Part shown: positions 1 to 64,000 of the stretch, in pieces
Position numbering within the stretch: position 1 is the first letter of the stretch
How the letters are laid out: each line of letters opens with the position of its first letter
Assembly: GCF_000619805.1 (NCBI RefSeq)
Contig: NZ_JHUV01000008.1
Location: forward strand, 1-64,000
Length of the DNA: 64,000 nt
Direction: 5' to 3'
Origin: Sulfurihydrogenibium subterraneum DSM 15120
GTDB lineage: Bacteria; Aquificota; Aquificia; Aquificales; Hydrogenothermaceae
The notes under the pieces: model-generated
What the model was told of the DNA's origin: nothing
Databases searched by the model: none
What the model saw: only the letters and a program-made list of their open reading frames with translations
Position numbers and translations under genes: made by a program

Positions 1-46
1 TTTTTTGGCAAGAGGTAGGTGCTCACTGTACATATGAACTTATACA
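1..46. mobile_element. Terminal end of the recurrent DDE insertion sequence, cut by window edge
   Basis: Positions 18-46 match, with a few changes, the 29-base terminal inverted repeat seen at 61488-61516 and 25698-25726: outward TGTATAAGTTCATAT and inward GTGAGCACC. The stretch inside it (AGGTAGG) is also shared with the 61 kb copy. The rest of the element lies outside the window, so only one end is visible and it cannot be said whether this copy is intact. Confidence 0.75.
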
Positions 47-70
47 CCCCTCTTTTTATTTTTATCAACT

Positions 71-322
71 TTATAAGTCCTCTGCGACATTGTCTGTAGT
101 TTCTTTAAAGATTTGGTAATTCTCTTCACTCATTAAAGTTTTGTAGTTCCTTTTTAAAAATTCTTCTGCTTCCAACTCTTCTTTAACTTTCAAGTATATT
201 TCATATGGGATAATTACACTTTTAATCTTTTTTTCTTTTGAATCAAGAATATATGTAATTTCTTTTGGATTAGATATATTTGAAGGTTTTTTTACAGCTT
301 CCTTGATAGTAAGGGTTTTCAT
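71..322 (-). CDS. Phd/YefM-like antitoxin (orphan in this window)
   Basis: An 83-residue acidic protein. It begins MKTLTIKEAVKKP and continues with a segment resembling the Phd/YefM antitoxin fold (roughly residues 25-50, with SVIIPYEIYLKVKEELE). The C-terminal part is acidic and probably unstructured, as usual where an antitoxin wraps its toxin. A GAGG ribosome site precedes the ATG. No toxin gene follows: the sequence runs straight into an insertion-sequence end at 1-46, so the partner may have been lost or moved. Assignment rests on weak similarity and on size; a plain DNA-binding protein is the alternative. Confidence 0.5.
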   Translation of the reverse strand: MKTLTIKEAVKKPSNISNPKEITYILDSKEKKIKSVIIPYEIYLKVKEELEAEEFLKRNYKTLMSEENYQIFKETTDNVAEDL

Positions 323-343
323 AGCCTGCCTCTACGCAATTTA

Positions 344-366
344 TTTACGTATTTAATATACGTAAA
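344..366. promoter_or_regulatory. Palindromic operator upstream of the antitoxin gene
   Basis: A perfect inverted repeat, TTTACGTA then 7 bases then TACGTAAA, lies 22 bases before the antitoxin start codon. Antitoxins of this class usually repress their own promoter through such palindromes, so this is inferred to be the autoregulatory operator. Confidence 0.5.
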
Positions 367-434
367 ATTTTTAAAAAGTCAAGTATACACAAAGGTAGGT
401 AAATCAAACAAGGACAATTTGAAATCTTAGATAT

Positions 435-517
435 GCGGGTGGTGGGAGTTGAACCCACACGGTGTTGCCACCACGGGATCCTAAGTCCCGCGCGTCTGCC
501 AATTCCGCCACACCCGC
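435..517 (-). tRNA. tRNA-Leu (anticodon UAG)
   Basis: Read on the minus strand the sequence folds as a tRNA with acceptor GCGGGTG pairing CACCCGC, a D arm, an anticodon stem CGGGA/TCCCG enclosing CTTAGGA (anticodon TAG), a long variable arm and a T arm with GTTCAACTC. The long variable arm and anticodon identify leucine. CCA is not encoded. Confidence 0.95.
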
Positions 518-545
518 AAACAGAGATATATATTATACCAGAATT

Positions 546-1460
546 TTAATCAAACAAGGCGTCAACAAACATTTTAGCGTCAAAAGGTTGTAAATCCTCA
601 ATACCTTCTCCAACACCTATAAACTTAACAGGTATCTTTAAATCCCTACATATAGGGATTATTGCACCACCTTTTGCAGTTCCGTCAAGTTTTGTTATAA
701 CTATACCACTTACGTCAGTAGCTTCTTTAAAAACTTTTGCCTGATTTATAGAGTTTTGACCTAGTGTTCCATCTAACACTAAAATTGTTTCAACTGGTTG
801 ATTTGGTGAAAACTTTTGAATGGTTCTCTTTATCTTTTGAAGCTCTTTCATTAGATGCTCTTTTGTGTGGAGTCTTCCAGCTGTATCTACTATTACTACA
901 TCATCCCCTTTGCTTTTTGCACTATTTATTGCGTCAAAGACCACTGCGGAAGGGTCAGCTCCTGGCTGGTGTTTTATTATTCTTACTCCTACTCTGTTTG
1001 CCCATACTTCAAGCTGGTCTATCGCTGCAGCTCTGAAAGTATCAGCTGCTGCTAAAACTACTGACTTTCCTTCATTTTTTAACATATAAGCAAGTTTTCC
1101 GACTGTGGTGGTCTTACCACTTCCGTTTATACCTAAAAATAATATTACGTCAGGCTTTTCTCCTAAAAGTTTAAGAGGACTTTGACAGTCTTTTAGAATA
1201 TCGTAAAGTTTTTCTTTCAGGAGCTCTTTTAACTGCTCTCCTTCTGTGATACCTCTTTTTTTACTTTCTTTTCTTAAAAACTCAATTATTTCAGTAGTAG
1301 CACTTACTCCTACGTCAGCTTTTAAAAGGACTGTCTCAATCTCTTCAAAAAGAGACTCGTCAATTTTTCTTCCAAAGGATATTCTACTGAACCCTTCTAT
1401 AAGCTGTTTTTTTGTTTTTTCTAAGCCTGATTTTATTTTTTCAAAAATAGATTTAAACAT
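546..1460 (-). CDS. ftsY: Signal recognition particle receptor FtsY
   Basis: FtsY is the membrane-associated GTPase that receives the SRP-ribosome complex for co-translational insertion of membrane proteins. The four-helix N domain covers about residues 1-90. The G domain has the P-loop GINGSGKTTTVGKLA (about 111-125), DTAGR (about 193-197) and TKLDGTAKGG (about 257-266), all typical of SRP GTPases. At 304 residues it is a short form without the long acidic A domain of Escherichia coli. The ATG at 1460 is chosen because an AGAGG site lies just upstream. It shares orientation with yajC, another protein-export gene, 12 bases away. Confidence 0.97.
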   Translation of the reverse strand: MFKSIFEKIKSGLEKTKKQLIEGFSRISFGRKIDESLFEEIETVLLKADVGVSATTEIIEFLRKESKKRGITEGEQLKELLKEKLYDILKDCQSPLKLLGEKPDVILFLGINGSGKTTTVGKLAYMLKNEGKSVVLAAADTFRAAAIDQLEVWANRVGVRIIKHQPGADPSAVVFDAINSAKSKGDDVVIVDTAGRLHTKEHLMKELQKIKRTIQKFSPNQPVETILVLDGTLGQNSINQAKVFKEATDVSGIVITKLDGTAKGGAIIPICRDLKIPVKFIGVGEGIEDLQPFDAKMFVDALFD

Positions 1461-1472
1461 CAACTACCTCTT

Positions 1473-1769
1473 TTAGCTTTGGCTTTTTTCTTCTTCTGTG
1501 TAGTAGGTAGCTACTGATGGTTTTAAAACTTTTATGCTACATGTTTCACACACCTTTAATATTATTGTTTTTTCATCTATCTGTTTGACTTCTCCTATTA
1601 TACCGCCTGTTGTTATTACTTTATCGCCTTTTTTTAGGTTCTTTAAAAACTCTTCGTGTTTCTTTCTTTGTTGTTGTTGTGGTCTGTAAAGTAAAAAGTA
1701 GAATATACCAATAAGTAAGACCATCCATACTATTGCGCTTATTAAACTGGTCATCGGTTCTCCTTGCAT
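1473..1769 (-). CDS. yajC: Preprotein translocase subunit YajC
   Basis: YajC is the small accessory subunit of the SecDF-YajC complex that helps Sec-dependent export. The protein is 98 residues, with one N-terminal membrane segment (about 8-27, ending YFLLYRPQQQQ) followed by the characteristic KKHEEFLKNLKKGDKVITTGGI segment and a small cytoplasmic domain. Two in-frame starts are possible: ATG at 1769 behind GAGGAGG, or ATG at 1754 behind AAGGAG. The longer is reported. It sits between alaS and ftsY on the same strand. Confidence 0.95.
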   Translation of the reverse strand: MQGEPMTSLISAIVWMVLLIGIFYFLLYRPQQQQRKKHEEFLKNLKKGDKVITTGGIIGEVKQIDEKTIILKVCETCSIKVLKPSVATYYTEEEKSQS

Positions 1770-1781
1770 GAAAGTCCTCCT

Positions 1782-4433
<2,652 letters not shown>

Positions 4434-4461
4434 TTAAACATTTTACCATAAAAGCTTTTGT

Positions 4462-4475
4462 TATAATATATCCCT
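4462..4475 (+). promoter_or_regulatory. -10 element of a probably leaderless transcript
   Basis: TATAAT at 4462-4467 is followed by only eight bases before the ATG at 4476, and those bases hold no ribosome-binding site. Transcription should start at or next to the start codon. No strong -35 hexamer is visible. The same spacing is found at 22946-22959. Confidence 0.5.
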
Positions 4476-6920
4476 ATGATTACTATAAAACCATCTGAAA
4501 AAACTGCATTAATATACGCAGGAAAAGAAATATCCTACAATCAGCTTTTAGACCAGATAGATAAATTTTCTTCATTAATAAGTGTAGACAAAGATGATAA
4601 AGTGGCTATTTTTTCAGAAAACCGCCCCGAATGGATTTACACATTTTTTGCAGTCTGGCAAAAAGGTGCTATAAATGTTCCCATAGACTTTATGTCTAAC
4701 GAAGAAGACCTCCTTTACATTCTAAAAGATTGTAAACCAAAGTTTATCTTTACTTCAAAAGAAAATAAAGAAAAAGTTTTAGCTGTAAAGGATAAGTTAG
4801 ATTATCAAATACAGATATTTGTTTTTGAGGAGTTAGATTTTAATCTTAAAAAAGACTCTCAAGAAATAAAAAGAGATTTAGAGGATGTAGCAGTGATACT
4901 TTACACTTCTGGGACAACAGGTAGCCCAAAAGGTGTGATGCTTACTTATAAAAACATTCTTTCAAATGTAAGAGCTGTAGAAAAGGTAGGTATAGCATCT
5001 GAAAAAGATTCAACCCTTGCACTGCTTCCATTTCATCACTCTTATCCGTTAGTTGTGTCTATGATTATTCCTCTAAACTTACAAGCTACAATAGTATTTT
5101 TAGATAAACTTACTCCTGAAGACATTTTAGAGAAGCTGAAAACTTACAAAGTATCCATCTTAATAGCAGTTCCCAGAGTTTATAGCCTTTTTCACAGAAG
5201 AATTTTTCAAGAAATAAATAAAAACAGCTTTGCAAAAACGATTTTTAAAGTAGTAAAGGCGTTAAACTATCAACCTTTAAGTAGATTAATCTTTAAAAAA
5301 GTCCATCAAGTTTTTGGTGGAAATATAAAATACTTTGTAAGTGGTGGGTCAAAACTTGATTTAGACGTAGCAAAAGACATATGGGCTTTAGGATTTAGAG
5401 TAGTTGAAGGATACGGACTTACAGAAACATCTCCGATAGTCTCTTTCAATCCTCCAAACAGGATAAAGTTAGGCTCAGTCGGAAAACCAATAGAAGGTGT
5501 AAAAGTAAAAATATTAGATGGTGAGATACTTGTAAAAGGAGACAATGTCTTTAAAGGCTATTACAACAAACCATTAGAAACACAAAACAGCTTTAAAGAC
5601 TGTTTCTTTATGACGGGGGATTTAGGCTACTTAGACGATGAAGGTTATCTTTACATCACAGGAAGAAAAAAAGAGATAATAGTCCTACCAAACGGTAAAA
5701 ACATCAACCCAGAAGAGATAGAAAACCACATTTTAAAGATATCAGACATTGTAAAAGAAGTTGCGATAATTCAAAAAGATAACTCACTTTTTGCAATAAT
5801 CTATCCAGATTTTGAATCTGTAAAGAAAAAAGGTATTGTAAACCTTGAAGAAGCGATAAAGTGGAGCGTTATAGACAAGTATAACCTAACCCAACCACCT
5901 TACAAAAGGATAGGCGGATTTAAAATAGTAAATCAGGAGCTCCCTAAAACAAGACTTGGTAAGATAAGAAGATTTATGTTAAAAGACTTTTTAGAAAAAG
6001 CAGAACAAAAACCAAAACCGATAAAAGAGCCAGACAGTCAGGTATATCAAATACTTAAAGATTATCTGAAATCTTATACCAATTTACCTGTTTACCCAGA
6101 TTCCCATATAGAGATAGATTTAGCCTTAGATTCCCTTGGAAAAGTAGAGCTTCTTACATTTATAGAAACAACCTTTGGAGTCTCTATCACAGAAAAAGAT
6201 TTAGCAGAAAACATAACAGTTGAAAGTCTATATAAGCTGATAGAAGATAGAAAGACGAAAGTAGAAACGCAAGCTGTAAATTGGAAGGAAATACTCAATC
6301 AAAAATCCACAGTTGAGATAAAAGAAGGGTACATCACATACTTAAAACCTATACTAAAAACATTTTTCAAAATCTATAACAAATTACAAGTAGAGGGATT
6401 AGAAAACATAAAAGAAAAACCTGTTATATTCGCACCAAACCATCAAAGCTATCTTGACGGCTTTTTACTAATTGCCTCTTTACCAAAAGATGTTTTGAAA
6501 GACACCTACTTTTTAGCAGAAGAAACCTACTTTCAAACAGAATTTAGAAAGTTTATAGCAAAAAACTTTAACATAATACCAGTTAACATAAATAAAAATC
6601 TAAAAGAATCTCTTATAAAATCGGCAGCTGTTTTAAAAAATGGTAAAAATTTAGTCATATTCCCAGAAGGTGCAAGGACGAGAGACGGTAGTTTACTTCC
6701 GTTTAAAAAAGGTTTTGCAATACTCTCTAAAGAGTTAAACATTCCTGTTATTCCAATAGTTATAAGTGGAGCTTTTGAAAGCTACCCGATAAATGCAAAG
6801 ATTCCTAAACCCTATCCAATAAAAGTCAAATTTTTAGAAGCTGTTTATCCTGATAATCTATCTTATGAAGAGATAACAGAAATAGCAAGAGAGAAAATAA
6901 ACCAATTTAAAATTTATTGA
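4476..6920 (+). CDS. Acyl-ACP/CoA ligase, acyl carrier and PlsC-type acyltransferase fusion
   Basis: An 814-residue lipid enzyme of three parts. Residues 1-520 are an AMP-forming acyl ligase: P-loop-like YTSGTTGSPKGV (about 144-155), GYGLTETSP (about 312) and TGDLGYLDDEGY. Residues 525-590 are an acyl-carrier domain with the phosphopantetheine site LALDSLGKVEL (serine near 552). Residues 620-814 are a PlsC acyltransferase with NHQSYLDG (the HxxxxD motif, about 654) and FPEGARTRDG (about 728). The likely role is activating free fatty acids, holding them on the built-in carrier and passing them to (lyso)phospholipid, a self-contained recycling route similar in purpose to Aas. Substrates are inferred. 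No membrane anchor was evident. Confidence 0.85.
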   Translation: MITIKPSEKTALIYAGKEISYNQLLDQIDKFSSLISVDKDDKVAIFSENRPEWIYTFFAVWQKGAINVPIDFMSNEEDLLYILKDCKPKFIFTSKENKEKVLAVKDKLDYQIQIFVFEELDFNLKKDSQEIKRDLEDVAVILYTSGTTGSPKGVMLTYKNILSNVRAVEKVGIASEKDSTLALLPFHHSYPLVVSMIIPLNLQATIVFLDKLTPEDILEKLKTYKVSILIAVPRVYSLFHRRIFQEINKNSFAKTIFKVVKALNYQPLSRLIFKKVHQVFGGNIKYFVSGGSKLDLDVAKDIWALGFRVVEGYGLTETSPIVSFNPPNRIKLGSVGKPIEGVKVKILDGEILVKGDNVFKGYYNKPLETQNSFKDCFFMTGDLGYLDDEGYLYITGRKKEIIVLPNGKNINPEEIENHILKISDIVKEVAIIQKDNSLFAIIYPDFESVKKKGIVNLEEAIKWSVIDKYNLTQPPYKRIGGFKIVNQELPKTRLGKIRRFMLKDFLEKAEQKPKPIKEPDSQVYQILKDYLKSYTNLPVYPDSHIEIDLALDSLGKVELLTFIETTFGVSITEKDLAENITVESLYKLIEDRKTKVETQAVNWKEILNQKSTVEIKEGYITYLKPILKTFFKIYNKLQVEGLENIKEKPVIFAPNHQSYLDGFLLIASLPKDVLKDTYFLAEETYFQTEFRKFIAKNFNIIPVNINKNLKESLIKSAAVLKNGKNLVIFPEGARTRDGSLLPFKKGFAILSKELNIPVIPIVISGAFESYPINAKIPKPYPIKVKFLEAVYPDNLSYEEITEIAREKINQFKIY

Positions 6921-6933
6921 AATTGTTTGAACT

Positions 6934-7100
6934 TCACTTCCACACTTCCTTATGATTTAAAACTTCTCCTTTAGATATTTCTTTCCTTCTATTTTCTATT
7001 TCTTCTCTAAGCCTCCTATATTTTTTTGGTTGTATAATTCTTTTGCAAATTTTAATAATTTTTCCTTTTTGCTTTGTAAAACATTAACTGCTTGTTTATT
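6934..7100 (-). pseudogene. Frameshifted antitoxin-like remnant
   Basis: On the minus strand two overlapping frames together read as a small antitoxin: the first gives KEKLLKFAKELYNQ, and after a one-base shift the second gives YRRLREEIENRRKEI then SKGEVLNHKEVWK and a stop. The endings of many bacterial addiction-module antitoxins look like this (RRxEIxxGEVxxHEEV). No start codon or toxin partner is seen. The frame break makes it a likely dead gene; chance similarity is possible given the short length. Confidence 0.4.
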
Positions 7101-7155
7101 TTATATTTACAATAGAGGTATATATTATAATCAAACTAAAAATGAGGTAAGAAAG

Positions 7156-7581
7156 ATGAAAAAGTTAATCACAGCTGTATTGGTAGCAGCAAGTTTTATG
7201 GCAGGATCAAATTATACAGCAAATGCACACGAGCACTATCAAAACAAAGAGAGATATATTGAAAAATTACAAAAAGACCTTAACTTAACACAAGACCAAG
7301 TAGAAAAGATAAAACAACTCAAACAAGCTGAAAGAGAAGAGATGAAAGAGTTTATGAAACAACACAAAAACCCTATTTTAGAAGCTACAAAAAATGGCAA
7401 CTTTGATAAAGAAGTGTTTAAAAACACCGTTGTAGAAAACGCTAAAAATATGGCAGAAATAAGAGCAAAATACTTAGAAAAAATGTTTTCAATATTAAAT
7501 GAAGACCAGAAAAAGAAATTTTTAGAAATAATGAAAGAAAGGATAGAAAGAATGCATGAGAAGATGCATAAAGAATTTTAA
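7156..7581 (+). CDS. Spy/CpxP-like periplasmic protein (LTxxQ family)
   Basis: A 141-residue exported protein. The ATG at 7156 follows GAGG and starts a clear signal peptide (MKKLITAVLVAASF then a cleavable NANAH-type end). The mature part is all helical and highly charged, with two copies of the family motif: LNLTQDQVEKIKQL and LNEDQKKKFLEIM. Spy and CpxP act as periplasmic chaperones or metal and envelope-stress sensors. It lies just upstream of an OmpR-type two-component system in the same direction, separated by a terminator, which matches the Cpx-like arrangement. A TATAAT at 7126-7131 is a possible -10 element. Confidence 0.85.
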   Translation: MKKLITAVLVAASFMAGSNYTANAHEHYQNKERYIEKLQKDLNLTQDQVEKIKQLKQAEREEMKEFMKQHKNPILEATKNGNFDKEVFKNTVVENAKNMAEIRAKYLEKMFSILNEDQKKKFLEIMKERIERMHEKMHKEF

Positions 7582-7633
7582 CAGTTTTATCCCGAGCCCT
7601 CCTCATGGCTTAACCTCCTCCCCTCCATTAACT

Positions 7634-7665
7634 GGGAAGACCGTCAAAGGTCTTCCCCTTTTTTA
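7634..7665 (+). terminator. Rho-independent terminator after the Spy-like gene
   Basis: A perfect nine-base stem GGGAAGACC / GGTCTTCCC with a six-base loop is followed by CTTTTTT. It separates the Spy-like gene from the regulator gene at 7683, suggesting separate control with limited read-through. Confidence 0.85.
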
Positions 7666-7682
7666 TTTTTAAGAGGTAAAAG

Positions 7683-8354
7683 ATGATAAAGGTAATAATG
7701 ATAGAAGATGACAGAGAACTTGCAGAGCTACTGACACAGTACTTAGCTAAGTTTAATATATCTGTGAAAAACTTTGAAAATCCTATAAAAGCATTAGAAG
7801 AATTAGAAAAAAACAAAAATTATGACCTTATGATTTTAGACCTATCTCTTCCCCAGATGGACGGAATAGAGGTATGTAAAAAAGTAGCTAAAGAACAAGA
7901 CATTCCAATAATAATATCCTCTGCAAGAAGTGATGATACTGACAAGATAGTTGCTTTGGAAGTGGGAGCTGACGATTATTTAGCAAAGCCTTACAACCCA
8001 AGGGAGTTAGTTGCAAGAATCCAAGCAGTTTTAAGAAGAAAAGAGAAAAAACCAAGGACAATTATTTGTGGAGAGTTTGAGTTAGACGAAGAAGGTTTTA
8101 CAATAAAGAAAAACGGAGAGCCTTTAAATCTAACATCTGCAGAGTTTGAACTTTTATCAATGCTAATTAAAAATAGAGGAAGAGTCTTAACAAGAGATTA
8201 CATATTAGATAATACAATTCATCTGAGTTATGATAGTATAGATAGAACAGTAGACGTTATAATAGGAAGAATAAGAAAAAAAATAGGCGATGACCCTAAA
8301 AATCCGAAATACATTATATCTGTCAGAGGGCTTGGATACAAGTTTGAATGTTAA
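7683..8354 (+). CDS. OmpR/PhoB-family response regulator
   Basis: A 223-residue DNA-binding response regulator. The receiver domain (about 1-118) has the acidic pair EDD at 8-10, phospho-acceptor Asp53 in LDLSLP and Lys102 in AKPYNP. The C-terminal winged helix (about 128-223) carries the usual LTSAEFELLSMLI and RTVDVIIGRIRKKI segments. AGAGG lies before the ATG. The gene overlaps the histidine kinase by seven bases, so the two are translationally coupled. The likely target is envelope stress or metal response, judged only from the neighbouring Spy-like gene. Confidence 0.95.
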   Translation: MIKVIMIEDDRELAELLTQYLAKFNISVKNFENPIKALEELEKNKNYDLMILDLSLPQMDGIEVCKKVAKEQDIPIIISSARSDDTDKIVALEVGADDYLAKPYNPRELVARIQAVLRRKEKKPRTIICGEFELDEEGFTIKKNGEPLNLTSAEFELLSMLIKNRGRVLTRDYILDNTIHLSYDSIDRTVDVIIGRIRKKIGDDPKNPKYIISVRGLGYKFEC

Positions 8355-9565
8355 ACATTGAAAGAAACTCAATCTTATTTAGGATAAGTTTAGCCTTTTT
8401 ATTAATCATAGTTTTATCATCTGTATTTTTTTACATTCTTTACAGAAATGCAAAAGAAACAGAACTGAGAGAACTTGTAAAAAATGCAGTTTTACTTGTA
8501 TCTTCCGACAGAGCTGGAATATCTAAAAATATTGAATCCAACTATGAACTGATAGAAGACCCAGAATTTATATACACCGTTTACACAAAAGGATATATAG
8601 AGTTTGAAAGAGAGTTTTTAACTATAAAAATTTTCCTTATAAAATACGAAAATACTCATTATGTTTTAGTAAACCAATTTGGAATAAGCTACCTTGTTAA
8701 GAAAAAAGGAGAGTTTAGCCTACACAGGTTTGTAGTTATCGGCTGGATTATGTTTAATCTTATTATCTTAGGTATATACATAGGTATCGTAAAATCATTT
8801 TATCCTTTAAAAGTTTTAAGAGAAAAAATAAAAGCCTTAAAGTCTGGAAACCTTAACGTAAGTATAGATATTAAAAATAATGACGAGATAGGTTTTATAG
8901 CGAAAGAGTTTAACGAAGCAATAAATACCTTAAGAAAAAATGAAGAAATAAGAAAGTGGTTTTTGCGAAACATAGCCCACGAACTAAAAACTCCTATCAC
9001 AAAAGGTAAAATAGCAATAGAACTTTTAGAAGATGAAAAGGGAAAACAGCATTTTGAGAAGATATTTAACAGACTTGAATTTTTAGTAAATCAGCTGATG
9101 ACTATGGAAAAAATAGCTTCAAAAGATTTGAAACTAAAGTTTGAGTGTGTTGATGTTAAAAAGGTTATAGACAGTGCAATCTCTCTACTTTTATCCTATG
9201 AAAAGCCAAATGTCTACACAGTTTTTGAGGAAAACATTAAAATAAACGTAGATGTAAACATATTTTCTATCGCAATAAAAAATTTATTAGATAACGGGCT
9301 TAAATTTAGTGAAGATGGAAAAGTAGAGGTAATTGTGAAAGATAAAAAAATCTACTTTAAAAACAAAGGTAGTAAACCTCCTTTTGATAAAGAACTTTTG
9401 TTTGAACCTTTTATAAAAGAGACTTCTCTAAAAAACCAGACAGGATTAGGACTTGGTCTGTACATAACTAAATTTATATTAGACTTTCATAAAGTTAAGA
9501 TAGACTACAGTTATGAGGACGGAGAAAATGTCTTTATACTTGACCTTTCTCAAGTAGTGTGCTAA
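8348..9565 (+). CDS. Sensor histidine kinase
   Basis: A 405-residue membrane kinase, partner of the preceding regulator. It has a first membrane span at about 11-31, a periplasmic sensor of about 95 residues, a second span at about 128-148, a HAMP linker, the dimerisation domain with phospho-acceptor His211 in NIAHELKTP, an N box NLLDNGLKFS and a glycine box GLGLGLY. The architecture resembles CpxA/ArsS-type sensors. The signal is not identifiable. Its last 32 bases overlap the end of convergent lpxB. Confidence 0.92.
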   Translation: MLNIERNSILFRISLAFLLIIVLSSVFFYILYRNAKETELRELVKNAVLLVSSDRAGISKNIESNYELIEDPEFIYTVYTKGYIEFEREFLTIKIFLIKYENTHYVLVNQFGISYLVKKKGEFSLHRFVVIGWIMFNLIILGIYIGIVKSFYPLKVLREKIKALKSGNLNVSIDIKNNDEIGFIAKEFNEAINTLRKNEEIRKWFLRNIAHELKTPITKGKIAIELLEDEKGKQHFEKIFNRLEFLVNQLMTMEKIASKDLKLKFECVDVKKVIDSAISLLLSYEKPNVYTVFEENIKINVDVNIFSIAIKNLLDNGLKFSEDGKVEVIVKDKKIYFKNKGSKPPFDKELLFEPFIKETSLKNQTGLGLGLYITKFILDFHKVKIDYSYEDGENVFILDLSQVVC

Positions 9566-10706
9566 TTATCTCAGCTGCTTTGTCTATAGCTTTCTTTTCT
9601 CCAAGTTTAGACTTAACTTCTAAAAGGTCTTGCTTCTGTTTTTCTTGAAGTTTTTCATCAAAAAGGAATTCTAATGTTTTATTTGCAATGTTAAGAGGGG
9701 TACATCTTTCTTGCAGGAGCTCTGGGACAACTTCTTTGCCTGCTATAATGTTAGGTAGCCCAAGAAAAGGTATAGATACTAACCTTTTGCCTATAAAGTA
9801 TGTAATAGGACTTACTTTATAAACCAATATAAATGGATTTCCAATTATCGCAGCTTCTAAGGTTGCAGTACCTGAGGCTATAATAGAAAACACGCTATGT
9901 TTCATAACTTCGTAAGAAGGATTTTCAAACTTTGGAATGTCAAACTCTGAAAGATTTGACGTTATTACAGTTAAAGGTAAATCTTTAAAATCTTTTGTTT
10001 TTTCTAAAACTTTTTCAACCATATTTACAGTTGCAGGAATTACAAAGTGAGCATTTTCCAGTGTTTTAGATAAAAGTCTGGCAGATTGAAGCATAATAGG
10101 AAGTAAAACATTAACTTCACTTTCCCTACTTCCTGCAAGCAACCCAATTATTTTTTTATGTTTTGGTATTGACAGTTTTTGTTTAAAACTTTCTTCTGTT
10201 TCGTAAGTTTTAACTATATCTAAAAGAGGGTGTCCAACAAAAAAGAATTTGAACTTATTACTTACAAAGGGTTTGTAAATCTCCTCTTCAAATGGAAGGA
10301 TAGATATTAAAACATCTGTATTTTCAACTATATCTTTAATCCTACTCTTACCCCAAGCCCAAACCTGTGGAGATATAAAGTAAACTGTTTTTATTCCAAG
10401 TTTCTTGGCCTCTTTTATAAGTTTTATGTTAAATCCGGGGAAGTCTACCACTACAAGAAGGTCAACACCTTCTTTTAGTATCTCTACTGACTTTTTAAAA
10501 ACTTCTTTGATTTTACTGTATTTTGAAAGAGCTTCTGTTAGACCTACTACGGATATATCTTTTATTGAGGCAACCGGAATTACTCCGGCTGCTTCCATCT
10601 TTGGACCTGCTATTGCGTATATTTGGTAGTTTTTTAATCTTTTTACTATCTCACAAGCGTAGTTATCTCCAGAAATCTCACCTACGCTTATAAAAATTTT
10701 TTTCAT
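9534..10706 (-). CDS. lpxB: Lipid-A-disaccharide synthase
   Basis: LpxB joins UDP-2,3-diacylglucosamine to lipid X to form the lipid A disaccharide at the inner membrane, so this organism makes lipopolysaccharide. At 390 residues it has family length, with SVGEISGDNYA at the N-terminus (usual form GExSGD), YFISPQVWAWG (about 108-119), GLLAGSRESEV (about 189) and an acceptor-site segment ASGTATLEAA (about 278). Its ATG begins one base after the pycB stop codon, so it is probably translated from the pycB message. Confidence 0.96.
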   Translation of the reverse strand: MKKIFISVGEISGDNYACEIVKRLKNYQIYAIAGPKMEAAGVIPVASIKDISVVGLTEALSKYSKIKEVFKKSVEILKEGVDLLVVVDFPGFNIKLIKEAKKLGIKTVYFISPQVWAWGKSRIKDIVENTDVLISILPFEEEIYKPFVSNKFKFFFVGHPLLDIVKTYETEESFKQKLSIPKHKKIIGLLAGSRESEVNVLLPIMLQSARLLSKTLENAHFVIPATVNMVEKVLEKTKDFKDLPLTVITSNLSEFDIPKFENPSYEVMKHSVFSIIASGTATLEAAIIGNPFILVYKVSPITYFIGKRLVSIPFLGLPNIIAGKEVVPELLQERCTPLNIANKTLEFLFDEKLQEKQKQDLLEVKSKLGEKKAIDKAAEIISTLLEKGQV

Positions 10707-10707
10707 A

Positions 10708-12552
10708 TTAATCTGGCGTAATTCTTATTAAACACTCATCTGGATTTACGTTATCTCCAACCTTTACAAATATTTCGCTTACAGTTCCATCTATTGGAGC
10801 GTGAATCTCGTTTTCCATCTTCATCGCTTCAACAGTAAGAACAACATCTCCTTTTTTCACTCTATCCCCTAAGTTTACTTTTATAGAAGTTACCTTTCCG
10901 GGCATAGGAGATGATACGTCTCCTAAACCCATAGCTTTTGGTCTTTCTCCAATTATTTTTCCACCTTCAGGTAGAGAAACTTCCGCTGCACCCACTTCTA
11001 TTTCTTTAATAGGTTGGACTAAAACTTCTTCTAATCTACCGTCTATTCTGATAAAGTATGGTCTTCTGTTTTCTACTGGACTTCCTACTCCTGCAATCCT
11101 AACGTGGTACTGCTCTCCATGGACTGTAATGTTAAACTCTATAGGAGCAAGGTGTTTCATTTCTTCCTTTGTAAGCTCTTCTATTTCAGGTGGTAAAACT
11201 TCTCCTTTTTCAAACTTTTCTCTCCATTGGAAGAACTCTACTCCCACTTGAGAGAATAAACAGTATGATAATACATCTTCTTCGTTTCTGGCTCCTGATT
11301 GGTAAGCTTTCTCTGTACATTTATCAAGCTCTGGTTCTAATAAATCTGCTGGTCTTACCTGTATAGGTTGCTCATCTCCTAAGATTTTCTTCATAACATC
11401 AGGTTTTATAGGAGCAGGCGGTCTTCCGTACAATCCTTTTACATAATCTCTTGTTTCTTTTGTTACAACTTTATACCTTTCTCCTTGTAGTACGTTTAAA
11501 AGTGCTTGAGTTCCTACTATTTGGCTTGTAGGTGTTACAAGTGGAGGATAACCTAAATCTTCTCTTACTCTTGCTACTTCTTTTTTAACCTCTTCTAATT
11601 TGTCTAATGCATTGTTTTCTTTTAACTGATTTATAAAATTAGACATCATTCCACCCGGTATTTGGTGTATTAGAACCTGACAGTCTGGCCATTTATCGAC
11701 TGTATCATATTTTGCGTACTTTTTCCTTACTTCTTTAAGATACTCTGCAACTTCAACTACGATATCTAAATCAATCTTTGTTTCATATCCGAACTCTTTT
11801 AAAACGTATACCATTGTCTCGTTTGGTGGATGAGCTGTAAGCCAAGACCACGTTGAAACATCTGTATCTATTATGTCTGCACCTGCTTCAACTGCTTTTA
11901 AAAGGGTCATCTCCGCCATTGCAGCTGTAGATTGAGCGTGGACATGAACAGGAAGTTTTATCTCTTCTTTTAATCTTTTTACAAGGTCGTAAGCTACTTT
12001 GGGAGATAGTATTCCTGCTTGGTCTTTTATGGATATAATATCAACACCTAAGTCTTTAAGCTGTCTAGCTATATTTACATAGTAATCAACAGTATGGATA
12101 GGACTTATTGTGTATGATAAAACTCCTTTTACAATCTTGCCACACTCTTTTGCAACAGATATAGCAACTTCCATATTTCTTACGTCATTTAACGCATCAA
12201 ATATTCTAAATACATCTATTCCATTTTCAGCTGCCTTTTTCACAAAAGCTTCCACAACATCATCTGGATAGTGTCTATATCCTACTAAGTTTTGACCTCT
12301 GAGAAGCATCTCAAGTTTTGTATTTTTGGCTGCTTGTTTAAATTTCTTTAATCTGTCCCATGGGTCTTCTTTTAGGTATCTAAGGCATACGTCAAAGGTA
12401 GCTCCTCCCCATACTTCTAAAGACCAGAATCCTGCATCGTCTAACTTTTCAAGTGCTGGTAAAAGGTCATCTGTTCTTACTCTTGTTGCAAGAAGGCTCT
12501 GCTGACCATCTCTTAGAGTAACATCAGTAAATTCTATAACTTTTTTCTCCAT
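10708..12552 (-). CDS. pycB: Biotin-dependent carboxyltransferase subunit (pyruvate carboxylase subunit B / oxaloacetate decarboxylase alpha type)
   Basis: A 614-residue enzyme transferring carboxyl groups between biotin and a 2-oxo acid. An HMGL-like TIM barrel (about 5-270, starting FTDVTLRDGQQSLLATR) has the metal-binding aspartate and a downstream VHAQS metal motif. The PYC/OADA conserved domain follows, then a biotinyl domain with EAMKMENEI (lysine near 578). In Aquificota a protein of this form can also be the large subunit of 2-oxoglutarate carboxylase (CfiA) of the reductive TCA cycle, so the substrate is unsettled. The biotin carboxylase subunit is not in the window, but the biotin ligase is (60020-60973). 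GGGAG supports the ATG at 12552. Confidence 0.9.
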   Translation of the reverse strand: MEKKVIEFTDVTLRDGQQSLLATRVRTDDLLPALEKLDDAGFWSLEVWGGATFDVCLRYLKEDPWDRLKKFKQAAKNTKLEMLLRGQNLVGYRHYPDDVVEAFVKKAAENGIDVFRIFDALNDVRNMEVAISVAKECGKIVKGVLSYTISPIHTVDYYVNIARQLKDLGVDIISIKDQAGILSPKVAYDLVKRLKEEIKLPVHVHAQSTAAMAEMTLLKAVEAGADIIDTDVSTWSWLTAHPPNETMVYVLKEFGYETKIDLDIVVEVAEYLKEVRKKYAKYDTVDKWPDCQVLIHQIPGGMMSNFINQLKENNALDKLEEVKKEVARVREDLGYPPLVTPTSQIVGTQALLNVLQGERYKVVTKETRDYVKGLYGRPPAPIKPDVMKKILGDEQPIQVRPADLLEPELDKCTEKAYQSGARNEEDVLSYCLFSQVGVEFFQWREKFEKGEVLPPEIEELTKEEMKHLAPIEFNITVHGEQYHVRIAGVGSPVENRRPYFIRIDGRLEEVLVQPIKEIEVGAAEVSLPEGGKIIGERPKAMGLGDVSSPMPGKVTSIKVNLGDRVKKGDVVLTVEAMKMENEIHAPIDGTVSEIFVKVGDNVNPDECLIRITPD

Positions 12553-12607
12553 ACTAATCACTCCCTTTTTGACAATAGAATCTCTACTTTAAGGTTTAAG
12601 TATTTTA

Positions 12608-14134
12608 TCATATTCCTAACTCTTGTTTTAATTTCTCGTGGAAAGACTCTCTAAACTTTTGAGAGTAAAATGCAATGTAAATTTCTGTTTGATTTTCATT
12701 ATTTTTTTCCAGTTTTAACCATATTCTTCTATGAATCGTATAAAATGCAAGCATAGTTCCTAAAACTACTATAACTGTTCCAATCCATATAAGGTTAGTT
12801 CCTGGGAAATAACTAACTTGTAATCCTGAAAAGTATCTAGGTTGAAATGAGTCAATAAGCAGAATATAAGGGAGGCCGTAAGGTTTAGCAAATTTTTCGT
12901 AAGCAGGAATAGCAACAAACGGGTCAGCAGGTATAGGAATGTTAAATTCTTTTTGATTGTAATTTACTTGAGCTATTATCAAAGGGTCATAAACATCTTG
13001 CTGAGCAAGCATTGGGTTTTTGTAGTTAAGCGTTGTATTTTTTATTTGAAGTTGTACAGAATCAAAATTTAGATTTGGGTTTTTGTAAGTGTAATCAAGT
13101 TTAGGAGCTTTTGATATAAATTCCATCCATTTTCTGTCTAAATCTCTAAGTTGTTTTTCATACTCTTTTTTCTTTTCTTCGTCTATTTCTTGGGCAAGTT
13201 TTTGGTTTATTAGCATTCCTTCGTTCATAAAAGATAACAAATCATCATATTTAAACACAACTAATTTTGCTTCTTTTATCTCTCCTGTTTTACCGTAAGA
13301 TGTTTGGAATATTCTGTGTCCTTCTACTTCTATAGGTTTGTTAACTTCTATTACACCGGATTTTACTGCTTTTCCACCTTTTATTATGTCTACCGTACTT
13401 TTGTATGACTTTACTGCACCTGCAAACTCTTTACTATCATAAAACTCAAGTTCAAACTTTTTAAGGTATATAGTAAAAGGTAATTTATAAGTCTCATTTC
13501 CGGGAACTAAGGAGCCTTCTCTGTATTTTCTTATGTAGTCCGCAGAATCACCTTCTGGAATCTCTATCTGACCTCTTACACCTAAAACGGAACCCATAAA
13601 AGCACCTATCAAGAAAACTATAATACCTATGTGGGTTACAAGCATTCCCATCCTTGATATTCTACCTTTCTCTGCATAAAGATAAACAACATTATCATTT
13701 TCTTTTATAGCTTCAACCTTTCTAAATCCAAGTCTATGTATTACGCTGATTATGTAATTTAAAACTTCATCTAAAGGTTTACTGTAATTTAACTTAATAG
13801 TTGAAGGTTTTTTAAGTAGTCCTTCAGGGAGCTTTTTTTCAACCTTACCGTAAGCGGTTTTGTAAATGGCAGGAAATCTTTCTATAGTTGCAAAAATAAC
13901 CGCTATAGCAACTAATACTATTAAAAGCTGATAGTACCAAGAATGAAATACGTTGTTTAGCCAAGTAATCCATATTATTTTTGCTGGTATTTCACCGTAT
14001 TCTTTGTAATAAGTTATGTAAGTCTCACCTTGTTTTATGTAGGTAGAACCTAAAACTGATAGTATTGCAAGAAGGATAAGGTAGATAACACCTAATTTTA
14101 CATTTCCTAAAAATGAGAGTATTTTTTTAATCAA
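12608..14134 (-). CDS. resB: Cytochrome c biogenesis protein ResB (Ccs1)
   Basis: ResB works with ResC/CcsA in system II to carry heme across the membrane and attach it to apocytochrome c. The 508-residue protein has membrane segments near 15-30, 70-88 and 160-182, a large periplasmic domain (about 185-450), and a last span near 452-470. The N-terminal LAILSVLGSTYIKQ segment is typical. The start is a TTG at 14134 behind GGAGGAAAAC, overlapping the spoVG end by eight bases. ResC is not seen in the window. Confidence 0.88.
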   Translation of the reverse strand: MIKKILSFLGNVKLGVIYLILLAILSVLGSTYIKQGETYITYYKEYGEIPAKIIWITWLNNVFHSWYYQLLIVLVAIAVIFATIERFPAIYKTAYGKVEKKLPEGLLKKPSTIKLNYSKPLDEVLNYIISVIHRLGFRKVEAIKENDNVVYLYAEKGRISRMGMLVTHIGIIVFLIGAFMGSVLGVRGQIEIPEGDSADYIRKYREGSLVPGNETYKLPFTIYLKKFELEFYDSKEFAGAVKSYKSTVDIIKGGKAVKSGVIEVNKPIEVEGHRIFQTSYGKTGEIKEAKLVVFKYDDLLSFMNEGMLINQKLAQEIDEEKKKEYEKQLRDLDRKWMEFISKAPKLDYTYKNPNLNFDSVQLQIKNTTLNYKNPMLAQQDVYDPLIIAQVNYNQKEFNIPIPADPFVAIPAYEKFAKPYGLPYILLIDSFQPRYFSGLQVSYFPGTNLIWIGTVIVVLGTMLAFYTIHRRIWLKLEKNNENQTEIYIAFYSQKFRESFHEKLKQELGI

Positions 14135-14420
14135 AGTTTTCCTCCGAATTTATATTCATCATCTCTTTGTATTTATCAACTACAGCTCTTCTTACTTCTT
14201 CTGCAAACTCTTTTGATAAAGGCTCTACTATCTCTAAAAATCTGTTAGAACTACTTTTTTTCTTAGGAAAGTTTATAAAAAGTCCTCCATGTTTTGACTC
14301 TATAACTTTTATGTCTCGGATTAAAATAGTATCATCTATAATTACCTCTGCAACGGCTCTAACTCTTCCGCCGATTCTTCCTGTGTCAAAAGGATAAATT
14401 TTTACGTCTGTTATTTTCAT
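14127..14420 (-). CDS. spoVG: SpoVG family RNA/DNA-binding regulator
   Basis: A 97-residue protein beginning MKITDVKIYPFD, with the family signatures GRVRAVAEVIIDD, IRDIKVIE and GLFINFPKKK, ending in the helix that carries the nucleic-acid binding residues. SpoVG is a site-specific nucleic-acid binding regulator in many bacteria, not only spore formers. Its start overlaps the pfkA stop as ATGA and its end overlaps resB, so it lies within a tightly coupled operon. Confidence 0.93.
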   Translation of the reverse strand: MKITDVKIYPFDTGRIGGRVRAVAEVIIDDTILIRDIKVIESKHGGLFINFPKKKSSSNRFLEIVEPLSKEFAEEVRRAVVDKYKEMMNINSEENFD

Positions 14421-15391
14421 AGTGAAAGTATGTTATTTATTTCGTACTCTTGAATGTTAGGTACTCTTACTTTTCCAAAAGAAACTTGAAGAGGTTTTAT
14501 TTTTAACTGACCATCTTCGTATGAAACCATAAAGTTTTTATGCCCTTCTACGTATTTTTCTACTGCAAAAACACCAAACTTAGAAGCCATAATTCTATCG
14601 TAAGCAGAAGGACTTCCGCCTCTTTGAATGTAGCCTAAAACCTGATACCTTATCTCGCCTATAGATTTATCCTTTAACCTTTGATTTAGTATTTCTGCAA
14701 GCTCTTTTGCAGATGCAACACCTTCTGCAAGGACGATGATAGCAAACCCTTTTTCCATAGCTTTTGCTTTTAAAATCTTTTCTTCTATTACATGAAGCGG
14801 AAGAGGGTATTCTGGTATAAGTGTTATTTCAGCTCCTGTAGCCATTCCAACTTCCAGTGCTATAAAACCACTGTCTCTACCCATTACTTCTACTATAAAA
14901 ACTCTTTCGTGAGACATAGTGGTATCTTTTATTTTATCTATTGCTTCCATTGCATTATTAACAGCAGTATCAAAGCCTATTGCATACTCAGTACCATATA
15001 TATCATTATCAATGGTTTTTGGTATTCCAATAACATTTAAATCAAAATCTTTATTTAAAAGGTAAGCACCTTGAAAACTACCGTTTCCACCTATCACAAA
15101 CAAAGCATCTATACCTAAGTTTTTTATGTTTTCAAAAGCTATTTTTCTATAATCGTACTCTTTAAACCTTGGCTCTCTGGCTGTAAGTAGTATAGTTCCA
15201 CCTCTTTGAAGTATTCCTGCGACACTCTTATAATCTAAAACTTTATAATCCTTTTCTATTAAACCTTTAAATCCTCTTATAAAGCCTATAACTTCGATTT
15301 TATAGTAGTTTGCTGTTCGGACAACTGCCCTTATACAGGCATTAAGCCCGGGACAGTCTCCACCACTTGTAAGTAATCCAATCCTCTTCAT
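14417..15391 (-). CDS. pfkA: 6-phosphofructokinase
   Basis: Phosphorylates fructose 6-phosphate. From the ATG at 15391 the protein is 324 residues, typical for the bacterial enzyme. It has the P-loop-like TSGGDCPGLNACIR (about 8-21), catalytic PKTIDNDI (catalytic aspartate near 128) and MGRDSGFIAL. The phosphoryl-donor motif is GGNGS at about 101-105. Glycine in the fourth position fits ATP use rather than pyrophosphate, but the usual metal-contacting Asp (GGDGS) is Asn. The start overlaps the preceding stop as TAATG. Confidence 0.93.
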   Translation of the reverse strand: MKRIGLLTSGGDCPGLNACIRAVVRTANYYKIEVIGFIRGFKGLIEKDYKVLDYKSVAGILQRGGTILLTAREPRFKEYDYRKIAFENIKNLGIDALFVIGGNGSFQGAYLLNKDFDLNVIGIPKTIDNDIYGTEYAIGFDTAVNNAMEAIDKIKDTTMSHERVFIVEVMGRDSGFIALEVGMATGAEITLIPEYPLPLHVIEEKILKAKAMEKGFAIIVLAEGVASAKELAEILNQRLKDKSIGEIRYQVLGYIQRGGSPSAYDRIMASKFGVFAVEKYVEGHKNFMVSYEDGQLKIKPLQVSFGKVRVPNIQEYEINNILSL

Positions 15392-15669
15392 TACTTTTGC
15401 ATATAACAAAAATCAGAAGCCTGAGCCATTTCCGGTATTAAATCGCCTGTTTGCTTATTAACATAAACTTTTCTTATTGTGGAAAGATTTTCATATCCTT
15501 TTAAATTAACTTCTCCAATAAAGTACTTATCATTTTCACACACGTTTATAACATAATCCTTTGTATTTCCTATGTAAGCCTGTATCTTCTTTTCTGCCTC
15601 TTGCTTAGTAATAGCAAAAGAAGAAGCTGTGATTAAAAGCGTTATTGTAAGTGCTAAAACTTTTCTCAT
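15391..15669 (-). CDS. Small exported protein, PepSY-like
   Basis: A 92-residue protein with a signal peptide (MRKVLALTITLLITASSFA), selected because AGGAGG lies at the right distance from the ATG at 15669. The mature part, from ITKQEAEKKI through VYVNKQTGDLIPE, looks like one PepSY repeat (helix, then a strand ending in a turn with a G-D/N pair). It contains two cysteines, so a periplasmic disulfide is possible. No function can be assigned; it is co-transcribed with pfkA. Confidence 0.6.
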   Translation of the reverse strand: MRKVLALTITLLITASSFAITKQEAEKKIQAYIGNTKDYVINVCENDKYFIGEVNLKGYENLSTIRKVYVNKQTGDLIPEMAQASDFCYMQK

Positions 15670-15776
15670 AATACTATCCTCCTGCAAAAAATTTAAAGAT
15701 AATTTTACCATTTTTTATTGTCTTTTTAAATGAAAGAGGTTATACTTAGAAATATAATCAATTTAAGGTTTTTTAA

Positions 15777-16868
15777 ATGGTTTTTAAATGTGATATTACA
15801 ACATTGAGACAGATTTATAAGAGATTAAAAGAAGTTTATGAGGTTATTTCGCCCGTTTACGATAATGGAGTAATACAGTATAGAAAAAATCCAGACTTTG
15901 ATGCAATCCCTTTTGGTAAAGCTCAGATGGAGTATGCAGGAAGCTATTTTGTATCCGATAATATCGGAAAGTATTTCAGTTATGTAAGGCCTTATAATAC
16001 TTTAAAAAACTTCCTAAGACCAGCGGAGGAGGTACTATACAGGGTTTATATTAAAGATGGAAAACTCTACTTTGAAAGTGAAAATAAACATACCAAAAAG
16101 CCTATGGCATTTTTTGACGTTAGGAAATGCGACTTAAAGGCTTTGTCTATATTAGATGAAGTTTTTATAAATAAAAATAACTATCCTGATGAATATTACA
16201 AGGAACTCAGAGAAAATTTATTTATAGTAGCAGTCAACTGCAGTGAAGTGTCAGATGTTTGCTTTTGCAGTTCTATGAACGTAAATTTTAACAATGATTA
16301 TGGATCTGATATAGTTTTAACAGAATTAAAAAAAGGGTTTTTGTTAGAAGTTAAAACAGACAAAGGAAAGAGATTATTAGAAGGATTGAGTTTAAAGGAA
16401 GCGGATGAAGATGATTTAAAAGAAAAAAATGAAATTCTAACTCAAACTTACACTAAAATCAAAAAAAGCTTAAATAAAGAAAACTTAAAAGAAGAACTAT
16501 ATAAAAAGATAAATCATCCTTACTGGGAAGAGATAGGAAACAGATGTCTTGGATGTACGAGTTGTACACAAGTCTGCCCTACATGTTTCTGTTTTGATAT
16601 AATTGAGAAAAATTCTTTAGATGGTAGTTATTCTGAAAGAGTAAGAATTTATGACTCTTGCTTTAATCCAAATTTCGCAACGGTTCATAAGTTTAACCTT
16701 AGAGATAAAATCTTTTTTAGATACAGACATTGGTTACTACATAAAATGGCTTATTGGCAAGATCAATTTGATGATATCGGTTGTGTAGGATGTGGAAGAT
16801 GCATTACATGGTGTCCGGCTAAAATAGATATTGAGATAGAAACTAACAAAGTGAGAGATTTTGCGTGA
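15777..16868 (+). CDS. hydB: [NiFe] hydrogenase iron-sulfur subunit beta (HydB/ShyB type)
   Basis: A 363-residue electron-transfer subunit of a group 3 (sulfhydrogenase-like) soluble hydrogenase. The N-terminal 230 residues match the HydB-specific domain (FLRPAEEVLYR, AVNCSEVSDVCFC). Two 4Fe-4S motifs follow: CLGCTSCTQVCP (about 259-270) and CVGCGRCITWCP (about 339-350). It begins a four-gene operon with overlapping ends. A TATAAT at 15753-15758 is a candidate -10 element and AAGG precedes the ATG. Confidence 0.88.
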   Translation: MVFKCDITTLRQIYKRLKEVYEVISPVYDNGVIQYRKNPDFDAIPFGKAQMEYAGSYFVSDNIGKYFSYVRPYNTLKNFLRPAEEVLYRVYIKDGKLYFESENKHTKKPMAFFDVRKCDLKALSILDEVFINKNNYPDEYYKELRENLFIVAVNCSEVSDVCFCSSMNVNFNNDYGSDIVLTELKKGFLLEVKTDKGKRLLEGLSLKEADEDDLKEKNEILTQTYTKIKKSLNKENLKEELYKKINHPYWEEIGNRCLGCTSCTQVCPTCFCFDIIEKNSLDGSYSERVRIYDSCFNPNFATVHKFNLRDKIFFRYRHWLLHKMAYWQDQFDDIGCVGCGRCITWCPAKIDIEIETNKVRDFA

Positions 16869-17662
16869 AACCGTATGATTTAATAGAAGGAAAAATTTTA
16901 AAAGTTTATCAGGAGAATTACAATACAATAACTGTAATCGTAGAAGTAAATTTAAAAGACCCAAGACCAGGACAGTTTGTTATGTTTTATGCAATCGGTA
17001 GAGGAGAGGCTCCGATTACAATAGCTGATTACAAAGATGGTTTTATGGTTAATACTATCAGAATAGTAGGAGACGTTACTGGATACTTTGATAAAGCAAA
17101 AGAAGGTGATAGTATATACTTGCGTGGCCCTTACGGTAATCTGTGGCCTATTGATAAGGCTTTTGGAAAAAATCTTTTTATTGTTTCCGGTGGTTTAGGA
17201 CTTGCTGCCACAAGATGGATTTTAGAAGAAGCTTTAAAACAAAAGCATAGATTTAAGAATGTAATTTCACTATATGGTGCCAAAAGTTACGATGATATCC
17301 TTTATAGAGAAAAAATTGAGGAATGGGAAAAGGAAATAGATTTTAAGACGATTTTGAATACAGGAAATGAAAGATGGAAAGGAAAAGTGGGATTAATCAC
17401 AGATTTGATAAACGATACAGACATAGACAGTAATAGTGTTGTTTTTATGTGTGGTCCTGATCCTATGGTAAACGCTGTTATTGAAATACTTGAAAGTAAA
17501 GGTGTAAAAAAAGAAAATATTTACATATCTTTAGAAAGGCATATGAAATGTGCTGTTGGTACATGTGGACACTGTATGATTGGTCCCTACTTTGTCTGTA
17601 AAAATGGTCCAGTGTTTAACTACAAAGAAATTGAATACTTTTATACAAAAAAAGGTGTTTGA
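16865..17662 (+). CDS. hydG: Hydrogenase FAD/NAD(P)-binding subunit gamma (HydG/ShyC type)
   Basis: A 265-residue flavoprotein of the ferredoxin-NADP reductase superfamily, linking the hydrogenase to NAD(P). It has an N-terminal FAD barrel (about 1-100, with PGQFVMFY and YLRGPYG), an NAD(P)-binding domain (VSGGLGLAATR near 110 and MCGPDPMV near 198) and a C-terminal 2Fe-2S site of the type C-x4-C-x2-C (CAVGTCGHC, about 236-244). The start is GTG, overlapping the hydB stop by four bases. Here the name hydG means the sulfhydrogenase gamma subunit, not the [FeFe] maturase. Confidence 0.88.
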   Translation: MKPYDLIEGKILKVYQENYNTITVIVEVNLKDPRPGQFVMFYAIGRGEAPITIADYKDGFMVNTIRIVGDVTGYFDKAKEGDSIYLRGPYGNLWPIDKAFGKNLFIVSGGLGLAATRWILEEALKQKHRFKNVISLYGAKSYDDILYREKIEEWEKEIDFKTILNTGNERWKGKVGLITDLINDTDIDSNSVVFMCGPDPMVNAVIEILESKGVKKENIYISLERHMKCAVGTCGHCMIGPYFVCKNGPVFNYKEIEYFYTKKGV

Positions 17663-18411
17663 TGAAAATAGGTATATTTAAGTTCTCTTCTTGTGATGGT
17701 TGTCAACTATCCTTTATAAATCTTTCCAGAGAGTTGGCTGAGTTAGAAAACTTTAATATAGATTACTTTTTGGAAGCCCAGTCTGTAAACAATTATGACT
17801 ACTTTGATGTTTCTTTTGTAGAAGGGTCTGTATCTACAAATGAAGAAATTGAGAGGATAAAGGATATTAGAGAAAAAAGTAAAGTTCTTGTCAGTATTGG
17901 TGCTTGTGCTGTTTCAGGAGGTGTTCAATCTATCAGGAACTTTAGGAATATAGACGATATTAAAACTGTGTATAAAATTCAAGACATTACTCAAAATGTT
18001 CCTGAAAATGCTATTCCTATATCTCAGGTGGTAAAAGTTGATTTTGAAATTAGAGGATGTCCAGTATCAACAAATGTAATAAAAGATTTTATAAACTCTA
18101 TTTTAATAGGTAAAAGTCCTCATAATTACAATTATCCTGTTTGTCTTGAATGTAAGAGGAGAGGCAACGTCTGTTTACTTATTTTGAATAATCCATGTTT
18201 AGGTCCTATTACAATGGCAGGATGTAATGCTCTATGTCCATCTCTGAGTAGAGGATGTTACGGCTGTTTCGGGCCTTACAAAGATGCAAATATTGAGGCG
18301 TTATATAATATTTTTAAGGAAAAAAATTGGGATATAAAAGAGTTTATTGAAAACAGTTTAAATCCTTACAATCCTATCTTTAGGGAAAAAATATGGAAAC
18401 AAAACTTTTAA
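17662..18411 (+). CDS. hydD: [NiFe] hydrogenase small subunit delta (HydD/ShyD type)
   Basis: A 249-residue small subunit that holds the proximal 4Fe-4S cluster. It begins MKIGIFKFSSCDGCQLSF (Cys11 and Cys14), followed by GACAVSGG and RGCPVS, which complete the proximal cluster. A further cysteine-rich region (CLECKRRGNVC, then CNALC, CYGCFGP) suggests additional clusters. The start codon overlaps the hydG stop (TGATG) and the 3' end overlaps hydA by 19 bases. Confidence 0.9.
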   Translation: MKIGIFKFSSCDGCQLSFINLSRELAELENFNIDYFLEAQSVNNYDYFDVSFVEGSVSTNEEIERIKDIREKSKVLVSIGACAVSGGVQSIRNFRNIDDIKTVYKIQDITQNVPENAIPISQVVKVDFEIRGCPVSTNVIKDFINSILIGKSPHNYNYPVCLECKRRGNVCLLILNNPCLGPITMAGCNALCPSLSRGCYGCFGPYKDANIEALYNIFKEKNWDIKEFIENSLNPYNPIFREKIWKQNF

Positions 18412-19682
18412 CAAGAGTAGAGGGAGAAGGTACTTTAAAGCTGATATTAAAGGATAATTTAGTTCAAGATGTAGTCTTAAACATATTTGAACCGCCGAGA
18501 TTTTTTGAAACTATTTTAAAAGGTAAAAAATTTGAAGTTATACCGGATATAACAGCGAGGATATGCGGAATTTGTCCTGTCGCTTATCAAATCAGTAGTG
18601 TTCAAGCTATTGAAAGTATATTTAATATAAAGGTTAGTAAGGAGGTTGAAAATTTAAGGAGAATCTTTTATTACGGTGAGTGGATTCACAGTCATGCAAT
18701 ACACGTTTTCTTTATGCATCTTCCGGATTTTTTAGGTTTAAGTTCTTTCTTTGAATTTATTAAGCTAAATCCGGATTTATCTAAAAAAGCTCTTTTTATA
18801 AAACAAACAGGACAGAAGATATTAGAAGTAATAGGAGGAAGAGATGTTCATCCTGTAACGGCATGTGTAGGAGGTTTTACTCACTTTCCAAAAGATGAAG
18901 AGATAAAATCGTTAATACCATACTTGGAAAAATCTTATGATTATTCTTTAGAGACAGTAGACTTCTTGTCAAAGTTGAATTTTCCAAAACATCTTATTCC
19001 TGAAGGCATAGTCTTTGTCTCATTAAAAGAGGAAGATTACTATCCAATACTAAAAGGCAAAATATACTTGTCAACAGGCTTGACTATAGATAAAGATGAG
19101 TTTTTAGAATACTTTTACGAGTTTGAAAAACCTTACTCAACAGCAAAGTACAGTAAAACAAAAGAGGGAAAAACTTATATTGTAGGACCTATAGCAAGAT
19201 TTAACAACAGTTTTGATAATTTAACAGAAAATTCTAAAAAGATAGCTTTGAAGTATGGAGTAAAACCGATAGAAAGTAACATGTCTAAAACAATAATAAT
19301 AAGGATGATTGAGATTTTAGATAGTATAGAAAGGTCTATAGAATTAATAAAACTCTATCAAAGAAACAGACTTAAAAATGAAAAGTACGAAATATTAGAA
19401 GGAGAAGGGACGGGTGTGTCCGAAGCTCCAAGGGGAATACTATGGCATAACTATAAACTCAATTCAAAAGGAATAATAGAAATAGCAAATATAATACCAC
19501 CTACATCCCAAAATCAATCTGTAATAGAGGAGTTACTAAAAAGATTAATAATAAACGATAATTTAAAAGATGAGTTAACATTAATAAATTATGGAGAATC
19601 TATAATAAGAGACTTTGACCCTTGTATATCTTGCGCAACCCACTTTTTAAAAATTGACAAGCTAAATCTCAATAATAGGTAA
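18393..19682 (+). CDS. hydA: [NiFe] hydrogenase large subunit alpha (HydA/ShyA type)
   Basis: The 429-residue catalytic subunit. The nickel-iron site is bound by two cysteine pairs: RICGICP at 56-62 (Cys58, Cys61) and DPCISCATH at 409-417 (Cys411, Cys414). After His417 there is a 12-residue tail, so the protein should need C-terminal processing by a maturation protease, not found in this window. Length and motifs fit group 3 bidirectional NAD(P)-linked hydrogenases. The end overlaps the convergent GGDEF-like gene by 21 bases. Confidence 0.93.
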   Translation: METKLLTRVEGEGTLKLILKDNLVQDVVLNIFEPPRFFETILKGKKFEVIPDITARICGICPVAYQISSVQAIESIFNIKVSKEVENLRRIFYYGEWIHSHAIHVFFMHLPDFLGLSSFFEFIKLNPDLSKKALFIKQTGQKILEVIGGRDVHPVTACVGGFTHFPKDEEIKSLIPYLEKSYDYSLETVDFLSKLNFPKHLIPEGIVFVSLKEEDYYPILKGKIYLSTGLTIDKDEFLEYFYEFEKPYSTAKYSKTKEGKTYIVGPIARFNNSFDNLTENSKKIALKYGVKPIESNMSKTIIIRMIEILDSIERSIELIKLYQRNRLKNEKYEILEGEGTGVSEAPRGILWHNYKLNSKGIIEIANIIPPTSQNQSVIEELLKRLIINDNLKDELTLINYGESIIRDFDPCISCATHFLKIDKLNLNNR

Positions 19683-20093
19683 AAGTTTGTCGTTCATTAT
19701 TTTAACCATCTGGTCAAAAAGGTCTCTTGCAGTTTTTCCATCTTCTGGATATGAAGCAACACCTTCAACTAATTCCAATTTAATAGACTTTTTCAATCTT
19801 TCTATTGCTTTTTCTACCTGATTTTTATCTGTTTCTGGGAAGAATAAAAAAACAAAATCTTCATCAACAGGAGATAAAACATCCACACTCCTAATGTTCT
19901 CTCTGAGTTTAAAGAATATATCTATATCTTTTGGTTTATTTTCTATTAAAAGTTTTGTAATAGAAGGAAAGTATAAAAATGCTATTGAAAAATGTTTACT
20001 TTTTCCGTACCTTTTAATCCTTTCTATCTCTATCTCTACTAAAGCTTTAAAGACTTCGAAATCATAAATTTTTAATTCTTGGTTAGCCTGCAT
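19662..20093 (-). CDS. Stand-alone degenerate GGDEF-domain protein
   Basis: A 143-residue protein with the outline of a GGDEF (diguanylate cyclase) domain: an opening helix with EIEIERIKRYGK, a beta strand FSIAFLYFPSI, LRENIRSVDVLSPVDEDFVFLFFPETDK in place of the active-site hairpin, and GVASYPEDGKTARDLF near the end. The catalytic GGDEF signature is replaced by PVDEDF, so synthesis of cyclic di-GMP is not expected. It may bind nucleotide or protein instead. It follows metK with an 11-base overlap and a strong GGAGGGG site. Confidence 0.65.
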   Translation of the reverse strand: MQANQELKIYDFEVFKALVEIEIERIKRYGKSKHFSIAFLYFPSITKLLIENKPKDIDIFFKLRENIRSVDVLSPVDEDFVFLFFPETDKNQVEKAIERLKKSIKLELVEGVASYPEDGKTARDLFDQMVKIMNDKLLPIIEI

Positions 20094-21207
20094 TTTTCCC
20101 CTCCTTTAAAAAGTAGTCAAAAAGTTCTTCTGTTTCTTCCCATAATAATTCTTCATCTTCTTTCCCAAAGTGGCCTTCTAATGCTGTTTTTTTGTATATA
20201 GGCTTTCTAAGTTTTAGTAATTCTATTATATCACTTACACTGAATTTGTAAAGATTTTTTTCAATTTTTTCTCCATTTTCACAATCTAAGTTTATAATTA
20301 ATGGATACTCTGAACCTATTGCATAAACCATCTCAACTTTACACCTGTCTGCAAGTCCTCTTGAAACTATGTTTTTTGCTATAAACCTTGCAAAGTATGA
20401 AGCAGACCTATCTACTTTTGTTGGGTCTTTTCCAGAAAATGCACTTCCACCGTTTGGACAGGCTGTTCCATAAGCATCTGCAGCAATTTTTCTTCCAGTT
20501 AGTCCTGTATCTGCCATTGGTCCACCTATTATAAATCTACCAATAGGATTTATAACTATATTTGTTTTTTCGCTTATGTAATCTTTATACTTTAGTTTTT
20601 TTATTACTTCTTCGATAATTGCTTCTTTTAATTCTCTTTCTGTGATATATGGTTCGTGTTGAACCATAATAGCTATGTTTTTTACTCTAACAGGCTTTTC
20701 ATCTTCATACTCAACGCTGACCAAAGCTTTACCGTCAGGTCTTAAAAATGGTAAGGTGCCGTCTTTTCTCAGAATGGTAAGTTTTTCTGTTATCTCACTT
20801 GCTACATTACATGGAAGAGGCATGTAGTTTTCTGTTTCGTTTGTTGCGTATCCTACAACAATACAGCTATCTCCTGCTCTATCTGAAGGTAGTCCTAAAG
20901 AAATTTCTGGGCTTTGGTCGTTTATAGTTGTAATTACTCCTGCTGTATATCCATCAAAACCGTACTCTGGCTTAGTATATCCTATCTCAATAAGCGTGTT
21001 TCTCACTATTGTAGGAATGTCCGAATATGCATCGGTAGATATCTCGCCTGCTACGTGAACAAGACCCATAGTGACTAAAACTTCGATAGAAGCTCTGGTA
21101 TAAGGATCTTTTGATATTAAATCGTCTAATATGGCATCTGCTATTATATCTGCTATTTTATCAGGATGCCCCTGACACACACTCTCTGCACTTTTTATAG
21201 TTCTCAT
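20083..21207 (-). CDS. metK: S-adenosylmethionine synthetase
   Basis: Makes S-adenosylmethionine from methionine and ATP. The 374-residue length is normal. Signatures are ESVCQGHPDKIADIIADA (about 8-25), GDSCIVVGYATNET (about 112-125, with the ATP-type GxQGxxxGYA region modified), FIIGGPMADTGLTGRKI and GGSAFSGKDPTKVDRSA (about 257-273). It lies between ilvD and a degenerate GGDEF gene on the same strand. Confidence 0.96.
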   Translation of the reverse strand: MRTIKSAESVCQGHPDKIADIIADAILDDLISKDPYTRASIEVLVTMGLVHVAGEISTDAYSDIPTIVRNTLIEIGYTKPEYGFDGYTAGVITTINDQSPEISLGLPSDRAGDSCIVVGYATNETENYMPLPCNVASEITEKLTILRKDGTLPFLRPDGKALVSVEYEDEKPVRVKNIAIMVQHEPYITERELKEAIIEEVIKKLKYKDYISEKTNIVINPIGRFIIGGPMADTGLTGRKIAADAYGTACPNGGSAFSGKDPTKVDRSASYFARFIAKNIVSRGLADRCKVEMVYAIGSEYPLIINLDCENGEKIEKNLYKFSVSDIIELLKLRKPIYKKTALEGHFGKEDEELLWEETEELFDYFLKEGKNAG

Positions 21208-21218
21208 ACCTTTACTCC

Positions 21219-22892
21219 TTAACTACATTCATCTGATAAGATAGCACCTTTATTTGCAGAGGTTACGAACTTTGAGTATCTTCTAAGCCAAGGACTTGGT
21301 ATTTCTTTTTTCTTAGGTTTGAACTCTTTCATTCTTCTTTCAAACTCTTCTTGAGGTATTAACAACTCTATCTTTCTATTTGGAATATCTATTAATATCT
21401 CGTCTCCGTCTTGAATTATACCTATAGGTCCTCCTGCTGCAGCTTCTGGAGATACGTGTCCTATACAAGCTCCTCTTGTGGCACCAGAAAATCTTCCATC
21501 TGTTATAAGAGACACTTTGTCTCCAAGTCCCATTCCCATTATTGTTGACGTTGGAGCAAGCATTTCTCTCATTCCAGGTCCACCTTTTGGGCCTTCGTAC
21601 CTGATAACAACTACGTTTCCTTCTTTTACTTTTCCATTTGTTATGCCTTTTATAGCTTCTTCTTCACTATCAAATACAACCGCTTTTCCTTTGTGAACCA
21701 TTATTTTAGGGTCAACTGCTGCAGCTTTGACTACTGCTCCATCTGGTGCTATGTTTCCAAATAGTACTGCAAGCCCTCCAGTTTCACTGTATGGATTGTC
21801 TATAGGTCTTATAACATTGTAATCTTTAATTTCTGCATCTCTTATAGCCTCTCCCAAAGTTTTCATTAAAACTGTAGGTCTGCCTAAATGCAGTAGATTC
21901 TTTTTAGATAATTCTTTTAATATTGCATAGATTCCACCAGCTCTATCCAAATCTTCCATATGATATTGAGACGCGGGAGCTAGTTTACAAAGGGTTGGTG
22001 TTTTTCTTGAGATTTCATCTATTTTTTCCATAGGAAACTCAATTCCTGCCTCGTGAGCTATAGCTAAAAGGTGTAAAACTGTATTTGAAGACCCTCCCAT
22101 TGCTATATCAAGTGTGAAAGCGTTCTCAAAAGTTTGATAGTTTACTATATCTCTGAATTTTAGGTTGGCTTTAACAAGCTCTACTATCTGTCTTCCTGCT
22201 TGTTTTGCGAGTTCTATTCTTCTTGGGTCTATTGCAAGTATCGAACCATTTCCAGGAAGAGCAATTCCCAAAGCTTCAGCAAGACAGTTCATAGAGTTTG
22301 CTGTAAACATTCCAGAACAAGACCCACACGTAGGGCAAGCATGGGACTCAATGTCTAAAAGTTCTTCTTCTTTTATCAATCCTTTCTTTATAGAACCAAC
22401 GGCTTCAAAAACTGTTGCTAAATCTATAGGTTTTCCGTTTTGGGTATGACCAGCTGCCATAGGACCACCACTGACTAAAATAGTAGGAATATTTACCCTT
22501 GCAGCTGCCATTATCATACCGGGGACAATCTTATCGCAGTTTGGTATAAGGACAAGTCCATCTAACTTGTGAGCTTGGACAACGGTCTCTACGCTGTCTG
22601 CTATTAATTCTCTACTTGGAAGAGAGTAAAACATACCAGAGTGCCCCATTGCTATTCCGTCATCAACGCCAATAACATTAAATTCAAATGGAACTCCTCC
22701 AGCTTCTCTAATAGCCTGCTTTACGTGTTGTGCAAACTCTTGAAGATGAACATGCCCAGGGATTATATCTATGTAAGAGTTAGCGACACCTATAAACGGT
22801 TTTCCAAAGTCTTCTTCTTTAAGTCCACATGCTCTAAGTAAACTTCTATGGGGAGCTCTTTCTATTCCCTTTTTTATTTCATCACTTCTCAT
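21219..22892 (-). CDS. ilvD: Dihydroxy-acid dehydratase
   Basis: IlvD carries out the third common step of valine and isoleucine synthesis with an iron-sulfur cluster. It is 557 residues, the usual length. Cluster cysteines are visible in [11 protein letters not shown] (about 117-127) and [17 protein letters not shown] (about 185-201). [14 protein letters not shown] lies near the C-terminus. It starts the ilvD-metK group. Confidence 0.97.
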
Positions 22893-22945
22893 CTTTTCCT
22901 CCTAAATACCGATAAGTTAGTTAATAGTATAGCAAAATTTTTTGG

Positions 22946-22959
22946 TATAATAGAGTTTA
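22946..22959 (+). promoter_or_regulatory. -10 element of a probably leaderless transcript
   Basis: TATAAT at 22946-22951 lies eight bases before the ATG at 22960, with no ribosome site between them. The geometry is identical to that before the gene at 4476. A leaderless mRNA is inferred. Confidence 0.5.
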
Positions 22960-23481
22960 ATGGCAAGCAAAAAATTCCTAAACTTTTTAATAGGTCTTTT
23001 AATGTTTACACTTTTTGTTAAGCCAACTTTCGCATTAAATGAGGATTTAAATCGTTGCTTTTACGAAGCCTCTGTTAGTTATAATGTTCCTCAGGGATTG
23101 CTTATTGCAATTGCAAAAGTTGAGTCTGGATTTAGACCTTGGGTTATAAACATAAATCAAAATGGTAAGTCAGTTAAAGTTATAAATCCAAAATCTTTAA
23201 CAGAAGCTTTAGTGTATGTTAGATATTTACATGATAACGGTTATAATTACGATGTTGGAATAGGTCAGATAAATGTATGGAATATAAAAAGATTGAAGCT
23301 TCAACCTGAACAGCTTTTAGACCCTTGCAACAACATAAAAGTTTCTGCATACATTTTAAGAGAAAACATTAACAAGTACGGTTTAACTTGGGATGCAATA
23401 TGGCGTTATAACGGTAGAAAAGATTACGCTTACAAAGTTTACAACGCCTTAATATCTATGGGACTTGTAGCTCGTAGATAA
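22960..23481 (+). CDS. Lytic transglycosylase (SLT domain)
   Basis: A 173-residue exported peptidoglycan-cleaving enzyme. An N-terminal hydrophobic signal sequence (about 5-25) is followed by a single SLT domain. It has the catalytic glutamate in IAKVESGFRP (about 49-58), YDVGIGQINVWN (about 97-108) and YNGRKDYAYKVYN near the C-terminus. The size and layout resemble the IpgF/VirB1-like small transglycosylases that open the wall for secretion or pilus machines. No such machine is encoded here. The 3' end overlaps convergent ybeY by 26 bases. Confidence 0.9.
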   Translation: MASKKFLNFLIGLLMFTLFVKPTFALNEDLNRCFYEASVSYNVPQGLLIAIAKVESGFRPWVININQNGKSVKVINPKSLTEALVYVRYLHDNGYNYDVGIGQINVWNIKRLKLQPEQLLDPCNNIKVSAYILRENINKYGLTWDAIWRYNGRKDYAYKVYNALISMGLVARR

Positions 23482-23908
23482 CTTTTTCGCATATTCTATC
23501 CTGCAGGTCAAACATTATTTTTGCATCTTCTTCGTTTGTTTCATGGTCATAACCTAAAAGATGTAAAATACCATGGGTTAATAATCTTACTATCTCGGCT
23601 TTGTAAGAATGACCTATTTCTCTAGCTTGATTTTTTGCATACGGCAGAGATATTATTACATCACCTAAAACTCTGTATTTATAGCCTATGGTATATCCTT
23701 GAGGAAAGGATAAAACATCTGTAGGTTTATCTTTACCACGCCACTGTTTATTTATACTTTTTATTGTATCGTTATCTGTAAGTGTTATACTTACCTCTAC
23801 ATTTTCCAGCTGAAGGTTGTTTAAAATTTGATCTACTACCTTTTTTACAAATTCTTTTGTTATTTCTCTATCATAAACTTCCTTATTTATAAGTATTCTA
23901 TTTTTCAT
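23456..23908 (-). CDS. ybeY: Endoribonuclease YbeY
   Basis: YbeY is the metal-dependent RNase for 16S rRNA 3'-end maturation and ribosome quality control. The 150-residue protein has the zinc-binding signature HGILHLLGYDHE (three histidines, about 111-122), preceded by RGKDKPTDVLSFP. It overlaps phoH by 11 bases, the standard partnership. Confidence 0.96.
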   Translation of the reverse strand: MKNRILINKEVYDREITKEFVKKVVDQILNNLQLENVEVSITLTDNDTIKSINKQWRGKDKPTDVLSFPQGYTIGYKYRVLGDVIISLPYAKNQAREIGHSYKAEIVRLLTHGILHLLGYDHETNEEDAKIMFDLQDRICEKVIYELQVP

Positions 23909-24869
23909 TCTGATTTTCTTCTTCGTATTTATTGTAAGCTTCTATTATCCTTTGAACTATAGGATGTCTTACTACGTCCTTTTCAGAAAATCTTGTAAAT
24001 CCTATTCCTTTTACACCATCTAAAATTTTTATAGCTTCTATTAATCCGGACTGACTTGTTTTTGGTAAATCTATTTGGGTTACGTCTCCTGTTATCACAG
24101 CTTTTGAACCAAACCCTATCCTCGTTAATAACATTTTCATCTGCTCTTTTGTTGTATTTTGTGCTTCATCAAGGATTATAAAAGCATCGTTTAAAGTCCT
24201 ACCTCTCATAAACGCCAAAGGTGCAACTTCAATAACTTTTTTTTCTATCATATCGTTTACTTTTTCCGGGTCAACCATATCGTAAAGTGCATCGTATAGT
24301 GGTCTTAAGTACGGGTCAACTTTTTCTTCTAATGTTCCTGGTAAAAATCCTAACTTTTCTCCAGCTTCTACCGCAGGTCTTGTTAGAATTACCCTACTTA
24401 CTTTATTCTGTTTTAGATAAGAAACAGCAACTGCCATTGCAAGATATGTTTTACCTGTTCCGGCTGGTCCTATTCCAAAAGTGATATCATTTTTCTTTAT
24501 CGTTTCAACGTATAACTTTTGAGTAGGTGTTTTTGCCATAATAGGCTTTCTCTTGTATGAGAATAAAATTGTATCTGCTACTTTTACTTTCTCTTGTTCT
24601 CTTTCTAATTTTTCTTCTTTTTCTAGTTCAAGTTTAAATCCAACTGCAAGGTTTCTTATGTCTTGAGGTGATAGTATATGTCCTACTTCAAAATATGATG
24701 ATACTTTTTCCATAAACTCTTCAAATTTATCTAGATTTTCCTCTTCACCAGAAGCTATTATTGATGTTCCCCTTGCAAAGATCTTTAGGTTAAAAAGTTC
24801 TTCAAAGTATCTTAGATTTTCGTCTCTGGTTCCAACTACATTAAAAAAGGCTTCTACAGGTATTTGCAC
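23898..24869 (-). CDS. phoH: PhoH family ATPase (PhoH/YbeZ-like)
   Basis: A 323-residue nucleotide-binding protein. An N-terminal KH-like region (about 1-80) is followed by a P-loop ATPase domain. It has GPAGTGKTYLAMAVA (about 139-153), VILTRPAVEAGEKLGFLPG (about 171-189) and the Walker B segment AFIILDEAQNTT (about 229-240). YbeZ-type PhoH proteins work with YbeY in rRNA processing, which fits the overlapping ybeY gene. Confidence 0.95.
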   Translation of the reverse strand: MQIPVEAFFNVVGTRDENLRYFEELFNLKIFARGTSIIASGEEENLDKFEEFMEKVSSYFEVGHILSPQDIRNLAVGFKLELEKEEKLEREQEKVKVADTILFSYKRKPIMAKTPTQKLYVETIKKNDITFGIGPAGTGKTYLAMAVAVSYLKQNKVSRVILTRPAVEAGEKLGFLPGTLEEKVDPYLRPLYDALYDMVDPEKVNDMIEKKVIEVAPLAFMRGRTLNDAFIILDEAQNTTKEQMKMLLTRIGFGSKAVITGDVTQIDLPKTSQSGLIEAIKILDGVKGIGFTRFSEKDVVRHPIVQRIIEAYNKYEEENQNEK

Positions 24870-24927
24870 TTCTAACTTTAAAATTCTTAAAACCTCCGTT
24901 TCAAATTTTTGATTAATTTATACCTTT

Positions 24928-25620
24928 TCAATCTAATTTCCATCCTTTTTGTATGTTAAAAAACTCTAAAAGTTCATTTAATTTTTTTGCTTCCAACTGT
25001 CCTGGTGCAAAAGACTGACCTATAAATGTGTAGGTTATTAAACTTCCAAATACAGGTGCTATTACTCTTGAAACTTTTCCTATTTCTCCCATAAGTATTG
25101 CTACCAAATTTTTCTCTCTGTTTTTGTGTGTGATACACATAACCCTTGCTACATCTTCAAAACTTCTTGCTTTAAAGGCATACTTTACTATATCAGCTCC
25201 CATCAGCTTACTTTCATTTATTATAGTTTGGATATAATCATCAGAAGGAGTTTTTTCAAAATCATGGTAGGACATTATTACAGATTTTCCTTTTGAGTGA
25301 TAAAAGTCTATTACTTGTTTATTTATTTTAAATGAAGTATATTCTATATCTGCCATATCTACATAATCTGCTATTTGGCTAAATATTTCAAATCTTCCTT
25401 CATCTGGTATATCGGCTCCCCCTTCAAGTTTACTTCTTACAGTTGCAAGTGCTATAAATCCTTTTTCTTTTACTTTTTTTATTACATCTAATATATGTTT
25501 AAAATCTCTGATTTTAAATTGATCTATCCTCAATTCAATTATATCAATATCTTCTAAAAGTGCTTTTGATAATGTATCTTCTACATTATCATCCGTGATA
25601 GGTAAAGCTAACTTTACCAT
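24928..25620 (-). CDS. aroD: 3-dehydroquinate dehydratase, type I
   Basis: Third step of the shikimate pathway via a Schiff-base lysine. At 230 residues it has the family length and a TIM-barrel pattern: IIELRIDQF (about 34-42), VIMSYHDFEKTP (catalytic histidine near 120), DIVKYAFKAR (catalytic lysine near 148) and the C-terminal FGSLITYTFIG and SFAPGQLE segments. It heads the aroD-phoH-ybeY group. Confidence 0.95.
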   Translation of the reverse strand: MVKLALPITDDNVEDTLSKALLEDIDIIELRIDQFKIRDFKHILDVIKKVKEKGFIALATVRSKLEGGADIPDEGRFEIFSQIADYVDMADIEYTSFKINKQVIDFYHSKGKSVIMSYHDFEKTPSDDYIQTIINESKLMGADIVKYAFKARSFEDVARVMCITHKNREKNLVAILMGEIGKVSRVIAPVFGSLITYTFIGQSFAPGQLEAKKLNELLEFFNIQKGWKLD

Positions 25621-25697
25621 TTTTTATAACTCCATAGTTTTTTAAACAAACTTTGTCTTTACCATTTTATCATAAAATAAAAAATAATATTTTTACC

Positions 25698-25973
25698 TGT
25701 ATAAGTTCATATAGACAGTGAACACCTACCCACTGTGAAATAAAAAATTTACTAAACAGAAGGCAAAATGAAAGGTGTTAAAGAAGTTATGGTTAATAGA
25801 GAAAATGGAATATACGATAGATGAGATGAATAGAAGATTAAGTAGTTATGTGGAAAAATACAATTTTATAAGACCGCACTACTCTTTAGGATATAAAACT
25901 CCTGCAGACATGCTTAATAAAATGTGATAAAATTTTTTAGGTGTGGGTGTTCATGATGTATAGAACTTATACA
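25698..25973 (+). mobile_element. Internally deleted DDE insertion sequence (IS3/IS481-like), 276 bases
   Basis: Both ends are present: TGTATAAGTTCATATAG inward from 25698 and the complementary TATAGAACTTATACA ending at 25973. Between them only the last part of the transposase survives, reading MEYTIDEMNRRLSSYVEK then YNFIRPHYSLGYKTPADM and a stop. The RPHxSLGYxTP ending is typical of IS3/IS481 integrase cores. The catalytic DDE region is gone, so it could move only in trans. Internal sequence is near-identical to the inverted copy at 61100-61516. Confidence 0.85.
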
Positions 25974-26255
25974 CGGACTTTTAGCTAACAAAATAATGTT
26001 AGAAAGAGACATCGAAAATTTTGAGGAAAATCTGAAAAATATGTTAAAAGAAGGAAAAGAGAAAAACATAGAAGAGTTAGAAACAGGTAGAAGAACTGGC
26101 TGTTATGTATCCATAAATGATAAACGCAACTTTCTTGCACACAGCGGTTTAAACGTAAAATCACTATGTTGAAAAAACAAGATGACAAATTGTACATAGG
26201 TTATTGTGATTTTAAAGAAGATAGTAAAAAAATTATAGAAGATTTTCTAAAGTAG
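25974..26255 (+). pseudogene. C-terminal HEPN fragment of a Csx1-like CRISPR ribonuclease
   Basis: Immediately after the IS end an open frame reads through LLANKIMLERDIENF to RNFLAHSGL and stops. A one-base shift just after that restores KITMLKKQDDKLYIG and then a stop at 26253. RNFLAHxG is the R-x4-H catalytic motif of HEPN ribonucleases in the Csx1/Csm6 group, and what follows resembles their C-terminal strand pair. The CARF sensor half and the start are missing. It is read as a truncated, frameshifted ancillary CRISPR nuclease, consistent with the CRISPR relics nearby. The family assignment rests on this motif and context. Confidence 0.6.
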
Positions 26256-26294
26256 TTACAAAAAAGCTCTAATTCCATTTAGAATATCAGAACT

Positions 26295-26897
26295 TTATTT
26301 ATTCATATATTTCCACACAGCATTGTCTAATTCCGCTGGTGATATTCCAAGTAAGTAAGCTGCTTCTCTATAAATATTAAATAACCTATCATAGTCACTC
26401 GCACTATCAGAAGGATTTCCGACATGAATTCCCGCTTTTTCTGCAAACTGTGTTAGTAATCTGTCTATGGCTACCACATCTGGCACGCCTGCGAGAATCC
26501 CTATGTAATCTCTGGTCTTGCGCCCAATATTCTTTAAACTTAATAGCTTATCTCTTATGCTCCAATAATTTTTCCTTAAATCACTAACAGTATCAATACC
26601 TTTTTGTAAAAAAAACTGTGTAAGTTCTTGAATACATTCTCTTTTTGCACTATTTTCAACAGCTACTTCTATCATTTTATTCATGTTTTGATAAACTCCT
26701 GTCGTGGTGGGTAAATCTGGATATCTTGCTATTTCTTCAACCCTTGGCTTAACTACTCTATCGTAATTCAGTCCAGCTTGCATACAGGCATCCATAATAA
26801 GTGCTCCCATATGATTCTGTATTGGAGGTGAACCATAATTACGGAAATTGGGGATTTCTTGTTTTACAAAGTCTACAAGTTTTTTTGCATCGCTCAT
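26295..26897 (-). CDS. HhH DNA-glycosylase-like protein
   Basis: A 200-residue protein. The helix-hairpin-helix region LLSLKNIGRKTRDYIGILAG, followed by PDVVAIDRLLTQFA, is like the core of the endonuclease III/HhH-GPD superfamily. The aspartate in AIDRLL sits where the catalytic aspartate is expected. No iron-sulfur cysteine cluster is visible. It is probably a base-excision repair or related DNA-binding enzyme of unknown specificity. AGGAGG precedes the ATG. Its promoter region overlaps a degenerate CRISPR repeat (26922-26951), so the gene sits at the leader-distal edge of a decayed array. Confidence 0.65.
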   Translation of the reverse strand: MSDAKKLVDFVKQEIPNFRNYGSPPIQNHMGALIMDACMQAGLNYDRVVKPRVEEIARYPDLPTTTGVYQNMNKMIEVAVENSAKRECIQELTQFFLQKGIDTVSDLRKNYWSIRDKLLSLKNIGRKTRDYIGILAGVPDVVAIDRLLTQFAEKAGIHVGNPSDSASDYDRLFNIYREAAYLLGISPAELDNAVWKYMNK

Positions 26898-26921
26898 AAC
26901 TTAATCCTCCTGCAAGAAATT

Positions 26922-26951
26922 ACTTCAATTCCCTCATAGTTGGGGAAAAAC
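26922..26951. repeat. Solitary degenerate copy of a CRISPR repeat (first family)
   Basis: Thirty bases match the repeat of the main array (48897-50126) at both ends: TTCAATTCCCTCATAG at the left and AAAAAC at the right, with the middle altered. A spacer-sized stretch of about 45 bases separates it from the next repeat-like unit at 26997. It is read as a fossil repeat; chance resemblance cannot be fully excluded. Confidence 0.5.
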
Positions 26952-26996
26952 AAAGAAAGAAGCTAAAGAGAAAGCAAAACAGATAGACCTTAAAGA

Positions 26997-27091
26997 GTTT
27001 CTATCCCACATAGTTCAGACAAAACTTGACTCATACATACTAATGTTAAACAGAAAAGGAGTCTTTCTATCCCACATAGTTCAGACAAAAC
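26997..27091 (-). CRISPR. Two-repeat CRISPR relic of a second repeat family
   Basis: A 28-base block beginning TTTCTATCCCACATAG and ending TTCAGACAAAAC occurs identically at 26998-27025 and 27064-27091, separated by 38 bases of unique sequence. On the minus strand it begins GTTTTGTCTGAAC and ends GATAGAAA, the form of known CRISPR repeats of the GTTT...GAAA class. The sequence differs from the main array repeat. An orphan leader and promoter at 27361-27444 point toward it. Confidence 0.65.
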
Positions 27092-27464
27092 CCGTTAATT
27101 TTCAAAAATAAAAAAATTAAATAACCAAGTAATGACGCTGGTTTGCTGGCAGTTTTTATTTTCGTTAACCATTCGCAAATTGAGGTTAATTGCATCAAAC
27201 CTCACATAATGCAAATATATTTTCTGTTATATTCCCACTTTCACCCTTATCACTACTTGATTATTACAATAATATATTTTCTGTTATCACGATGCAAAAT
27301 TTAATGATAATTGTTATCAATAAGCTAATTTTAGCTAATTTTCAAAAAATTAAGTGGGATTTAAACCTATTCAGTTGTCAAGGTATTTAAATTTTAACCA
27401 TTAACCACTAAAAACATTATACAAAACTTTTTCAAAAAATGCAACTTTTCTACTTCAAAACCAT
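27092..27464. other. Gene-free stretch between the CRISPR relic and the rhodanese gene
   Basis: No convincing gene is seen. The stretch is very AT-rich and contains a direct repeat of AATATATTTTCTGTTAT near 27214 and 27269. It ends with a block (27361-27444) clearly related to the leader of the main CRISPR array. It is probably decayed array and leader DNA. Confidence 0.6.
27361..27444 (-). promoter_or_regulatory. Orphan CRISPR leader with intact promoter
   Basis: This block aligns with the main leader (50133-50214): both share GGTTGTCAAGG or AGTTGTCAAGG near one end and AAAAAATGCAAC at the other. On the minus strand it carries TTGCAT (27439-27444), a 17-base spacer and TATAAT (27416-27421), a consensus-like sigma-70 promoter firing toward the relic repeats at 26997-27091. 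Confidence 0.7.
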
Positions 27465-27848
27465 TTACTTTTTCATTCCAAACTCTACTGGAAGATTATT
27501 CTTCTTCCAGTCTATTATTCCGCCTTTTAAGTTGTAAACATTTTTAAATCCATTTTGTTCTAAAAACTTACTTGACATAACGCTTCTGTTTCCAGACCTG
27601 CAATAAACGAGTATTTTTTTATCTTTAAACTTTTCCAAATCTTTTATGTACTGAGGAAGGACTTGGACTGGTATTAAGATAGAGCCTGGTATGTGTCCAT
27701 CTTTTTCATATTCTATAGGAGTTCTAACGTCTAAAACAATCACATCTTTTTCCTTTTGAATCTTTTCATAAAACGCCTTTGAATCTAAATCCTGATAAGC
27801 ATAGGCAAATACAAAGCTTAGTAGTATAGCAAATATTAATTTTCTCAT
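27465..27848 (-). CDS. Exported rhodanese-domain protein
   Basis: A 127-residue protein with a signal peptide (MRKLIFAILLSFVFAYAYQ) and one rhodanese domain. The active-site loop CRSGNRS (cysteine near 96) and the substrate-fold segment VIVLDVRTPIEYEKDGHIPG are both present. It probably transfers sulfane sulfur in the periplasm, plausible in a sulfur-oxidising organism, though no sulfur-oxidation genes adjoin. It overlaps the aspS stop by four bases. Confidence 0.9.
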   Translation of the reverse strand: MRKLIFAILLSFVFAYAYQDLDSKAFYEKIQKEKDVIVLDVRTPIEYEKDGHIPGSILIPVQVLPQYIKDLEKFKDKKILVYCRSGNRSVMSSKFLEQNGFKNVYNLKGGIIDWKKNNLPVEFGMKK

Positions 27849-29653
27849 TCTTCATCCTTTTCTATTTTTATTCCTAACTCTTTTAACTGTTTTTCCGCTA
27901 CATAATCAGGAGCTCCTGTTAGAGGGCATACTCCTTTTTGAGTTTTAGGAAATGCTATTACGTCTCTTATGCTTTCACTTCCTGTCATAAGTGCGAGGAT
28001 TCTGTCCAATCCAAAAGCAAGTCCTCCGTGAGGTGGAGCTCCGTAGCTTAGAGCTTCTATTAAAAATCCAAATTTTTCTTTTGCTTCTTCTTCTGATATG
28101 TTTAGTAGTTTAAATATTTTTTGCTGTAAGTATGGAGTGTGTATTCTGATAGAGCCTCCGCCTATCTCTTCTCCGTTTAAAACCATATCGTATGCCTTTG
28201 ATTTGAAAGATAAGGCAATTTCTGGATTTTCTAATGCTTGGTCTAACTTTTCTATGTCTTCATCTTTTGGGCTTGTAAATGGGTGATGAATTGCAACTAA
28301 CCTGTTTTCTTCCTCGTCCCATTCAAATAAAGGAAAGTCAACCACCCATAAAAACTCTAACTTATTTTTATCTATTAAGTTTAACTTTTCTGCTAAATGC
28401 TTTCTTAAAAATCCTAAAACTCTGTGGGTTATGTCTTTTTTATCTGCTATGAATACAAGCAGGTCTCCGTCTTGGGCTTGCATTCTTTGGAAAAGTTTTT
28501 GTTTTTGGTCTTCTGTAAAGAATTTTAAAATAGGAGATGTTGCCTCACCGTTTTCAAGCTTTATCCAAGCCATTCCTTTAGCACCAAACTTTTTAGCATA
28601 CTCTGTAAGGTCATCTATCTCTTTTCTTGAAAACTTAGCACCACCTTTTACGTTAATACCTTTAACAAGTCCTCCTGACTTTGCTACATCGTTAAATACT
28701 TTAAACTCAACCTCTGAGGCTATATCTGTAATATCTATAAGCTCTAAACCATATCTTAAGTCTGGTTTATCTGTTCCGTATCTGTTTATAGCCTCTTCGT
28801 AAGACATTCTTCTAAAAGGAATTTTTACATCAATACCTAACACTTTTTTGTAAACGTGCTGAATAAGAGCTTCTGATAAACTCATAACGTCTTCTTCTGA
28901 CACAAAAGACATCTCTAAGTCTATCTGGGTAAACTCTGGCTGTCTATCCGCTCTTAAATCCTCATCTCTAAAACACTTAACTATTTGAAAGTATCTTTCT
29001 AAACCTGCAACCATAAGAATCTGTTTAAAGAGCTGAGGGGATTGTGGAAGTGCATAAAATTTGCCTTTTTCTAACCTTGAAGGGACTAAAAAGTCTCTTG
29101 CTCCTTCTGGTGTTGATTTTGTTAACATTGGCGTTTCAACTTCAATAAATCCATTTCCTACTAAAAACTCTCTTACAGCTTGATAAACCTCGTGTCTTAG
29201 TATTATGTTTCTTTGCATTGATGGTCTTCTAAGGTCTAAGTATCTGTACTTTAGCCTTACTTCTTCGCTTACTTTTATGTTGTCTTCTATTTGGAAAGGT
29301 AAAACTTCACTTGTATTTAGAATAATCAAATAATCTGCTAAAACTTCTATGTTTCCTGTTTTCATTTTTGGGTTTTCTGTTCCTGTAGGTCTTCTGCCTA
29401 CAATACCTTTAACGCCTATTACATACTCAGATTTTAATTTTTTTGCTTTGTTGTAAACTTCTTGGGATATTTTTGAAGGGTCAAATACAACCTGAACTAT
29501 TCCTTCTCTGTCTCTTAGATTTATAAATAAAACACCTCCGTGGTCTCTTACAGTATCAACCCATCCAAGTAGTCTAACTTCTTCTCCTATATTACCTTCG
29601 TTTAAATCTCCACAATAGTAATCTCTTTTAAAGTCTCTAAGCTGGTCTGTCAT
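27845..29653 (-). CDS. aspS: Aspartyl-tRNA synthetase
   Basis: A class II synthetase of 602 residues, the bacterial long form with the GAD insert. An N-terminal OB-fold (about 15-110, with LLGWVDTVRDHGGVLF) binds the anticodon. Motif 2 is the FRDEDLRADRQPEFTQID region (about 218-235), the GAD domain covers about 300-410, and motif 3 is GLAFGLDRILALMTG (about 545-559). In Aquificota such enzymes are often non-discriminating and also charge tRNA-Asn; the sequence alone does not settle this. Confidence 0.96.
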   Translation of the reverse strand: MTDQLRDFKRDYYCGDLNEGNIGEEVRLLGWVDTVRDHGGVLFINLRDREGIVQVVFDPSKISQEVYNKAKKLKSEYVIGVKGIVGRRPTGTENPKMKTGNIEVLADYLIILNTSEVLPFQIEDNIKVSEEVRLKYRYLDLRRPSMQRNIILRHEVYQAVREFLVGNGFIEVETPMLTKSTPEGARDFLVPSRLEKGKFYALPQSPQLFKQILMVAGLERYFQIVKCFRDEDLRADRQPEFTQIDLEMSFVSEEDVMSLSEALIQHVYKKVLGIDVKIPFRRMSYEEAINRYGTDKPDLRYGLELIDITDIASEVEFKVFNDVAKSGGLVKGINVKGGAKFSRKEIDDLTEYAKKFGAKGMAWIKLENGEATSPILKFFTEDQKQKLFQRMQAQDGDLLVFIADKKDITHRVLGFLRKHLAEKLNLIDKNKLEFLWVVDFPLFEWDEEENRLVAIHHPFTSPKDEDIEKLDQALENPEIALSFKSKAYDMVLNGEEIGGGSIRIHTPYLQQKIFKLLNISEEEAKEKFGFLIEALSYGAPPHGGLAFGLDRILALMTGSESIRDVIAFPKTQKGVCPLTGAPDYVAEKQLKELGIKIEKDEE

Positions 29654-29714
29654 CAGTATCTCCTTAGTTTGTTTTATGTTATAATTATATCAAAACTTTA
29701 ACATCGGAGGCATT

Positions 29715-30119
29715 ATGTATAAATTAGATGTTGTAACTCCGCTTGGAAATGTTTTTAGTGGAGAAGTTTATCAAACTGTTATAACAACAGCTGACGGAGA
29801 AATAGGTATTTTAGAAAACCACATGCTACTTCTTACAAACATCACTCCAGGAAAGTTAAGGATTGAGAAGGCAAACGGTGAAGTAAAAGAGATGGCTATA
29901 ACTTACGGTATATTAGACGTAGCAGGAGACAAAGTTATCGCATTAATTGAAGAAGTTTACGAATTAAACGAGATAGACACAGAAAACGAAAAGAAGCTCC
30001 TTGAAGAAGCAAACTCAAAACTCCAATCAGAAAACTTAACGGAAGAAGAAAGAAAGCATTACGAAAAACAAAAATACAGAGCTGAAACACTTTTAAATCT
30101 TGCATCTGCAAAAGTTTAA
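29715..30119 (+). CDS. atpC: ATP synthase F1 epsilon subunit
   Basis: A 134-residue epsilon subunit of the F1 motor. It begins YKLDVVTPLGNVFSGEV, with the beta-sandwich motif TTADGEIGILENH (about 24-36) and a C-terminal two-helix arm that can inhibit ATP hydrolysis. CGGAGG precedes the ATG. The other ATP synthase genes are not in the window, so atpC is separated from the usual operon. Confidence 0.93.
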   Translation: MYKLDVVTPLGNVFSGEVYQTVITTADGEIGILENHMLLLTNITPGKLRIEKANGEVKEMAITYGILDVAGDKVIALIEEVYELNEIDTENEKKLLEEANSKLQSENLTEEERKHYEKQKYRAETLLNLASAKV

Positions 30120-30864
30120 TATAAATCTTCAAGAAGATGAAGACCTTTCTCCTTTCATCAGGGGAAAGGTTTTTATAATTCAAAAAAAGGACGGCTACAG
30201 ATTCAACATAGACAGTCTATTACTTGCTGATTTTGTAAACATAAAATCTTCTGGGAAGCTGATAGACCTTGGGACAGGCAGTGGAATAATATTGATTCTT
30301 TTGTCTTTAAAGTATAAAAATCTGCAATTTTATGGGTTAGAAGTTCAAGAAAATTTGTATCAACTGGCTGAGAAGAATCTTAAAATCAACAACTTAAATG
30401 CAAATCTGCAATTGGGAGACGTTAAAGAGGTAAAGAAGTTTTACGAACATCAATTTTTTGATTATGTTGTGATAAATCCACCTTATTTTAAATCAGGAGA
30501 TTATAAAAACATCCAAGAAAAGATAGCAAGGTCTGAAGCTCTGGCAACTTTAGAGGATTTTATAAAGGCATCTTGGTATCTACTTAAAAATAAAGGAAAA
30601 CTTTTTATGATAGTGCCTTGTGAGAGACTATCTGAAACAGTTAAGTATTTGAAAAATAATAATATTCAACCTAAAAGATATAGATTTGTACATCCTTCTA
30701 TAAAAGAAAAAGCAACTCATTTTATGGTAGAAGCAATAAAGCAGGCTAAAGAAGGTGGAGAAACAGTAGAAAGTCCTTTAATAGTCTATGAAAATCCAAA
30801 AGAAAAAAAATACACTGAGTACGTATGGAACTTACTTGAAAATTATCCAGAACACTGTTTATAA
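30100..30864 (+). CDS. TrmN6-like tRNA/N6-adenine methyltransferase
   Basis: A 254-residue SAM-dependent methyltransferase. The fold is shown by LIDLGTGSGIILILL (SAM site, about 55-69) and VINPPYF (the NPPY catalytic motif, about 125-131). The N-terminal GYRFNIDSLLLADFV region is typical of tRNA1(Val) A37 N6-methyltransferases. The best start is TTG at 30100, inside the last codons of atpC; no ATG lies at a reasonable position. RNA specificity is inferred from family likeness. Confidence 0.85.
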   Translation: MHLQKFNINLQEDEDLSPFIRGKVFIIQKKDGYRFNIDSLLLADFVNIKSSGKLIDLGTGSGIILILLSLKYKNLQFYGLEVQENLYQLAEKNLKINNLNANLQLGDVKEVKKFYEHQFFDYVVINPPYFKSGDYKNIQEKIARSEALATLEDFIKASWYLLKNKGKLFMIVPCERLSETVKYLKNNNIQPKRYRFVHPSIKEKATHFMVEAIKQAKEGGETVESPLIVYENPKEKKYTEYVWNLLENYPEHCL

Positions 30865-30872
30865 TTAAAGTT

Positions 30873-31136
30873 ATGGATTTAAAACAGCTTATTAAAAAAC
30901 TTGAAGATATGGGATATAGAAACATCTACTCTTGGTGTGATGAGCCAGAGACTTACTACGACTGGCACACTCATAGATATGACGAAGTTAGGTTAGTTTT
31001 CAAAGGCTCAATAATAATAGGCACAGAAGATGAAGTATATCACTTAAAAGAAGGCGATATTTTAGAAGTAAAAGCAGGCACTAAACACTGGGCAAAAACA
31101 GAAGAAGGTGTCTGCTATCTCTGTGGAAGTAAGTAA
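30873..31136 (+). CDS. Small cupin-domain protein
   Basis: An 87-residue single-domain cupin. The metal site is visible as WHTHRYDEVRLVFKG (two histidines and a glutamate, about 29-43) with a third histidine in AGTKHWAK (about 70-77). The GDILEVKAG turn is typical. It may bind a small ligand or metal; the function is unknown. It follows the methyltransferase gene by eight bases. Confidence 0.85.
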   Translation: MDLKQLIKKLEDMGYRNIYSWCDEPETYYDWHTHRYDEVRLVFKGSIIIGTEDEVYHLKEGDILEVKAGTKHWAKTEEGVCYLCGSK

Positions 31137-31216
31137 GTTAGTCATTTATTACTATCCAACAGCTTTTTATAGAAATCTAAAAAAAATATAATAAGATGCA
31201 AAACTCATACAAGCAC

Positions 31217-31274
31217 GCTTAATAAAATGTGATAAAATTTTTTGTAAATATTCACGATATAAAAAACTTATACA
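31217..31274 (+). mobile_element. Solo terminal fragment of the recurrent insertion sequence
   Basis: GCTTAATAAAATGTGATAAA and the following T tract match the end of the transposase gene and the terminal sequence of the copies at 25698-25973 and 61100-61516. The block ends in CTTATACA, the same outer terminus. The inverted-repeat part is more diverged (ATTCACGATAT), so this is an older scar. It ends 12 bases before the AAA-ATPase gene at 31287. Confidence 0.7.
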
Positions 31275-31286
31275 GGTTTTAAAACA

Positions 31287-32699
31287 ATGAAAAGACTACC
31301 AATAGGCATAACCACATTACAATCAATAAAAAAAGACAACTGCTACTATGTAGATAAAACTCCTTTTGTCAAAAAGTTAGTAGATAATGGAAAGTACTTC
31401 TTTTTAAGCAGACCAAGAAGATTCGGAAAATCTCTGTTTGTAGATACTCTAAAGCAGGCTTTTTTAGGCAATAAACAGCTGTTTGAAGGACTGTATTTAG
31501 AGAAAAATTGGGACTGGAGTATAAAGTATCCTGTTATACACATTGATTTTGGAAGTAGAAATATAAAAGATGTTAATTTATTGAAAAGATGGATTATAGA
31601 GCAACTTAAAGAGCACATTATAATCTATAACGTTAAAATAGAAGAAGAAGACGATTACGGATTTTTATTTAGAAAGTTAATCTTAAAGCTATACCAAGAA
31701 TATAAAACTCAAGTTGTAGTGTTGGTGGATGAGTATGATAAACCAATACTTGATAACATAGAAAACACAGAAAAAGCCATAGAAATTAGAGATATTTTAA
31801 AAGACTTCTACAGCGTCTTAAAGACAGCTGAGCCTTATCTAAAGTTTGTATTTTTAACAGGTGTGTCAAGGTTTTCAAAAGTATCTATATTTAGCGGTTT
31901 AAATCAGCTAAATGATATTACTATAGATTCAAGATTTTCAACTATTTGCGGATATACTCAGTCAGAGCTTGAAACTGTATTTGCAGAACAGTTAGAAGGA
32001 GTAAATTTAGAAGAGCTAAAATATTGGTATAACGGTTATAACTGGCTTGGTGATAAAGTTTATAATCCTTTTGATATTTTACTATTTTTTGATAAGAGAG
32101 AATTTAGACCTTTCTGGTTTGAAACAGGAACGCCAACCTTTTTAATTAAACTCCTAAAACAAAATAAATATTACCTTCCAAAAATAGAAGAGTTAGAAGT
32201 AGGAGAGGAGCTTCTTTCTAACCTTGACATAGATTACATATATCCAGAAAACCTTTTATTTCAGTCAGGTTATTTAACAATAAAAGAAACTCAGCAACTA
32301 CTGGGTAAGTGGTACTATAAACTAACATATCCAAACTTTGAAGTAAAAACAAGTTTTAACGATGCATTTTTAACTCACTTAACACCACCACCGCTAAAAA
32401 ACACGACAGAAATAGAACTAACAAAAGCAATATTACAAAATGACTTAGAAAAATTAAAGACAGCTTTACACAGCTTCTTTGCAAGCATACCAAACGATTG
32501 GTATAGGAGAAACGATTTAGACAACTACGAAGGATTTTACGCATCTGTGGTGTATGCACTGTTTACAGGAAGCGGATTAAACACAAAGGCAGAAGATACG
32601 ACTAACATTGGAAAGATAGACTTAACTGTATTTTATCAAGATAGAGCGTATATAATAGAGTTTAAAGTAGTAGAGAAAGAAGCTGAAAACAAGGCTTAA
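31287..32699 (+). CDS. AAA-ATPase-like protein with truncated PDDEXK_9 nuclease domain
   Basis: A 470-residue protein of the large AAA-ATPase-like plus PDDEXK_9 family. It starts RLPIGITTLQSIKKDNCYYV, has the family P-loop SRPRRFGKSLFVDTL (about 40-54), VVLVDEYDKPILDN (Walker B) and TGVSRFSKVSIFSGLNQLND. The C-terminal nuclease-like fold has GKIDLTVFYQDRAYIIEFK, which contains the D and ExK residues, but the protein stops about ten residues later. The usual final helices (about 50 residues) are missing and the DNA passes into photolyase sequence. Family function is unknown; it is often multi-copy and mobile. Confidence 0.8.
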   Translation: MKRLPIGITTLQSIKKDNCYYVDKTPFVKKLVDNGKYFFLSRPRRFGKSLFVDTLKQAFLGNKQLFEGLYLEKNWDWSIKYPVIHIDFGSRNIKDVNLLKRWIIEQLKEHIIIYNVKIEEEDDYGFLFRKLILKLYQEYKTQVVVLVDEYDKPILDNIENTEKAIEIRDILKDFYSVLKTAEPYLKFVFLTGVSRFSKVSIFSGLNQLNDITIDSRFSTICGYTQSELETVFAEQLEGVNLEELKYWYNGYNWLGDKVYNPFDILLFFDKREFRPFWFETGTPTFLIKLLKQNKYYLPKIEELEVGEELLSNLDIDYIYPENLLFQSGYLTIKETQQLLGKWYYKLTYPNFEVKTSFNDAFLTHLTPPPLKNTTEIELTKAILQNDLEKLKTALHSFFASIPNDWYRRNDLDNYEGFYASVVYALFTGSGLNTKAEDTTNIGKIDLTVFYQDRAYIIEFKVVEKEAENKA

Positions 32700-33369
32700 A
32701 GAGTTTATTGAGAAAAAGCTTCATAGATACAAAGAATTTAGGTCAGACCCTTCAAAGGATTATACCTCAAACCTTAGTCCATACTTACACTTTGGTCAGA
32801 TTTCACCACTAAAAGTGGTTTTAGATGTTTTAAAACATTACGACAAAAACGATGAGAATGTTGTGTCGTTTTTCAACGAGCTTATAGTGTGGAGGGAGCT
32901 GTCAAGGAATTTCTGCTGGTACAATCCACTGTATAACCAGTATGAAGGCATTCCCCAGTGGGCAAAGGAAACCTTAGAAGAGCATAAAAAAGACAAGAGA
33001 GATTACTTATACTCTCTGCAAGAGTTTGAAGAAGCTAAAACTCACGACCCTTACTGGAACGCTTCACAAAAAGAGTTGTTAAAAACAGGAAGAATTCATA
33101 ATTATATGAGAATGTACTGGGCTAAAAAGATAATTGAGTGGACAGAAAATCCAAAACAGGCGTTTGATATTGCATGCTATCTTAACGACAAATACGCTTT
33201 AGATGGGAGAGACCCTAACGGTTATGGAGGAATATCTTGGTGTTTTGGCACTTTTGACAGACCTTGGCAAGAAAGAAAAGTTTTTGGAAAGATAAGGTAC
33301 ATGAACGACAAAGGATTAGAGAGAAAGTTTGATATAAAGGCATATGTGTTTAAAGTTAACCTTTTGTAA
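32680..33369 (+). pseudogene. 5'-truncated class II DNA photolyase
   Basis: From about 32680 one frame reads through RLKEFIEKKLHRYKEF, SNLSPYLHFGQISP, ELIVWRELSRNFCWYN, LLKTGRIHNYMRMYWAKKI and DGRDPNGYGGISWCFGTF to a stop at 33367. These are the conserved FAD-binding motifs of class II cyclobutane pyrimidine dimer photolyases. The N-terminal half (antenna and Rossmann domain, over 200 residues) is absent, replaced by the 3' end of the AAA-ATPase gene in another frame. An internal ATG at 32815 could give a 184-residue piece, which would not be a working photolyase. Confidence 0.88.
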
Positions 33370-33386
33370 GTTTATAGGAGCCAAGC

Positions 33387-33932
33387 ATGGAATTTGAAAA
33401 AATATTTAAAAGCCTTCCTGAAGGAAATTACACCCACGGTCTTATTCCAAGGCCTACAGCTGTAGTGTGTGTAAAAAACAATCCATTTACAGTTGCCCAC
33501 CACACGCCTGTTAACAAAGACCCTTTTACATACGCTATCTCAGTAGATAAGACAAATTACAGCTACAGCCTTCTGCTTGAAAGTCAAGATTTTAGTATAA
33601 ACTTTTTACCTTTTGAATTTGTAGAACAAATCCACAAAATAGGAAAAACCCATGGAAATGAAGTTAATAAGTGGCAGATTACAAATTTAAAACATCAAAA
33701 GGGTATGATGATAGAGTCTTACATAATAACAGACTCACTTATCATTTACGAATGTAAAAAGTTAAAACACATAGAGTTTGAAGACCACTGTTTATTTTTT
33801 GGAAAAGTAGTAATGAAACATTACAAAAAAGGATATATTAAACCAAACAAGGTTAGATTTACACTTTTTCACGGAAAAAACTTTTACTCAACAAATAAGC
33901 ACCCTAAAAAGCTGTTTTTTGATACTCTTTAA
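33387..33932 (+). CDS. Flavin reductase-like FMN-binding protein
   Basis: A 181-residue protein of the split-barrel flavin reductase family: N-terminal HGLIPRPTAVVCVKNN, then VAHHTPVNKDPFTYAISV and SQDFSINFLPFEFVEQI, then the HCLFFGKVV strand. Such proteins bind FMN and reduce flavins or substrates with NAD(P)H. AGGAG precedes the ATG. The substrate is unknown. It follows the photolyase remnant by 17 bases and its 3' end overlaps the convergent MqnA-MnmC fusion by 29 bases. Confidence 0.8.
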   Translation: MEFEKIFKSLPEGNYTHGLIPRPTAVVCVKNNPFTVAHHTPVNKDPFTYAISVDKTNYSYSLLLESQDFSINFLPFEFVEQIHKIGKTHGNEVNKWQITNLKHQKGMMIESYIITDSLIIYECKKLKHIEFEDHCLFFGKVVMKHYKKGYIKPNKVRFTLFHGKNFYSTNKHPKKLFFDTL

Positions 33933-35481
33933 AAATCTCCTCTTTTGTCTTACACAGGCAAGGGTCTGTGTAGGGTTTTGCAAGTGGAGAGGTTTCTAAC
34001 CTTTGCTTTTCTTTTTCTGGTAAGACTGGAATATCGCCATTTATAGTTGCAACGGTTGAATAGCTCCTTCTTCCTACTGGCTCAACAAGTCCTATTTTAA
34101 ACCCTGCCTCTATCAAGCCTTTTCTAACTGGTAGTGAAGCTGAGTAAGTAGCTAAGATAGCCTTATCTGTCATAAGAGTTTTTACTACTTTAAACAAGTC
34201 TAAAGTCCACATTTCAGTGTTAACTTTTGGTGAAAATGGGTCGTAAAACACAGCGTCAAACTTGTATCCAGATTTTGATAAATCTAAAAGTATTTTTCTT
34301 CCTTCTCCTATAACTACAGTTAAGCTTACTGTATCAGATGATACTATGTAAGATGGGTATAGATTTTCGTTTAGTTTAATCTCTGCAGGCTTTAAAGATT
34401 TTATAAAGTCATACTCATCTTTAAGATTCTCTGGAATTTCCATCTGATTTATTCTATCTAAAAAGTTTTTGTCCTTTTCTATTGAGATTATGCTTATTTT
34501 TACATCTGGATTGTTATTTTTTGCAACGTTTATAGCAACTGCAACATTATAACCAAGTCCAAATCCTACGTCTAAAATGTTTATCTGGTGCTTTTCTTTT
34601 GCCAATCTATCTATTTTACAAGGGAGGATAAACTTGTAAAGACTTTCTGTGTAAGCTCCCGCTTTTGTGCTGTGGTATGCTTCGTTATACTCAAAGTTAT
34701 AAAAAGTTTGAGTTCCGTCAGCTGTTATAACTTTACCATCTATAAATCTTAAATCAGGGTAGGTTTTTATTATCTTTAAATCAAGTAAATACTTGGCAAA
34801 AAGTTTTATGGCCTCTATGTTTTTACTGTCTAATCCGTATTTAAGATTTTTTAAATACTCTTTCTTATTTACTTCTAAATCTAAACTGTCAATCTTTTCA
34901 AAGAATTCTTTTACATTCTGTTTTAACCTTTTAGCAAACTCTAAAACTTTTTCTTTGTTTTGTAGAAAAAAGTCTTTATTAACGCACCACAGGGCAAATG
35001 TAAAAGGTAATCCTGTTTTATCAAACCATAACTTTGAAAGGTCATAAACATACTTATAATCTTTTTGATACTCTATCGCTTTATTTCCTATCAATAAAAC
35101 AGATTCTCTTTTTTTGTAAGTATCAAAGTATTTATAAACAGGCTTTTTTCCTAAAAAAATCTCAAATATAACTTTTGTCAGATAAACAGAGGTTTTGGAC
35201 TCTTTTGTAAGGTATATAACTTCTATGTCCTGTAGTGGAATGTCTGAGCCTATTATTACAGAGTTAACCTCTTTGTAGGAGCTGATAGATAAATCTGGAA
35301 TGATTAAATACTGGAAAAAATTTTCTAAATACTCAGCTGTTGAGACTATTCCTGCATCTATCTTTTTTTCTTTTAAAAATTTGTTTAGATTAGCTGGATA
35401 GTCTTTTACAATTGTAATGCCTTTAAATTTTTCTATGCCAAAGGGAAGGGTATTTAAGTAATCTATCCAACCTACTTTCAT
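33904..35481 (-). CDS. Fusion of MqnA-like chorismate dehydratase and MnmC-like (DUF752) methyltransferase
   Basis: One open frame of 525 residues. Residues 1-255 match MqnA, the first enzyme of the futalosine route to menaquinone: it starts KVGWIDYLNTLPF and has ANLNKFLKEKKIDAGIVSTA and GLPFTFALWCVNK. Residues 256-525 match the DUF752/MnmC methyltransferase that finishes 5-methylaminomethyl-2-thiouridine in tRNA, with ILDVGFGLGYN (SAM site, about 305-315) and YDPFSPKVNTEMWT. No FAD oxidase domain (MnmC1) follows. The two activities are normally on separate proteins and have no known metabolic link. It overlaps the TauE gene by four bases. Confidence 0.82.
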   Translation of the reverse strand: MKVGWIDYLNTLPFGIEKFKGITIVKDYPANLNKFLKEKKIDAGIVSTAEYLENFFQYLIIPDLSISSYKEVNSVIIGSDIPLQDIEVIYLTKESKTSVYLTKVIFEIFLGKKPVYKYFDTYKKRESVLLIGNKAIEYQKDYKYVYDLSKLWFDKTGLPFTFALWCVNKDFFLQNKEKVLEFAKRLKQNVKEFFEKIDSLDLEVNKKEYLKNLKYGLDSKNIEAIKLFAKYLLDLKIIKTYPDLRFIDGKVITADGTQTFYNFEYNEAYHSTKAGAYTESLYKFILPCKIDRLAKEKHQINILDVGFGLGYNVAVAINVAKNNNPDVKISIISIEKDKNFLDRINQMEIPENLKDEYDFIKSLKPAEIKLNENLYPSYIVSSDTVSLTVVIGEGRKILLDLSKSGYKFDAVFYDPFSPKVNTEMWTLDLFKVVKTLMTDKAILATYSASLPVRKGLIEAGFKIGLVEPVGRRSYSTVATINGDIPVLPEKEKQRLETSPLAKPYTDPCLCKTKEEIFKEYQKTAF

Positions 35482-36500
35482 TTTAGTCTTTCTAAAATAA
35501 ATGTTTTTAATCTAAGGGTTGCAATGCTTACCACAAATCCAATCAATAAACTAAACACAACTACAAGAAAAGAGTAAATAAAAGGGTGCTCTAACAGTAA
35601 TTTAGCAAAGTAGTTTGAAGCTGTAAGTTGAAAAATTTCCTTTGGCGGTGCTTTTATTAGCTGATAAAAGCTGTATAGGGCAACGGTAATCATTAAAACT
35701 GCAAGCATCATCTTTATGTAAAACTTATTTATCTTTTGACCTAATATGGCTCCAAACACAGCTCCAAAAGACGAACCAAAGATTAAAATAATCGTTAAGA
35801 CTATGTCAACTCCATGATTTACATAAGAGTGAAAGAATGCCAAGAATGAAGCTACAAAAACCATTTGAAAAATACTTATAGATACAGCACTTATAACCTC
35901 ATAACCTCCAAGGTACATCAATGCAGGAGTGATAAGATTTCCTCCTCCTATTCCCATTATAGCGGCTAAAAATCCTGAAGAAAATCCAATAAATGCAGGA
36001 AGTAAAATAGATATTTCTCTATTTTTAAATTGTGTTTTAAAAGGTAGATTTTTAATAAAGTTAGGAATCTCGTTAGGCTCACTTTTGTGTCTGTTTTTAA
36101 TGCTTTCTACAAATATAAAAAGTCCTAAGATTAATAGATACACAACGTAAACACTTAAAACAAACTTTTTAACATATCCAAGACTTTTAAGAAGATTTAT
36201 CAAGAAAACGCCAAAAGACCCACCAACAAACCCAAAAACGACTATGTAAAGTCCCATTTTTATATCTACAACCTTTGACTTTAAATACGTTAAAAATCCA
36301 GACAAAGAAGCTCCCGATATCTGACTGATAGATGAGCCTACTACAACAACAGAAGGAATGTTCATATTTAGTAAAACTGGGTTAAGGATAATACCACCAC
36401 CTATTCCCAGCATTCCAGACAAAACACCAACCACAAAACCTAAGACAAGGACGTGTAGTATATTTACTTCAACATTTGCAATAGGAAGAAGTATATCCAT
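35478..36500 (-). CDS. TauE/SafE-family sulfite/organosulfur exporter
   Basis: A 340-residue membrane permease with two repeats of the family motif: GMLGIGGGIILNPVLL (about 30-45) and AAIMGIGGGNLITPALMYLGG (about 178-197). At least seven hydrophobic spans are visible. Such proteins export sulfite, sulfoacetate or related anions, which would suit a sulfur oxidiser. The substrate is inferred. It overlaps the MqnA fusion at one end and abuts trpB at the other. Confidence 0.88.
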   Translation of the reverse strand: MDILLPIANVEVNILHVLVLGFVVGVLSGMLGIGGGIILNPVLLNMNIPSVVVVGSSISQISGASLSGFLTYLKSKVVDIKMGLYIVVFGFVGGSFGVFLINLLKSLGYVKKFVLSVYVVYLLILGLFIFVESIKNRHKSEPNEIPNFIKNLPFKTQFKNREISILLPAFIGFSSGFLAAIMGIGGGNLITPALMYLGGYEVISAVSISIFQMVFVASFLAFFHSYVNHGVDIVLTIILIFGSSFGAVFGAILGQKINKFYIKMMLAVLMITVALYSFYQLIKAPPKEIFQLTASNYFAKLLLEHPFIYSFLVVVFSLLIGFVVSIATLRLKTFILERLK

Positions 36501-37747
36501 TATATTCTATACTTCTCCTTTAGTTTATTTAAAAGTTTTTCGTAAAGGTCTTTGTCTGTATCTAACAGGTTTTTGACTGATTGGACGTCCTTGTCTCCTC
36601 TTCCAGATAGGTTTATAACTACTGATTGGTGTTTGTCTAACTGCTGTGCAATTTCTACAGCTTTTATTACTGCGTGGGAGCTCTCTAATGCTGGTATTAT
36701 ACCTTCTGTTCTTGAAAGTAGTAGAAATCCTTCTAACGCCTCTTCATCTGTAGCGGTTATATACGTAGCTCTTCCAGACTCTTTTAGGTAAGCGTGCTCT
36801 GGTCCTACACCAGGATAGTCTAATCCTGCGGATATTGAGTGGGTTGTTTCTATCTGTCCCCACTGGTCTTGTAAAAAGTATGATTTCATCCCGTGTAAAA
36901 CGCCAACAGACCCTCCAACGATACTTGCTGCGTGCATTCCAGTCTCAAGTCCGTATCCTCCCGCTTCTACTCCTACTAATTTAACCTCTTCATCTTCTAT
37001 AAACGGGTAGAATATACCAATTGCATTACTTCCACCACCAACACAAGCAACTATCACATCAGGAAGTTTTCCTTCTATCTCAAGTATTTGATTTTTTACT
37101 TCTTCTCCTATAACTGACTGAAAATCTCTTACAATCATTGGGAATGGATGAGGTCCTAATGCCGAGCCTATTATGTAGTGAGTTGTCCTTACATTTGTAA
37201 CCCAGTCTCTTAAAGCTTCGTTAACTGCATCTTTTAAAGTTCTACTTCCTGATTTTACTATCTCTACGTTAGCTCCAAGGAGCTTCATTCTAAAGACGTT
37301 TAATGCCTGCCTTTCTGCGTCTTCTTCTCCCATATAGATTGTACACTCAAGTCCAAAAAGTGATGCAGCTGTTGCAGTAGATACACCGTGCTGTCCTGCT
37401 CCTGTTTCTGCTATTATTCTTTTTTTACCTATTCTTTTTGTAAGTAAAACTTGACCTAAAGTGTTGTTAATCTTGTGAGCTCCAGTATGAAGTAGGTCTT
37501 CTCTTTTTAAATATATCTTTGCTCCACCTACAACTTGTGTAAGTCTTGGAGCAAAATACAGCGGTGTAGGTCTTCCTGCATACTCTGTTAGGTAATAAAC
37601 CAGCTCTCTTTTAAAGTCTCCATCGTTTTTTATCTTTAAATACTGCTGTTCTAACTCTTCTAACGCTGGAATTAAGGTCTCTGGTAAATACTTTCCTCCA
37701 AACTGTCCGTAGTATCCTTTTTCATCAGGAAATGTGTATTTTTTCAT
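36500..37747 (-). CDS. trpB: Tryptophan synthase beta chain
   Basis: Joins indole and serine with pyridoxal phosphate. At 415 residues it is the TrpB1 type. The cofactor lysine is in [19 protein letters not shown] (about 80-98), the phosphate-binding loop is GGGSNAIG, and the C-terminal end has SGRGDKD. trpA is not adjacent. A small membrane-protein gene lies upstream on the same strand. Confidence 0.97.
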
Positions 37748-37772
37748 CTCAGCTCCTTTTTTGTTTTAAAAA

Positions 37773-37892
37773 TTATTTTAATTTTTTTCTTTCCTCATAA
37801 TAGTCTTTAACTGTTAAAAAAGCAATAGTTCCAAAAGATATTAAAGCTGTTAAAACAGCCAAAACAAACATTGTTAAACCTATTTTTTCCAT
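37773..37892 (-). CDS. Small single-span membrane protein (39 residues)
   Basis: A short open frame between trpB and the penicillin-binding protein gene. It starts with ATG at 37892 behind AAGG and encodes MEKIGLTMFVLAVLTALISF followed by a short hydrophobic tail and a charged end (VKDYYEERKKLK). One membrane span with the N-terminus probably outside is predicted. The start site, clean hydrophobic profile and placement in a gene chain support it being real. It resembles the tiny accessory subunits of oxidases or transporters, but no family can be named. Confidence 0.55.
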   Translation of the reverse strand: MEKIGLTMFVLAVLTALISFGTIAFLTVKDYYEERKKLK

Positions 37893-37921
37893 CTTTATAC
37901 CTTCTATCCATTCCTAATTCC

Positions 37922-40249
37922 TTACCTATTTTTTAATATATCTAATATCTCTTGACTTTCTTTTGTAGGTTGGTTTTCTTGAGGTTGAGGATTTGTTTCT
38001 TCAGTTGGTGGAGATTCTCCTTGAGGTTGTGGATTTTCCTCTGGTTTTTTAAATAGTTGAGAAAAGTCAACCTGATTTCCATCACAGTCTACTGTAGGAT
38101 ATGTCCCTTCTACAAACAATATATATCTTCCAGGGCAATTTTCATTGGCAACTTTGTTTGTAATTGGGTCAATAGGAATGTAAACGGTACCTTCTACTCT
38201 TTGGAATTCTTTGTATTTTCCTGACCTGTTTGCGTAGTTCATTATATCTATCCATAATGGCAATGCGGCTTCTGCTCCTGCCATTCCTTTTCCTATAGGT
38301 TTTCTTTTGTCGTATCCTACCCATACAATCATTGTAATATCAGGGTCAAATCCGGCAAACCAAGCATCAGAGTAATCGTTTGTAGTTCCAGTTTTTCCTG
38401 CAACAGGGACTGACATTGAAGATGCTTTAACCCCCGTTCCTTCAAGGACAACAGCTCTTAAAAGGTCTACCATTACGGCAGTTTCTGGTTTTGAAAGGAC
38501 TTCTTCACATTTTGGGTCTTGTCTGTAAAGGACATTACCTTCTTTATCTACGACCTTTCTTATAAAGTAAGGTTCACATCTTGTTCCGTAGTTTCCAAAG
38601 GTTGCAAAAGCGTTTGCAAGCTCAATAGGTGTTATCTCTACAGACCCAAGTGCTAAAGAGTAGTATCTTGGAAGTTTTTGTTTTATTCCTACTTTGTAAG
38701 CTACTGATAAAACAGGGTCAAAATCTATCTGAGATAGAAGATAAACGGTAGCTGCGTTTAAACTTTTTGCCAACGCTTTTCTTAGAGTAACGGTTCCGTA
38801 GTAGTTTCCATCGTAGTTTTTAGGAACCCACTCTTTATTTTGGCTGTAATCCCAAAAACCGATAGGTTTGTCTTCTAAAGTGGATATTTGAGTATATCCG
38901 TTTAAAAGAGCTGCCATGTATATAATAGGCTTTATAGCAGAACCGGGTTGTCTTTTACTCTGGAAAACTCTGTTGAACTGAGATTTTCTAAACTCATATC
39001 CACCTATTAAAACTCTAATACCACCTGTTTTTGAATCTATCGAAACTACCGCAGACTCTAAAAACGGTAAAACTTTAAAAGTATTATCTTCTTGATATCT
39101 TACATATACATAATCCCCTATTTTAAGATTTGCTGGATTTTTTACGGGAGCTTCTGCTTCAACTTGGTCAATATTAAATTTAATCTTTCCTTTTGATATA
39201 GCTTTAATTTCAGCTACATATATGTAGTTTTTAATAATAGTGTCTGGACTAACTTTTTGACTTTCATACCTTTGTTTTAAATAATCTATATCGTCTTTTG
39301 ATAACTTTGGAAATCCTACTCTGTTTTGCAGGTCTTCCAACCATTGTTGAACTCTTTTTTGAGCATACATCTGTAATGCTGTGTCTATAGTTGTGTATAT
39401 TTTAAGTCCACCTTGACTTACAGCTTCCTCACCGTAGTTGTCTATCACCCACTGTCTTATGATTTCTGTAAAGTAATCGTTAAAATTATCAGACCTTATG
39501 ATTTTTGCTAATCTAATAGGTTTTTCTACACATCTTTTATAGTCAGCTTCTGTAATGTAGCCCTCTTCTAACATTCTTTGAAGGACAACCTGCTTTCTTT
39601 TTTCTGCTAAATCTGGATTAACGTAAGGATTATATTTAGATGGAGCTTTTGGAAGTCCGGCTAAAACGGCAGCTTCACATAAATCTACCTGAGATATACT
39701 TTTACCAAAGTAAGTCCTTGCAGCTGCCTCAACACCAAAACTTCCCTGCCCTAAGTATATCTGATTTAAATACATCTCTAAAATTTTATCTTTTGAATAT
39801 ACCTTGTTTAATCTGATTGCTAAAACAGCTTCTTTTATTTTTCTGGATAGACTTTTTTCTGGAGTTAAAAATAGATTTTTTGCAAGTTGTTGCGAGATTG
39901 TGCTACCGCCTTCTGCTTTGCCCATTTTTATAATGTTTTTTATCATAGCTCTAATAATTGCAAGAATGTCTATACCGGGATTAGAATAAAAAGTTTTATC
40001 TTCCGTAGCTATAAAAGCTTTTTTTACGTAGTCTGGAATTTTGTCTATCGTAACGTAGTATCTTTTTTGAACATAAAGCTCGTTATAAACTTTATCTTCA
40101 TAATCAAGTATTACGGAAGCTTCAGGTGGTTTCCAGTTTTCAAGCTGTCTTACGTCAGGAAGGCCTCTTGTTATAATAAACACATAAACTCCGAAAACCA
40201 GAAAAAGTAAAGAGAAAATAGATAGTCCTATAAGTGCAACTCTATTCAA
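37922..40249 (-). CDS. Penicillin-binding protein 1A (bifunctional transglycosylase/transpeptidase)
   Basis: A 775-residue cell-wall synthase anchored by one N-terminal span (about 5-28). The GT51 transglycosylase domain has AFIATEDKTFYSNPGID (catalytic glutamate near 91) and GGSTISQQLAKNLFLTPEKS. The transpeptidase domain has the active serine in RQPGSAIKPIIY (about 436-447), SKSLNAA and KTGTTNDYSDAWFAG (about 625). The last 70 residues are rich in proline, glutamate and glutamine and probably unstructured. Confidence 0.96.
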   Translation of the reverse strand: MNRVALIGLSIFSLLFLVFGVYVFIITRGLPDVRQLENWKPPEASVILDYEDKVYNELYVQKRYYVTIDKIPDYVKKAFIATEDKTFYSNPGIDILAIIRAMIKNIIKMGKAEGGSTISQQLAKNLFLTPEKSLSRKIKEAVLAIRLNKVYSKDKILEMYLNQIYLGQGSFGVEAAARTYFGKSISQVDLCEAAVLAGLPKAPSKYNPYVNPDLAEKRKQVVLQRMLEEGYITEADYKRCVEKPIRLAKIIRSDNFNDYFTEIIRQWVIDNYGEEAVSQGGLKIYTTIDTALQMYAQKRVQQWLEDLQNRVGFPKLSKDDIDYLKQRYESQKVSPDTIIKNYIYVAEIKAISKGKIKFNIDQVEAEAPVKNPANLKIGDYVYVRYQEDNTFKVLPFLESAVVSIDSKTGGIRVLIGGYEFRKSQFNRVFQSKRQPGSAIKPIIYMAALLNGYTQISTLEDKPIGFWDYSQNKEWVPKNYDGNYYGTVTLRKALAKSLNAATVYLLSQIDFDPVLSVAYKVGIKQKLPRYYSLALGSVEITPIELANAFATFGNYGTRCEPYFIRKVVDKEGNVLYRQDPKCEEVLSKPETAVMVDLLRAVVLEGTGVKASSMSVPVAGKTGTTNDYSDAWFAGFDPDITMIVWVGYDKRKPIGKGMAGAEAALPLWIDIMNYANRSGKYKEFQRVEGTVYIPIDPITNKVANENCPGRYILFVEGTYPTVDCDGNQVDFSQLFKKPEENPQPQGESPPTEETNPQPQENQPTKESQEILDILKNR

Positions 40250-40310
40250 AATAAATTTAACCTCGTTTTTTAAGTTTAAAAAAATTAACTATAAATTATT
40301 TTACCAAAAT

Positions 40311-41168
40311 TTAAGGAGCTAACTGTTGGTTATTTAATTGCTGATTATTGCTTGAAAATTTAATTTTTCCCTTTTCTAACATAACTTGATTTTGCGCTCC
40401 ATTAGAAGAAATAACTTTACTTCCCACCGCTATATAAAATTTTGCGTTGTTTACTTCTGGTGTGTTTTTTTGAAAATTCATTTCTGTAAGTAGTAAAATT
40501 TCTCCTTCAAACTCAAAATTTGAGTTATTGTCTAATTCAATAAAATAAGGAGAAGGCTTATTGGTTTGTATTGTAATATTTTCATCATCTATCCACCAAA
40601 ATTTTTTGTCTTCTTCAGTTAATGGTTTGACATCTACTAACTCTAATTCTCCATAACCGTATCTAACATCTGAACCGACATAAATTTTAAATCTCTTTTT
40701 CAAAAAATTATCATCTGTTTTAATTATTCCTATCCAGTGAAGTTGATTTTTTAAGAGTTCTAATTTTTCTATACCTTGGAAATCTTTTTTATATCTTGGT
40801 AATATAAAGTCAATTTCGTGAAGGCTTTTGTCTTTAGCTTTTCTACTGGTTGGCTCAATGGCTGTTTGAACGTAAGTATCTACAAAATAGGCTCTAAATT
40901 CTTCTTCCGAAACATTACCTAAGTAAAACTCTCCATTTTCATAAGAAGGTTTAAGAATAATCTCTCCATCAAGGCTTGGGAAGAAGTTTGATATTGTTTT
41001 AAATTTATTTTCATCGTATGTACCATTTTCTTGATAATGAGCATTTGTTAGAGCCCCCCACATTGTCTGTCCAGAGATAAATAAATCCGTTTCTTTCACT
41101 ACTCCCCACTTGGTAGAGCCTATATGAATAGGTTGATTTTGTTTAAAAATAAGTTTATACCAAGTCAT
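40311..41168 (-). CDS. cmr3: Cmr3-like RAMP (Cas5 group) of the III-C module
   Basis: The last gene of the RAMP module. The ATG at 41168 is preferred (GGGGGATTAAA before it, one base after the cmr5 stop), giving 285 residues. A ferredoxin-like fold start FKQNQPIHIGSTKWG and the glycine-rich YVGSDVRYGYGELELV (about 160-175) are RAMP features. By position and size it is the Cas5-type subunit that would hold the crRNA 5' tag. The C-terminus ends in an unusual repeat NNQQLNNQQLAP. The assignment to Cmr3 comes mostly from gene order. Confidence 0.65.
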   Translation of the reverse strand: MTWYKLIFKQNQPIHIGSTKWGVVKETDLFISGQTMWGALTNAHYQENGTYDENKFKTISNFFPSLDGEIILKPSYENGEFYLGNVSEEEFRAYFVDTYVQTAIEPTSRKAKDKSLHEIDFILPRYKKDFQGIEKLELLKNQLHWIGIIKTDDNFLKKRFKIYVGSDVRYGYGELELVDVKPLTEEDKKFWWIDDENITIQTNKPSPYFIELDNNSNFEFEGEILLLTEMNFQKNTPEVNNAKFYIAVGSKVISSNGAQNQVMLEKGKIKFSSNNQQLNNQQLAP

Positions 41169-41169
41169 T

Positions 41170-41559
41170 TTAATCCCCCAGTGCCTTAGCGTGATAACGA
41201 GCATAAATAAGGGTTTTTTCAAGGAGCTGTTTTAAGAAAAGGAGTTTGTGTAGGTCGTTTGAAATATTTTGAAAGTATTGTTGTTTATTATTTTCATCAA
41301 AGCTAATATCAAGAATTTTGAATAAATCTTTTAACTTGTTTAAAAATATCTTTTCAGGTTCTTTATTATCTTTACCATTCTGAGAAATTATATAAACATA
41401 ATAAGCATATACTCCATTATTATTTAATACTCCCAAAGCTTTATCTATAAGATTTTTTAATTTCTTTTTATTTTGCGAATTTTGAATTTCACTTACCAGC
41501 TCATAAGATACTTTAGCAATAAGAGACTCTATATTTAAGTTATTGGTTTGGTTGCTCAT
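41170..41559 (-). CDS. cmr5: Cmr5-like small subunit (Cas11 group)
   Basis: A 129-residue helical protein; the ATG at 41559 is chosen because AGGAGGTAGCCAAG precedes it. It overlaps the end of cmr4. The C-terminal helix LLEKTLIYARYHAKALGD resembles the end of Cmr5 proteins, and helices fill the whole length. Small subunits form the inner filament contacting the target RNA. Identification is by length, helical content, the C-terminal motif and position. Confidence 0.7.
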   Translation of the reverse strand: MSNQTNNLNIESLIAKVSYELVSEIQNSQNKKKLKNLIDKALGVLNNNGVYAYYVYIISQNGKDNKEPEKIFLNKLKDLFKILDISFDENNKQQYFQNISNDLHKLLFLKQLLEKTLIYARYHAKALGD

Positions 41560-42616
41560 CTTGGCTACCTCCTGTTTGAGAATTGCCATTGATTAGTTGA
41601 ATTTTTAACCTTCCAAAACCTCTGGTAGTCATTCCACCAATACCTAAACTTTCATAGTAATGAGCACTATCTTTTAGAGCTTGTTCCAAATCATCAGCAG
41701 TAGGTAAAGGTTCTATTTTACTATCTAATTCTCCAAATTCTTTATTAAAAATTCTAATACTTCCGTAAAAAATAGTCCCTCTTGGAATAGCTTCGCTTGT
41801 AAATAGAGCTCCTTCTTTTGCAGCTCCCGTTATTGGGTCAATGGAAACAGAAGTTCTAACTTCAAGATTTGAGTTTACAATGTGAGAAAAAAGACTTTCT
41901 GAAACGATAATAATGTCTTCAGATTTAATTGAAAAATTACTAATTTGAGAATCATTGATATTATGACTACCACTAACTTCCAAGTAAAGCCAACCTAAGT
42001 TTAAATGTCCTTCATTTCCATTTTTAGTTTTAATTTTATTTTCTTCAGGAAGACTTTCATTTATTTTTATTTCTTTTAAGATAGAAGCTGTTGTTATCCA
42101 TTTTGTTCCTTTCATAGTAAAGACAGGAAAGAAGAGGATGTTTAAATCACTGAAAAAAATCATCCCTTGCCAGCTTATGTCCTTTTTAGAAAAACCAAAT
42201 CCTTTACAAACTATACAATGTCCACAATGTCCTGTATTATTCTCATCATCTCTCTCTAATTGAGGAGCGTCGTCTTGTCCCGCACAACTAATCTTTAAAA
42301 TTTGATTTCCTACAAAACCTTTCCAGCCGTTAGGTTGAGAATTATTCCAATTATAATTTTTTAATTTTTCTGCTATTGTATTGCCACTTTGATTTTTAAT
42401 TTTGTCAAAAGATGGTTGTTTGCCTTTTAAATCTTTTAATGCTTCTAAAACTACATAATACCTCCAGGTTCCAGCTAAACTGCTACCAGGAATCTTAGGA
42501 ATATTTGTAATAGGGTCTCTAACTATTGTGTTATCCACTCTCCCTATGTTATATCCACCTGTTCCTATATAGATAGGGTCTGTAGCCATAGCATAAACTT
42601 CTAATGTTTTTACCAT
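41540..42616 (-). CDS. cmr4: Cmr4-like RAMP backbone subunit (Cas7 group)
   Basis: A 358-residue Cas7-type backbone protein. The N-terminal YIGTGGYNIGRVDNTIVRD places Asp28 where Cmr4 and Csm3 carry the catalytic aspartate for target RNA cleavage, followed by the family segment KIPGSSLAGTWR. A cysteine/histidine cluster GHCGHCIVCKGFGF (about 128-141) probably binds zinc. The end has LGIGGMTTRGFGRLKI, the glycine-rich RAMP motif. The target-RNA cutting activity of the complex is therefore probably retained. Confidence 0.82.
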   Translation of the reverse strand: MVKTLEVYAMATDPIYIGTGGYNIGRVDNTIVRDPITNIPKIPGSSLAGTWRYYVVLEALKDLKGKQPSFDKIKNQSGNTIAEKLKNYNWNNSQPNGWKGFVGNQILKISCAGQDDAPQLERDDENNTGHCGHCIVCKGFGFSKKDISWQGMIFFSDLNILFFPVFTMKGTKWITTASILKEIKINESLPEENKIKTKNGNEGHLNLGWLYLEVSGSHNINDSQISNFSIKSEDIIIVSESLFSHIVNSNLEVRTSVSIDPITGAAKEGALFTSEAIPRGTIFYGSIRIFNKEFGELDSKIEPLPTADDLEQALKDSAHYYESLGIGGMTTRGFGRLKIQLINGNSQTGGSQDEQPNQ

Positions 42617-42620
42617 TTTT

Positions 42621-45600
42621 TTATACCTCCTTTAGAGCTTTAGACCAAAATTCAAACATATCTAAAAATAATTTTATTTTTTCTATACTTAGCTTACCTA
42701 CAAGTTCTGTGTGAATGTCTTTATTTTCTTCTAAGTCAAAAATAAATCTGATATCTTTTTGTAAATTTTTGTTTTTACCAAGTTCTAAAATGTTAATAAT
42801 TGCTGAGGCAAGTAAGGGATTTATATCTTTATCATAATGTTGGACTTTATCATAAAAGATAGTAATCAATTTGTGTAATTTTGCCGTGTTTGTTTTGTCT
42901 TGGAAAATCTCTTTAAATTTTTTAAACTTATCCCAATATTCTTCTATTTCGTAAGGTCTGTTTGATTTAAGTTGGAAAGCTCTTTTATAGTTTTCCTTCT
43001 CAAGATAAAAAATATCATTTCTTCTTGTATTTGTGTCTAAAAACTCAAAATCAAAAGTATTTGGTATTGCTTGTATATTCTTGTCATTTATAAATTTGTC
43101 TACATCTGAAATCCACTTTTTCCAATTTTCGTCTGGTTTTATGTAAAAATTGTAATCTATATTTTGCTGATTTTCCCAATACAGAGAGTAATATTTTTGA
43201 GTAGAATTACAAAACTCTTCTGGCTTTGAATAATTTGATACTTTTGTATGGTATTTTAAACAGAATTTATCAATTTTTTGATAAAGTTTATCTATATTTT
43301 TGACGTCTCTTCTTATTTTTCGTAATGCACTTAATCCAATGTATAAAGGTTTTTTGTAGTCTTGGATAATTATGCCTATGTGGATAGGAAGTTTTCCGTA
43401 TACATATTTAAATTCTTTGTTATACTCTTGTATCACTAAATCTATAAATTTTGGGACATATTCAGCAGGGATAATTACTTGCCAACCAGCAGGAGTTGGG
43501 TCTGTGATTGAGGCATATGGCTTGTAAGAAACGATTTCTATACTTTTTATGTTGATTTCTTCCAGTGACTCGTCTTTTTTGTTTTCTTTTTCGTTGTAAG
43601 TATAAAAATTGATATTTATAGGATTGGTGTTATTTTTTAAACTTTCTACGATTTGATTGAGTTGTGAGTTAATTTCTTCTGTTTTTTCTGAGTTTGTTTT
43701 ACTATTTTTAAGTTCTTTAAGTAATTTCTTGTTATTGTAAGAATCTAAGTTGTAAGCATCTAAAAAGTCTTCTATAGAGCTTATGAGATATATTTTATTT
43801 TCATTTTTTTCTGCCCAATATAATAAACCTTTTTCATCAATTAGCTCTCTGCTTTTATCAAGCTTTTGTAAATCTGCTTGGAAAGCTAATCTTTTTCTTC
43901 TCCACTCAGGAATGTCTAACCTGTTTTCATCTAACACTTGTTTTTTTATATTTTCAAAAAACTCCTGTGTAGTTTCCCAAATTCTTCTTAATCTTGCAGG
44001 AGATGGATTTTTTCTAAGTAAAAATTGGAGCAATAAGGTAGCTAAAAATTCTATATCTTTATCTGTTAGATTTTGCCAATCAATAGTTCTATTTCCAAAA
44101 TCTATAAGGTTTTTATTTGATAAGTTGCTTATAATAAACTTTTCCCATTCATTACCGATTGTTCTTTCCAAAAGAATACTTTTAATAAAATCTTCTAAAG
44201 TTATTCTATTTCTTAAACTTTTATCTACATAATCTTTGATAACTGTATTTTCCAGTTTTTTTTGTCTATTGTTTTGATTTTGTAAGTCATTAGCCAAGTC
44301 AGATAAAACTAAACTCCAGTTAGCTTGATTAATCAGCAAACTATTCAGCATATTTCCATTTAGCCAATCCTTAAGCTCAAACTTTAACGATACCAGAGCT
44401 ATTCTATCGTTTTTGTCTTTTATTTCACCAACCCATATTGTTTCAGAGTCTAAATTCTGTATCCAATTTTTCACTTGAGTGTTATATACTCTTTCACTAC
44501 AAACATCGCAAACAGTTTGAGAGCTTTTAATACTCTTATCTTCTTCATAAATCAAACGAATTTTACATAGAGGACAGATACCAATGGCATTTGAAGTATT
44601 ATTTATATTTTGCATTAATGTTTTAGTTATATCTTTAGTTATATCGTCATTAATCTTTAATTTTAAAAAGTTCTTCTTAGCCTCTTCAAGTAGATAGCCT
44701 AAGTTCATTAAACCTCTTGAAGCTTTTGTTAAAACTATAGCAGGATAAACCTCACCTTCTAACTTTCTATTAAAAATTTCTACTATCCTTTTCTCAATAT
44801 CATTCAAATCTGGTTTCAAAGAAGCTAAATCATTACTTCCATCTTGCCCTATATTTTCTCCAACAATAAAATAAATCCCAGTCTCATCTCTATAAATTTC
44901 ATTTCCTATCGGATATTCGACCTCTAAAAGCTCTTTTATCTCATTATCTATTTCTTTGGCTCTTTCTCTATACCATTCAATAGAAGCAAGTTTAAAACCT
45001 TTCTCTGCCAAGCCTAATTTATCGTATTGAATTCCTAATATTCTCCATTTTATGGAAGAAGGATTTATAAAATAATTATGAGTATTTATATTCTGTAAAC
45101 TTGTTTCCATCACTAACTGAGATAACACTGCCTTAAACATAGAAGCAGTCATATAAGCTTGATCCCAAAGACTTACATCATTTATGGGAAATCTACTGTC
45201 GCTAAGTAGATTAGAATACCATATTTTAATTTCACTTATAATAAAATTCCTTATTTTTGCCCAATCAGGATTATTTAAGTAGGTGTTCTTTGATAGAAAA
45301 TCATAGAAATTCTGAAAAAAAGTTTGTCTTCTTATGTCAAAATCCTTTTCTTCAATCTGCTTTTTAAAACTTCCAAATGCATTTGATAACCACAATGGCG
45401 GTTTTAATTGTATATTTGGAGCTCCTTTATCTATACCAGAGTTTATATTTTCACAACCTCTGAAAAAAATTTTTTTGATAAATTCCTTTTTTGAAGCATT
45501 ACCTTTAAAAAACTCAACCCAATTAACTTCTTTTGTATCCTTATTATTTTCATCTTTTCTAACAATAAAAGGAAAAATGACTTTTGTGTTTTTTATGAAA

Positions 45601-45863
45601 TTATCTAAATGATATTTTTCTATCTCATGTTCAAAGGGAGTTTTATTAATTTCTGTTTGATTTTCATGATAATCTTCATAACTATTAAAGACTTTAAATC
45701 CAAAAGTGCTTTTAAAACAATTCTCATCAACAGAAAAATGAGGAATTTTGTCTTTTTCTTTCCAAAAACCTATATGTGTTTTACCTAAATTAAAGAGTAA
45801 AGCTCCAATTTCCGCTTTTAAAATTTCATCTTTATTATTTTTTATCCTATCTAATCCTGACAT
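42621..45863 (-). CDS. cas10: Cas10 of subtype III-C (Csx11-like), with degenerate active sites
   Basis: A 1080-residue large subunit. The ATG at 45863 follows GAGGAG and overlaps cmr6 by 13 bases. A zinc-ribbon CPLC...CDVC lies at about 427-455. The region near 788-805 reads ITDPTPAGWQVIIPAEY where active Cas10 has AGGDDxxxxxPA, so the GGDD that makes cyclic oligoadenylate is missing. The N-terminal helix reads ALLFNLGKTHIGF where a Cas10 HD domain has LLHDIGK, so the HD nuclease pair also seems lost. The large size, six-gene RAMP neighbourhood and missing GGDD match the Csx11 family and subtype III-C. Confidence 0.82.
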   Translation of the reverse strand: MSGLDRIKNNKDEILKAEIGALLFNLGKTHIGFWKEKDKIPHFSVDENCFKSTFGFKVFNSYEDYHENQTEINKTPFEHEIEKYHLDNFIKNTKVIFPFIVRKDENNKDTKEVNWVEFFKGNASKKEFIKKIFFRGCENINSGIDKGAPNIQLKPPLWLSNAFGSFKKQIEEKDFDIRRQTFFQNFYDFLSKNTYLNNPDWAKIRNFIISEIKIWYSNLLSDSRFPINDVSLWDQAYMTASMFKAVLSQLVMETSLQNINTHNYFINPSSIKWRILGIQYDKLGLAEKGFKLASIEWYRERAKEIDNEIKELLEVEYPIGNEIYRDETGIYFIVGENIGQDGSNDLASLKPDLNDIEKRIVEIFNRKLEGEVYPAIVLTKASRGLMNLGYLLEEAKKNFLKLKINDDITKDITKTLMQNINNTSNAIGICPLCKIRLIYEEDKSIKSSQTVCDVCSERVYNTQVKNWIQNLDSETIWVGEIKDKNDRIALVSLKFELKDWLNGNMLNSLLINQANWSLVLSDLANDLQNQNNRQKKLENTVIKDYVDKSLRNRITLEDFIKSILLERTIGNEWEKFIISNLSNKNLIDFGNRTIDWQNLTDKDIEFLATLLLQFLLRKNPSPARLRRIWETTQEFFENIKKQVLDENRLDIPEWRRKRLAFQADLQKLDKSRELIDEKGLLYWAEKNENKIYLISSIEDFLDAYNLDSYNNKKLLKELKNSKTNSEKTEEINSQLNQIVESLKNNTNPININFYTYNEKENKKDESLEEINIKSIEIVSYKPYASITDPTPAGWQVIIPAEYVPKFIDLVIQEYNKEFKYVYGKLPIHIGIIIQDYKKPLYIGLSALRKIRRDVKNIDKLYQKIDKFCLKYHTKVSNYSKPEEFCNSTQKYYSLYWENQQNIDYNFYIKPDENWKKWISDVDKFINDKNIQAIPNTFDFEFLDTNTRRNDIFYLEKENYKRAFQLKSNRPYEIEEYWDKFKKFKEIFQDKTNTAKLHKLITIFYDKVQHYDKDINPLLASAIINILELGKNKNLQKDIRFIFDLEENKDIHTELVGKLSIEKIKLFLDMFEFWSKALKEV

Positions 45864-47056
45864 TTTTTCCACTCCTCAGGAATGTCTAATTCTTCGTTTA
45901 AGAAAACTTTTTTGTTTTCTATCTTAAACTTTCCCCAACCGAGTTTAATTTTAGCTCCTATTCCTTGTTTGGACAAAATTGCAACAGCTACAGATAGATT
46001 GTTTAAATCTTTTTCAGCTTCAGCTTTTAGCTCTTCATCAGGTTTTAAGACTCCATCAAAAGGAATGTAAATCAGCTGGAAAATTCCTTCAGTTCCCTTT
46101 GGGACAACCTCGTAATGTATAGGGTTGGTTCCAGCTCTTTTTCTTCTGTCGTGAGGGTTTATTATTTCAAGTGAAAGCCTATCAAAGTAAGTTGGATAGA
46201 AAATAGCTCTTCCTTTGTGGGTTTGGAATTCGGAGGGTAATTTACTATCGCTTGTTTTTGCAGATAATTTATCTCTAAGTATTTGAAAAAGCTCTTCTTT
46301 ATTGTTCTTTCCTTTAACTTCTTTTATTAAATTACTATCTATCTTAAGTCCGAGTTCAAATAGCATAAATTTTAATAAACTATCTTTGGCTTTATTTAGG
46401 TCTCCTGATTTGCCAAATACATAACTCTCAATAGTTTTAATACTTTCCGACCCAGCTCCAAATACTCTTAAGAAGCTCTCTATTTTTTCTTTATTATTTT
46501 GAAAATCTTCTCTAAACAACTCTCTAAAGGCACTTGCTAAAGCTCCCTTCCACCCCGAGCCTCTAACCATTGGAACTTTAAAGTTTGTTTCTTTTAAAAT
46601 GGGATTTTGGATAATGTAAAATTCATCGTCATCTTTGGAGAAATAAGGAGCTTCTAACTGAAATTTAAACCAAATAGCAAAGGAGTATTTAGGAAGTTTA
46701 TTAACATACTCTTGAAGATTGTTTAGCTGAGATTCTTCGTAAATTCCAGAGATTTTTTGAATGATTTGAATGTCTTTATTATCAAATTCTACATATTTCT
46801 TTTCTTTACCTATAATCTCATTTTTTAGCCAGTTTAAGGGAAAATCTTTTAGAGTTTCGTTTGATTTATATGTCGAATTTTTTCTAATATCTTGCCTGAT
46901 AAAAGGAAAATCATTCTTCAATGAGTAAAAGTCGCTATAATTTTTTATTTTATCTTCACTTTTTGGTTTGAAATAATACTTACAATAAGCTATATACTCT
47001 GCTAAACTCTGAACATTTTTTGGATTTATTTCTAACAGTGCTTCAAATTTAGCCAT
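45851..47056 (-). CDS. cmr6: Cmr6-like RAMP (Cas7 group)
   Basis: A 401-residue RAMP protein, started at the ATG at 47056 (AGGTG upstream). Features are PMVRGSGWKGALASAFREL (about 164-182, the SxxKGxxR-like motif of Cas7 relatives), FLRVFGAGSES, RAIFYPTYFDRLS and the C-terminal KQGIGAKIKLGWGKFKI. Order and motifs suggest the Cmr6-type subunit capping the backbone near the 3' end of the crRNA. It could also be scored as a divergent Csm5-like protein. Confidence 0.65.
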   Translation of the reverse strand: MAKFEALLEINPKNVQSLAEYIAYCKYYFKPKSEDKIKNYSDFYSLKNDFPFIRQDIRKNSTYKSNETLKDFPLNWLKNEIIGKEKKYVEFDNKDIQIIQKISGIYEESQLNNLQEYVNKLPKYSFAIWFKFQLEAPYFSKDDDEFYIIQNPILKETNFKVPMVRGSGWKGALASAFRELFREDFQNNKEKIESFLRVFGAGSESIKTIESYVFGKSGDLNKAKDSLLKFMLFELGLKIDSNLIKEVKGKNNKEELFQILRDKLSAKTSDSKLPSEFQTHKGRAIFYPTYFDRLSLEIINPHDRRKRAGTNPIHYEVVPKGTEGIFQLIYIPFDGVLKPDEELKAEAEKDLNNLSVAVAILSKQGIGAKIKLGWGKFKIENKKVFLNEELDIPEEWKKCQD

Positions 47057-47074
47057 CTTTATCACCTGTTTTCT

Positions 47075-48088
47075 CTAATCTAAATTTAATAACCCCACAA
47101 TAGATAAAAATCCACCTTTAAATTCTTTCCCCTCTTTGTAAATATAAGGAAGGATTTTTGAGCCTTGAGGGACATAAGGCATTTGTTTTGGATTACCCGT
47201 TTTACCAAAAATTTTATGTCTTTCTTCATCGTTTTCTCTAAAACTAGCTCTTTCTTGGGATTTTTGTTGAATAAGAATTTTTATAATTTCTTTAAAATCA
47301 CTATTTGAGCCTATAGGGTGTAGAACTCTTATTTTATTTTCTTTTTTTGTTAGATTTTCAAATTCATTTTCAAATTCAATAAATTCTGTAAAATTTATTT
47401 TTTTATACTTGTGAAATATTGAAAAATTAAGCTCTTCTCTTCTCCAACCCTCTATTTCTTCTTCATTTTCCTCTATCCTTTTTATTTCCAATCTCCCATA
47501 TCCAATGTTCCATTTACCTCCCCAAAATCCATATTTATCCATAAAGGTTAAGAGTGGGAAAAAGATTGGCTCTATAATTTCTTCTTCCACATTAAAAATT
47601 ACAGTAAAGTCTCCGTAAAAACCTTTTTCGAAATACCAAACTGGGATTCTATTGTTATGTTCTAATTCAGGAAAATCTATTTTTCCAGTAGGAAATCTAT
47701 AATTATCAAATTCCTTTATATTTTCAATATTTTCAATTTCTATCAGACTTTTCCAGTTTGTAGTTCCGAAAATAATGGAAGGTAATGGAATTTCTTGTTC
47801 CAATAAACATTTTATTTTTGCTTGAAAATCGCTTCCTTCTCTTAGAAGACAATCTTGAAAATCTTTTCTATTAACTTCTTTTTCAAACCTTCCTTCTTTA
47901 AAAGAAATGACCCCATTTTTATCTCTTTTAATTTCACATAATCCTGAAAAGTAGCAAATTACTTCAAACCAAAATCTTAAGCTCCCTATCAATGAAGATG
48001 GTTTTATCTCCTTGTTATCTCCCCACGCATCTCCAGTCCAGAGAGGAGTAATGGTTTTAAAAGTTATTTCAACTTGTTTTTTTGCCAT
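47075..48088 (-). CDS. cmr1: Cmr1-like RAMP (Cas7 group)
   Basis: A 337-residue protein starting AKKQVEITFKTITPLWTGDA, then IKPSSLIGSLRFWFEVI (about 28-44), which is the Cmr1 signature of a substrate-binding loop plus LRFW helix. A second RAMP domain has WGGKWNIGYGRLEI (about 190-203). Cmr1 is a subunit at the 3' end of the type III-B/C complex. The ATG follows GAGGTG and overlaps the cas6 end by 20 bases. Confidence 0.85.
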   Translation of the reverse strand: MAKKQVEITFKTITPLWTGDAWGDNKEIKPSSLIGSLRFWFEVICYFSGLCEIKRDKNGVISFKEGRFEKEVNRKDFQDCLLREGSDFQAKIKCLLEQEIPLPSIIFGTTNWKSLIEIENIENIKEFDNYRFPTGKIDFPELEHNNRIPVWYFEKGFYGDFTVIFNVEEEIIEPIFFPLLTFMDKYGFWGGKWNIGYGRLEIKRIEENEEEIEGWRREELNFSIFHKYKKINFTEFIEFENEFENLTKKENKIRVLHPIGSNSDFKEIIKILIQQKSQERASFRENDEERHKIFGKTGNPKQMPYVPQGSKILPYIYKEGKEFKGGFLSIVGLLNLD

Positions 48089-48827
48089 TGTTTAACACCT
48101 CTATCATTCCAAAACCTTGTGAATTTTTTGCACCTAATCCAGCATCAAAAACAACTTTAAAAAGTTCTGGGTTGGTTTTTATTTTGAATGTTCCTTCGTA
48201 TGCTTCTATTGGAAAATCTTTGTATTTTAATAATACTTTTTTTGTGGTTATAGGTTCTATTTCAAAAGGAAAATCTCCAATTTCTTTGTTAGTTATTATC
48301 TGGTATTTTTTTCTTAGATTTTCTTTTAACAGCTGTTTAAATTCTTGTTCAGATGGAGAATAGTATCTGTAGTATTTTTTACTGTTTTCAAATGTTTTGT
48401 AGGCTGTTATTGGAGATAGGGTTTTTATTGTGAATTCTTCTTTTAAATCATGGTTTGGAAGGACTTCTATACTTTCAAGGTAAAGTGTATTTTTATCTAA
48501 CATAACTTCTTCATTTTTTAAAAAAGTTTCTCCCCAGTTTTTTGTAAAATCGCCTATAGCTGAAGATATGTATATAGAGATTGGAGTTTTGTATTTTATG
48601 CTTTTTGTTTTATTGTTTTCTTTTATGAGAGTGTAATGTTGAGATTGTATTTTTGAAAATGTAAAAAGTTTAAACTGTCTTTTATGATAAAAAAATCCTA
48701 TATCGTGAAGGAATTTAGCTATTTCTTTTGGGAGATTATTATAAAGCATACTTTGAACTATATGATTGTGATGTATCGGAAGAGTGATGTAATCTCTATC
48801 TGAAATCAGCTGTATCTTGATCCTCAC
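48069..48827 (-). CDS. cas6: Cas6 pre-crRNA endoribonuclease (shared by the I-B and III-C modules)
   Basis: A 252-residue RAMP endonuclease that cuts the array transcript inside each repeat, leaving an 8-base 5' tag (here ATTGAAAC). The N-terminal ferredoxin fold has LPIHHNHIVQSMLYNNL with histidines near 19-22 that may be catalytic. The C-terminal glycine-rich loop is GAKNSQGFGMIEVL (about 231-244). The start is GTG behind AGGAT. It is the only intact cas6 beside the array and lies between the I-B genes and the III-C genes. A second, different cas6 is at 62734-63531. Confidence 0.9.
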   Translation of the reverse strand: MRIKIQLISDRDYITLPIHHNHIVQSMLYNNLPKEIAKFLHDIGFFYHKRQFKLFTFSKIQSQHYTLIKENNKTKSIKYKTPISIYISSAIGDFTKNWGETFLKNEEVMLDKNTLYLESIEVLPNHDLKEEFTIKTLSPITAYKTFENSKKYYRYYSPSEQEFKQLLKENLRKKYQIITNKEIGDFPFEIEPITTKKVLLKYKDFPIEAYEGTFKIKTNPELFKVVFDAGLGAKNSQGFGMIEVLNNGKKTS

Positions 48828-48860
48828 CTTTTTATCCTGTTTTTTATTTTGTTTTGAGAT

Positions 48861-48866
48861 ATTATA
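48861..48866 (-). promoter_or_regulatory. -10 element for the cas6-cmr operon
   Basis: TATAAT on the minus strand lies 34 bases before the cas6 GTG. A weak TTAAAT-type -35 is 16 bases further upstream. The cas6 operon may thus have its own promoter in addition to read-through from the array. Confidence 0.45.
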
Positions 48867-48896
48867 GCAAATTTTTTTAAAGATTTAATAAAAAAT

Positions 48897-50126
48897 ATTT
48901 CAATTCCTCATAGGCACGCTAAAAACAGTTCATCTCTATAAAATACTCACTTTCTACTTTGAGTTTCAATTCCTCATAGGCACGCTAAAAACATTCACAA
49001 ATGCATTTAAAAGAATTAGGGCATACAGTTTCAATTCCTCATAGGCACGCTAAAAACGAGACTTTCTATGTAAATAGCTTCTTCAAACGCAGGAAGTTTC
49101 AATTCCTCATAGGCACGCTAAAAACTGCCTGTTCTGCGTAGTAGTGTTCTTTTTCGTTTTCGTTTCAATTCCTCATAGGCACGCTAAAAACTAAATCTAT
49201 TGTCTCAATTAGCATTCTTCTACAATCATGTTTCAATTCCTCATAGGCACGCTAAAAACTGGCTTTCTTTTTCAGCTTGAGCTACAGAGTAGTAAGTTTC
49301 AATTCCTCATAGGCACGCTAAAAACAAGTTTTCTCATACTCTACTTTTAAACTGTCGTCAAGTTTCAATTCCTCATAGGCACGCTAAAAACCTAGCTACA
49401 TTCCTTGATAAGACAATTGATAACAATTGTTTCAATTCCTCATAGGCACGCTAAAAACGGATTGCAGTTGACACACAAAACACCAATTGGGTAGGTTTCA
49501 ATTCCTCATAGGCACGCTAAAAACAAGTTTTCTCATACTCTACTTTTAAACTGTCGTCAAGTTTCAATTCCTCATAGGCACGCTAAAAACTATGCAGACC
49601 CAGCTTCAAAGGAAACTTTAGAATATTGTTTCAATTCCTCATAGGCACGCTAAAAACAAAATAGAAGTCGAAGACATAGATAACTGTTATTCCGGTTTCA
49701 ATTCCTCATAGGCACGCTAAAAACTCTTTCAAGGGAGCTCTATTGAAAGTGCCACAGAAAGTTTCAATTCCTCATAGGCACGCTAAAAACTCGCTTTCAT
49801 CTTTTTGAAGTCCATCGTTGTCTATAGTTTCAATTCCTCATAGGCACGCTAAAAACTCGTCAGAATATTCAGCTCCAAACATTTGAGCTATGTTTCAATT
49901 CCTCATAGGCACGCTAAAAACCATCAATAATAACTATTGGTTTATCTTTGTTTACATAGTTTCAATTCCTCATAGGCACGCTAAAAACGTAAATTTTATT
50001 TGTTCTATACTTATCAAGATTATCGTTTCAATTCCTCATAGGCACGCTAAAAACTTGTTTCAATAGATGTATCTAATTTCGCACTACTTAGTATATGTTT
50101 CAATTCCTCATAGGCACGCTAAAAAC
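48897..50126 (-). CRISPR. CRISPR array, 19 repeats and 18 spacers
   Basis: The 30-base repeat runs, on the plus strand, from GTTTCAATTCCTCATAGG to CACGCTAAAAAC; read from the leader on the minus strand it begins GTTTTTAGCG and ends ATTGAAAC, the usual 5' tag. Repeat starts are 48897, 48963, 49028, 49096, 49162, 49230, 49296, 49362, 49429, 49495, 49561, 49628, 49695, 49761, 49827, 49892, 49959, 50025 and 50097. Only the repeat at 48897, farthest from the leader, shows a change (its last tag base). Spacers are 35-38 bases except the leader-proximal one (42). Spacers 49326-49361 and 49525-49560 are identical. Confidence 0.98.
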
Positions 50127-50214
50127 CCCTTCTTTAACCTTATTCGGTTGTCAAGGTTAAAATCGTTTATTATCAACTATTAGATAGTATACTACACTTT
50201 TTTAAAAAATGCAA
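50127..50214 (-). promoter_or_regulatory. CRISPR leader with promoter
   Basis: The leader adjoins the repeat at 50097-50126. On the minus strand it has TTGCAT (50209-50214), 17 bases, then TATACT (50186-50191), placing the transcription start near 50179, about 50 bases before the first repeat. TTGACAACCGAATAAGG lies between promoter and repeat and is conserved in the orphan leader at 27361-27444, so it may be an integration-factor or Cas1 recognition site. Confidence 0.75.
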
Positions 50215-50233
50215 CAGAAATGTAAAAATTCCA

Positions 50234-50330
50234 GTCGACCTCCAATCCTGCAAAAATCCCTGGAGATCGACAGTTATTATTTTTCAATTACTTAGATTGA
50301 TTAATCTCAATTAGCTATTTCTAATTGAGA
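50234..50330. promoter_or_regulatory. Two hairpins between cas2 and the CRISPR leader
   Basis: The first inverted repeat pairs GTCGACCTCCA (50234-50244) with TGGAGATCGAC (50261-50271) with one mismatch and a 16-base loop; on the minus strand it is followed by TGGAATTTTT. The second is a perfect ten-base stem TCTCAATTAG (50305-50314) / CTAATTGAGA (50321-50330) with a six-base loop. They could end cas2 transcription ahead of the array promoter or form a structured RNA. Confidence 0.5.
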
Positions 50331-50374
50331 CTCAAAAACTGCCAATTTCGATAGGACGACGACTGCAATTCGGT

Positions 50375-50641
50375 TTAAAAGAAAATATCTTCTGATGAAG
50401 GCTTGCTAATACCAAATTCATCTCTTTCGTAATATTTTTTAGTTCTAAATTTATAAACCAATACAGAGTCTTCATCTTTATTCATAATGGACTTTAACTC
50501 ATCTATAAGTATTCTGTAATTTGCCTCTGTTATCTCCCCTTCAAATACACTGTTTTGAACGTGAGTCAGATATTTTTTACAAATTTTATGGAACTTACTA
50601 ACTCTCTTTTCATTAGCATCGTAAACTAAAATGATAAACAT
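50375..50641 (-). CDS. cas2: Cas2 spacer-integration subunit
   Basis: An 88-residue ferredoxin-fold protein. It starts MFIILVYDANEKRVSKFHKI, with the metal-site aspartate at position 8, and has LTHVQNSVFEGEIT. Cas2 bridges two Cas1 dimers in the spacer-integrating complex. It is the last gene of the I-B operon, one base after cas1, and 248 bases from the array. Confidence 0.96.
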   Translation of the reverse strand: MFIILVYDANEKRVSKFHKICKKYLTHVQNSVFEGEITEANYRILIDELKSIMNKDEDSVLVYKFRTKKYYERDEFGISKPSSEDIFF

Positions 50642-50642
50642 A

Positions 50643-51632
50643 TCACCACTCTGCTATAAAGGGCTTGTAAATTTCTTCATCTAAAAAATGTTTATAGAGT
50701 TTATAGCATTCAAGCCTTATTAATCTTCGGTAAGATACATTTCCAAGATTCTTATACTTTATTGTTGTAAATAACTTTTCTTCAAAATCCTTTATAAAAA
50801 TTTGTTTTCCTTTTTCATTCAAATAAGAAAATTCAACATCTTCTTCAAAATGTTCTATTTTTATTTTTCCTTTATTAACTAAACTAAAAATCACTCTATC
50901 AACAATTATAGGCTTAAAAATTTCAGAAATATCTAAATTTAGAGTAAAACTTCTCTGATTTGTTTCATGAAGGTAGCCAATTCTTGGGTCTAAATGTGTC
51001 CTGTATATTTGACTAAGAACGGTTGTATAGAGCAGAGAATTTCCAAAGCTTATTAAAGCATTTAAAGGATTATTAGGTGGTCTTTTTGTCCTTTTGTCAA
51101 AATAAAAGCTTTCAGAATTCAGAATAATATTAAAAGATTCATAATATGATTTTCTTATTTCTCCTTCTAATGCCATAAGTGAAGGAATGTCTTGTTTTAA
51201 ATCTATTTCATTTTTCTTTTCTTCTATAAACTTTACATAATCTTTTATATCATCTTTTGATTTTTGATAGTATTTCAGATTTTTCAGTATGTTTTCTACT
51301 GCACCTTTCACAAAACTCTTTGCTAAAAATAATCTTTCTTTTATTTTTAAATAAAATTCTGCCTGTTTAAGTGTTAACAAACCAGAATTCAAATATTCCC
51401 TTGGATAATAAGCTCCCACATAGTATCCGTGATAATTATAAAAGAAAAGTGGTATGCTGTTTTTTGTAAAAAATTCTAAAACTCTTTTGTTTAAATCAAC
51501 CTCTCCAAATATATGTATTTCAGAAATGGTATTCACTGGAATTATTCTTTTATCATTTTCTCTTTCAAAATAAATTGTATTATCTTTTCTTCGTAAAACA
51601 CCATTATTAAACAGATATACAGCTTTCTTCAT
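50643..51632 (-). CDS. cas1: Cas1 integrase (type I-B)
   Basis: A 329-residue integrase. From the ATG at 51632 (GGAG upstream), it has an N-terminal beta domain, then the catalytic helices with ALEGEIRKSYYE (glutamate), HLDPRIGYLHETN (histidine) and ISEIFKPIIVDRVIF (acidic residue). It starts two bases after the cas4 stop. It is the only Cas1 in the window, so both interference modules would depend on it for new spacers. Confidence 0.96.
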   Translation of the reverse strand: MKKAVYLFNNGVLRRKDNTIYFERENDKRIIPVNTISEIHIFGEVDLNKRVLEFFTKNSIPLFFYNYHGYYVGAYYPREYLNSGLLTLKQAEFYLKIKERLFLAKSFVKGAVENILKNLKYYQKSKDDIKDYVKFIEEKKNEIDLKQDIPSLMALEGEIRKSYYESFNIILNSESFYFDKRTKRPPNNPLNALISFGNSLLYTTVLSQIYRTHLDPRIGYLHETNQRSFTLNLDISEIFKPIIVDRVIFSLVNKGKIKIEHFEEDVEFSYLNEKGKQIFIKDFEEKLFTTIKYKNLGNVSYRRLIRLECYKLYKHFLDEEIYKPFIAEW

Positions 51633-51634
51633 TT

Positions 51635-52138
51635 TTAGCTCCAGCACATATCTTTATAGGCACAATTTTTACAGTAGGGTATTTTTTCAGGTTTAGGAGG
51701 TTTAGGAAGTTTTAAAATTTCTGTTATATCTTTTATTGCTTTTTCTATCTTATATTCTATCTCTTTTGTAAGAATTATTTTTTCTTTTTTCCTCTCTTCT
51801 GGAATTAAAAGCTCCCCTACAAATTCTATACCTTTTTCTTTTTTAAGATAGTACAAATAAAATGCAATTTGCATTCTGGCACTTTGAATAAATTTTGAAG
51901 ATTTTTTAATTTCACCAATAACTTTCTTATTGGAGAGAATATCTATTTTTATTGTGTTATCTATAAAAATTTCTTTCTTTTCACCTTTATAAAACAACTC
52001 ATGAATATGTTTTCCTAAAATTAAAAAATCATTTTCTTGATCAGCTTCTATTGAATGACCTATTAGCCAAACTTCTCTTTGACAAATATAATAATACCAT
52101 ATAAGTGTTCCGTTTATTTTGCTTGTTTCAATACTCAA
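51635..52138 (-). CDS. cas4: Cas4 nuclease
   Basis: A 167-residue RecB-like iron-sulfur nuclease that trims prespacers and helps choose the PAM. One cysteine is in YYYICQREVWL (about 16-26). The other three close the protein in YCKNCAYKDMC (about 156-166). The RecB motifs GKHIHELFY and GEIKKSSKFIQSARMQ lie between. It overlaps cas3 by 11 bases. Confidence 0.94.
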   Translation of the reverse strand: MSIETSKINGTLIWYYYICQREVWLIGHSIEADQENDFLILGKHIHELFYKGEKKEIFIDNTIKIDILSNKKVIGEIKKSSKFIQSARMQIAFYLYYLKKEKGIEFVGELLIPEERKKEKIILTKEIEYKIEKAIKDITEILKLPKPPKPEKIPYCKNCAYKDMCWS

Positions 52139-54449
52139 AAAATAAATCTCCCTTTACTTTAAATCCTGTTTCTCTATCGTAATAGTTTTCTAGTTCTGAT
52201 AATGGAACATAATAAAAATAGTTTTCTTGGTGTGGAGAGTTGTCTTTTACAGGAACTGATACTACATATTCATAAAAATCTTTTTTGATAATATCAAATG
52301 CTTTTTTCCTTTCAAAAATATCCTTTATATCCCAGATTGCTTTATATTTGTTCCATATCTCAACAGCTTTTTCATCAAGTTGAATAAACACATCTTGTTT
52401 ATAATCATCTTCTTCTATTAGAACAAAGTCTTTAATAGATGTAATTTTATTCTTTTCTTTTTCTGCTAAAAATACCAATCCAGAAGCAAGTTTTATTAAC
52501 TCTATAGATTCTGCTTGAGATATCTTTTGATTTACAATTTCGTAATACCTGCTGACTAAATCTTTTATCTCTCTTTCATCGTATGAGCTTTTAGTTAATA
52601 TTTTTTTAGTTGCATTAAGTAAAACAATATCGTAGATATAAGAAGAGTAATACCGATTATTTTTTCCATCATAAAGATTTATAATGTAAATAATACCCTT
52701 TTCTTTTAAAGCTTCTCTATTACATCTACCTGCAGACTGTATAATGCTATCAAGAGGTGCAAAATCTCTGTAAACAACATCAAAATCAACGTCTACACCT
52801 GCTTCTATAAGCTGAGTAGAAACAGCTATTCTCTTATTTTTAGCTTTAAGAATTTCTATCCTTTCTAATCTTTCCTTAGGGACTACGTGGGTAGATAGGT
52901 ATATAACTTCTTCTGGATATAATTCTTTTAGATAATTATAAACCTCTTTAGCTGATGAAACTGTATTTAAAATAAATAGATAACTTTTGTCATTCTGAAG
53001 ATGTAGAGAGTTGCAAAATTCCAATATAGTTTTAGGTTTTAAATCTACTTCTATTTTGTACCTGTTTACTTGATTAAAATAACTTTCTTCGCGTATAAGA
53101 TTTCTGCCGTTTATAAACATATTAGGTAAAGTTGCGGTAGTGTAAATTACGTAAAAATTAAACTTTTCTGATAAAGAGTTAAGTAGCTGTTTAATTAATA
53201 ACCAAGAACGTGTGGGAATACTCTGGACTTCATCTAAAATTATTACTGAATTTGTAAACTTATGAAACTTTCTTATCATTTTGTTTTTGTTTCCTAATAA
53301 TGAGTAAAAAAATTGCATAAATGTGGTTATAGTTATTTTACTGTTAAATCCTTCTATAAGTATTCTGGAGCTGTCATAATCTAAAGTCTGTTCTTCATCT
53401 TTATAATCAAATCCAGTTAGATGATGATACTTAAGTAAAATACTGTTGTCTATATTGATACTATTATTCATTAAAACATTCTCTATAACTTTATGATTTT
53501 GTTCTATTACGGATAAAAACGGTAAAACATAAATTATCCTTAAATCTTTACCTTTTTCTTGTTTAAACTTATCTGCTATTTTTAGAGCATATTTAAAAGA
53601 AAGAAGAGTTTTACCCATTCCTGTTGGTAGATTAAGGGTATATATTTTCTGATTTAAGTCTATTTCTTGATTTTCTATCTCGTTGTAGGCTTTTTCTCTT
53701 AGTTTGTATAACGAGTTGTTTTGCTTATTTAAAGTTTTTACGTAATTATCAACTATAAATGGTTTTATATCTTGTTGTTTAAATAAAATACTTTTGTCTG
53801 TTTTTATTCCTACATCAGATTTATCAGCATCTAAAAGCAAAGAATAAAAAAGCAAAGTATCTATATAATATTCTAAGTTTTGTTTTTCTCTTATTTCTTT
53901 TCTTACAAATGTTTTTAATTCTCTTAATAATTTTTGTATCTGTTTTAAGTCAATCTCGTTGAAATCAAAAAGAAAAATCTCTTTATTTTCAAATGTTAGA
54001 TTACTAAAAAATTTTTTAAACTTCTCCTTATCTATTGATTTTATCTGTTTTTCTAAAATTTCTACTTCGCTATCATCTAACGTAAGGTCATACATAAAAT
54101 CTTCTAAGTTTGAGTGATGTCTTTTAGGTAGTATATAAGATAGTATAAGTAAGAATTTATCATTAATGTTTTGACTTTTTAAATATCTATCTGTAAGGTA
54201 TAAACTTATTATAGCTCCTAAAAGTGAATGTTTTCTTAATTCTTTATTTACAGAATTATCTCCTTGAATGTATTTTTGAAAGTATTCTGTAGCTTTTCCT
54301 AAATCGTGAGAGAATAAGATTATAGAAAGGACGTCGTTTAATACTTTATTTTTTTCAATATTCTGTGCAAATTTTAATCCAAGTTCTAAAACATTTGATA
54401 TATGTTCTTCCATAAATCTTTCAGGATGAGAAAATAAACCTGAATTCAT
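52128..54449 (-). CDS. cas3: Cas3 helicase-nuclease (type I-B)
   Basis: A 773-residue effector. The N-terminal HD nuclease domain has FSHDLGKATEYFQ (His48-Asp49). The SF2 helicase follows, with LPTGMGKTLLSF (about 275-286), ILDEVQS (about 402) and QSAGRCNREALKEKG (motif VI). It unwinds and degrades DNA found by Cascade. All motifs look intact. It overlaps cas5 as ATGA. Confidence 0.96.
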   Translation of the reverse strand: MNSGLFSHPERFMEEHISNVLELGLKFAQNIEKNKVLNDVLSIILFSHDLGKATEYFQKYIQGDNSVNKELRKHSLLGAIISLYLTDRYLKSQNINDKFLLILSYILPKRHHSNLEDFMYDLTLDDSEVEILEKQIKSIDKEKFKKFFSNLTFENKEIFLFDFNEIDLKQIQKLLRELKTFVRKEIREKQNLEYYIDTLLFYSLLLDADKSDVGIKTDKSILFKQQDIKPFIVDNYVKTLNKQNNSLYKLREKAYNEIENQEIDLNQKIYTLNLPTGMGKTLLSFKYALKIADKFKQEKGKDLRIIYVLPFLSVIEQNHKVIENVLMNNSINIDNSILLKYHHLTGFDYKDEEQTLDYDSSRILIEGFNSKITITTFMQFFYSLLGNKNKMIRKFHKFTNSVIILDEVQSIPTRSWLLIKQLLNSLSEKFNFYVIYTTATLPNMFINGRNLIREESYFNQVNRYKIEVDLKPKTILEFCNSLHLQNDKSYLFILNTVSSAKEVYNYLKELYPEEVIYLSTHVVPKERLERIEILKAKNKRIAVSTQLIEAGVDVDFDVVYRDFAPLDSIIQSAGRCNREALKEKGIIYIINLYDGKNNRYYSSYIYDIVLLNATKKILTKSSYDEREIKDLVSRYYEIVNQKISQAESIELIKLASGLVFLAEKEKNKITSIKDFVLIEEDDYKQDVFIQLDEKAVEIWNKYKAIWDIKDIFERKKAFDIIKKDFYEYVVSVPVKDNSPHQENYFYYVPLSELENYYDRETGFKVKGDLFFEY

Positions 54450-55138
54450 GGCTTTAAAAATGATATGATTTTATTTTCTACTTTATAAACATTTTTAAAT
54501 CTACCTTCTATACTGTCTCCTTTTAACTCCATAACAACATCTTTATAGCTTCTAACTATTCTGTTTTCTTCCATATCCAAAGGTATTTTTTCTTTGAAGT
54601 ATCTTTTACCTTCAGTTATTTCTATACTTTCAATATTTTCATTTAATATGACAGTGTTTACATAGTCAGATTGAGGTAAAGGCTGAATTTCATATAATCC
54701 AACATATCTAAAGTTTGAAATAAGATTTGCAAGTCCTAATGATAGAGTATAAAAGTTTTTCCCCTCTTGTATTTTTTCTTTTAATTCCCTAAAGAGAGAC
54801 TCATCTTTTAGGTTTATATATAACCTATAATGTGGATTTTTTAGAAATTCTGTTCTAATCTGAGTTCTATTTTTTATTTTTGTAAAATTTTCCTTAGTGT
54901 CTATGTAGTTTAATGTAATTCTAGTTTTTTTTACAGGGTTTATAATCTGTATTGCGATATCTGAAGTATTTGCGTTTATATACTTTAAATATACATTTTT
55001 ATCTAGTCCAAGAACAGCTCCTATCATACCAAAAATAGAAGTAGGGGGAGGTATGGAGAATGTCAGAGGAGATGAAGTAGTATAAAACTTTTTAAAATGT
55101 CCAAAGTCTCCCCATATATCAAAAACAAGTACTTGCAT
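54446..55138 (-). CDS. cas5: Cas5 of type I-B (Cas5h)
   Basis: A 230-residue RAMP that caps the 5' end of the crRNA in Cascade. The N-terminal VLVFDIWGDFGHFKKFYT and SPLTFSIPPPTSIFGMIGAV segments are characteristic of the Cas5 fold in subtype I-B (Hmari/Csh). It lies between cas7 (12 bases) and cas3 (overlapping). Confidence 0.94.
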   Translation of the reverse strand: MQVLVFDIWGDFGHFKKFYTTSSPLTFSIPPPTSIFGMIGAVLGLDKNVYLKYINANTSDIAIQIINPVKKTRITLNYIDTKENFTKIKNRTQIRTEFLKNPHYRLYINLKDESLFRELKEKIQEGKNFYTLSLGLANLISNFRYVGLYEIQPLPQSDYVNTVILNENIESIEITEGKRYFKEKIPLDMEENRIVRSYKDVVMELKGDSIEGRFKNVYKVENKIISFLKP

Positions 55139-55150
55139 TATTCTAATCCT

Positions 55151-56053
55151 TTATAAATTAATTTCTTCAAACTTTACAAAATCTAATTTTAACTCTCTGT
55201 TTAATTTTAAATTTCTATCCACTTTAAAAAGAACCTTTTCAATCTTGTCTTTATTTTCCTCTATAACTTCTAAAAGTTTATCTATGTTGAGTATAAAGTC
55301 ATCGGTTGACCTTATTTCTTCGTCCTGTTTGTCAGACTCTATTTTTATATATCTGTGTAGCTCCCCAATGTGATAGTAGAGGTTTTCTTTGTAAATAATC
55401 TCTATTAATAATCTTGGACTGTGTTCTGTTTTTGACCTCGTTATTAAGTTTTTTGTTCCATACCATAAAGCTTCTTTTAGCAGTTCTAAGTCCTCATCTT
55501 TTAAGTTTGTATGTTTAGCAGCGTTTTCGTTTGCTACACCGTGAAAAGCAATAAAGGAATAAGGTAATATCCATTCTTCTCTAAAAGTTTTTCCACTTTT
55601 TCCTTTATCGGAAGCAAAAGCTCCTGTTCCTTTGATATACTCAAGTTTTACTCTATGTAAAGACTGTCCCATATTAAACTGTACAGGACCTGTAAATGTT
55701 ACAGAATTGTCTTTTGATTTTCCAGTTTCAACAGGAATAGTTGCTCCAAAGAGTCTAACGTCAATACACTCATTTAGTATTCTTACTGGATTATTTTCAA
55801 AATTTTTTGCCCTTGCTTTTGCATCTTGAAGATTACCGTTTTCTAATCCTTCCCTTATAAAAATCTCTAAATTTTTAAAGTTATAGAGATAGTCTCTTAC
55901 TGTTCTTTTTAGTCTTACATCTGTTACTATGTTTCTTCCTGTTTCTTCGTCTATTCTTGGTTTGTTATCATCGTTTGGGTCTCCGTTTGGATTACCAAAG
56001 CTAACATCGTATAGGAATAGATATTCTCTACGATTTTTAATTGTTTCACCCAT
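55151..56053 (-). CDS. cas7: Cas7 of type I-B (Csh2)
   Basis: The 300-residue backbone subunit of Cascade. Signatures are YLFLYDVSFGNPNGDPNDDNK (about 11-30), IVTDVRLKRTVRDYL, RLFGATIPVE and TGPVQFNMGQSLHRV, all typical of Csh2. AAAGGAGAG supports the ATG at 56053. A 73-base gap and a nucleotidyltransferase gene separate it from cas8b, although the two are normally adjacent. Confidence 0.96.
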   Translation of the reverse strand: MGETIKNRREYLFLYDVSFGNPNGDPNDDNKPRIDEETGRNIVTDVRLKRTVRDYLYNFKNLEIFIREGLENGNLQDAKARAKNFENNPVRILNECIDVRLFGATIPVETGKSKDNSVTFTGPVQFNMGQSLHRVKLEYIKGTGAFASDKGKSGKTFREEWILPYSFIAFHGVANENAAKHTNLKDEDLELLKEALWYGTKNLITRSKTEHSPRLLIEIIYKENLYYHIGELHRYIKIESDKQDEEIRSTDDFILNIDKLLEVIEENKDKIEKVLFKVDRNLKLNRELKLDFVKFEEINL

Positions 56054-56085
56054 GGTTTCTCTCCTTTATAGTAAGTTTTTATTTT

Positions 56086-56130
56086 TCAAATTAATTTTGC
56101 TTTTTCTAAATTTTCTTTTAATGTCCTCAA
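56086..56130 (-). pseudogene. 15-codon remnant, possibly of a HEPN partner gene
   Basis: A frame that starts TTG over the nucleotidyltransferase stop codon encodes LRTLKENLEKAKLI and then stops. MNT-type nucleotidyltransferases are normally followed by a helical HEPN or DUF86 partner that begins with similar amphipathic helices, and start-stop overlap is common in such pairs. It could be the stub of a lost partner, or chance. Confidence 0.25.
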
Positions 56131-56432
56131 ATTAAAACTCCTGTTTCTTTGGCTGTTTTATAAATAGTTTTTTCCTTTTTATAAGGAGTTTTTACAACTA
56201 AATCAACTTTTCTTTCTATTCCTTTAATCTCAAGTTTAGCCAAAAATTTTAGCTCTTCCTCTAAAGATACATTTTTATCAGTTTCTATAAAAATATCTAT
56301 ATCTCCACCTTTTTTATTAAGGTCGGTTCTACTACCAAAGATATAAACTTTCGCATTTTCACCAAAAATTTCTTTTGCAGCTTCTTTTATTATTTTTATT
56401 TCCTCTTCAGACAGTCTTACTTTCGGCTTCAT
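56127..56432 (-). CDS. MNT-type nucleotidyltransferase inside the cas operon
   Basis: A 101-residue minimal nucleotidyltransferase. The catalytic pattern is intact: GSRTDLNKKGGDIDIFIE (about 33-50) with GSR at 33-35, Asp44 and Asp46, and a third acidic residue in KVDLVV (about 86). These small enzymes usually act as antitoxins, AMPylating a HEPN RNase partner. Here the gene starts inside the last 26 bases of cas8b and precedes cas7, so it is translated with the Cascade genes. No partner toxin is present. Confidence 0.85.
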   Translation of the reverse strand: MKPKVRLSEEEIKIIKEAAKEIFGENAKVYIFGSRTDLNKKGGDIDIFIETDKNVSLEEELKFLAKLEIKGIERKVDLVVKTPYKKEKTIYKTAKETGVLI

Positions 56433-58113
56433 CGTTTTCCCATTTTGTATAAATTATATTTTCAACTTCCTTGTGTAGTGCCATTCCAGAAGCAAAGTAG
56501 AAATTTATCTCATCTATTGATAAGCCAAATTTTTCCTGAGATAAAAGGTTCTTAGATATCTCTTGTGCAAGTTCTTGTTTTCCTCTGTCAAACCTTTCAT
56601 ATTCCATAAGTTTATTTACTACTTTCGGAAACAATCCTTTAACATCTTTTTCATTAATTTTTAAACCTTTTAGATTCTTAAAAAATGGAGTAGATTTTCT
56701 TTCATACCCTTGAATGTCCAAAAGCATTTGTGTTAAAGCTCCAAGTAAGAAAATTCCTCTTTTTGCGAGAGTATTCAAAGATTTTCCTGTTTTTTCATAA
56801 ACTTCATCGAATTTTGTTTTCTCCATCTTTTCCTCCTCAATTTTTAATAAACCAAGTTCTTCAAAAAATCTGACATTCATAAGGGCATCTATTACTGTGT
56901 TAGTGATATTATTTCCATTTAAAAATTCATCTCTTATTTTTCTGTTAAAAATCTGAAGGAGAGTTTGAAAATCAAGCTTTCCACCTCTGAAAATCTTATC
57001 TAATACTTCAAAAAATAATTTATTAAACTTTTCTAAAAATTTTATAACTTTTTCAAGTGTATAATTCTGTCCGTAAATTTTATCTATTTTTGCTTTTGTA
57101 TCAAGAATATAATGAATTCGTGATGGTAAAACATCTTCTATTAAAAGTAAAATCTTTTCTGCACTGTTATCTTTTTCTAAGAAAAGAAAATAAAAACTTA
57201 AACCATCCTTATAGTCTTTAAGTAGGTCTAAAATATAATTTTCATCTTCAACATGACTTTTTGCTAAGTTTTTATCTTTTAAAGTGATATTTTTTCTCGT
57301 TTTAGATAGAATATCTACATACTCCCCTAAAATCTCTTCTGTATTTAAGATAATATTTGGAATTAGATAATAACTTTTCCCGTAAAAACTAAACTTTAAA
57401 TTTTCTTCTATGTATTTCCTACCATAATCTACTTTCAAATAACAAGATTTACATACAGGAAAATTTCTCCAAGCTTTATCTTCTTTAAATCCTCCAGCTA
57501 TATATCCAGGTTTATCTAAAGTATAAAATTTATACATTCTTGACGTTGTAAAAACCTCATCTTTTATCTCGCCACATAAACTACAAGGATAGTTCTTAGC
57601 AGAGAATTTTCTTAAATCTGACAAGTATTCTGTTAGAAAAATTCCTTTAAAGTTTGGACTTTCTATTTCATAGAGATACTTATTATCAAATTTAACTGTT
57701 ATGATTAGTCCCTCGTCTTTTTTGATACTATTTTTTATCTCTTCTATATATTTCAATATCTTATCTTTGTTGGATTTGAGTTGATTGTATATTTTGTCAA
57801 AAGGAGTAATTTTTTTCCGAGATTCAAACCATTTAATTATTTTATTTTCTAATGTTTTTTTAGGCTCGGTAATTCTTGAAGTTGGTGTAAAATCTGAACC
57901 GTTAGAAGATTTCCTTCTATAAAGATAGATTCTCCAGTTATTTTTTTTAAAATCTTCTATTGTAATGTTTGAAAAGTTAAAATCTTTATCGAATTCTAAT
58001 ACAACAACTTTATTGTAATTTCCTGAATTAGGATTTTCTAGTAAAATGTCTATTTCACTTTTATTTTCTTTCCGTAATATAAACTCCCCTAAATTTTTTA
58101 CAGCTTCTATCAT
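56407..58113 (-). CDS. cas8b: Cas8b (Csh1) large subunit of Cascade
   Basis: The 568-residue large subunit of type I-B Cascade, responsible for PAM recognition and R-loop stabilisation. It belongs to the Csh1/TM1802 group: a central zinc motif CSLCGEIKDEVF (about 178-189) with the second pair CKSC near 222-225, and a helical C-terminal part. It is the first gene of the operon. A TATAAT box (58144-58149) lies 31 bases before the ATG. Confidence 0.88.
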   Translation of the reverse strand: MIEAVKNLGEFILRKENKSEIDILLENPNSGNYNKVVVLEFDKDFNFSNITIEDFKKNNWRIYLYRRKSSNGSDFTPTSRITEPKKTLENKIIKWFESRKKITPFDKIYNQLKSNKDKILKYIEEIKNSIKKDEGLIITVKFDNKYLYEIESPNFKGIFLTEYLSDLRKFSAKNYPCSLCGEIKDEVFTTSRMYKFYTLDKPGYIAGGFKEDKAWRNFPVCKSCYLKVDYGRKYIEENLKFSFYGKSYYLIPNIILNTEEILGEYVDILSKTRKNITLKDKNLAKSHVEDENYILDLLKDYKDGLSFYFLFLEKDNSAEKILLLIEDVLPSRIHYILDTKAKIDKIYGQNYTLEKVIKFLEKFNKLFFEVLDKIFRGGKLDFQTLLQIFNRKIRDEFLNGNNITNTVIDALMNVRFFEELGLLKIEEEKMEKTKFDEVYEKTGKSLNTLAKRGIFLLGALTQMLLDIQGYERKSTPFFKNLKGLKINEKDVKGLFPKVVNKLMEYERFDRGKQELAQEISKNLLSQEKFGLSIDEINFYFASGMALHKEVENIIYTKWENDEAESKTV

Positions 58114-58143
58114 TGTGTATTCCTCTGTTAAAATCTAAAAATT

Positions 58144-58173
58144 ATTATAATACTAGCTATTTAAAAAAATCAA
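58144..58173 (-). promoter_or_regulatory. Promoter of the type I-B cas operon
   Basis: On the minus strand TTGATT (58168-58173), an 18-base spacer and TATAAT (58144-58149) precede cas8b. lepA is divergent from this region. The upstream flank is AT-rich, typical for a strong promoter. Confidence 0.6.
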
Positions 58174-58232
58174 ATTAACTATGGCTATGTTAAAATATAA
58201 ATTCTAAACAGATTTTAAAGAGGTGTTTGGTC

Positions 58233-60020
58233 TTGAGTGAAAGAATGGAGAAAATCAGAAACTTTTCTATAATAGCCCATGTTGACCACGGAAAATCTAC
58301 ATTGGCAGATAGACTTATAGAGTTTACAGGTGGAGTTGATAAAAGAGAGATGAAAGACCAACTTTTAGACACACTTGATATAGAAAGAGAAAGAGGTATT
58401 ACTATAAAACTTCAAGCTGTAAGGCTTAAGTATAAGGATTATACTCTTCATCTTATAGATACGCCAGGACACGTTGATTTTGGCTATGAAGTATCTCGTT
58501 CTTTAGCTGCCTGTGAAGGAGCTCTCCTTTTAATTGATGCAACTCAAGGAATAGAAGCTCAAACTATCGCAACCTTTTGGCAAGCTTTAAATCTAAACCT
58601 TGAGATTATTCCTGTTATAAATAAAATAGACCTTCCTTCTGCTGATGTAGAAAGAATAAAAAAACAGATAGAAGAGGTTTTAGGACTTGACCCAGAAGGT
58701 GCTATACTTGCATCTGGGAAAGCTGGTATAGGTGTAGAAGATATATTAGAAGCTATCGTAAAGAGGATTCCCCCACCAAAAGGAGATGAAAACAAACCTC
58801 TTAAAGCTTTAATATTTGACTCTTACTATGACCCTTACAGAGGAGCTGTTGCCTTTATCAGAGTTATTGACGGTCAGATAAAACCTGGAATGAGAATAAG
58901 GCTTATGTCAACAGGAAAAGAGTTTGAAGTTACGGAAGTAGGAGCTCAAACTCCTAAGATGACAAAGTTAGACTCTCTCCAAGCTGGAGATGTTGGATAT
59001 GTAGCAGCTGCGATAAAAGATGTTAGAGATATTAGAGTTGGAGATACTATTACAGATGCAAAAAGACCAACAGATAAGCCTGTTGAAGGATTTAGACCTG
59101 CAAAACCGATGGTATATGCTGGACTTTACCCAACAGGGTCAACAACCTTTGAAGATATGAGAGATGCTTTAGAAAGATACTCTATAAATGATGCAGCGTT
59201 AACTTACGAAGTAGAGTCATCTCCTGCTCTTGGAATGGGCTTTAGATGTGGATTTTTAGGACTGCTTCACCTTGAGATAGTTCAAGAAAGGTTAGAAAGA
59301 GAATATAACATAGAGCTAATCACAACAGCTCCAAACGTTATATACAAAGTCATCACAACAAAAGGAGAAGAGATAGAAGTAAGAAACCCATCTCAGCTTC
59401 CTCCTCCTACCTATATTGACAAAATATTAGAGCCATACATAGAAGCAAGTATTATTACTCCTTCTGAGTATGTGGGAGCAATAATGCAACTTGTTCAAGA
59501 AAAAAGAGGTATTCAAAAAAGTTTTGAGTATATAGACCCAAAAACAGTTTTACTTAGGTACGAGATACCTCTTGGAGAAGTTCTTTTTGACTTTCACGAT
59601 AAGTTAAAAACTGCAACGAAAGGATACGCATCTTTTGATTACGAGTTTATAGGATACAGAGAAGGAGACCTTGTCAAAATGGATATTCTTATCAACGATG
59701 AGCCTGTTGACGCTCTATCTTTCATTGTCCATAAAGACAAAGCTTACAGAGTAGGTAGAAACCTTGTTGATAAGATGAAAGAAGTTATTCCAAGACAACT
59801 TTTTGAAGTAAAAATACAGGCTGCGATAGGCTCAAAGGTAATAGCATCTGCAAGAGTTGCACCCCTAAGAAGAGACGTTTTGGCAAAGTGTTATGGTGGA
59901 GATATTACAAGAAAGAAAAAACTCCTTGAAAAGCAGAAAGAAGGTAAAAAGAGAATGAAACAGTTTGGTAAAGTGGAGCTTCCTCAAGAAGCATTTTTAA
60001 GCATACTTAAGGCAGACTGA
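58233..60020 (+). CDS. lepA: Elongation factor 4 (LepA)
   Basis: A translational GTPase of about 595 residues acting on stalled or misplaced ribosomes. It has [14 protein letters not shown] (G1, about 17-30), DTPGHVDF (G3), NKIDLPSAD (G4) and the LepA-specific C-terminal domain ending [20 protein letters not shown]. The start is uncertain: AGAGGTG is seven bases before a TTG at 58233, while the ATG at 58245 is 19 bases away. The TTG is preferred. The stop overlaps the birA start as TGATG. Confidence 0.96.
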
Positions 60021-60973
60021 TGATAGATGAAATAGAGTTAGTTAAACTTTTAAAAAGTAGAAAAATATCGGGTGAAGAGATAGCTAAACACTTTGGCACT
60101 TCAAGGGTAGCAGTTTGGAAAAAGATAAACAAGCTAAAATCATTAGGTTATGAAATACTTACAGATAAAGATGGTTATAAAATAGAAAAATCTCCAGATA
60201 AACCACTATCTGCAGAAATTTTGCCAGATTTAAACACAAAATTTTTAGGAAAAAGTTATTATTACTTTGAAGAGATAAACTCAACTAACACTTATGCAAA
60301 ATCAAAAGACCTTCCAGATGGGTCTGTTATATTTGCAGAGTATCAAACCCAAGGGAAAGGAAGAAAAGGAAGAAGCTGGATAAGTTCAAAATATAAAGGT
60401 CTTTACTTTTCAATTGTTTTAAAACCTGAGATTGAAGTTATTCATTTATCAAAGTTTTCACTACTTTTTCCTTACAGTATTTTTAAAACTTTAAAATCTT
60501 TTATAAATTCAGATTTAAAAATAAAGTGGCCTAATGACTTGTATCTAAACAGTAAAAAGTTAGCAGGCTTTTTGATAGAGAGCTCCATAGAAAACAACAT
60601 TCTTACAAAACTTATAGTAGGAGTAGGTATTAATATTAATCAAGATTTACAAGACTTTCCTGAAGATATAAATCAGATAGCCACATCTTTGAAGATAGAA
60701 GAAGGTAAAGAATTTTCTAGAAAAGAAATTTTTCTTAAGATACTTTCAAACTTAGAAAAAGATTACTTAAAATTTATAAAAGACAAATACTTAGACGTTA
60801 AAGAAATAGAAAAAAATCTTCTGTGGCTTGGGGAAAATGTTTCTATTTACGAAGATGGTAAGGTAGTTGCGGCGGGGGTTCTAAAAGGTTTAAACAGTGA
60901 TGGATCTTTAATTCTCTCTACTAAAGAAGGTGAAGAAGTTATTTATGTTGGGGATTTGAGTTTAAGGGGATAA
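60020..60973 (+). CDS. birA: Biotin-protein ligase with regulatory HTH (BirA)
   Basis: A 317-residue protein. An N-terminal winged helix (about 1-60, with ISGEEIAKHFGTSRVAVWKK) marks it as a combined ligase and biotin-dependent repressor. The ligase core has GKGRKGRSW (about 112-120), KWPNDLYLNSKKLAG and GVGININQ. It attaches biotin to carrier lysines. The one visible substrate in the window is the PycB-type biotinyl domain (10708-12552). Confidence 0.95.
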   Translation: MIDEIELVKLLKSRKISGEEIAKHFGTSRVAVWKKINKLKSLGYEILTDKDGYKIEKSPDKPLSAEILPDLNTKFLGKSYYYFEEINSTNTYAKSKDLPDGSVIFAEYQTQGKGRKGRSWISSKYKGLYFSIVLKPEIEVIHLSKFSLLFPYSIFKTLKSFINSDLKIKWPNDLYLNSKKLAGFLIESSIENNILTKLIVGVGININQDLQDFPEDINQIATSLKIEEGKEFSRKEIFLKILSNLEKDYLKFIKDKYLDVKEIEKNLLWLGENVSIYEDGKVVAAGVLKGLNSDGSLILSTKEGEEVIYVGDLSLRG

Positions 60974-60977
60974 AGAG

Positions 60978-61050
60978 AGCGAGAGACGGGACTCGAACCC
61001 GCGACCTATTCCTTGGCAAGGAATCGCTCTACCAACTGAGCTACTCTCGC
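60978..61050 (-). tRNA. tRNA-Gly (anticodon GCC)
   Basis: On the minus strand GCGAGAG pairs with CTCTCGC; the D loop AGTTGGTAG, anticodon stem TTCCT with loop TTGCCAA (anticodon GCC), and T loop GTTCGAGTC follow. Length 73 bases with discriminator U; CCA is not encoded. Confidence 0.95.
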
Positions 61051-61099
61051 ATATTCGGAATATATATTATATACAATTTTCTGGGAAAAATCAAGTCTT

Positions 61100-61516
61100 T
61101 GTATAAGTTCTATACATCATGAACACCCACACCTAAAAAATTTTATCACATTTTATTAAGCATGTCTGCAGGAGTTTTATATCCTAAAGAGTAGTGCGGT
61201 CTTATAAAATTGTATTTTTCCACATAACTACTTAATCTTCTATTCATCTCATCTATCGTATATTCCATTTTCTCTATTAACCATAATTCCTCTTCTATTG
61301 TCTTTTTTCTTTGCTTGTAGGTATGCTGATATTTTCTCTTTACTCCATGTGGGATTTTCTTTCCTGATTTTTATTACTTTTGTTTGATAGTTTTTTTGGA
61401 AAGAGTTTTGTTATATACATTGGCGTTCCTATAATGCCTTTCATTTTACCTACCTCCTGTTTAGTAAATTTATTTTACAGAGGTAGGTGTTCACTGTCTA
61501 TATGAACTTATACACT
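61100..61516 (-). mobile_element. Internally deleted DDE insertion sequence (IS3/IS481-like), 417 bases
   Basis: Terminal inverted repeats are TGTATAAGTTCTATACATC from 61100 and the matching TGTATAAGTTCATATAG read inward from 61516. On the minus strand the remains of a transposase are visible: an N-terminal HTH piece (VIKIRKENPTWSKEKISAYL) and, in another frame, the C-terminal piece EKMEYTIDEMNRRLSSYVE through FIRPHYSLGYKTPADM. The catalytic centre between them is deleted. The 3' terminus abuts the cut IS110 transposase. Confidence 0.88.
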
Positions 61517-62592
61517 CTGTCTCTAAAGATGGTTTTAATTCTCTCCTTAAAATTGTATCCTCTCTTAATAACCCTGTTGTCCTTATCGAATCTTCTTCCC
61601 GTTATCACATCCCTCTCTCTTCTTTCCTCGTCTCTCATAATATCCCTGTCTACATCGCTAATCCTAAAACTGTCTTTAATTTCATTAAGTTTAAATCCCC
61701 TAATAATCCTTCTAAATCTGATACTAAAGATGCTTTCCTTATCGCTCTGTTTGCTAAGTATGAGTCTAAAAATATTAAACCTTATTCTATCTCTGATTAT
61801 CTTAAGCTTATTGCTCGTAAGATTGAATCTATCTCTCAGGAAATTGCTAAAACTAAAACTCAAATTATTCATGCTCTTGATGTGTTGTTCCCTGAGCTTG
61901 ATAACCATGTTAATGTTTTCTCTAAGGCTGTCTTGAATCTTCTGTTCTCTTTCCCTTCTGCTTATGTTATCGCTAAGGCTGATGTTATGGATGTTGAAAA
62001 GTTCTTCTATTCTTCTATAGGTAGAAAGGTATCTATATCTGCAGAGGATGTTATTAATTTGGCTAAAAACTCTGTTGGTGTTAATATTGTTGCTTTGAAG
62101 GTTTCTCTTAAGGTTGATATTGAAAGACTTTTGTTCCTTGAAAAGCAGGTTAAAGAGCTTGAGGATGTTTTTGTTGATTTGATGAAGGATTTTTTTTGTG
62201 AAGATGTAGAGATTGTTTCTTCTATAGCTGGTGTTTCTGAAAAGCTTGCGTGTAGTTTTATTTCTGAGATTGAAAGTATAAGTAGGTTTGAAAATGCTAA
62301 GAAGCTTATTAGTTATGCTGGGACTGACCCTGTTGTTAAGCAGTCTGGTAGGTGGAAAGTTAGAATGAGTATATCTAAACAGGGTAATCCTCATTTGAGG
62401 AATATTCTTTATCAGATGGCTACTGGTGTTGTTATGTGGAATGATGTGTTTAAGGAGTATTACAGGAGGAAGTATGAGCAGTTTAAAAGTAGGAAGAAAG
62501 CTATGATTGCTGTTGTTAATAAGCTTGTTCGTGTCGTATTTGCTATGCTGTCTAAACGGGTGTTTTCTGATATACAAGCTTTAGTATTATAA
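61517..62592 (+). pseudogene. 5'-truncated IS110-family transposase
   Basis: Immediately after the other IS end an open frame continues to 62592: VSKDGFNSLLKIVSSL, VVLIESSSRYHIPL, YIANPKTVFNF, KSDTKDAFLIALFA (DEDD glutamate and last aspartates), then the C-terminal domain with SIAGVSEKLACSFISEIESI and SGRWKVRMSISKQGNPHLRN, which holds the catalytic serine region. The first 35-40 residues with the first aspartate (GIDVSK type) are lost. The first internal ATG is at 61882, so the element cannot make a full enzyme. Codons are strikingly T-ending (TCT, CTT, GCT) unlike neighbouring genes. Confidence 0.85.
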
Positions 62593-62737
62593 GCTCTAGT
62601 ATTTCTTCAGGCTTTTTGTTTACTTTAATATAATATTCTCCATCTGTTTCATATTCTTCTTCAAAAAAATCTAAAATCTTTTTTAGACCGTATATACCCA
62701 AATCATACTGAAAGCTTCCTGTTAATACATATTTCAT
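62552..62737 (-). pseudogene. N-terminal fragment of a Cst1-like cas8
   Basis: The gene begins with ATG overlapping the upstream cas6 stop (ATGA) and reads MKYVLTGSFQYDLGIYGLKK then ILDFFEEEYETDGEYYIKV. The first residues, with TG followed by an aspartate and GI, look like the start of Cst1-type (CXXC-CXXC) Cas8 proteins. About 45-50 codons later it runs into the IS110 end and stops. The bulk of the gene and everything downstream of it are gone. Confidence 0.6.
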
Positions 62738-63531
62738 TCCAAAACCTCCACCATTCCAAAACCTTGACCTGTTCTGTTTCCTATACCTATCTTATACAAG
62801 AGCTCTAAATCTTTTGGATGACCTGAAAGTTTAAAAATTCCTGTGTTTCCTGTTAAATACATTACAGGCTTTCCTGTTTTTTCTCTAAAAGATTTAAGTG
62901 TGTGTTTAACAACCTGTTTACTCATTTTTATCGGTTCAAATTTTAAGGGTTTTTCAAGACCTTTTCCTTTTATGTGAGGAGATGAAAGTATTCTATCGGT
63001 TATCTGGTTTAATTCTTTTTCAAAATTTTTGTCTGAAAAGAGGACTGGGTTGTCGTTTTTGTCTTCTACAATAATAGGAGCGTTTGCTTTAAAAATTACA
63101 GTATCACTTCTTATGGGCTTTTCGTTTAAAACGTCAACTCTTTTTATCTTAAGAATGACTCTTTCTCCGTTTACCAGCATATTTTCATGAGAGCTAAAGT
63201 CAAAATTTTTTAGTTTTTTTAGTCCGTTAAATAGCGTTATAACAAATCTGTAATCAGCAGAAGATATAAACAAGCTAAAATATGAATCTTTAGAATAAAA
63301 AAAGTAGTCTTTAACTGTAAAGTTGTTATCTATCTGAATTTCAGCTTCTTTGATTTCTTTATTTGGTGGTGGGACTAAGTTAAACGTAAAAGGTTTTGTT
63401 ATTTTGTTTTCATACAGAAAATCTTTATACTCTTTGTCTGAATTTTTAAGAGCTTCTTTGATTAGAGAAAGTATTCTATGTCTGTATAAAAATGGAATCA
63501 TCGGAGCTTCTAACATTATTTTTATTCTCAC
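62734..63531 (-). CDS. cas6: Second, distinct Cas6 endoribonuclease
   Basis: A 265-residue Cas6 that differs from the one at 48069. The start is GTG behind GGGGGA. The N-terminal RIKIMLEAPMIPFLYRH and the C-terminal glycine-rich loop GIGNRTGQGFGMVEVL (about 249-264) define it. It lacks a CRISPR array nearby and is followed only by a stub of cas8, so it is the surviving gene of a broken second locus. It may still process the relic repeats at 26997-27091. Confidence 0.85.
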   Translation of the reverse strand: MRIKIMLEAPMIPFLYRHRILSLIKEALKNSDKEYKDFLYENKITKPFTFNLVPPPNKEIKEAEIQIDNNFTVKDYFFYSKDSYFSLFISSADYRFVITLFNGLKKLKNFDFSSHENMLVNGERVILKIKRVDVLNEKPIRSDTVIFKANAPIIVEDKNDNPVLFSDKNFEKELNQITDRILSSPHIKGKGLEKPLKFEPIKMSKQVVKHTLKSFREKTGKPVMYLTGNTGIFKLSGHPKDLELLYKIGIGNRTGQGFGMVEVLE

Positions 63532-63615
63532 AAATTTCCCCCAAAAAGAGCTTTAGTATATTATAACAATAATTTTTGGATTTTCTGACAAGTTGGACTT
63601 AATAATAGTTGAAAA

Positions 63616-64000
63616 TCAAGGTAATAATACTGCTAATACATAACTCTTTAACTTTTCAAAGTTTTCTTGGGATTGCTGGGATTTATAAATCTTCAGCAGT
63701 CTTATTAACTCTTCTTTATTTTTTAATCCTCTACTAATAAACTGGACTATATTCAACACATTTTTTGGTTTTAAGGATTTTGTAGCTCTTTCAAAGTCTA
63801 TAAGATAAAGTTTTTGATTTTTATCAACAAGGACGTTTGTATATGGTCGGTGCATCTCTCCTTTGTCTATCTTTAAGGTGTCTAAAATAAACCCTTGGTC
63901 TAAGAGTTGAGTTATTAAGTGTTTGTAGTTATCTTTATTCAGAACTTCGTTAAGAGGCTTTCCATCTATGTACTGGTAGGCTATAAAGTCTTCTCCTGAA
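63616..64000 (-). CDS. Predicted Ser/Thr protein kinase, C-terminal part (cut by window edge)
   Basis: A frame that is open to the window edge and ends at 63616. It reads DFIAYQYIDGKPLNEVL, LLDQGFILDTLKIDKGEM, HRPYTNVLVD, LYLIDFERATKS. The HRPxxNVLV segment (like the HxDxxxxN catalytic loop without the usual aspartate) and IDFERA (metal-binding DFG-like) are those of the small kinase group often listed as COG2112. The start lies beyond position 64000. Confidence 0.7.
   Translation of the reverse strand, partial: SGEDFIAYQYIDGKPLNEVLNKDNYKHLITQLLDQGFILDTLKIDKGEMHRPYTNVLVDKNQKLYLIDFERATKSLKPKNVLNIVQFISRGLKNKEELIRLLKIYKSQQSQENFEKLKSYVLAVLLP

Follow-up and report, generated by a model that had tools for sequence, protein, structure and literature searches.

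Inactivation of the MTH326-like Cas10 that defines CRISPR subtype III-C (also known by its large subunit, Csx11) was described in 2011 (Makarova 2011, PMC3150331). A later survey found that all III-C Cas10s are without the cyclase site, that only half have a recognisable HD and that the surveyed III-C systems are also without known effectors (PMC11229360). The 2025 classification places III-C among the inactivated-cyclase subtypes, with arrays missing from most III-C loci (PMC12669027). As these surveys and the classification already cover III-C inactivation, the locus described here adds one more example of a known subtype in an already known state. No functional study of III-C was found in the literature searched. 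The use of type I crRNAs by a type III effector has precedent (PMC5576922).

The window, by which we mean the whole 64,000-nucleotide stretch of DNA that was analysed, contains a seven-gene minus-strand operon at 40311-48827 (cas6-cmr1-cmr6-cas10-cmr4-cmr5-cmr3). The genes overlap or nearly do so, and all seven reading frames are intact:

48069..48827, minus strand: cas6, pre-crRNA endoribonuclease, first gene of the operon (TIGR01877 166 bits, cut-off 58.65; PADLOC Cas6b 3.9e-73)
47075..48088, minus strand: cmr1, type A of two Cmr1 types (PADLOC Cmr1 428 bits)
45851..47065, minus strand: cmr6 (PADLOC Cmr6 302 bits)
42621..45872 (GTG start) or 42621..45863 (ATG start, 1080 aa), minus strand: cas10 (Csx11), 1080-1083 aa (TIGR02682; PADLOC Cas10c)
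41540..42616, minus strand: cmr4, backbone RNase subunit (TIGR02580 109 bits, cut-off 87)
41170..41589, minus strand: cmr5, small subunit of III-C type (PADLOC Cmr5 CAS-III-C 2.1e-36)
40311..41222, minus strand: cmr3, likely ATG start at 41168 (PADLOC Cmr3 239 bits)

PADLOC models name 7/7 of these genes, in agreement with a preliminary description that had placed the same seven in one minus-strand operon, and Cas10, Cmr1, Cmr4 and Cas6 also score above their NCBIfam cut-offs. The preliminary description had proposed a search of Cas10 against Csx11 profiles as a check on its assignment to the Csx11 type of subtype III-C; TIGR02682 (cas_csx11) matched over the full length with 841 bits against a cut-off of 249 (E 1.4e-252), which cannot be chance, and PADLOC Cas10c scored 458 bits. 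No Pfam domain was recognisable in Cas10. With a Csx11/Cas10c large subunit and a backbone of Cmr1, 3, 4, 5 and 6 present, the gene content identifies the locus almost certainly as subtype III-C with a complete effector module.

Residues 793-798 of Cas10 read TPAGWQ, and the N-terminal HD position reads LLFNLGKTH. When a Csx11 alignment was compared by hhalign with Aquificota Cmr2 proteins that have GGDD, residues 784-879 aligned to Cmr2 palm 2 (E 3.5e-5 / 3.6e-4); the probability was 72% versus 37% in two column settings, and the register, identical in both, places GGDD at T793-P794-A795-G796. At the cyclase position the relatives have (T/S)P(A/V/I/T/K)(G/N/S)(W/Y)Q, and in neither register does any relative covering the region place an acidic pair (DD) under GGDD. 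At the N-terminus the HD dyad is replaced by FN and the remaining HD ligands are not conserved: of the two versions of this segment described below, the FN type has H33 as its sole conserved His and the LY type has none, and no multi-His site at the HD position is conserved among the aligned relatives. Both motif readings of the preliminary description, TPAGWQ at the position of AGGDD and LLFNLGK in place of LLHDIGK, thus stand, and these alignments make it very likely that the cyclase and HD sites are both inactive. An AlphaFold prediction of Cas10 as a single sequence (pLDDT 32) was discarded, and neither Cas10 alone nor the alignment had a meaningful match among solved structures.

Csx11 was found above cut-off in 16/136 Aquificota genomes, and of the 15 Aquificota III-C loci whose N-terminus could be read, 14 are without HD. 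The motif is kept in relative G123 (L052; IHDLGK) and in the Csx11 of an Anabaena plasmid (LHDWDK). Since the Csx11 of a Thermus plasmid (L060) carries LHMAGK, HD was probably lost more than once. The preliminary description was right that polymerase inactivation is known for III-C Cas10s, which the published surveys extend to the whole subtype, and overstated both how rare the subtype is and how exceptional its double loss. We rejected the double loss as unusual within III-C because the published surveys (subtype-wide loss of the cyclase, about half without HD) and the Aquificota relatives show the same losses. The Thermus plasmid locus (L060 4482-14542) is III-C-like with two transposase interruptions, and two Csx11 proteins scanned against viral contigs had no relatives there.

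The Aquificota genome search showed the operon to be retained across many genera. As the preliminary description had noted for the window, Asp28 of Cmr4 (VDN motif) is kept; it is invariant in 15/15 sequences, window included. Compared with same-genus G098, dN/dS was ~0.16 for cas6, 0.21 for cmr6 and cmr4, 0.27 for cmr3, 0.28 for cas10 and 0.46 for cmr5 (cmr1 was left out), indicating purifying selection on the operon across the six genes compared. Along Cas10, identity to G098 has its minimum at the N-terminus (42%) and its maximum over the dead palm and C-terminus (72-82%); the palm region, at 77-82%, is conserved best and appears to be retained for a non-catalytic role. Broken frames occur among the relatives: cmr1 is in two frames in G098 (L044 16437-17461), and cas10 is in three in G078 (L053 8105-11696).

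The poorly conserved N-terminus of Cas10 behaves as a discrete unit, delimited from an identity table, trees and AU tests:

45093..45806 (bounds approximate), minus strand: N-terminal Cas10 cassette, FN type, ~residues 23-260, containing the HD position

The FN type (FNLGK) is found in the window and seven relatives (L047, L048, L049, L050, L051, L053, L056), and the motif LLFNLGKTH is common to these eight genomes; the LY type, mostly a shorter segment without HD, is found in six (L044, L045, L046, L054, L055, L057). Cas10s of the window and L044 are 90% identical at residues 1-22, 10-37% at 23-155 and 50-79% from ~260, while the window and L049 are 45-82% identical at 23-155 and less alike than window and L044 in the C-terminal half. 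Conversely, L045 and L049 share 80-85% over the C-terminal half and 25-40% at 23-155, and L045 resembles L044 at 121-155 (84%). When a tree was built from residue 262 onwards (the body), the window grouped with L044 (98/98) and L045 with L049/L050 (100/100); forcing the FN types together on this tree was rejected (AU p 2.7e-47, log-likelihood gap 219), and cassette type changes 4 times on it versus once on the cassette tree. The tree of Cmr6, an independent gene, likewise rejects the FN grouping (p 7e-55, log-likelihood gap 230, 6 changes). Because the two types were named after the data had been inspected, these AU p-values overstate the case, and the log-likelihood gaps are still large. The mosaic as an assembly artefact was rejected: the L044 genome is a single contig and several others are in 2-5 contigs.

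Cmr1 also falls into two types, A and B, ~30% identical to each other; the Cmr6 tree rejects a single type B clade (p 0.0036), and Cmr1 type does not co-vary with Cas10 cassette type. Taken together, the comparisons indicate that an HD-less cassette in two versions has been exchanged repeatedly among Cas10s that are otherwise close relatives, and that Cmr1 has undergone similar exchange. Tentatively, the dead N-terminal segment may be a functional exchangeable cassette, swapped by recombination independently of the likewise swapped Cmr1, perhaps because phage inhibitors select for change or because swapping alters what the complex recruits. No published description of this exchange was found in the literature searched; it is a new observation and the most interesting lead from this locus.

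Immediately upstream of the III-C operon, at 48897-58113, lie an array and a complete I-B locus that the preliminary description did not mention. The I-B gene set comprises cas3, cas5b, cas7b and cas8b with cas1, cas2 and cas4, so that III-C and I-B form one locus in the window; a csx1 remnant lies further off:

48897..50126, minus strand (inferred crRNA direction): CRISPR array, 19 repeats and 18 spacers (17 distinct), repeat GTTTTTAGCGTGCCTATGAGGAATTGAAAC
50375..52138, minus strand: cas2, cas1 and cas4, adaptation module
52128..54449, minus strand: cas3 of I-B, HD motif SHDLGK and helicase (PADLOC Cas3b 664 bits; Pfam helicase and Cas3 C-terminal domains)
54446..58113, minus strand: cas5b, cas7b, small nucleotidyltransferase and cas8b, I-B Cascade
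25987..26252, plus strand: csx1 HEPN-domain fragment, cut by an IS remnant (PF09455 29 bits)

The small nucleotidyltransferase gene is at 56127-56432, between cas7b and cas8b, and similar gene pairs occur in L049 (14918-17322). Close to a stretch resembling a transposase (61487-62592) there is a second, separate cas6 at 62734-63531 (PADLOC Cas6b 234 bits). III-C genes continue straight into I-B Cascade genes in L047, L048, L049 and L052. The pairing is neither obligatory nor universal, as several relatives carry III-C without I-B nearby: in L045, L046, L051, L053 and L054 the III-C modules stand alone with only housekeeping genes beside them, and neither an ancillary effector nor a candidate nuclease was found linked to them.

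The Cmr2-type Cas10 model (TIGR02577) had no match in the genome, and the Csm1 model had a single match, below cut-off, on a GGDEF gene. Matches to PF22335 (palm 2) elsewhere were rejected as extra Cas10s; they are GGDEF proteins. The genome has no Csx1 CARF domain, and in the PF09651 search the controls gave no match. No cOA effector was found near the window operon or the stand-alone III-C loci. The broken csx1 HEPN fragment lies beside decayed CRISPR units (26924-27091), which suggests an earlier loss of a cOA pathway; the fragment is possibly the trace of a lost cOA effector, from this or another system.

We infer that the array is read from the minus strand because ATTGAAAC is at the repeat 3' end as a handle on that strand, the repeat at 48897 is degenerate and relatives have the same orientation; arrays beside III-C in L047 and L049 share the repeat family and direction. 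One 36-nt spacer is present twice (49326-49361 and 49525-49560), suggesting local duplication or repeated acquisition. The repeat of this array also occurs at the ends of G000 contigs C1 (38093-38187) and C9 (66-95), and more array sequence is therefore probably missing from the assembly. When all of the array was searched against a phage database, there were only weak matches, to Paenibacillus and Listeria phages, and these were set aside. A convincing phage target was found for one spacer alone, spacer 14 (49791-49826), which matches a gene for a tail protein (phrog_52) at 33/36 positions in IMG/VR contig L105 and 32/36 in a prophage-like region of G037; across the IMG/VR contigs and the Aquificota prophage-like region, matches lie at L105:8851-8886, L098:1500-1535 and L106:10099-10134. 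If the array direction holds, the spacer 14 crRNA is sense to the tail gene, fits DNA targeting and could not guide cleavage of tail-gene mRNA, which favours its use by I-B as far as a single spacer can tell. The opposite reading of the array would reverse the conclusion.

On balance, these features point to an RNA-guided, RNA-cleaving complex in which Cas10 is an inert scaffold and crRNAs are shared with I-B; cleavage and sharing are both predictions. The preliminary description had likewise proposed a complex that acts by RNA cleavage through Cmr4, with no cyclic oligoadenylate made and no DNA cut by Cas10, and this mechanism is plausible. Cas6 would process the transcript of the adjoining array, and the crRNAs would be loaded onto I-B Cascade and the III-C backbone alike. 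Complementary phage transcripts would be cut at regular intervals by Cmr4, whose RNA cleavage is probably the main activity, and Cas10 would do no more than support the complex at its foot and sense RNA. Phage DNA would be destroyed by I-B Cas3, and III-C would therefore be a second line for guides antisense to transcripts. I-B DNA interference may carry much of the immunity of the array, because the adjacent I-B system has its own Cas3 and the sole phage-matching crRNA is sense.

Other readings assign Cas10 or the module a different part. Cas10 could retain an output, with the FN/LY cassette or a rebuilt palm recruiting or activating a nuclease encoded elsewhere, or with an uncharacterised activity. 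Within Cas10 the dead palm shows the strongest conservation, LLFNLGKTH is common to eight genomes, and the swapping of the cassette as a unit suggests some function; however, assembly of the complex could explain the conservation, the stand-alone loci have no linked candidate nuclease and Cas10 has no recognisable Pfam domain, so that we regard a retained output as unlikely. Production of a second messenger from a displaced active site is scarcely credible: nothing speaks positively for it beyond the low quality of the only structure prediction, and it is opposed by the lack of an acidic pair where GGDD aligns, whichever register is used, by the genome without a Csx1 CARF effector and by the state of the surveyed III-C systems, without cyclase site and known effectors (PMC11229360).

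Instead of clearing phage as an RNase, the module might chiefly regulate by binding RNA or interfere passively as a complex. Loss of both Cas10 outputs, the lack of an array at most III-C loci elsewhere (PMC12669027) and the sense orientation of the sole matched crRNA would fit this, but the invariance of the Cmr4 Asp in 15/15 sequences and the adjacent cas6, array and adaptation genes render it rather improbable. Decay of III-C, with all work done by I-B, would account for the broken cas10 of G078, the broken cmr1 of G098 and the poorly conserved Cas10 N-terminus. Against decay stand the seven intact frames in the window, dN values well under dS for every operon gene but cmr1 and the maintenance of the operon in many genera, and we consider it quite improbable.

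Among type III subtypes, III-C has been little studied and works independently of cOA signalling. With its dead Cas10 sites, its intact Cmr4, an adjoining I-B system and no further type III system found, this thermophile locus is a clean place to ask whether cleavage of target RNA alone immunises; a functional I-B partner would provide DNA cleavage. The swapped cassette raises the testable question of why a dead domain diversified instead of being lost.

Compared with known systems, the proposed arrangement shares the model of a type III backup with shared guides with the Marinomonas III-B system that uses type I-F crRNAs (PMC5576922); that system carries out transcription-dependent DNA interference, whereas the window Cas10 is without the HD residues. 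Subtypes III-F, III-G and III-H likewise have a cyclase-inactive Cas10 and have lost the cOA pathway, but their Cas10 families differ; III-F generally retains HD (PMC11229360), and III-G and III-H are without adaptation modules (PMC12669027). Subtype III-B (Cmr) has the same backbone subunits and Cmr4 catalytic Asp, but its Cas10 (Cmr2) has an active GGDD, and the Cmr2 model matches nothing in the window genome. The locus is closest to subtype III-C itself, with which it shares the inactive-palm Cas10, Cmr1/3/4/5/6, a Cmr5 of III-C type and a family match over the full length, and, with about half of III-C, the loss of HD. Unlike most III-C loci, which have no array, this locus adds a cas6, an array, adaptation genes and an I-B system alongside.
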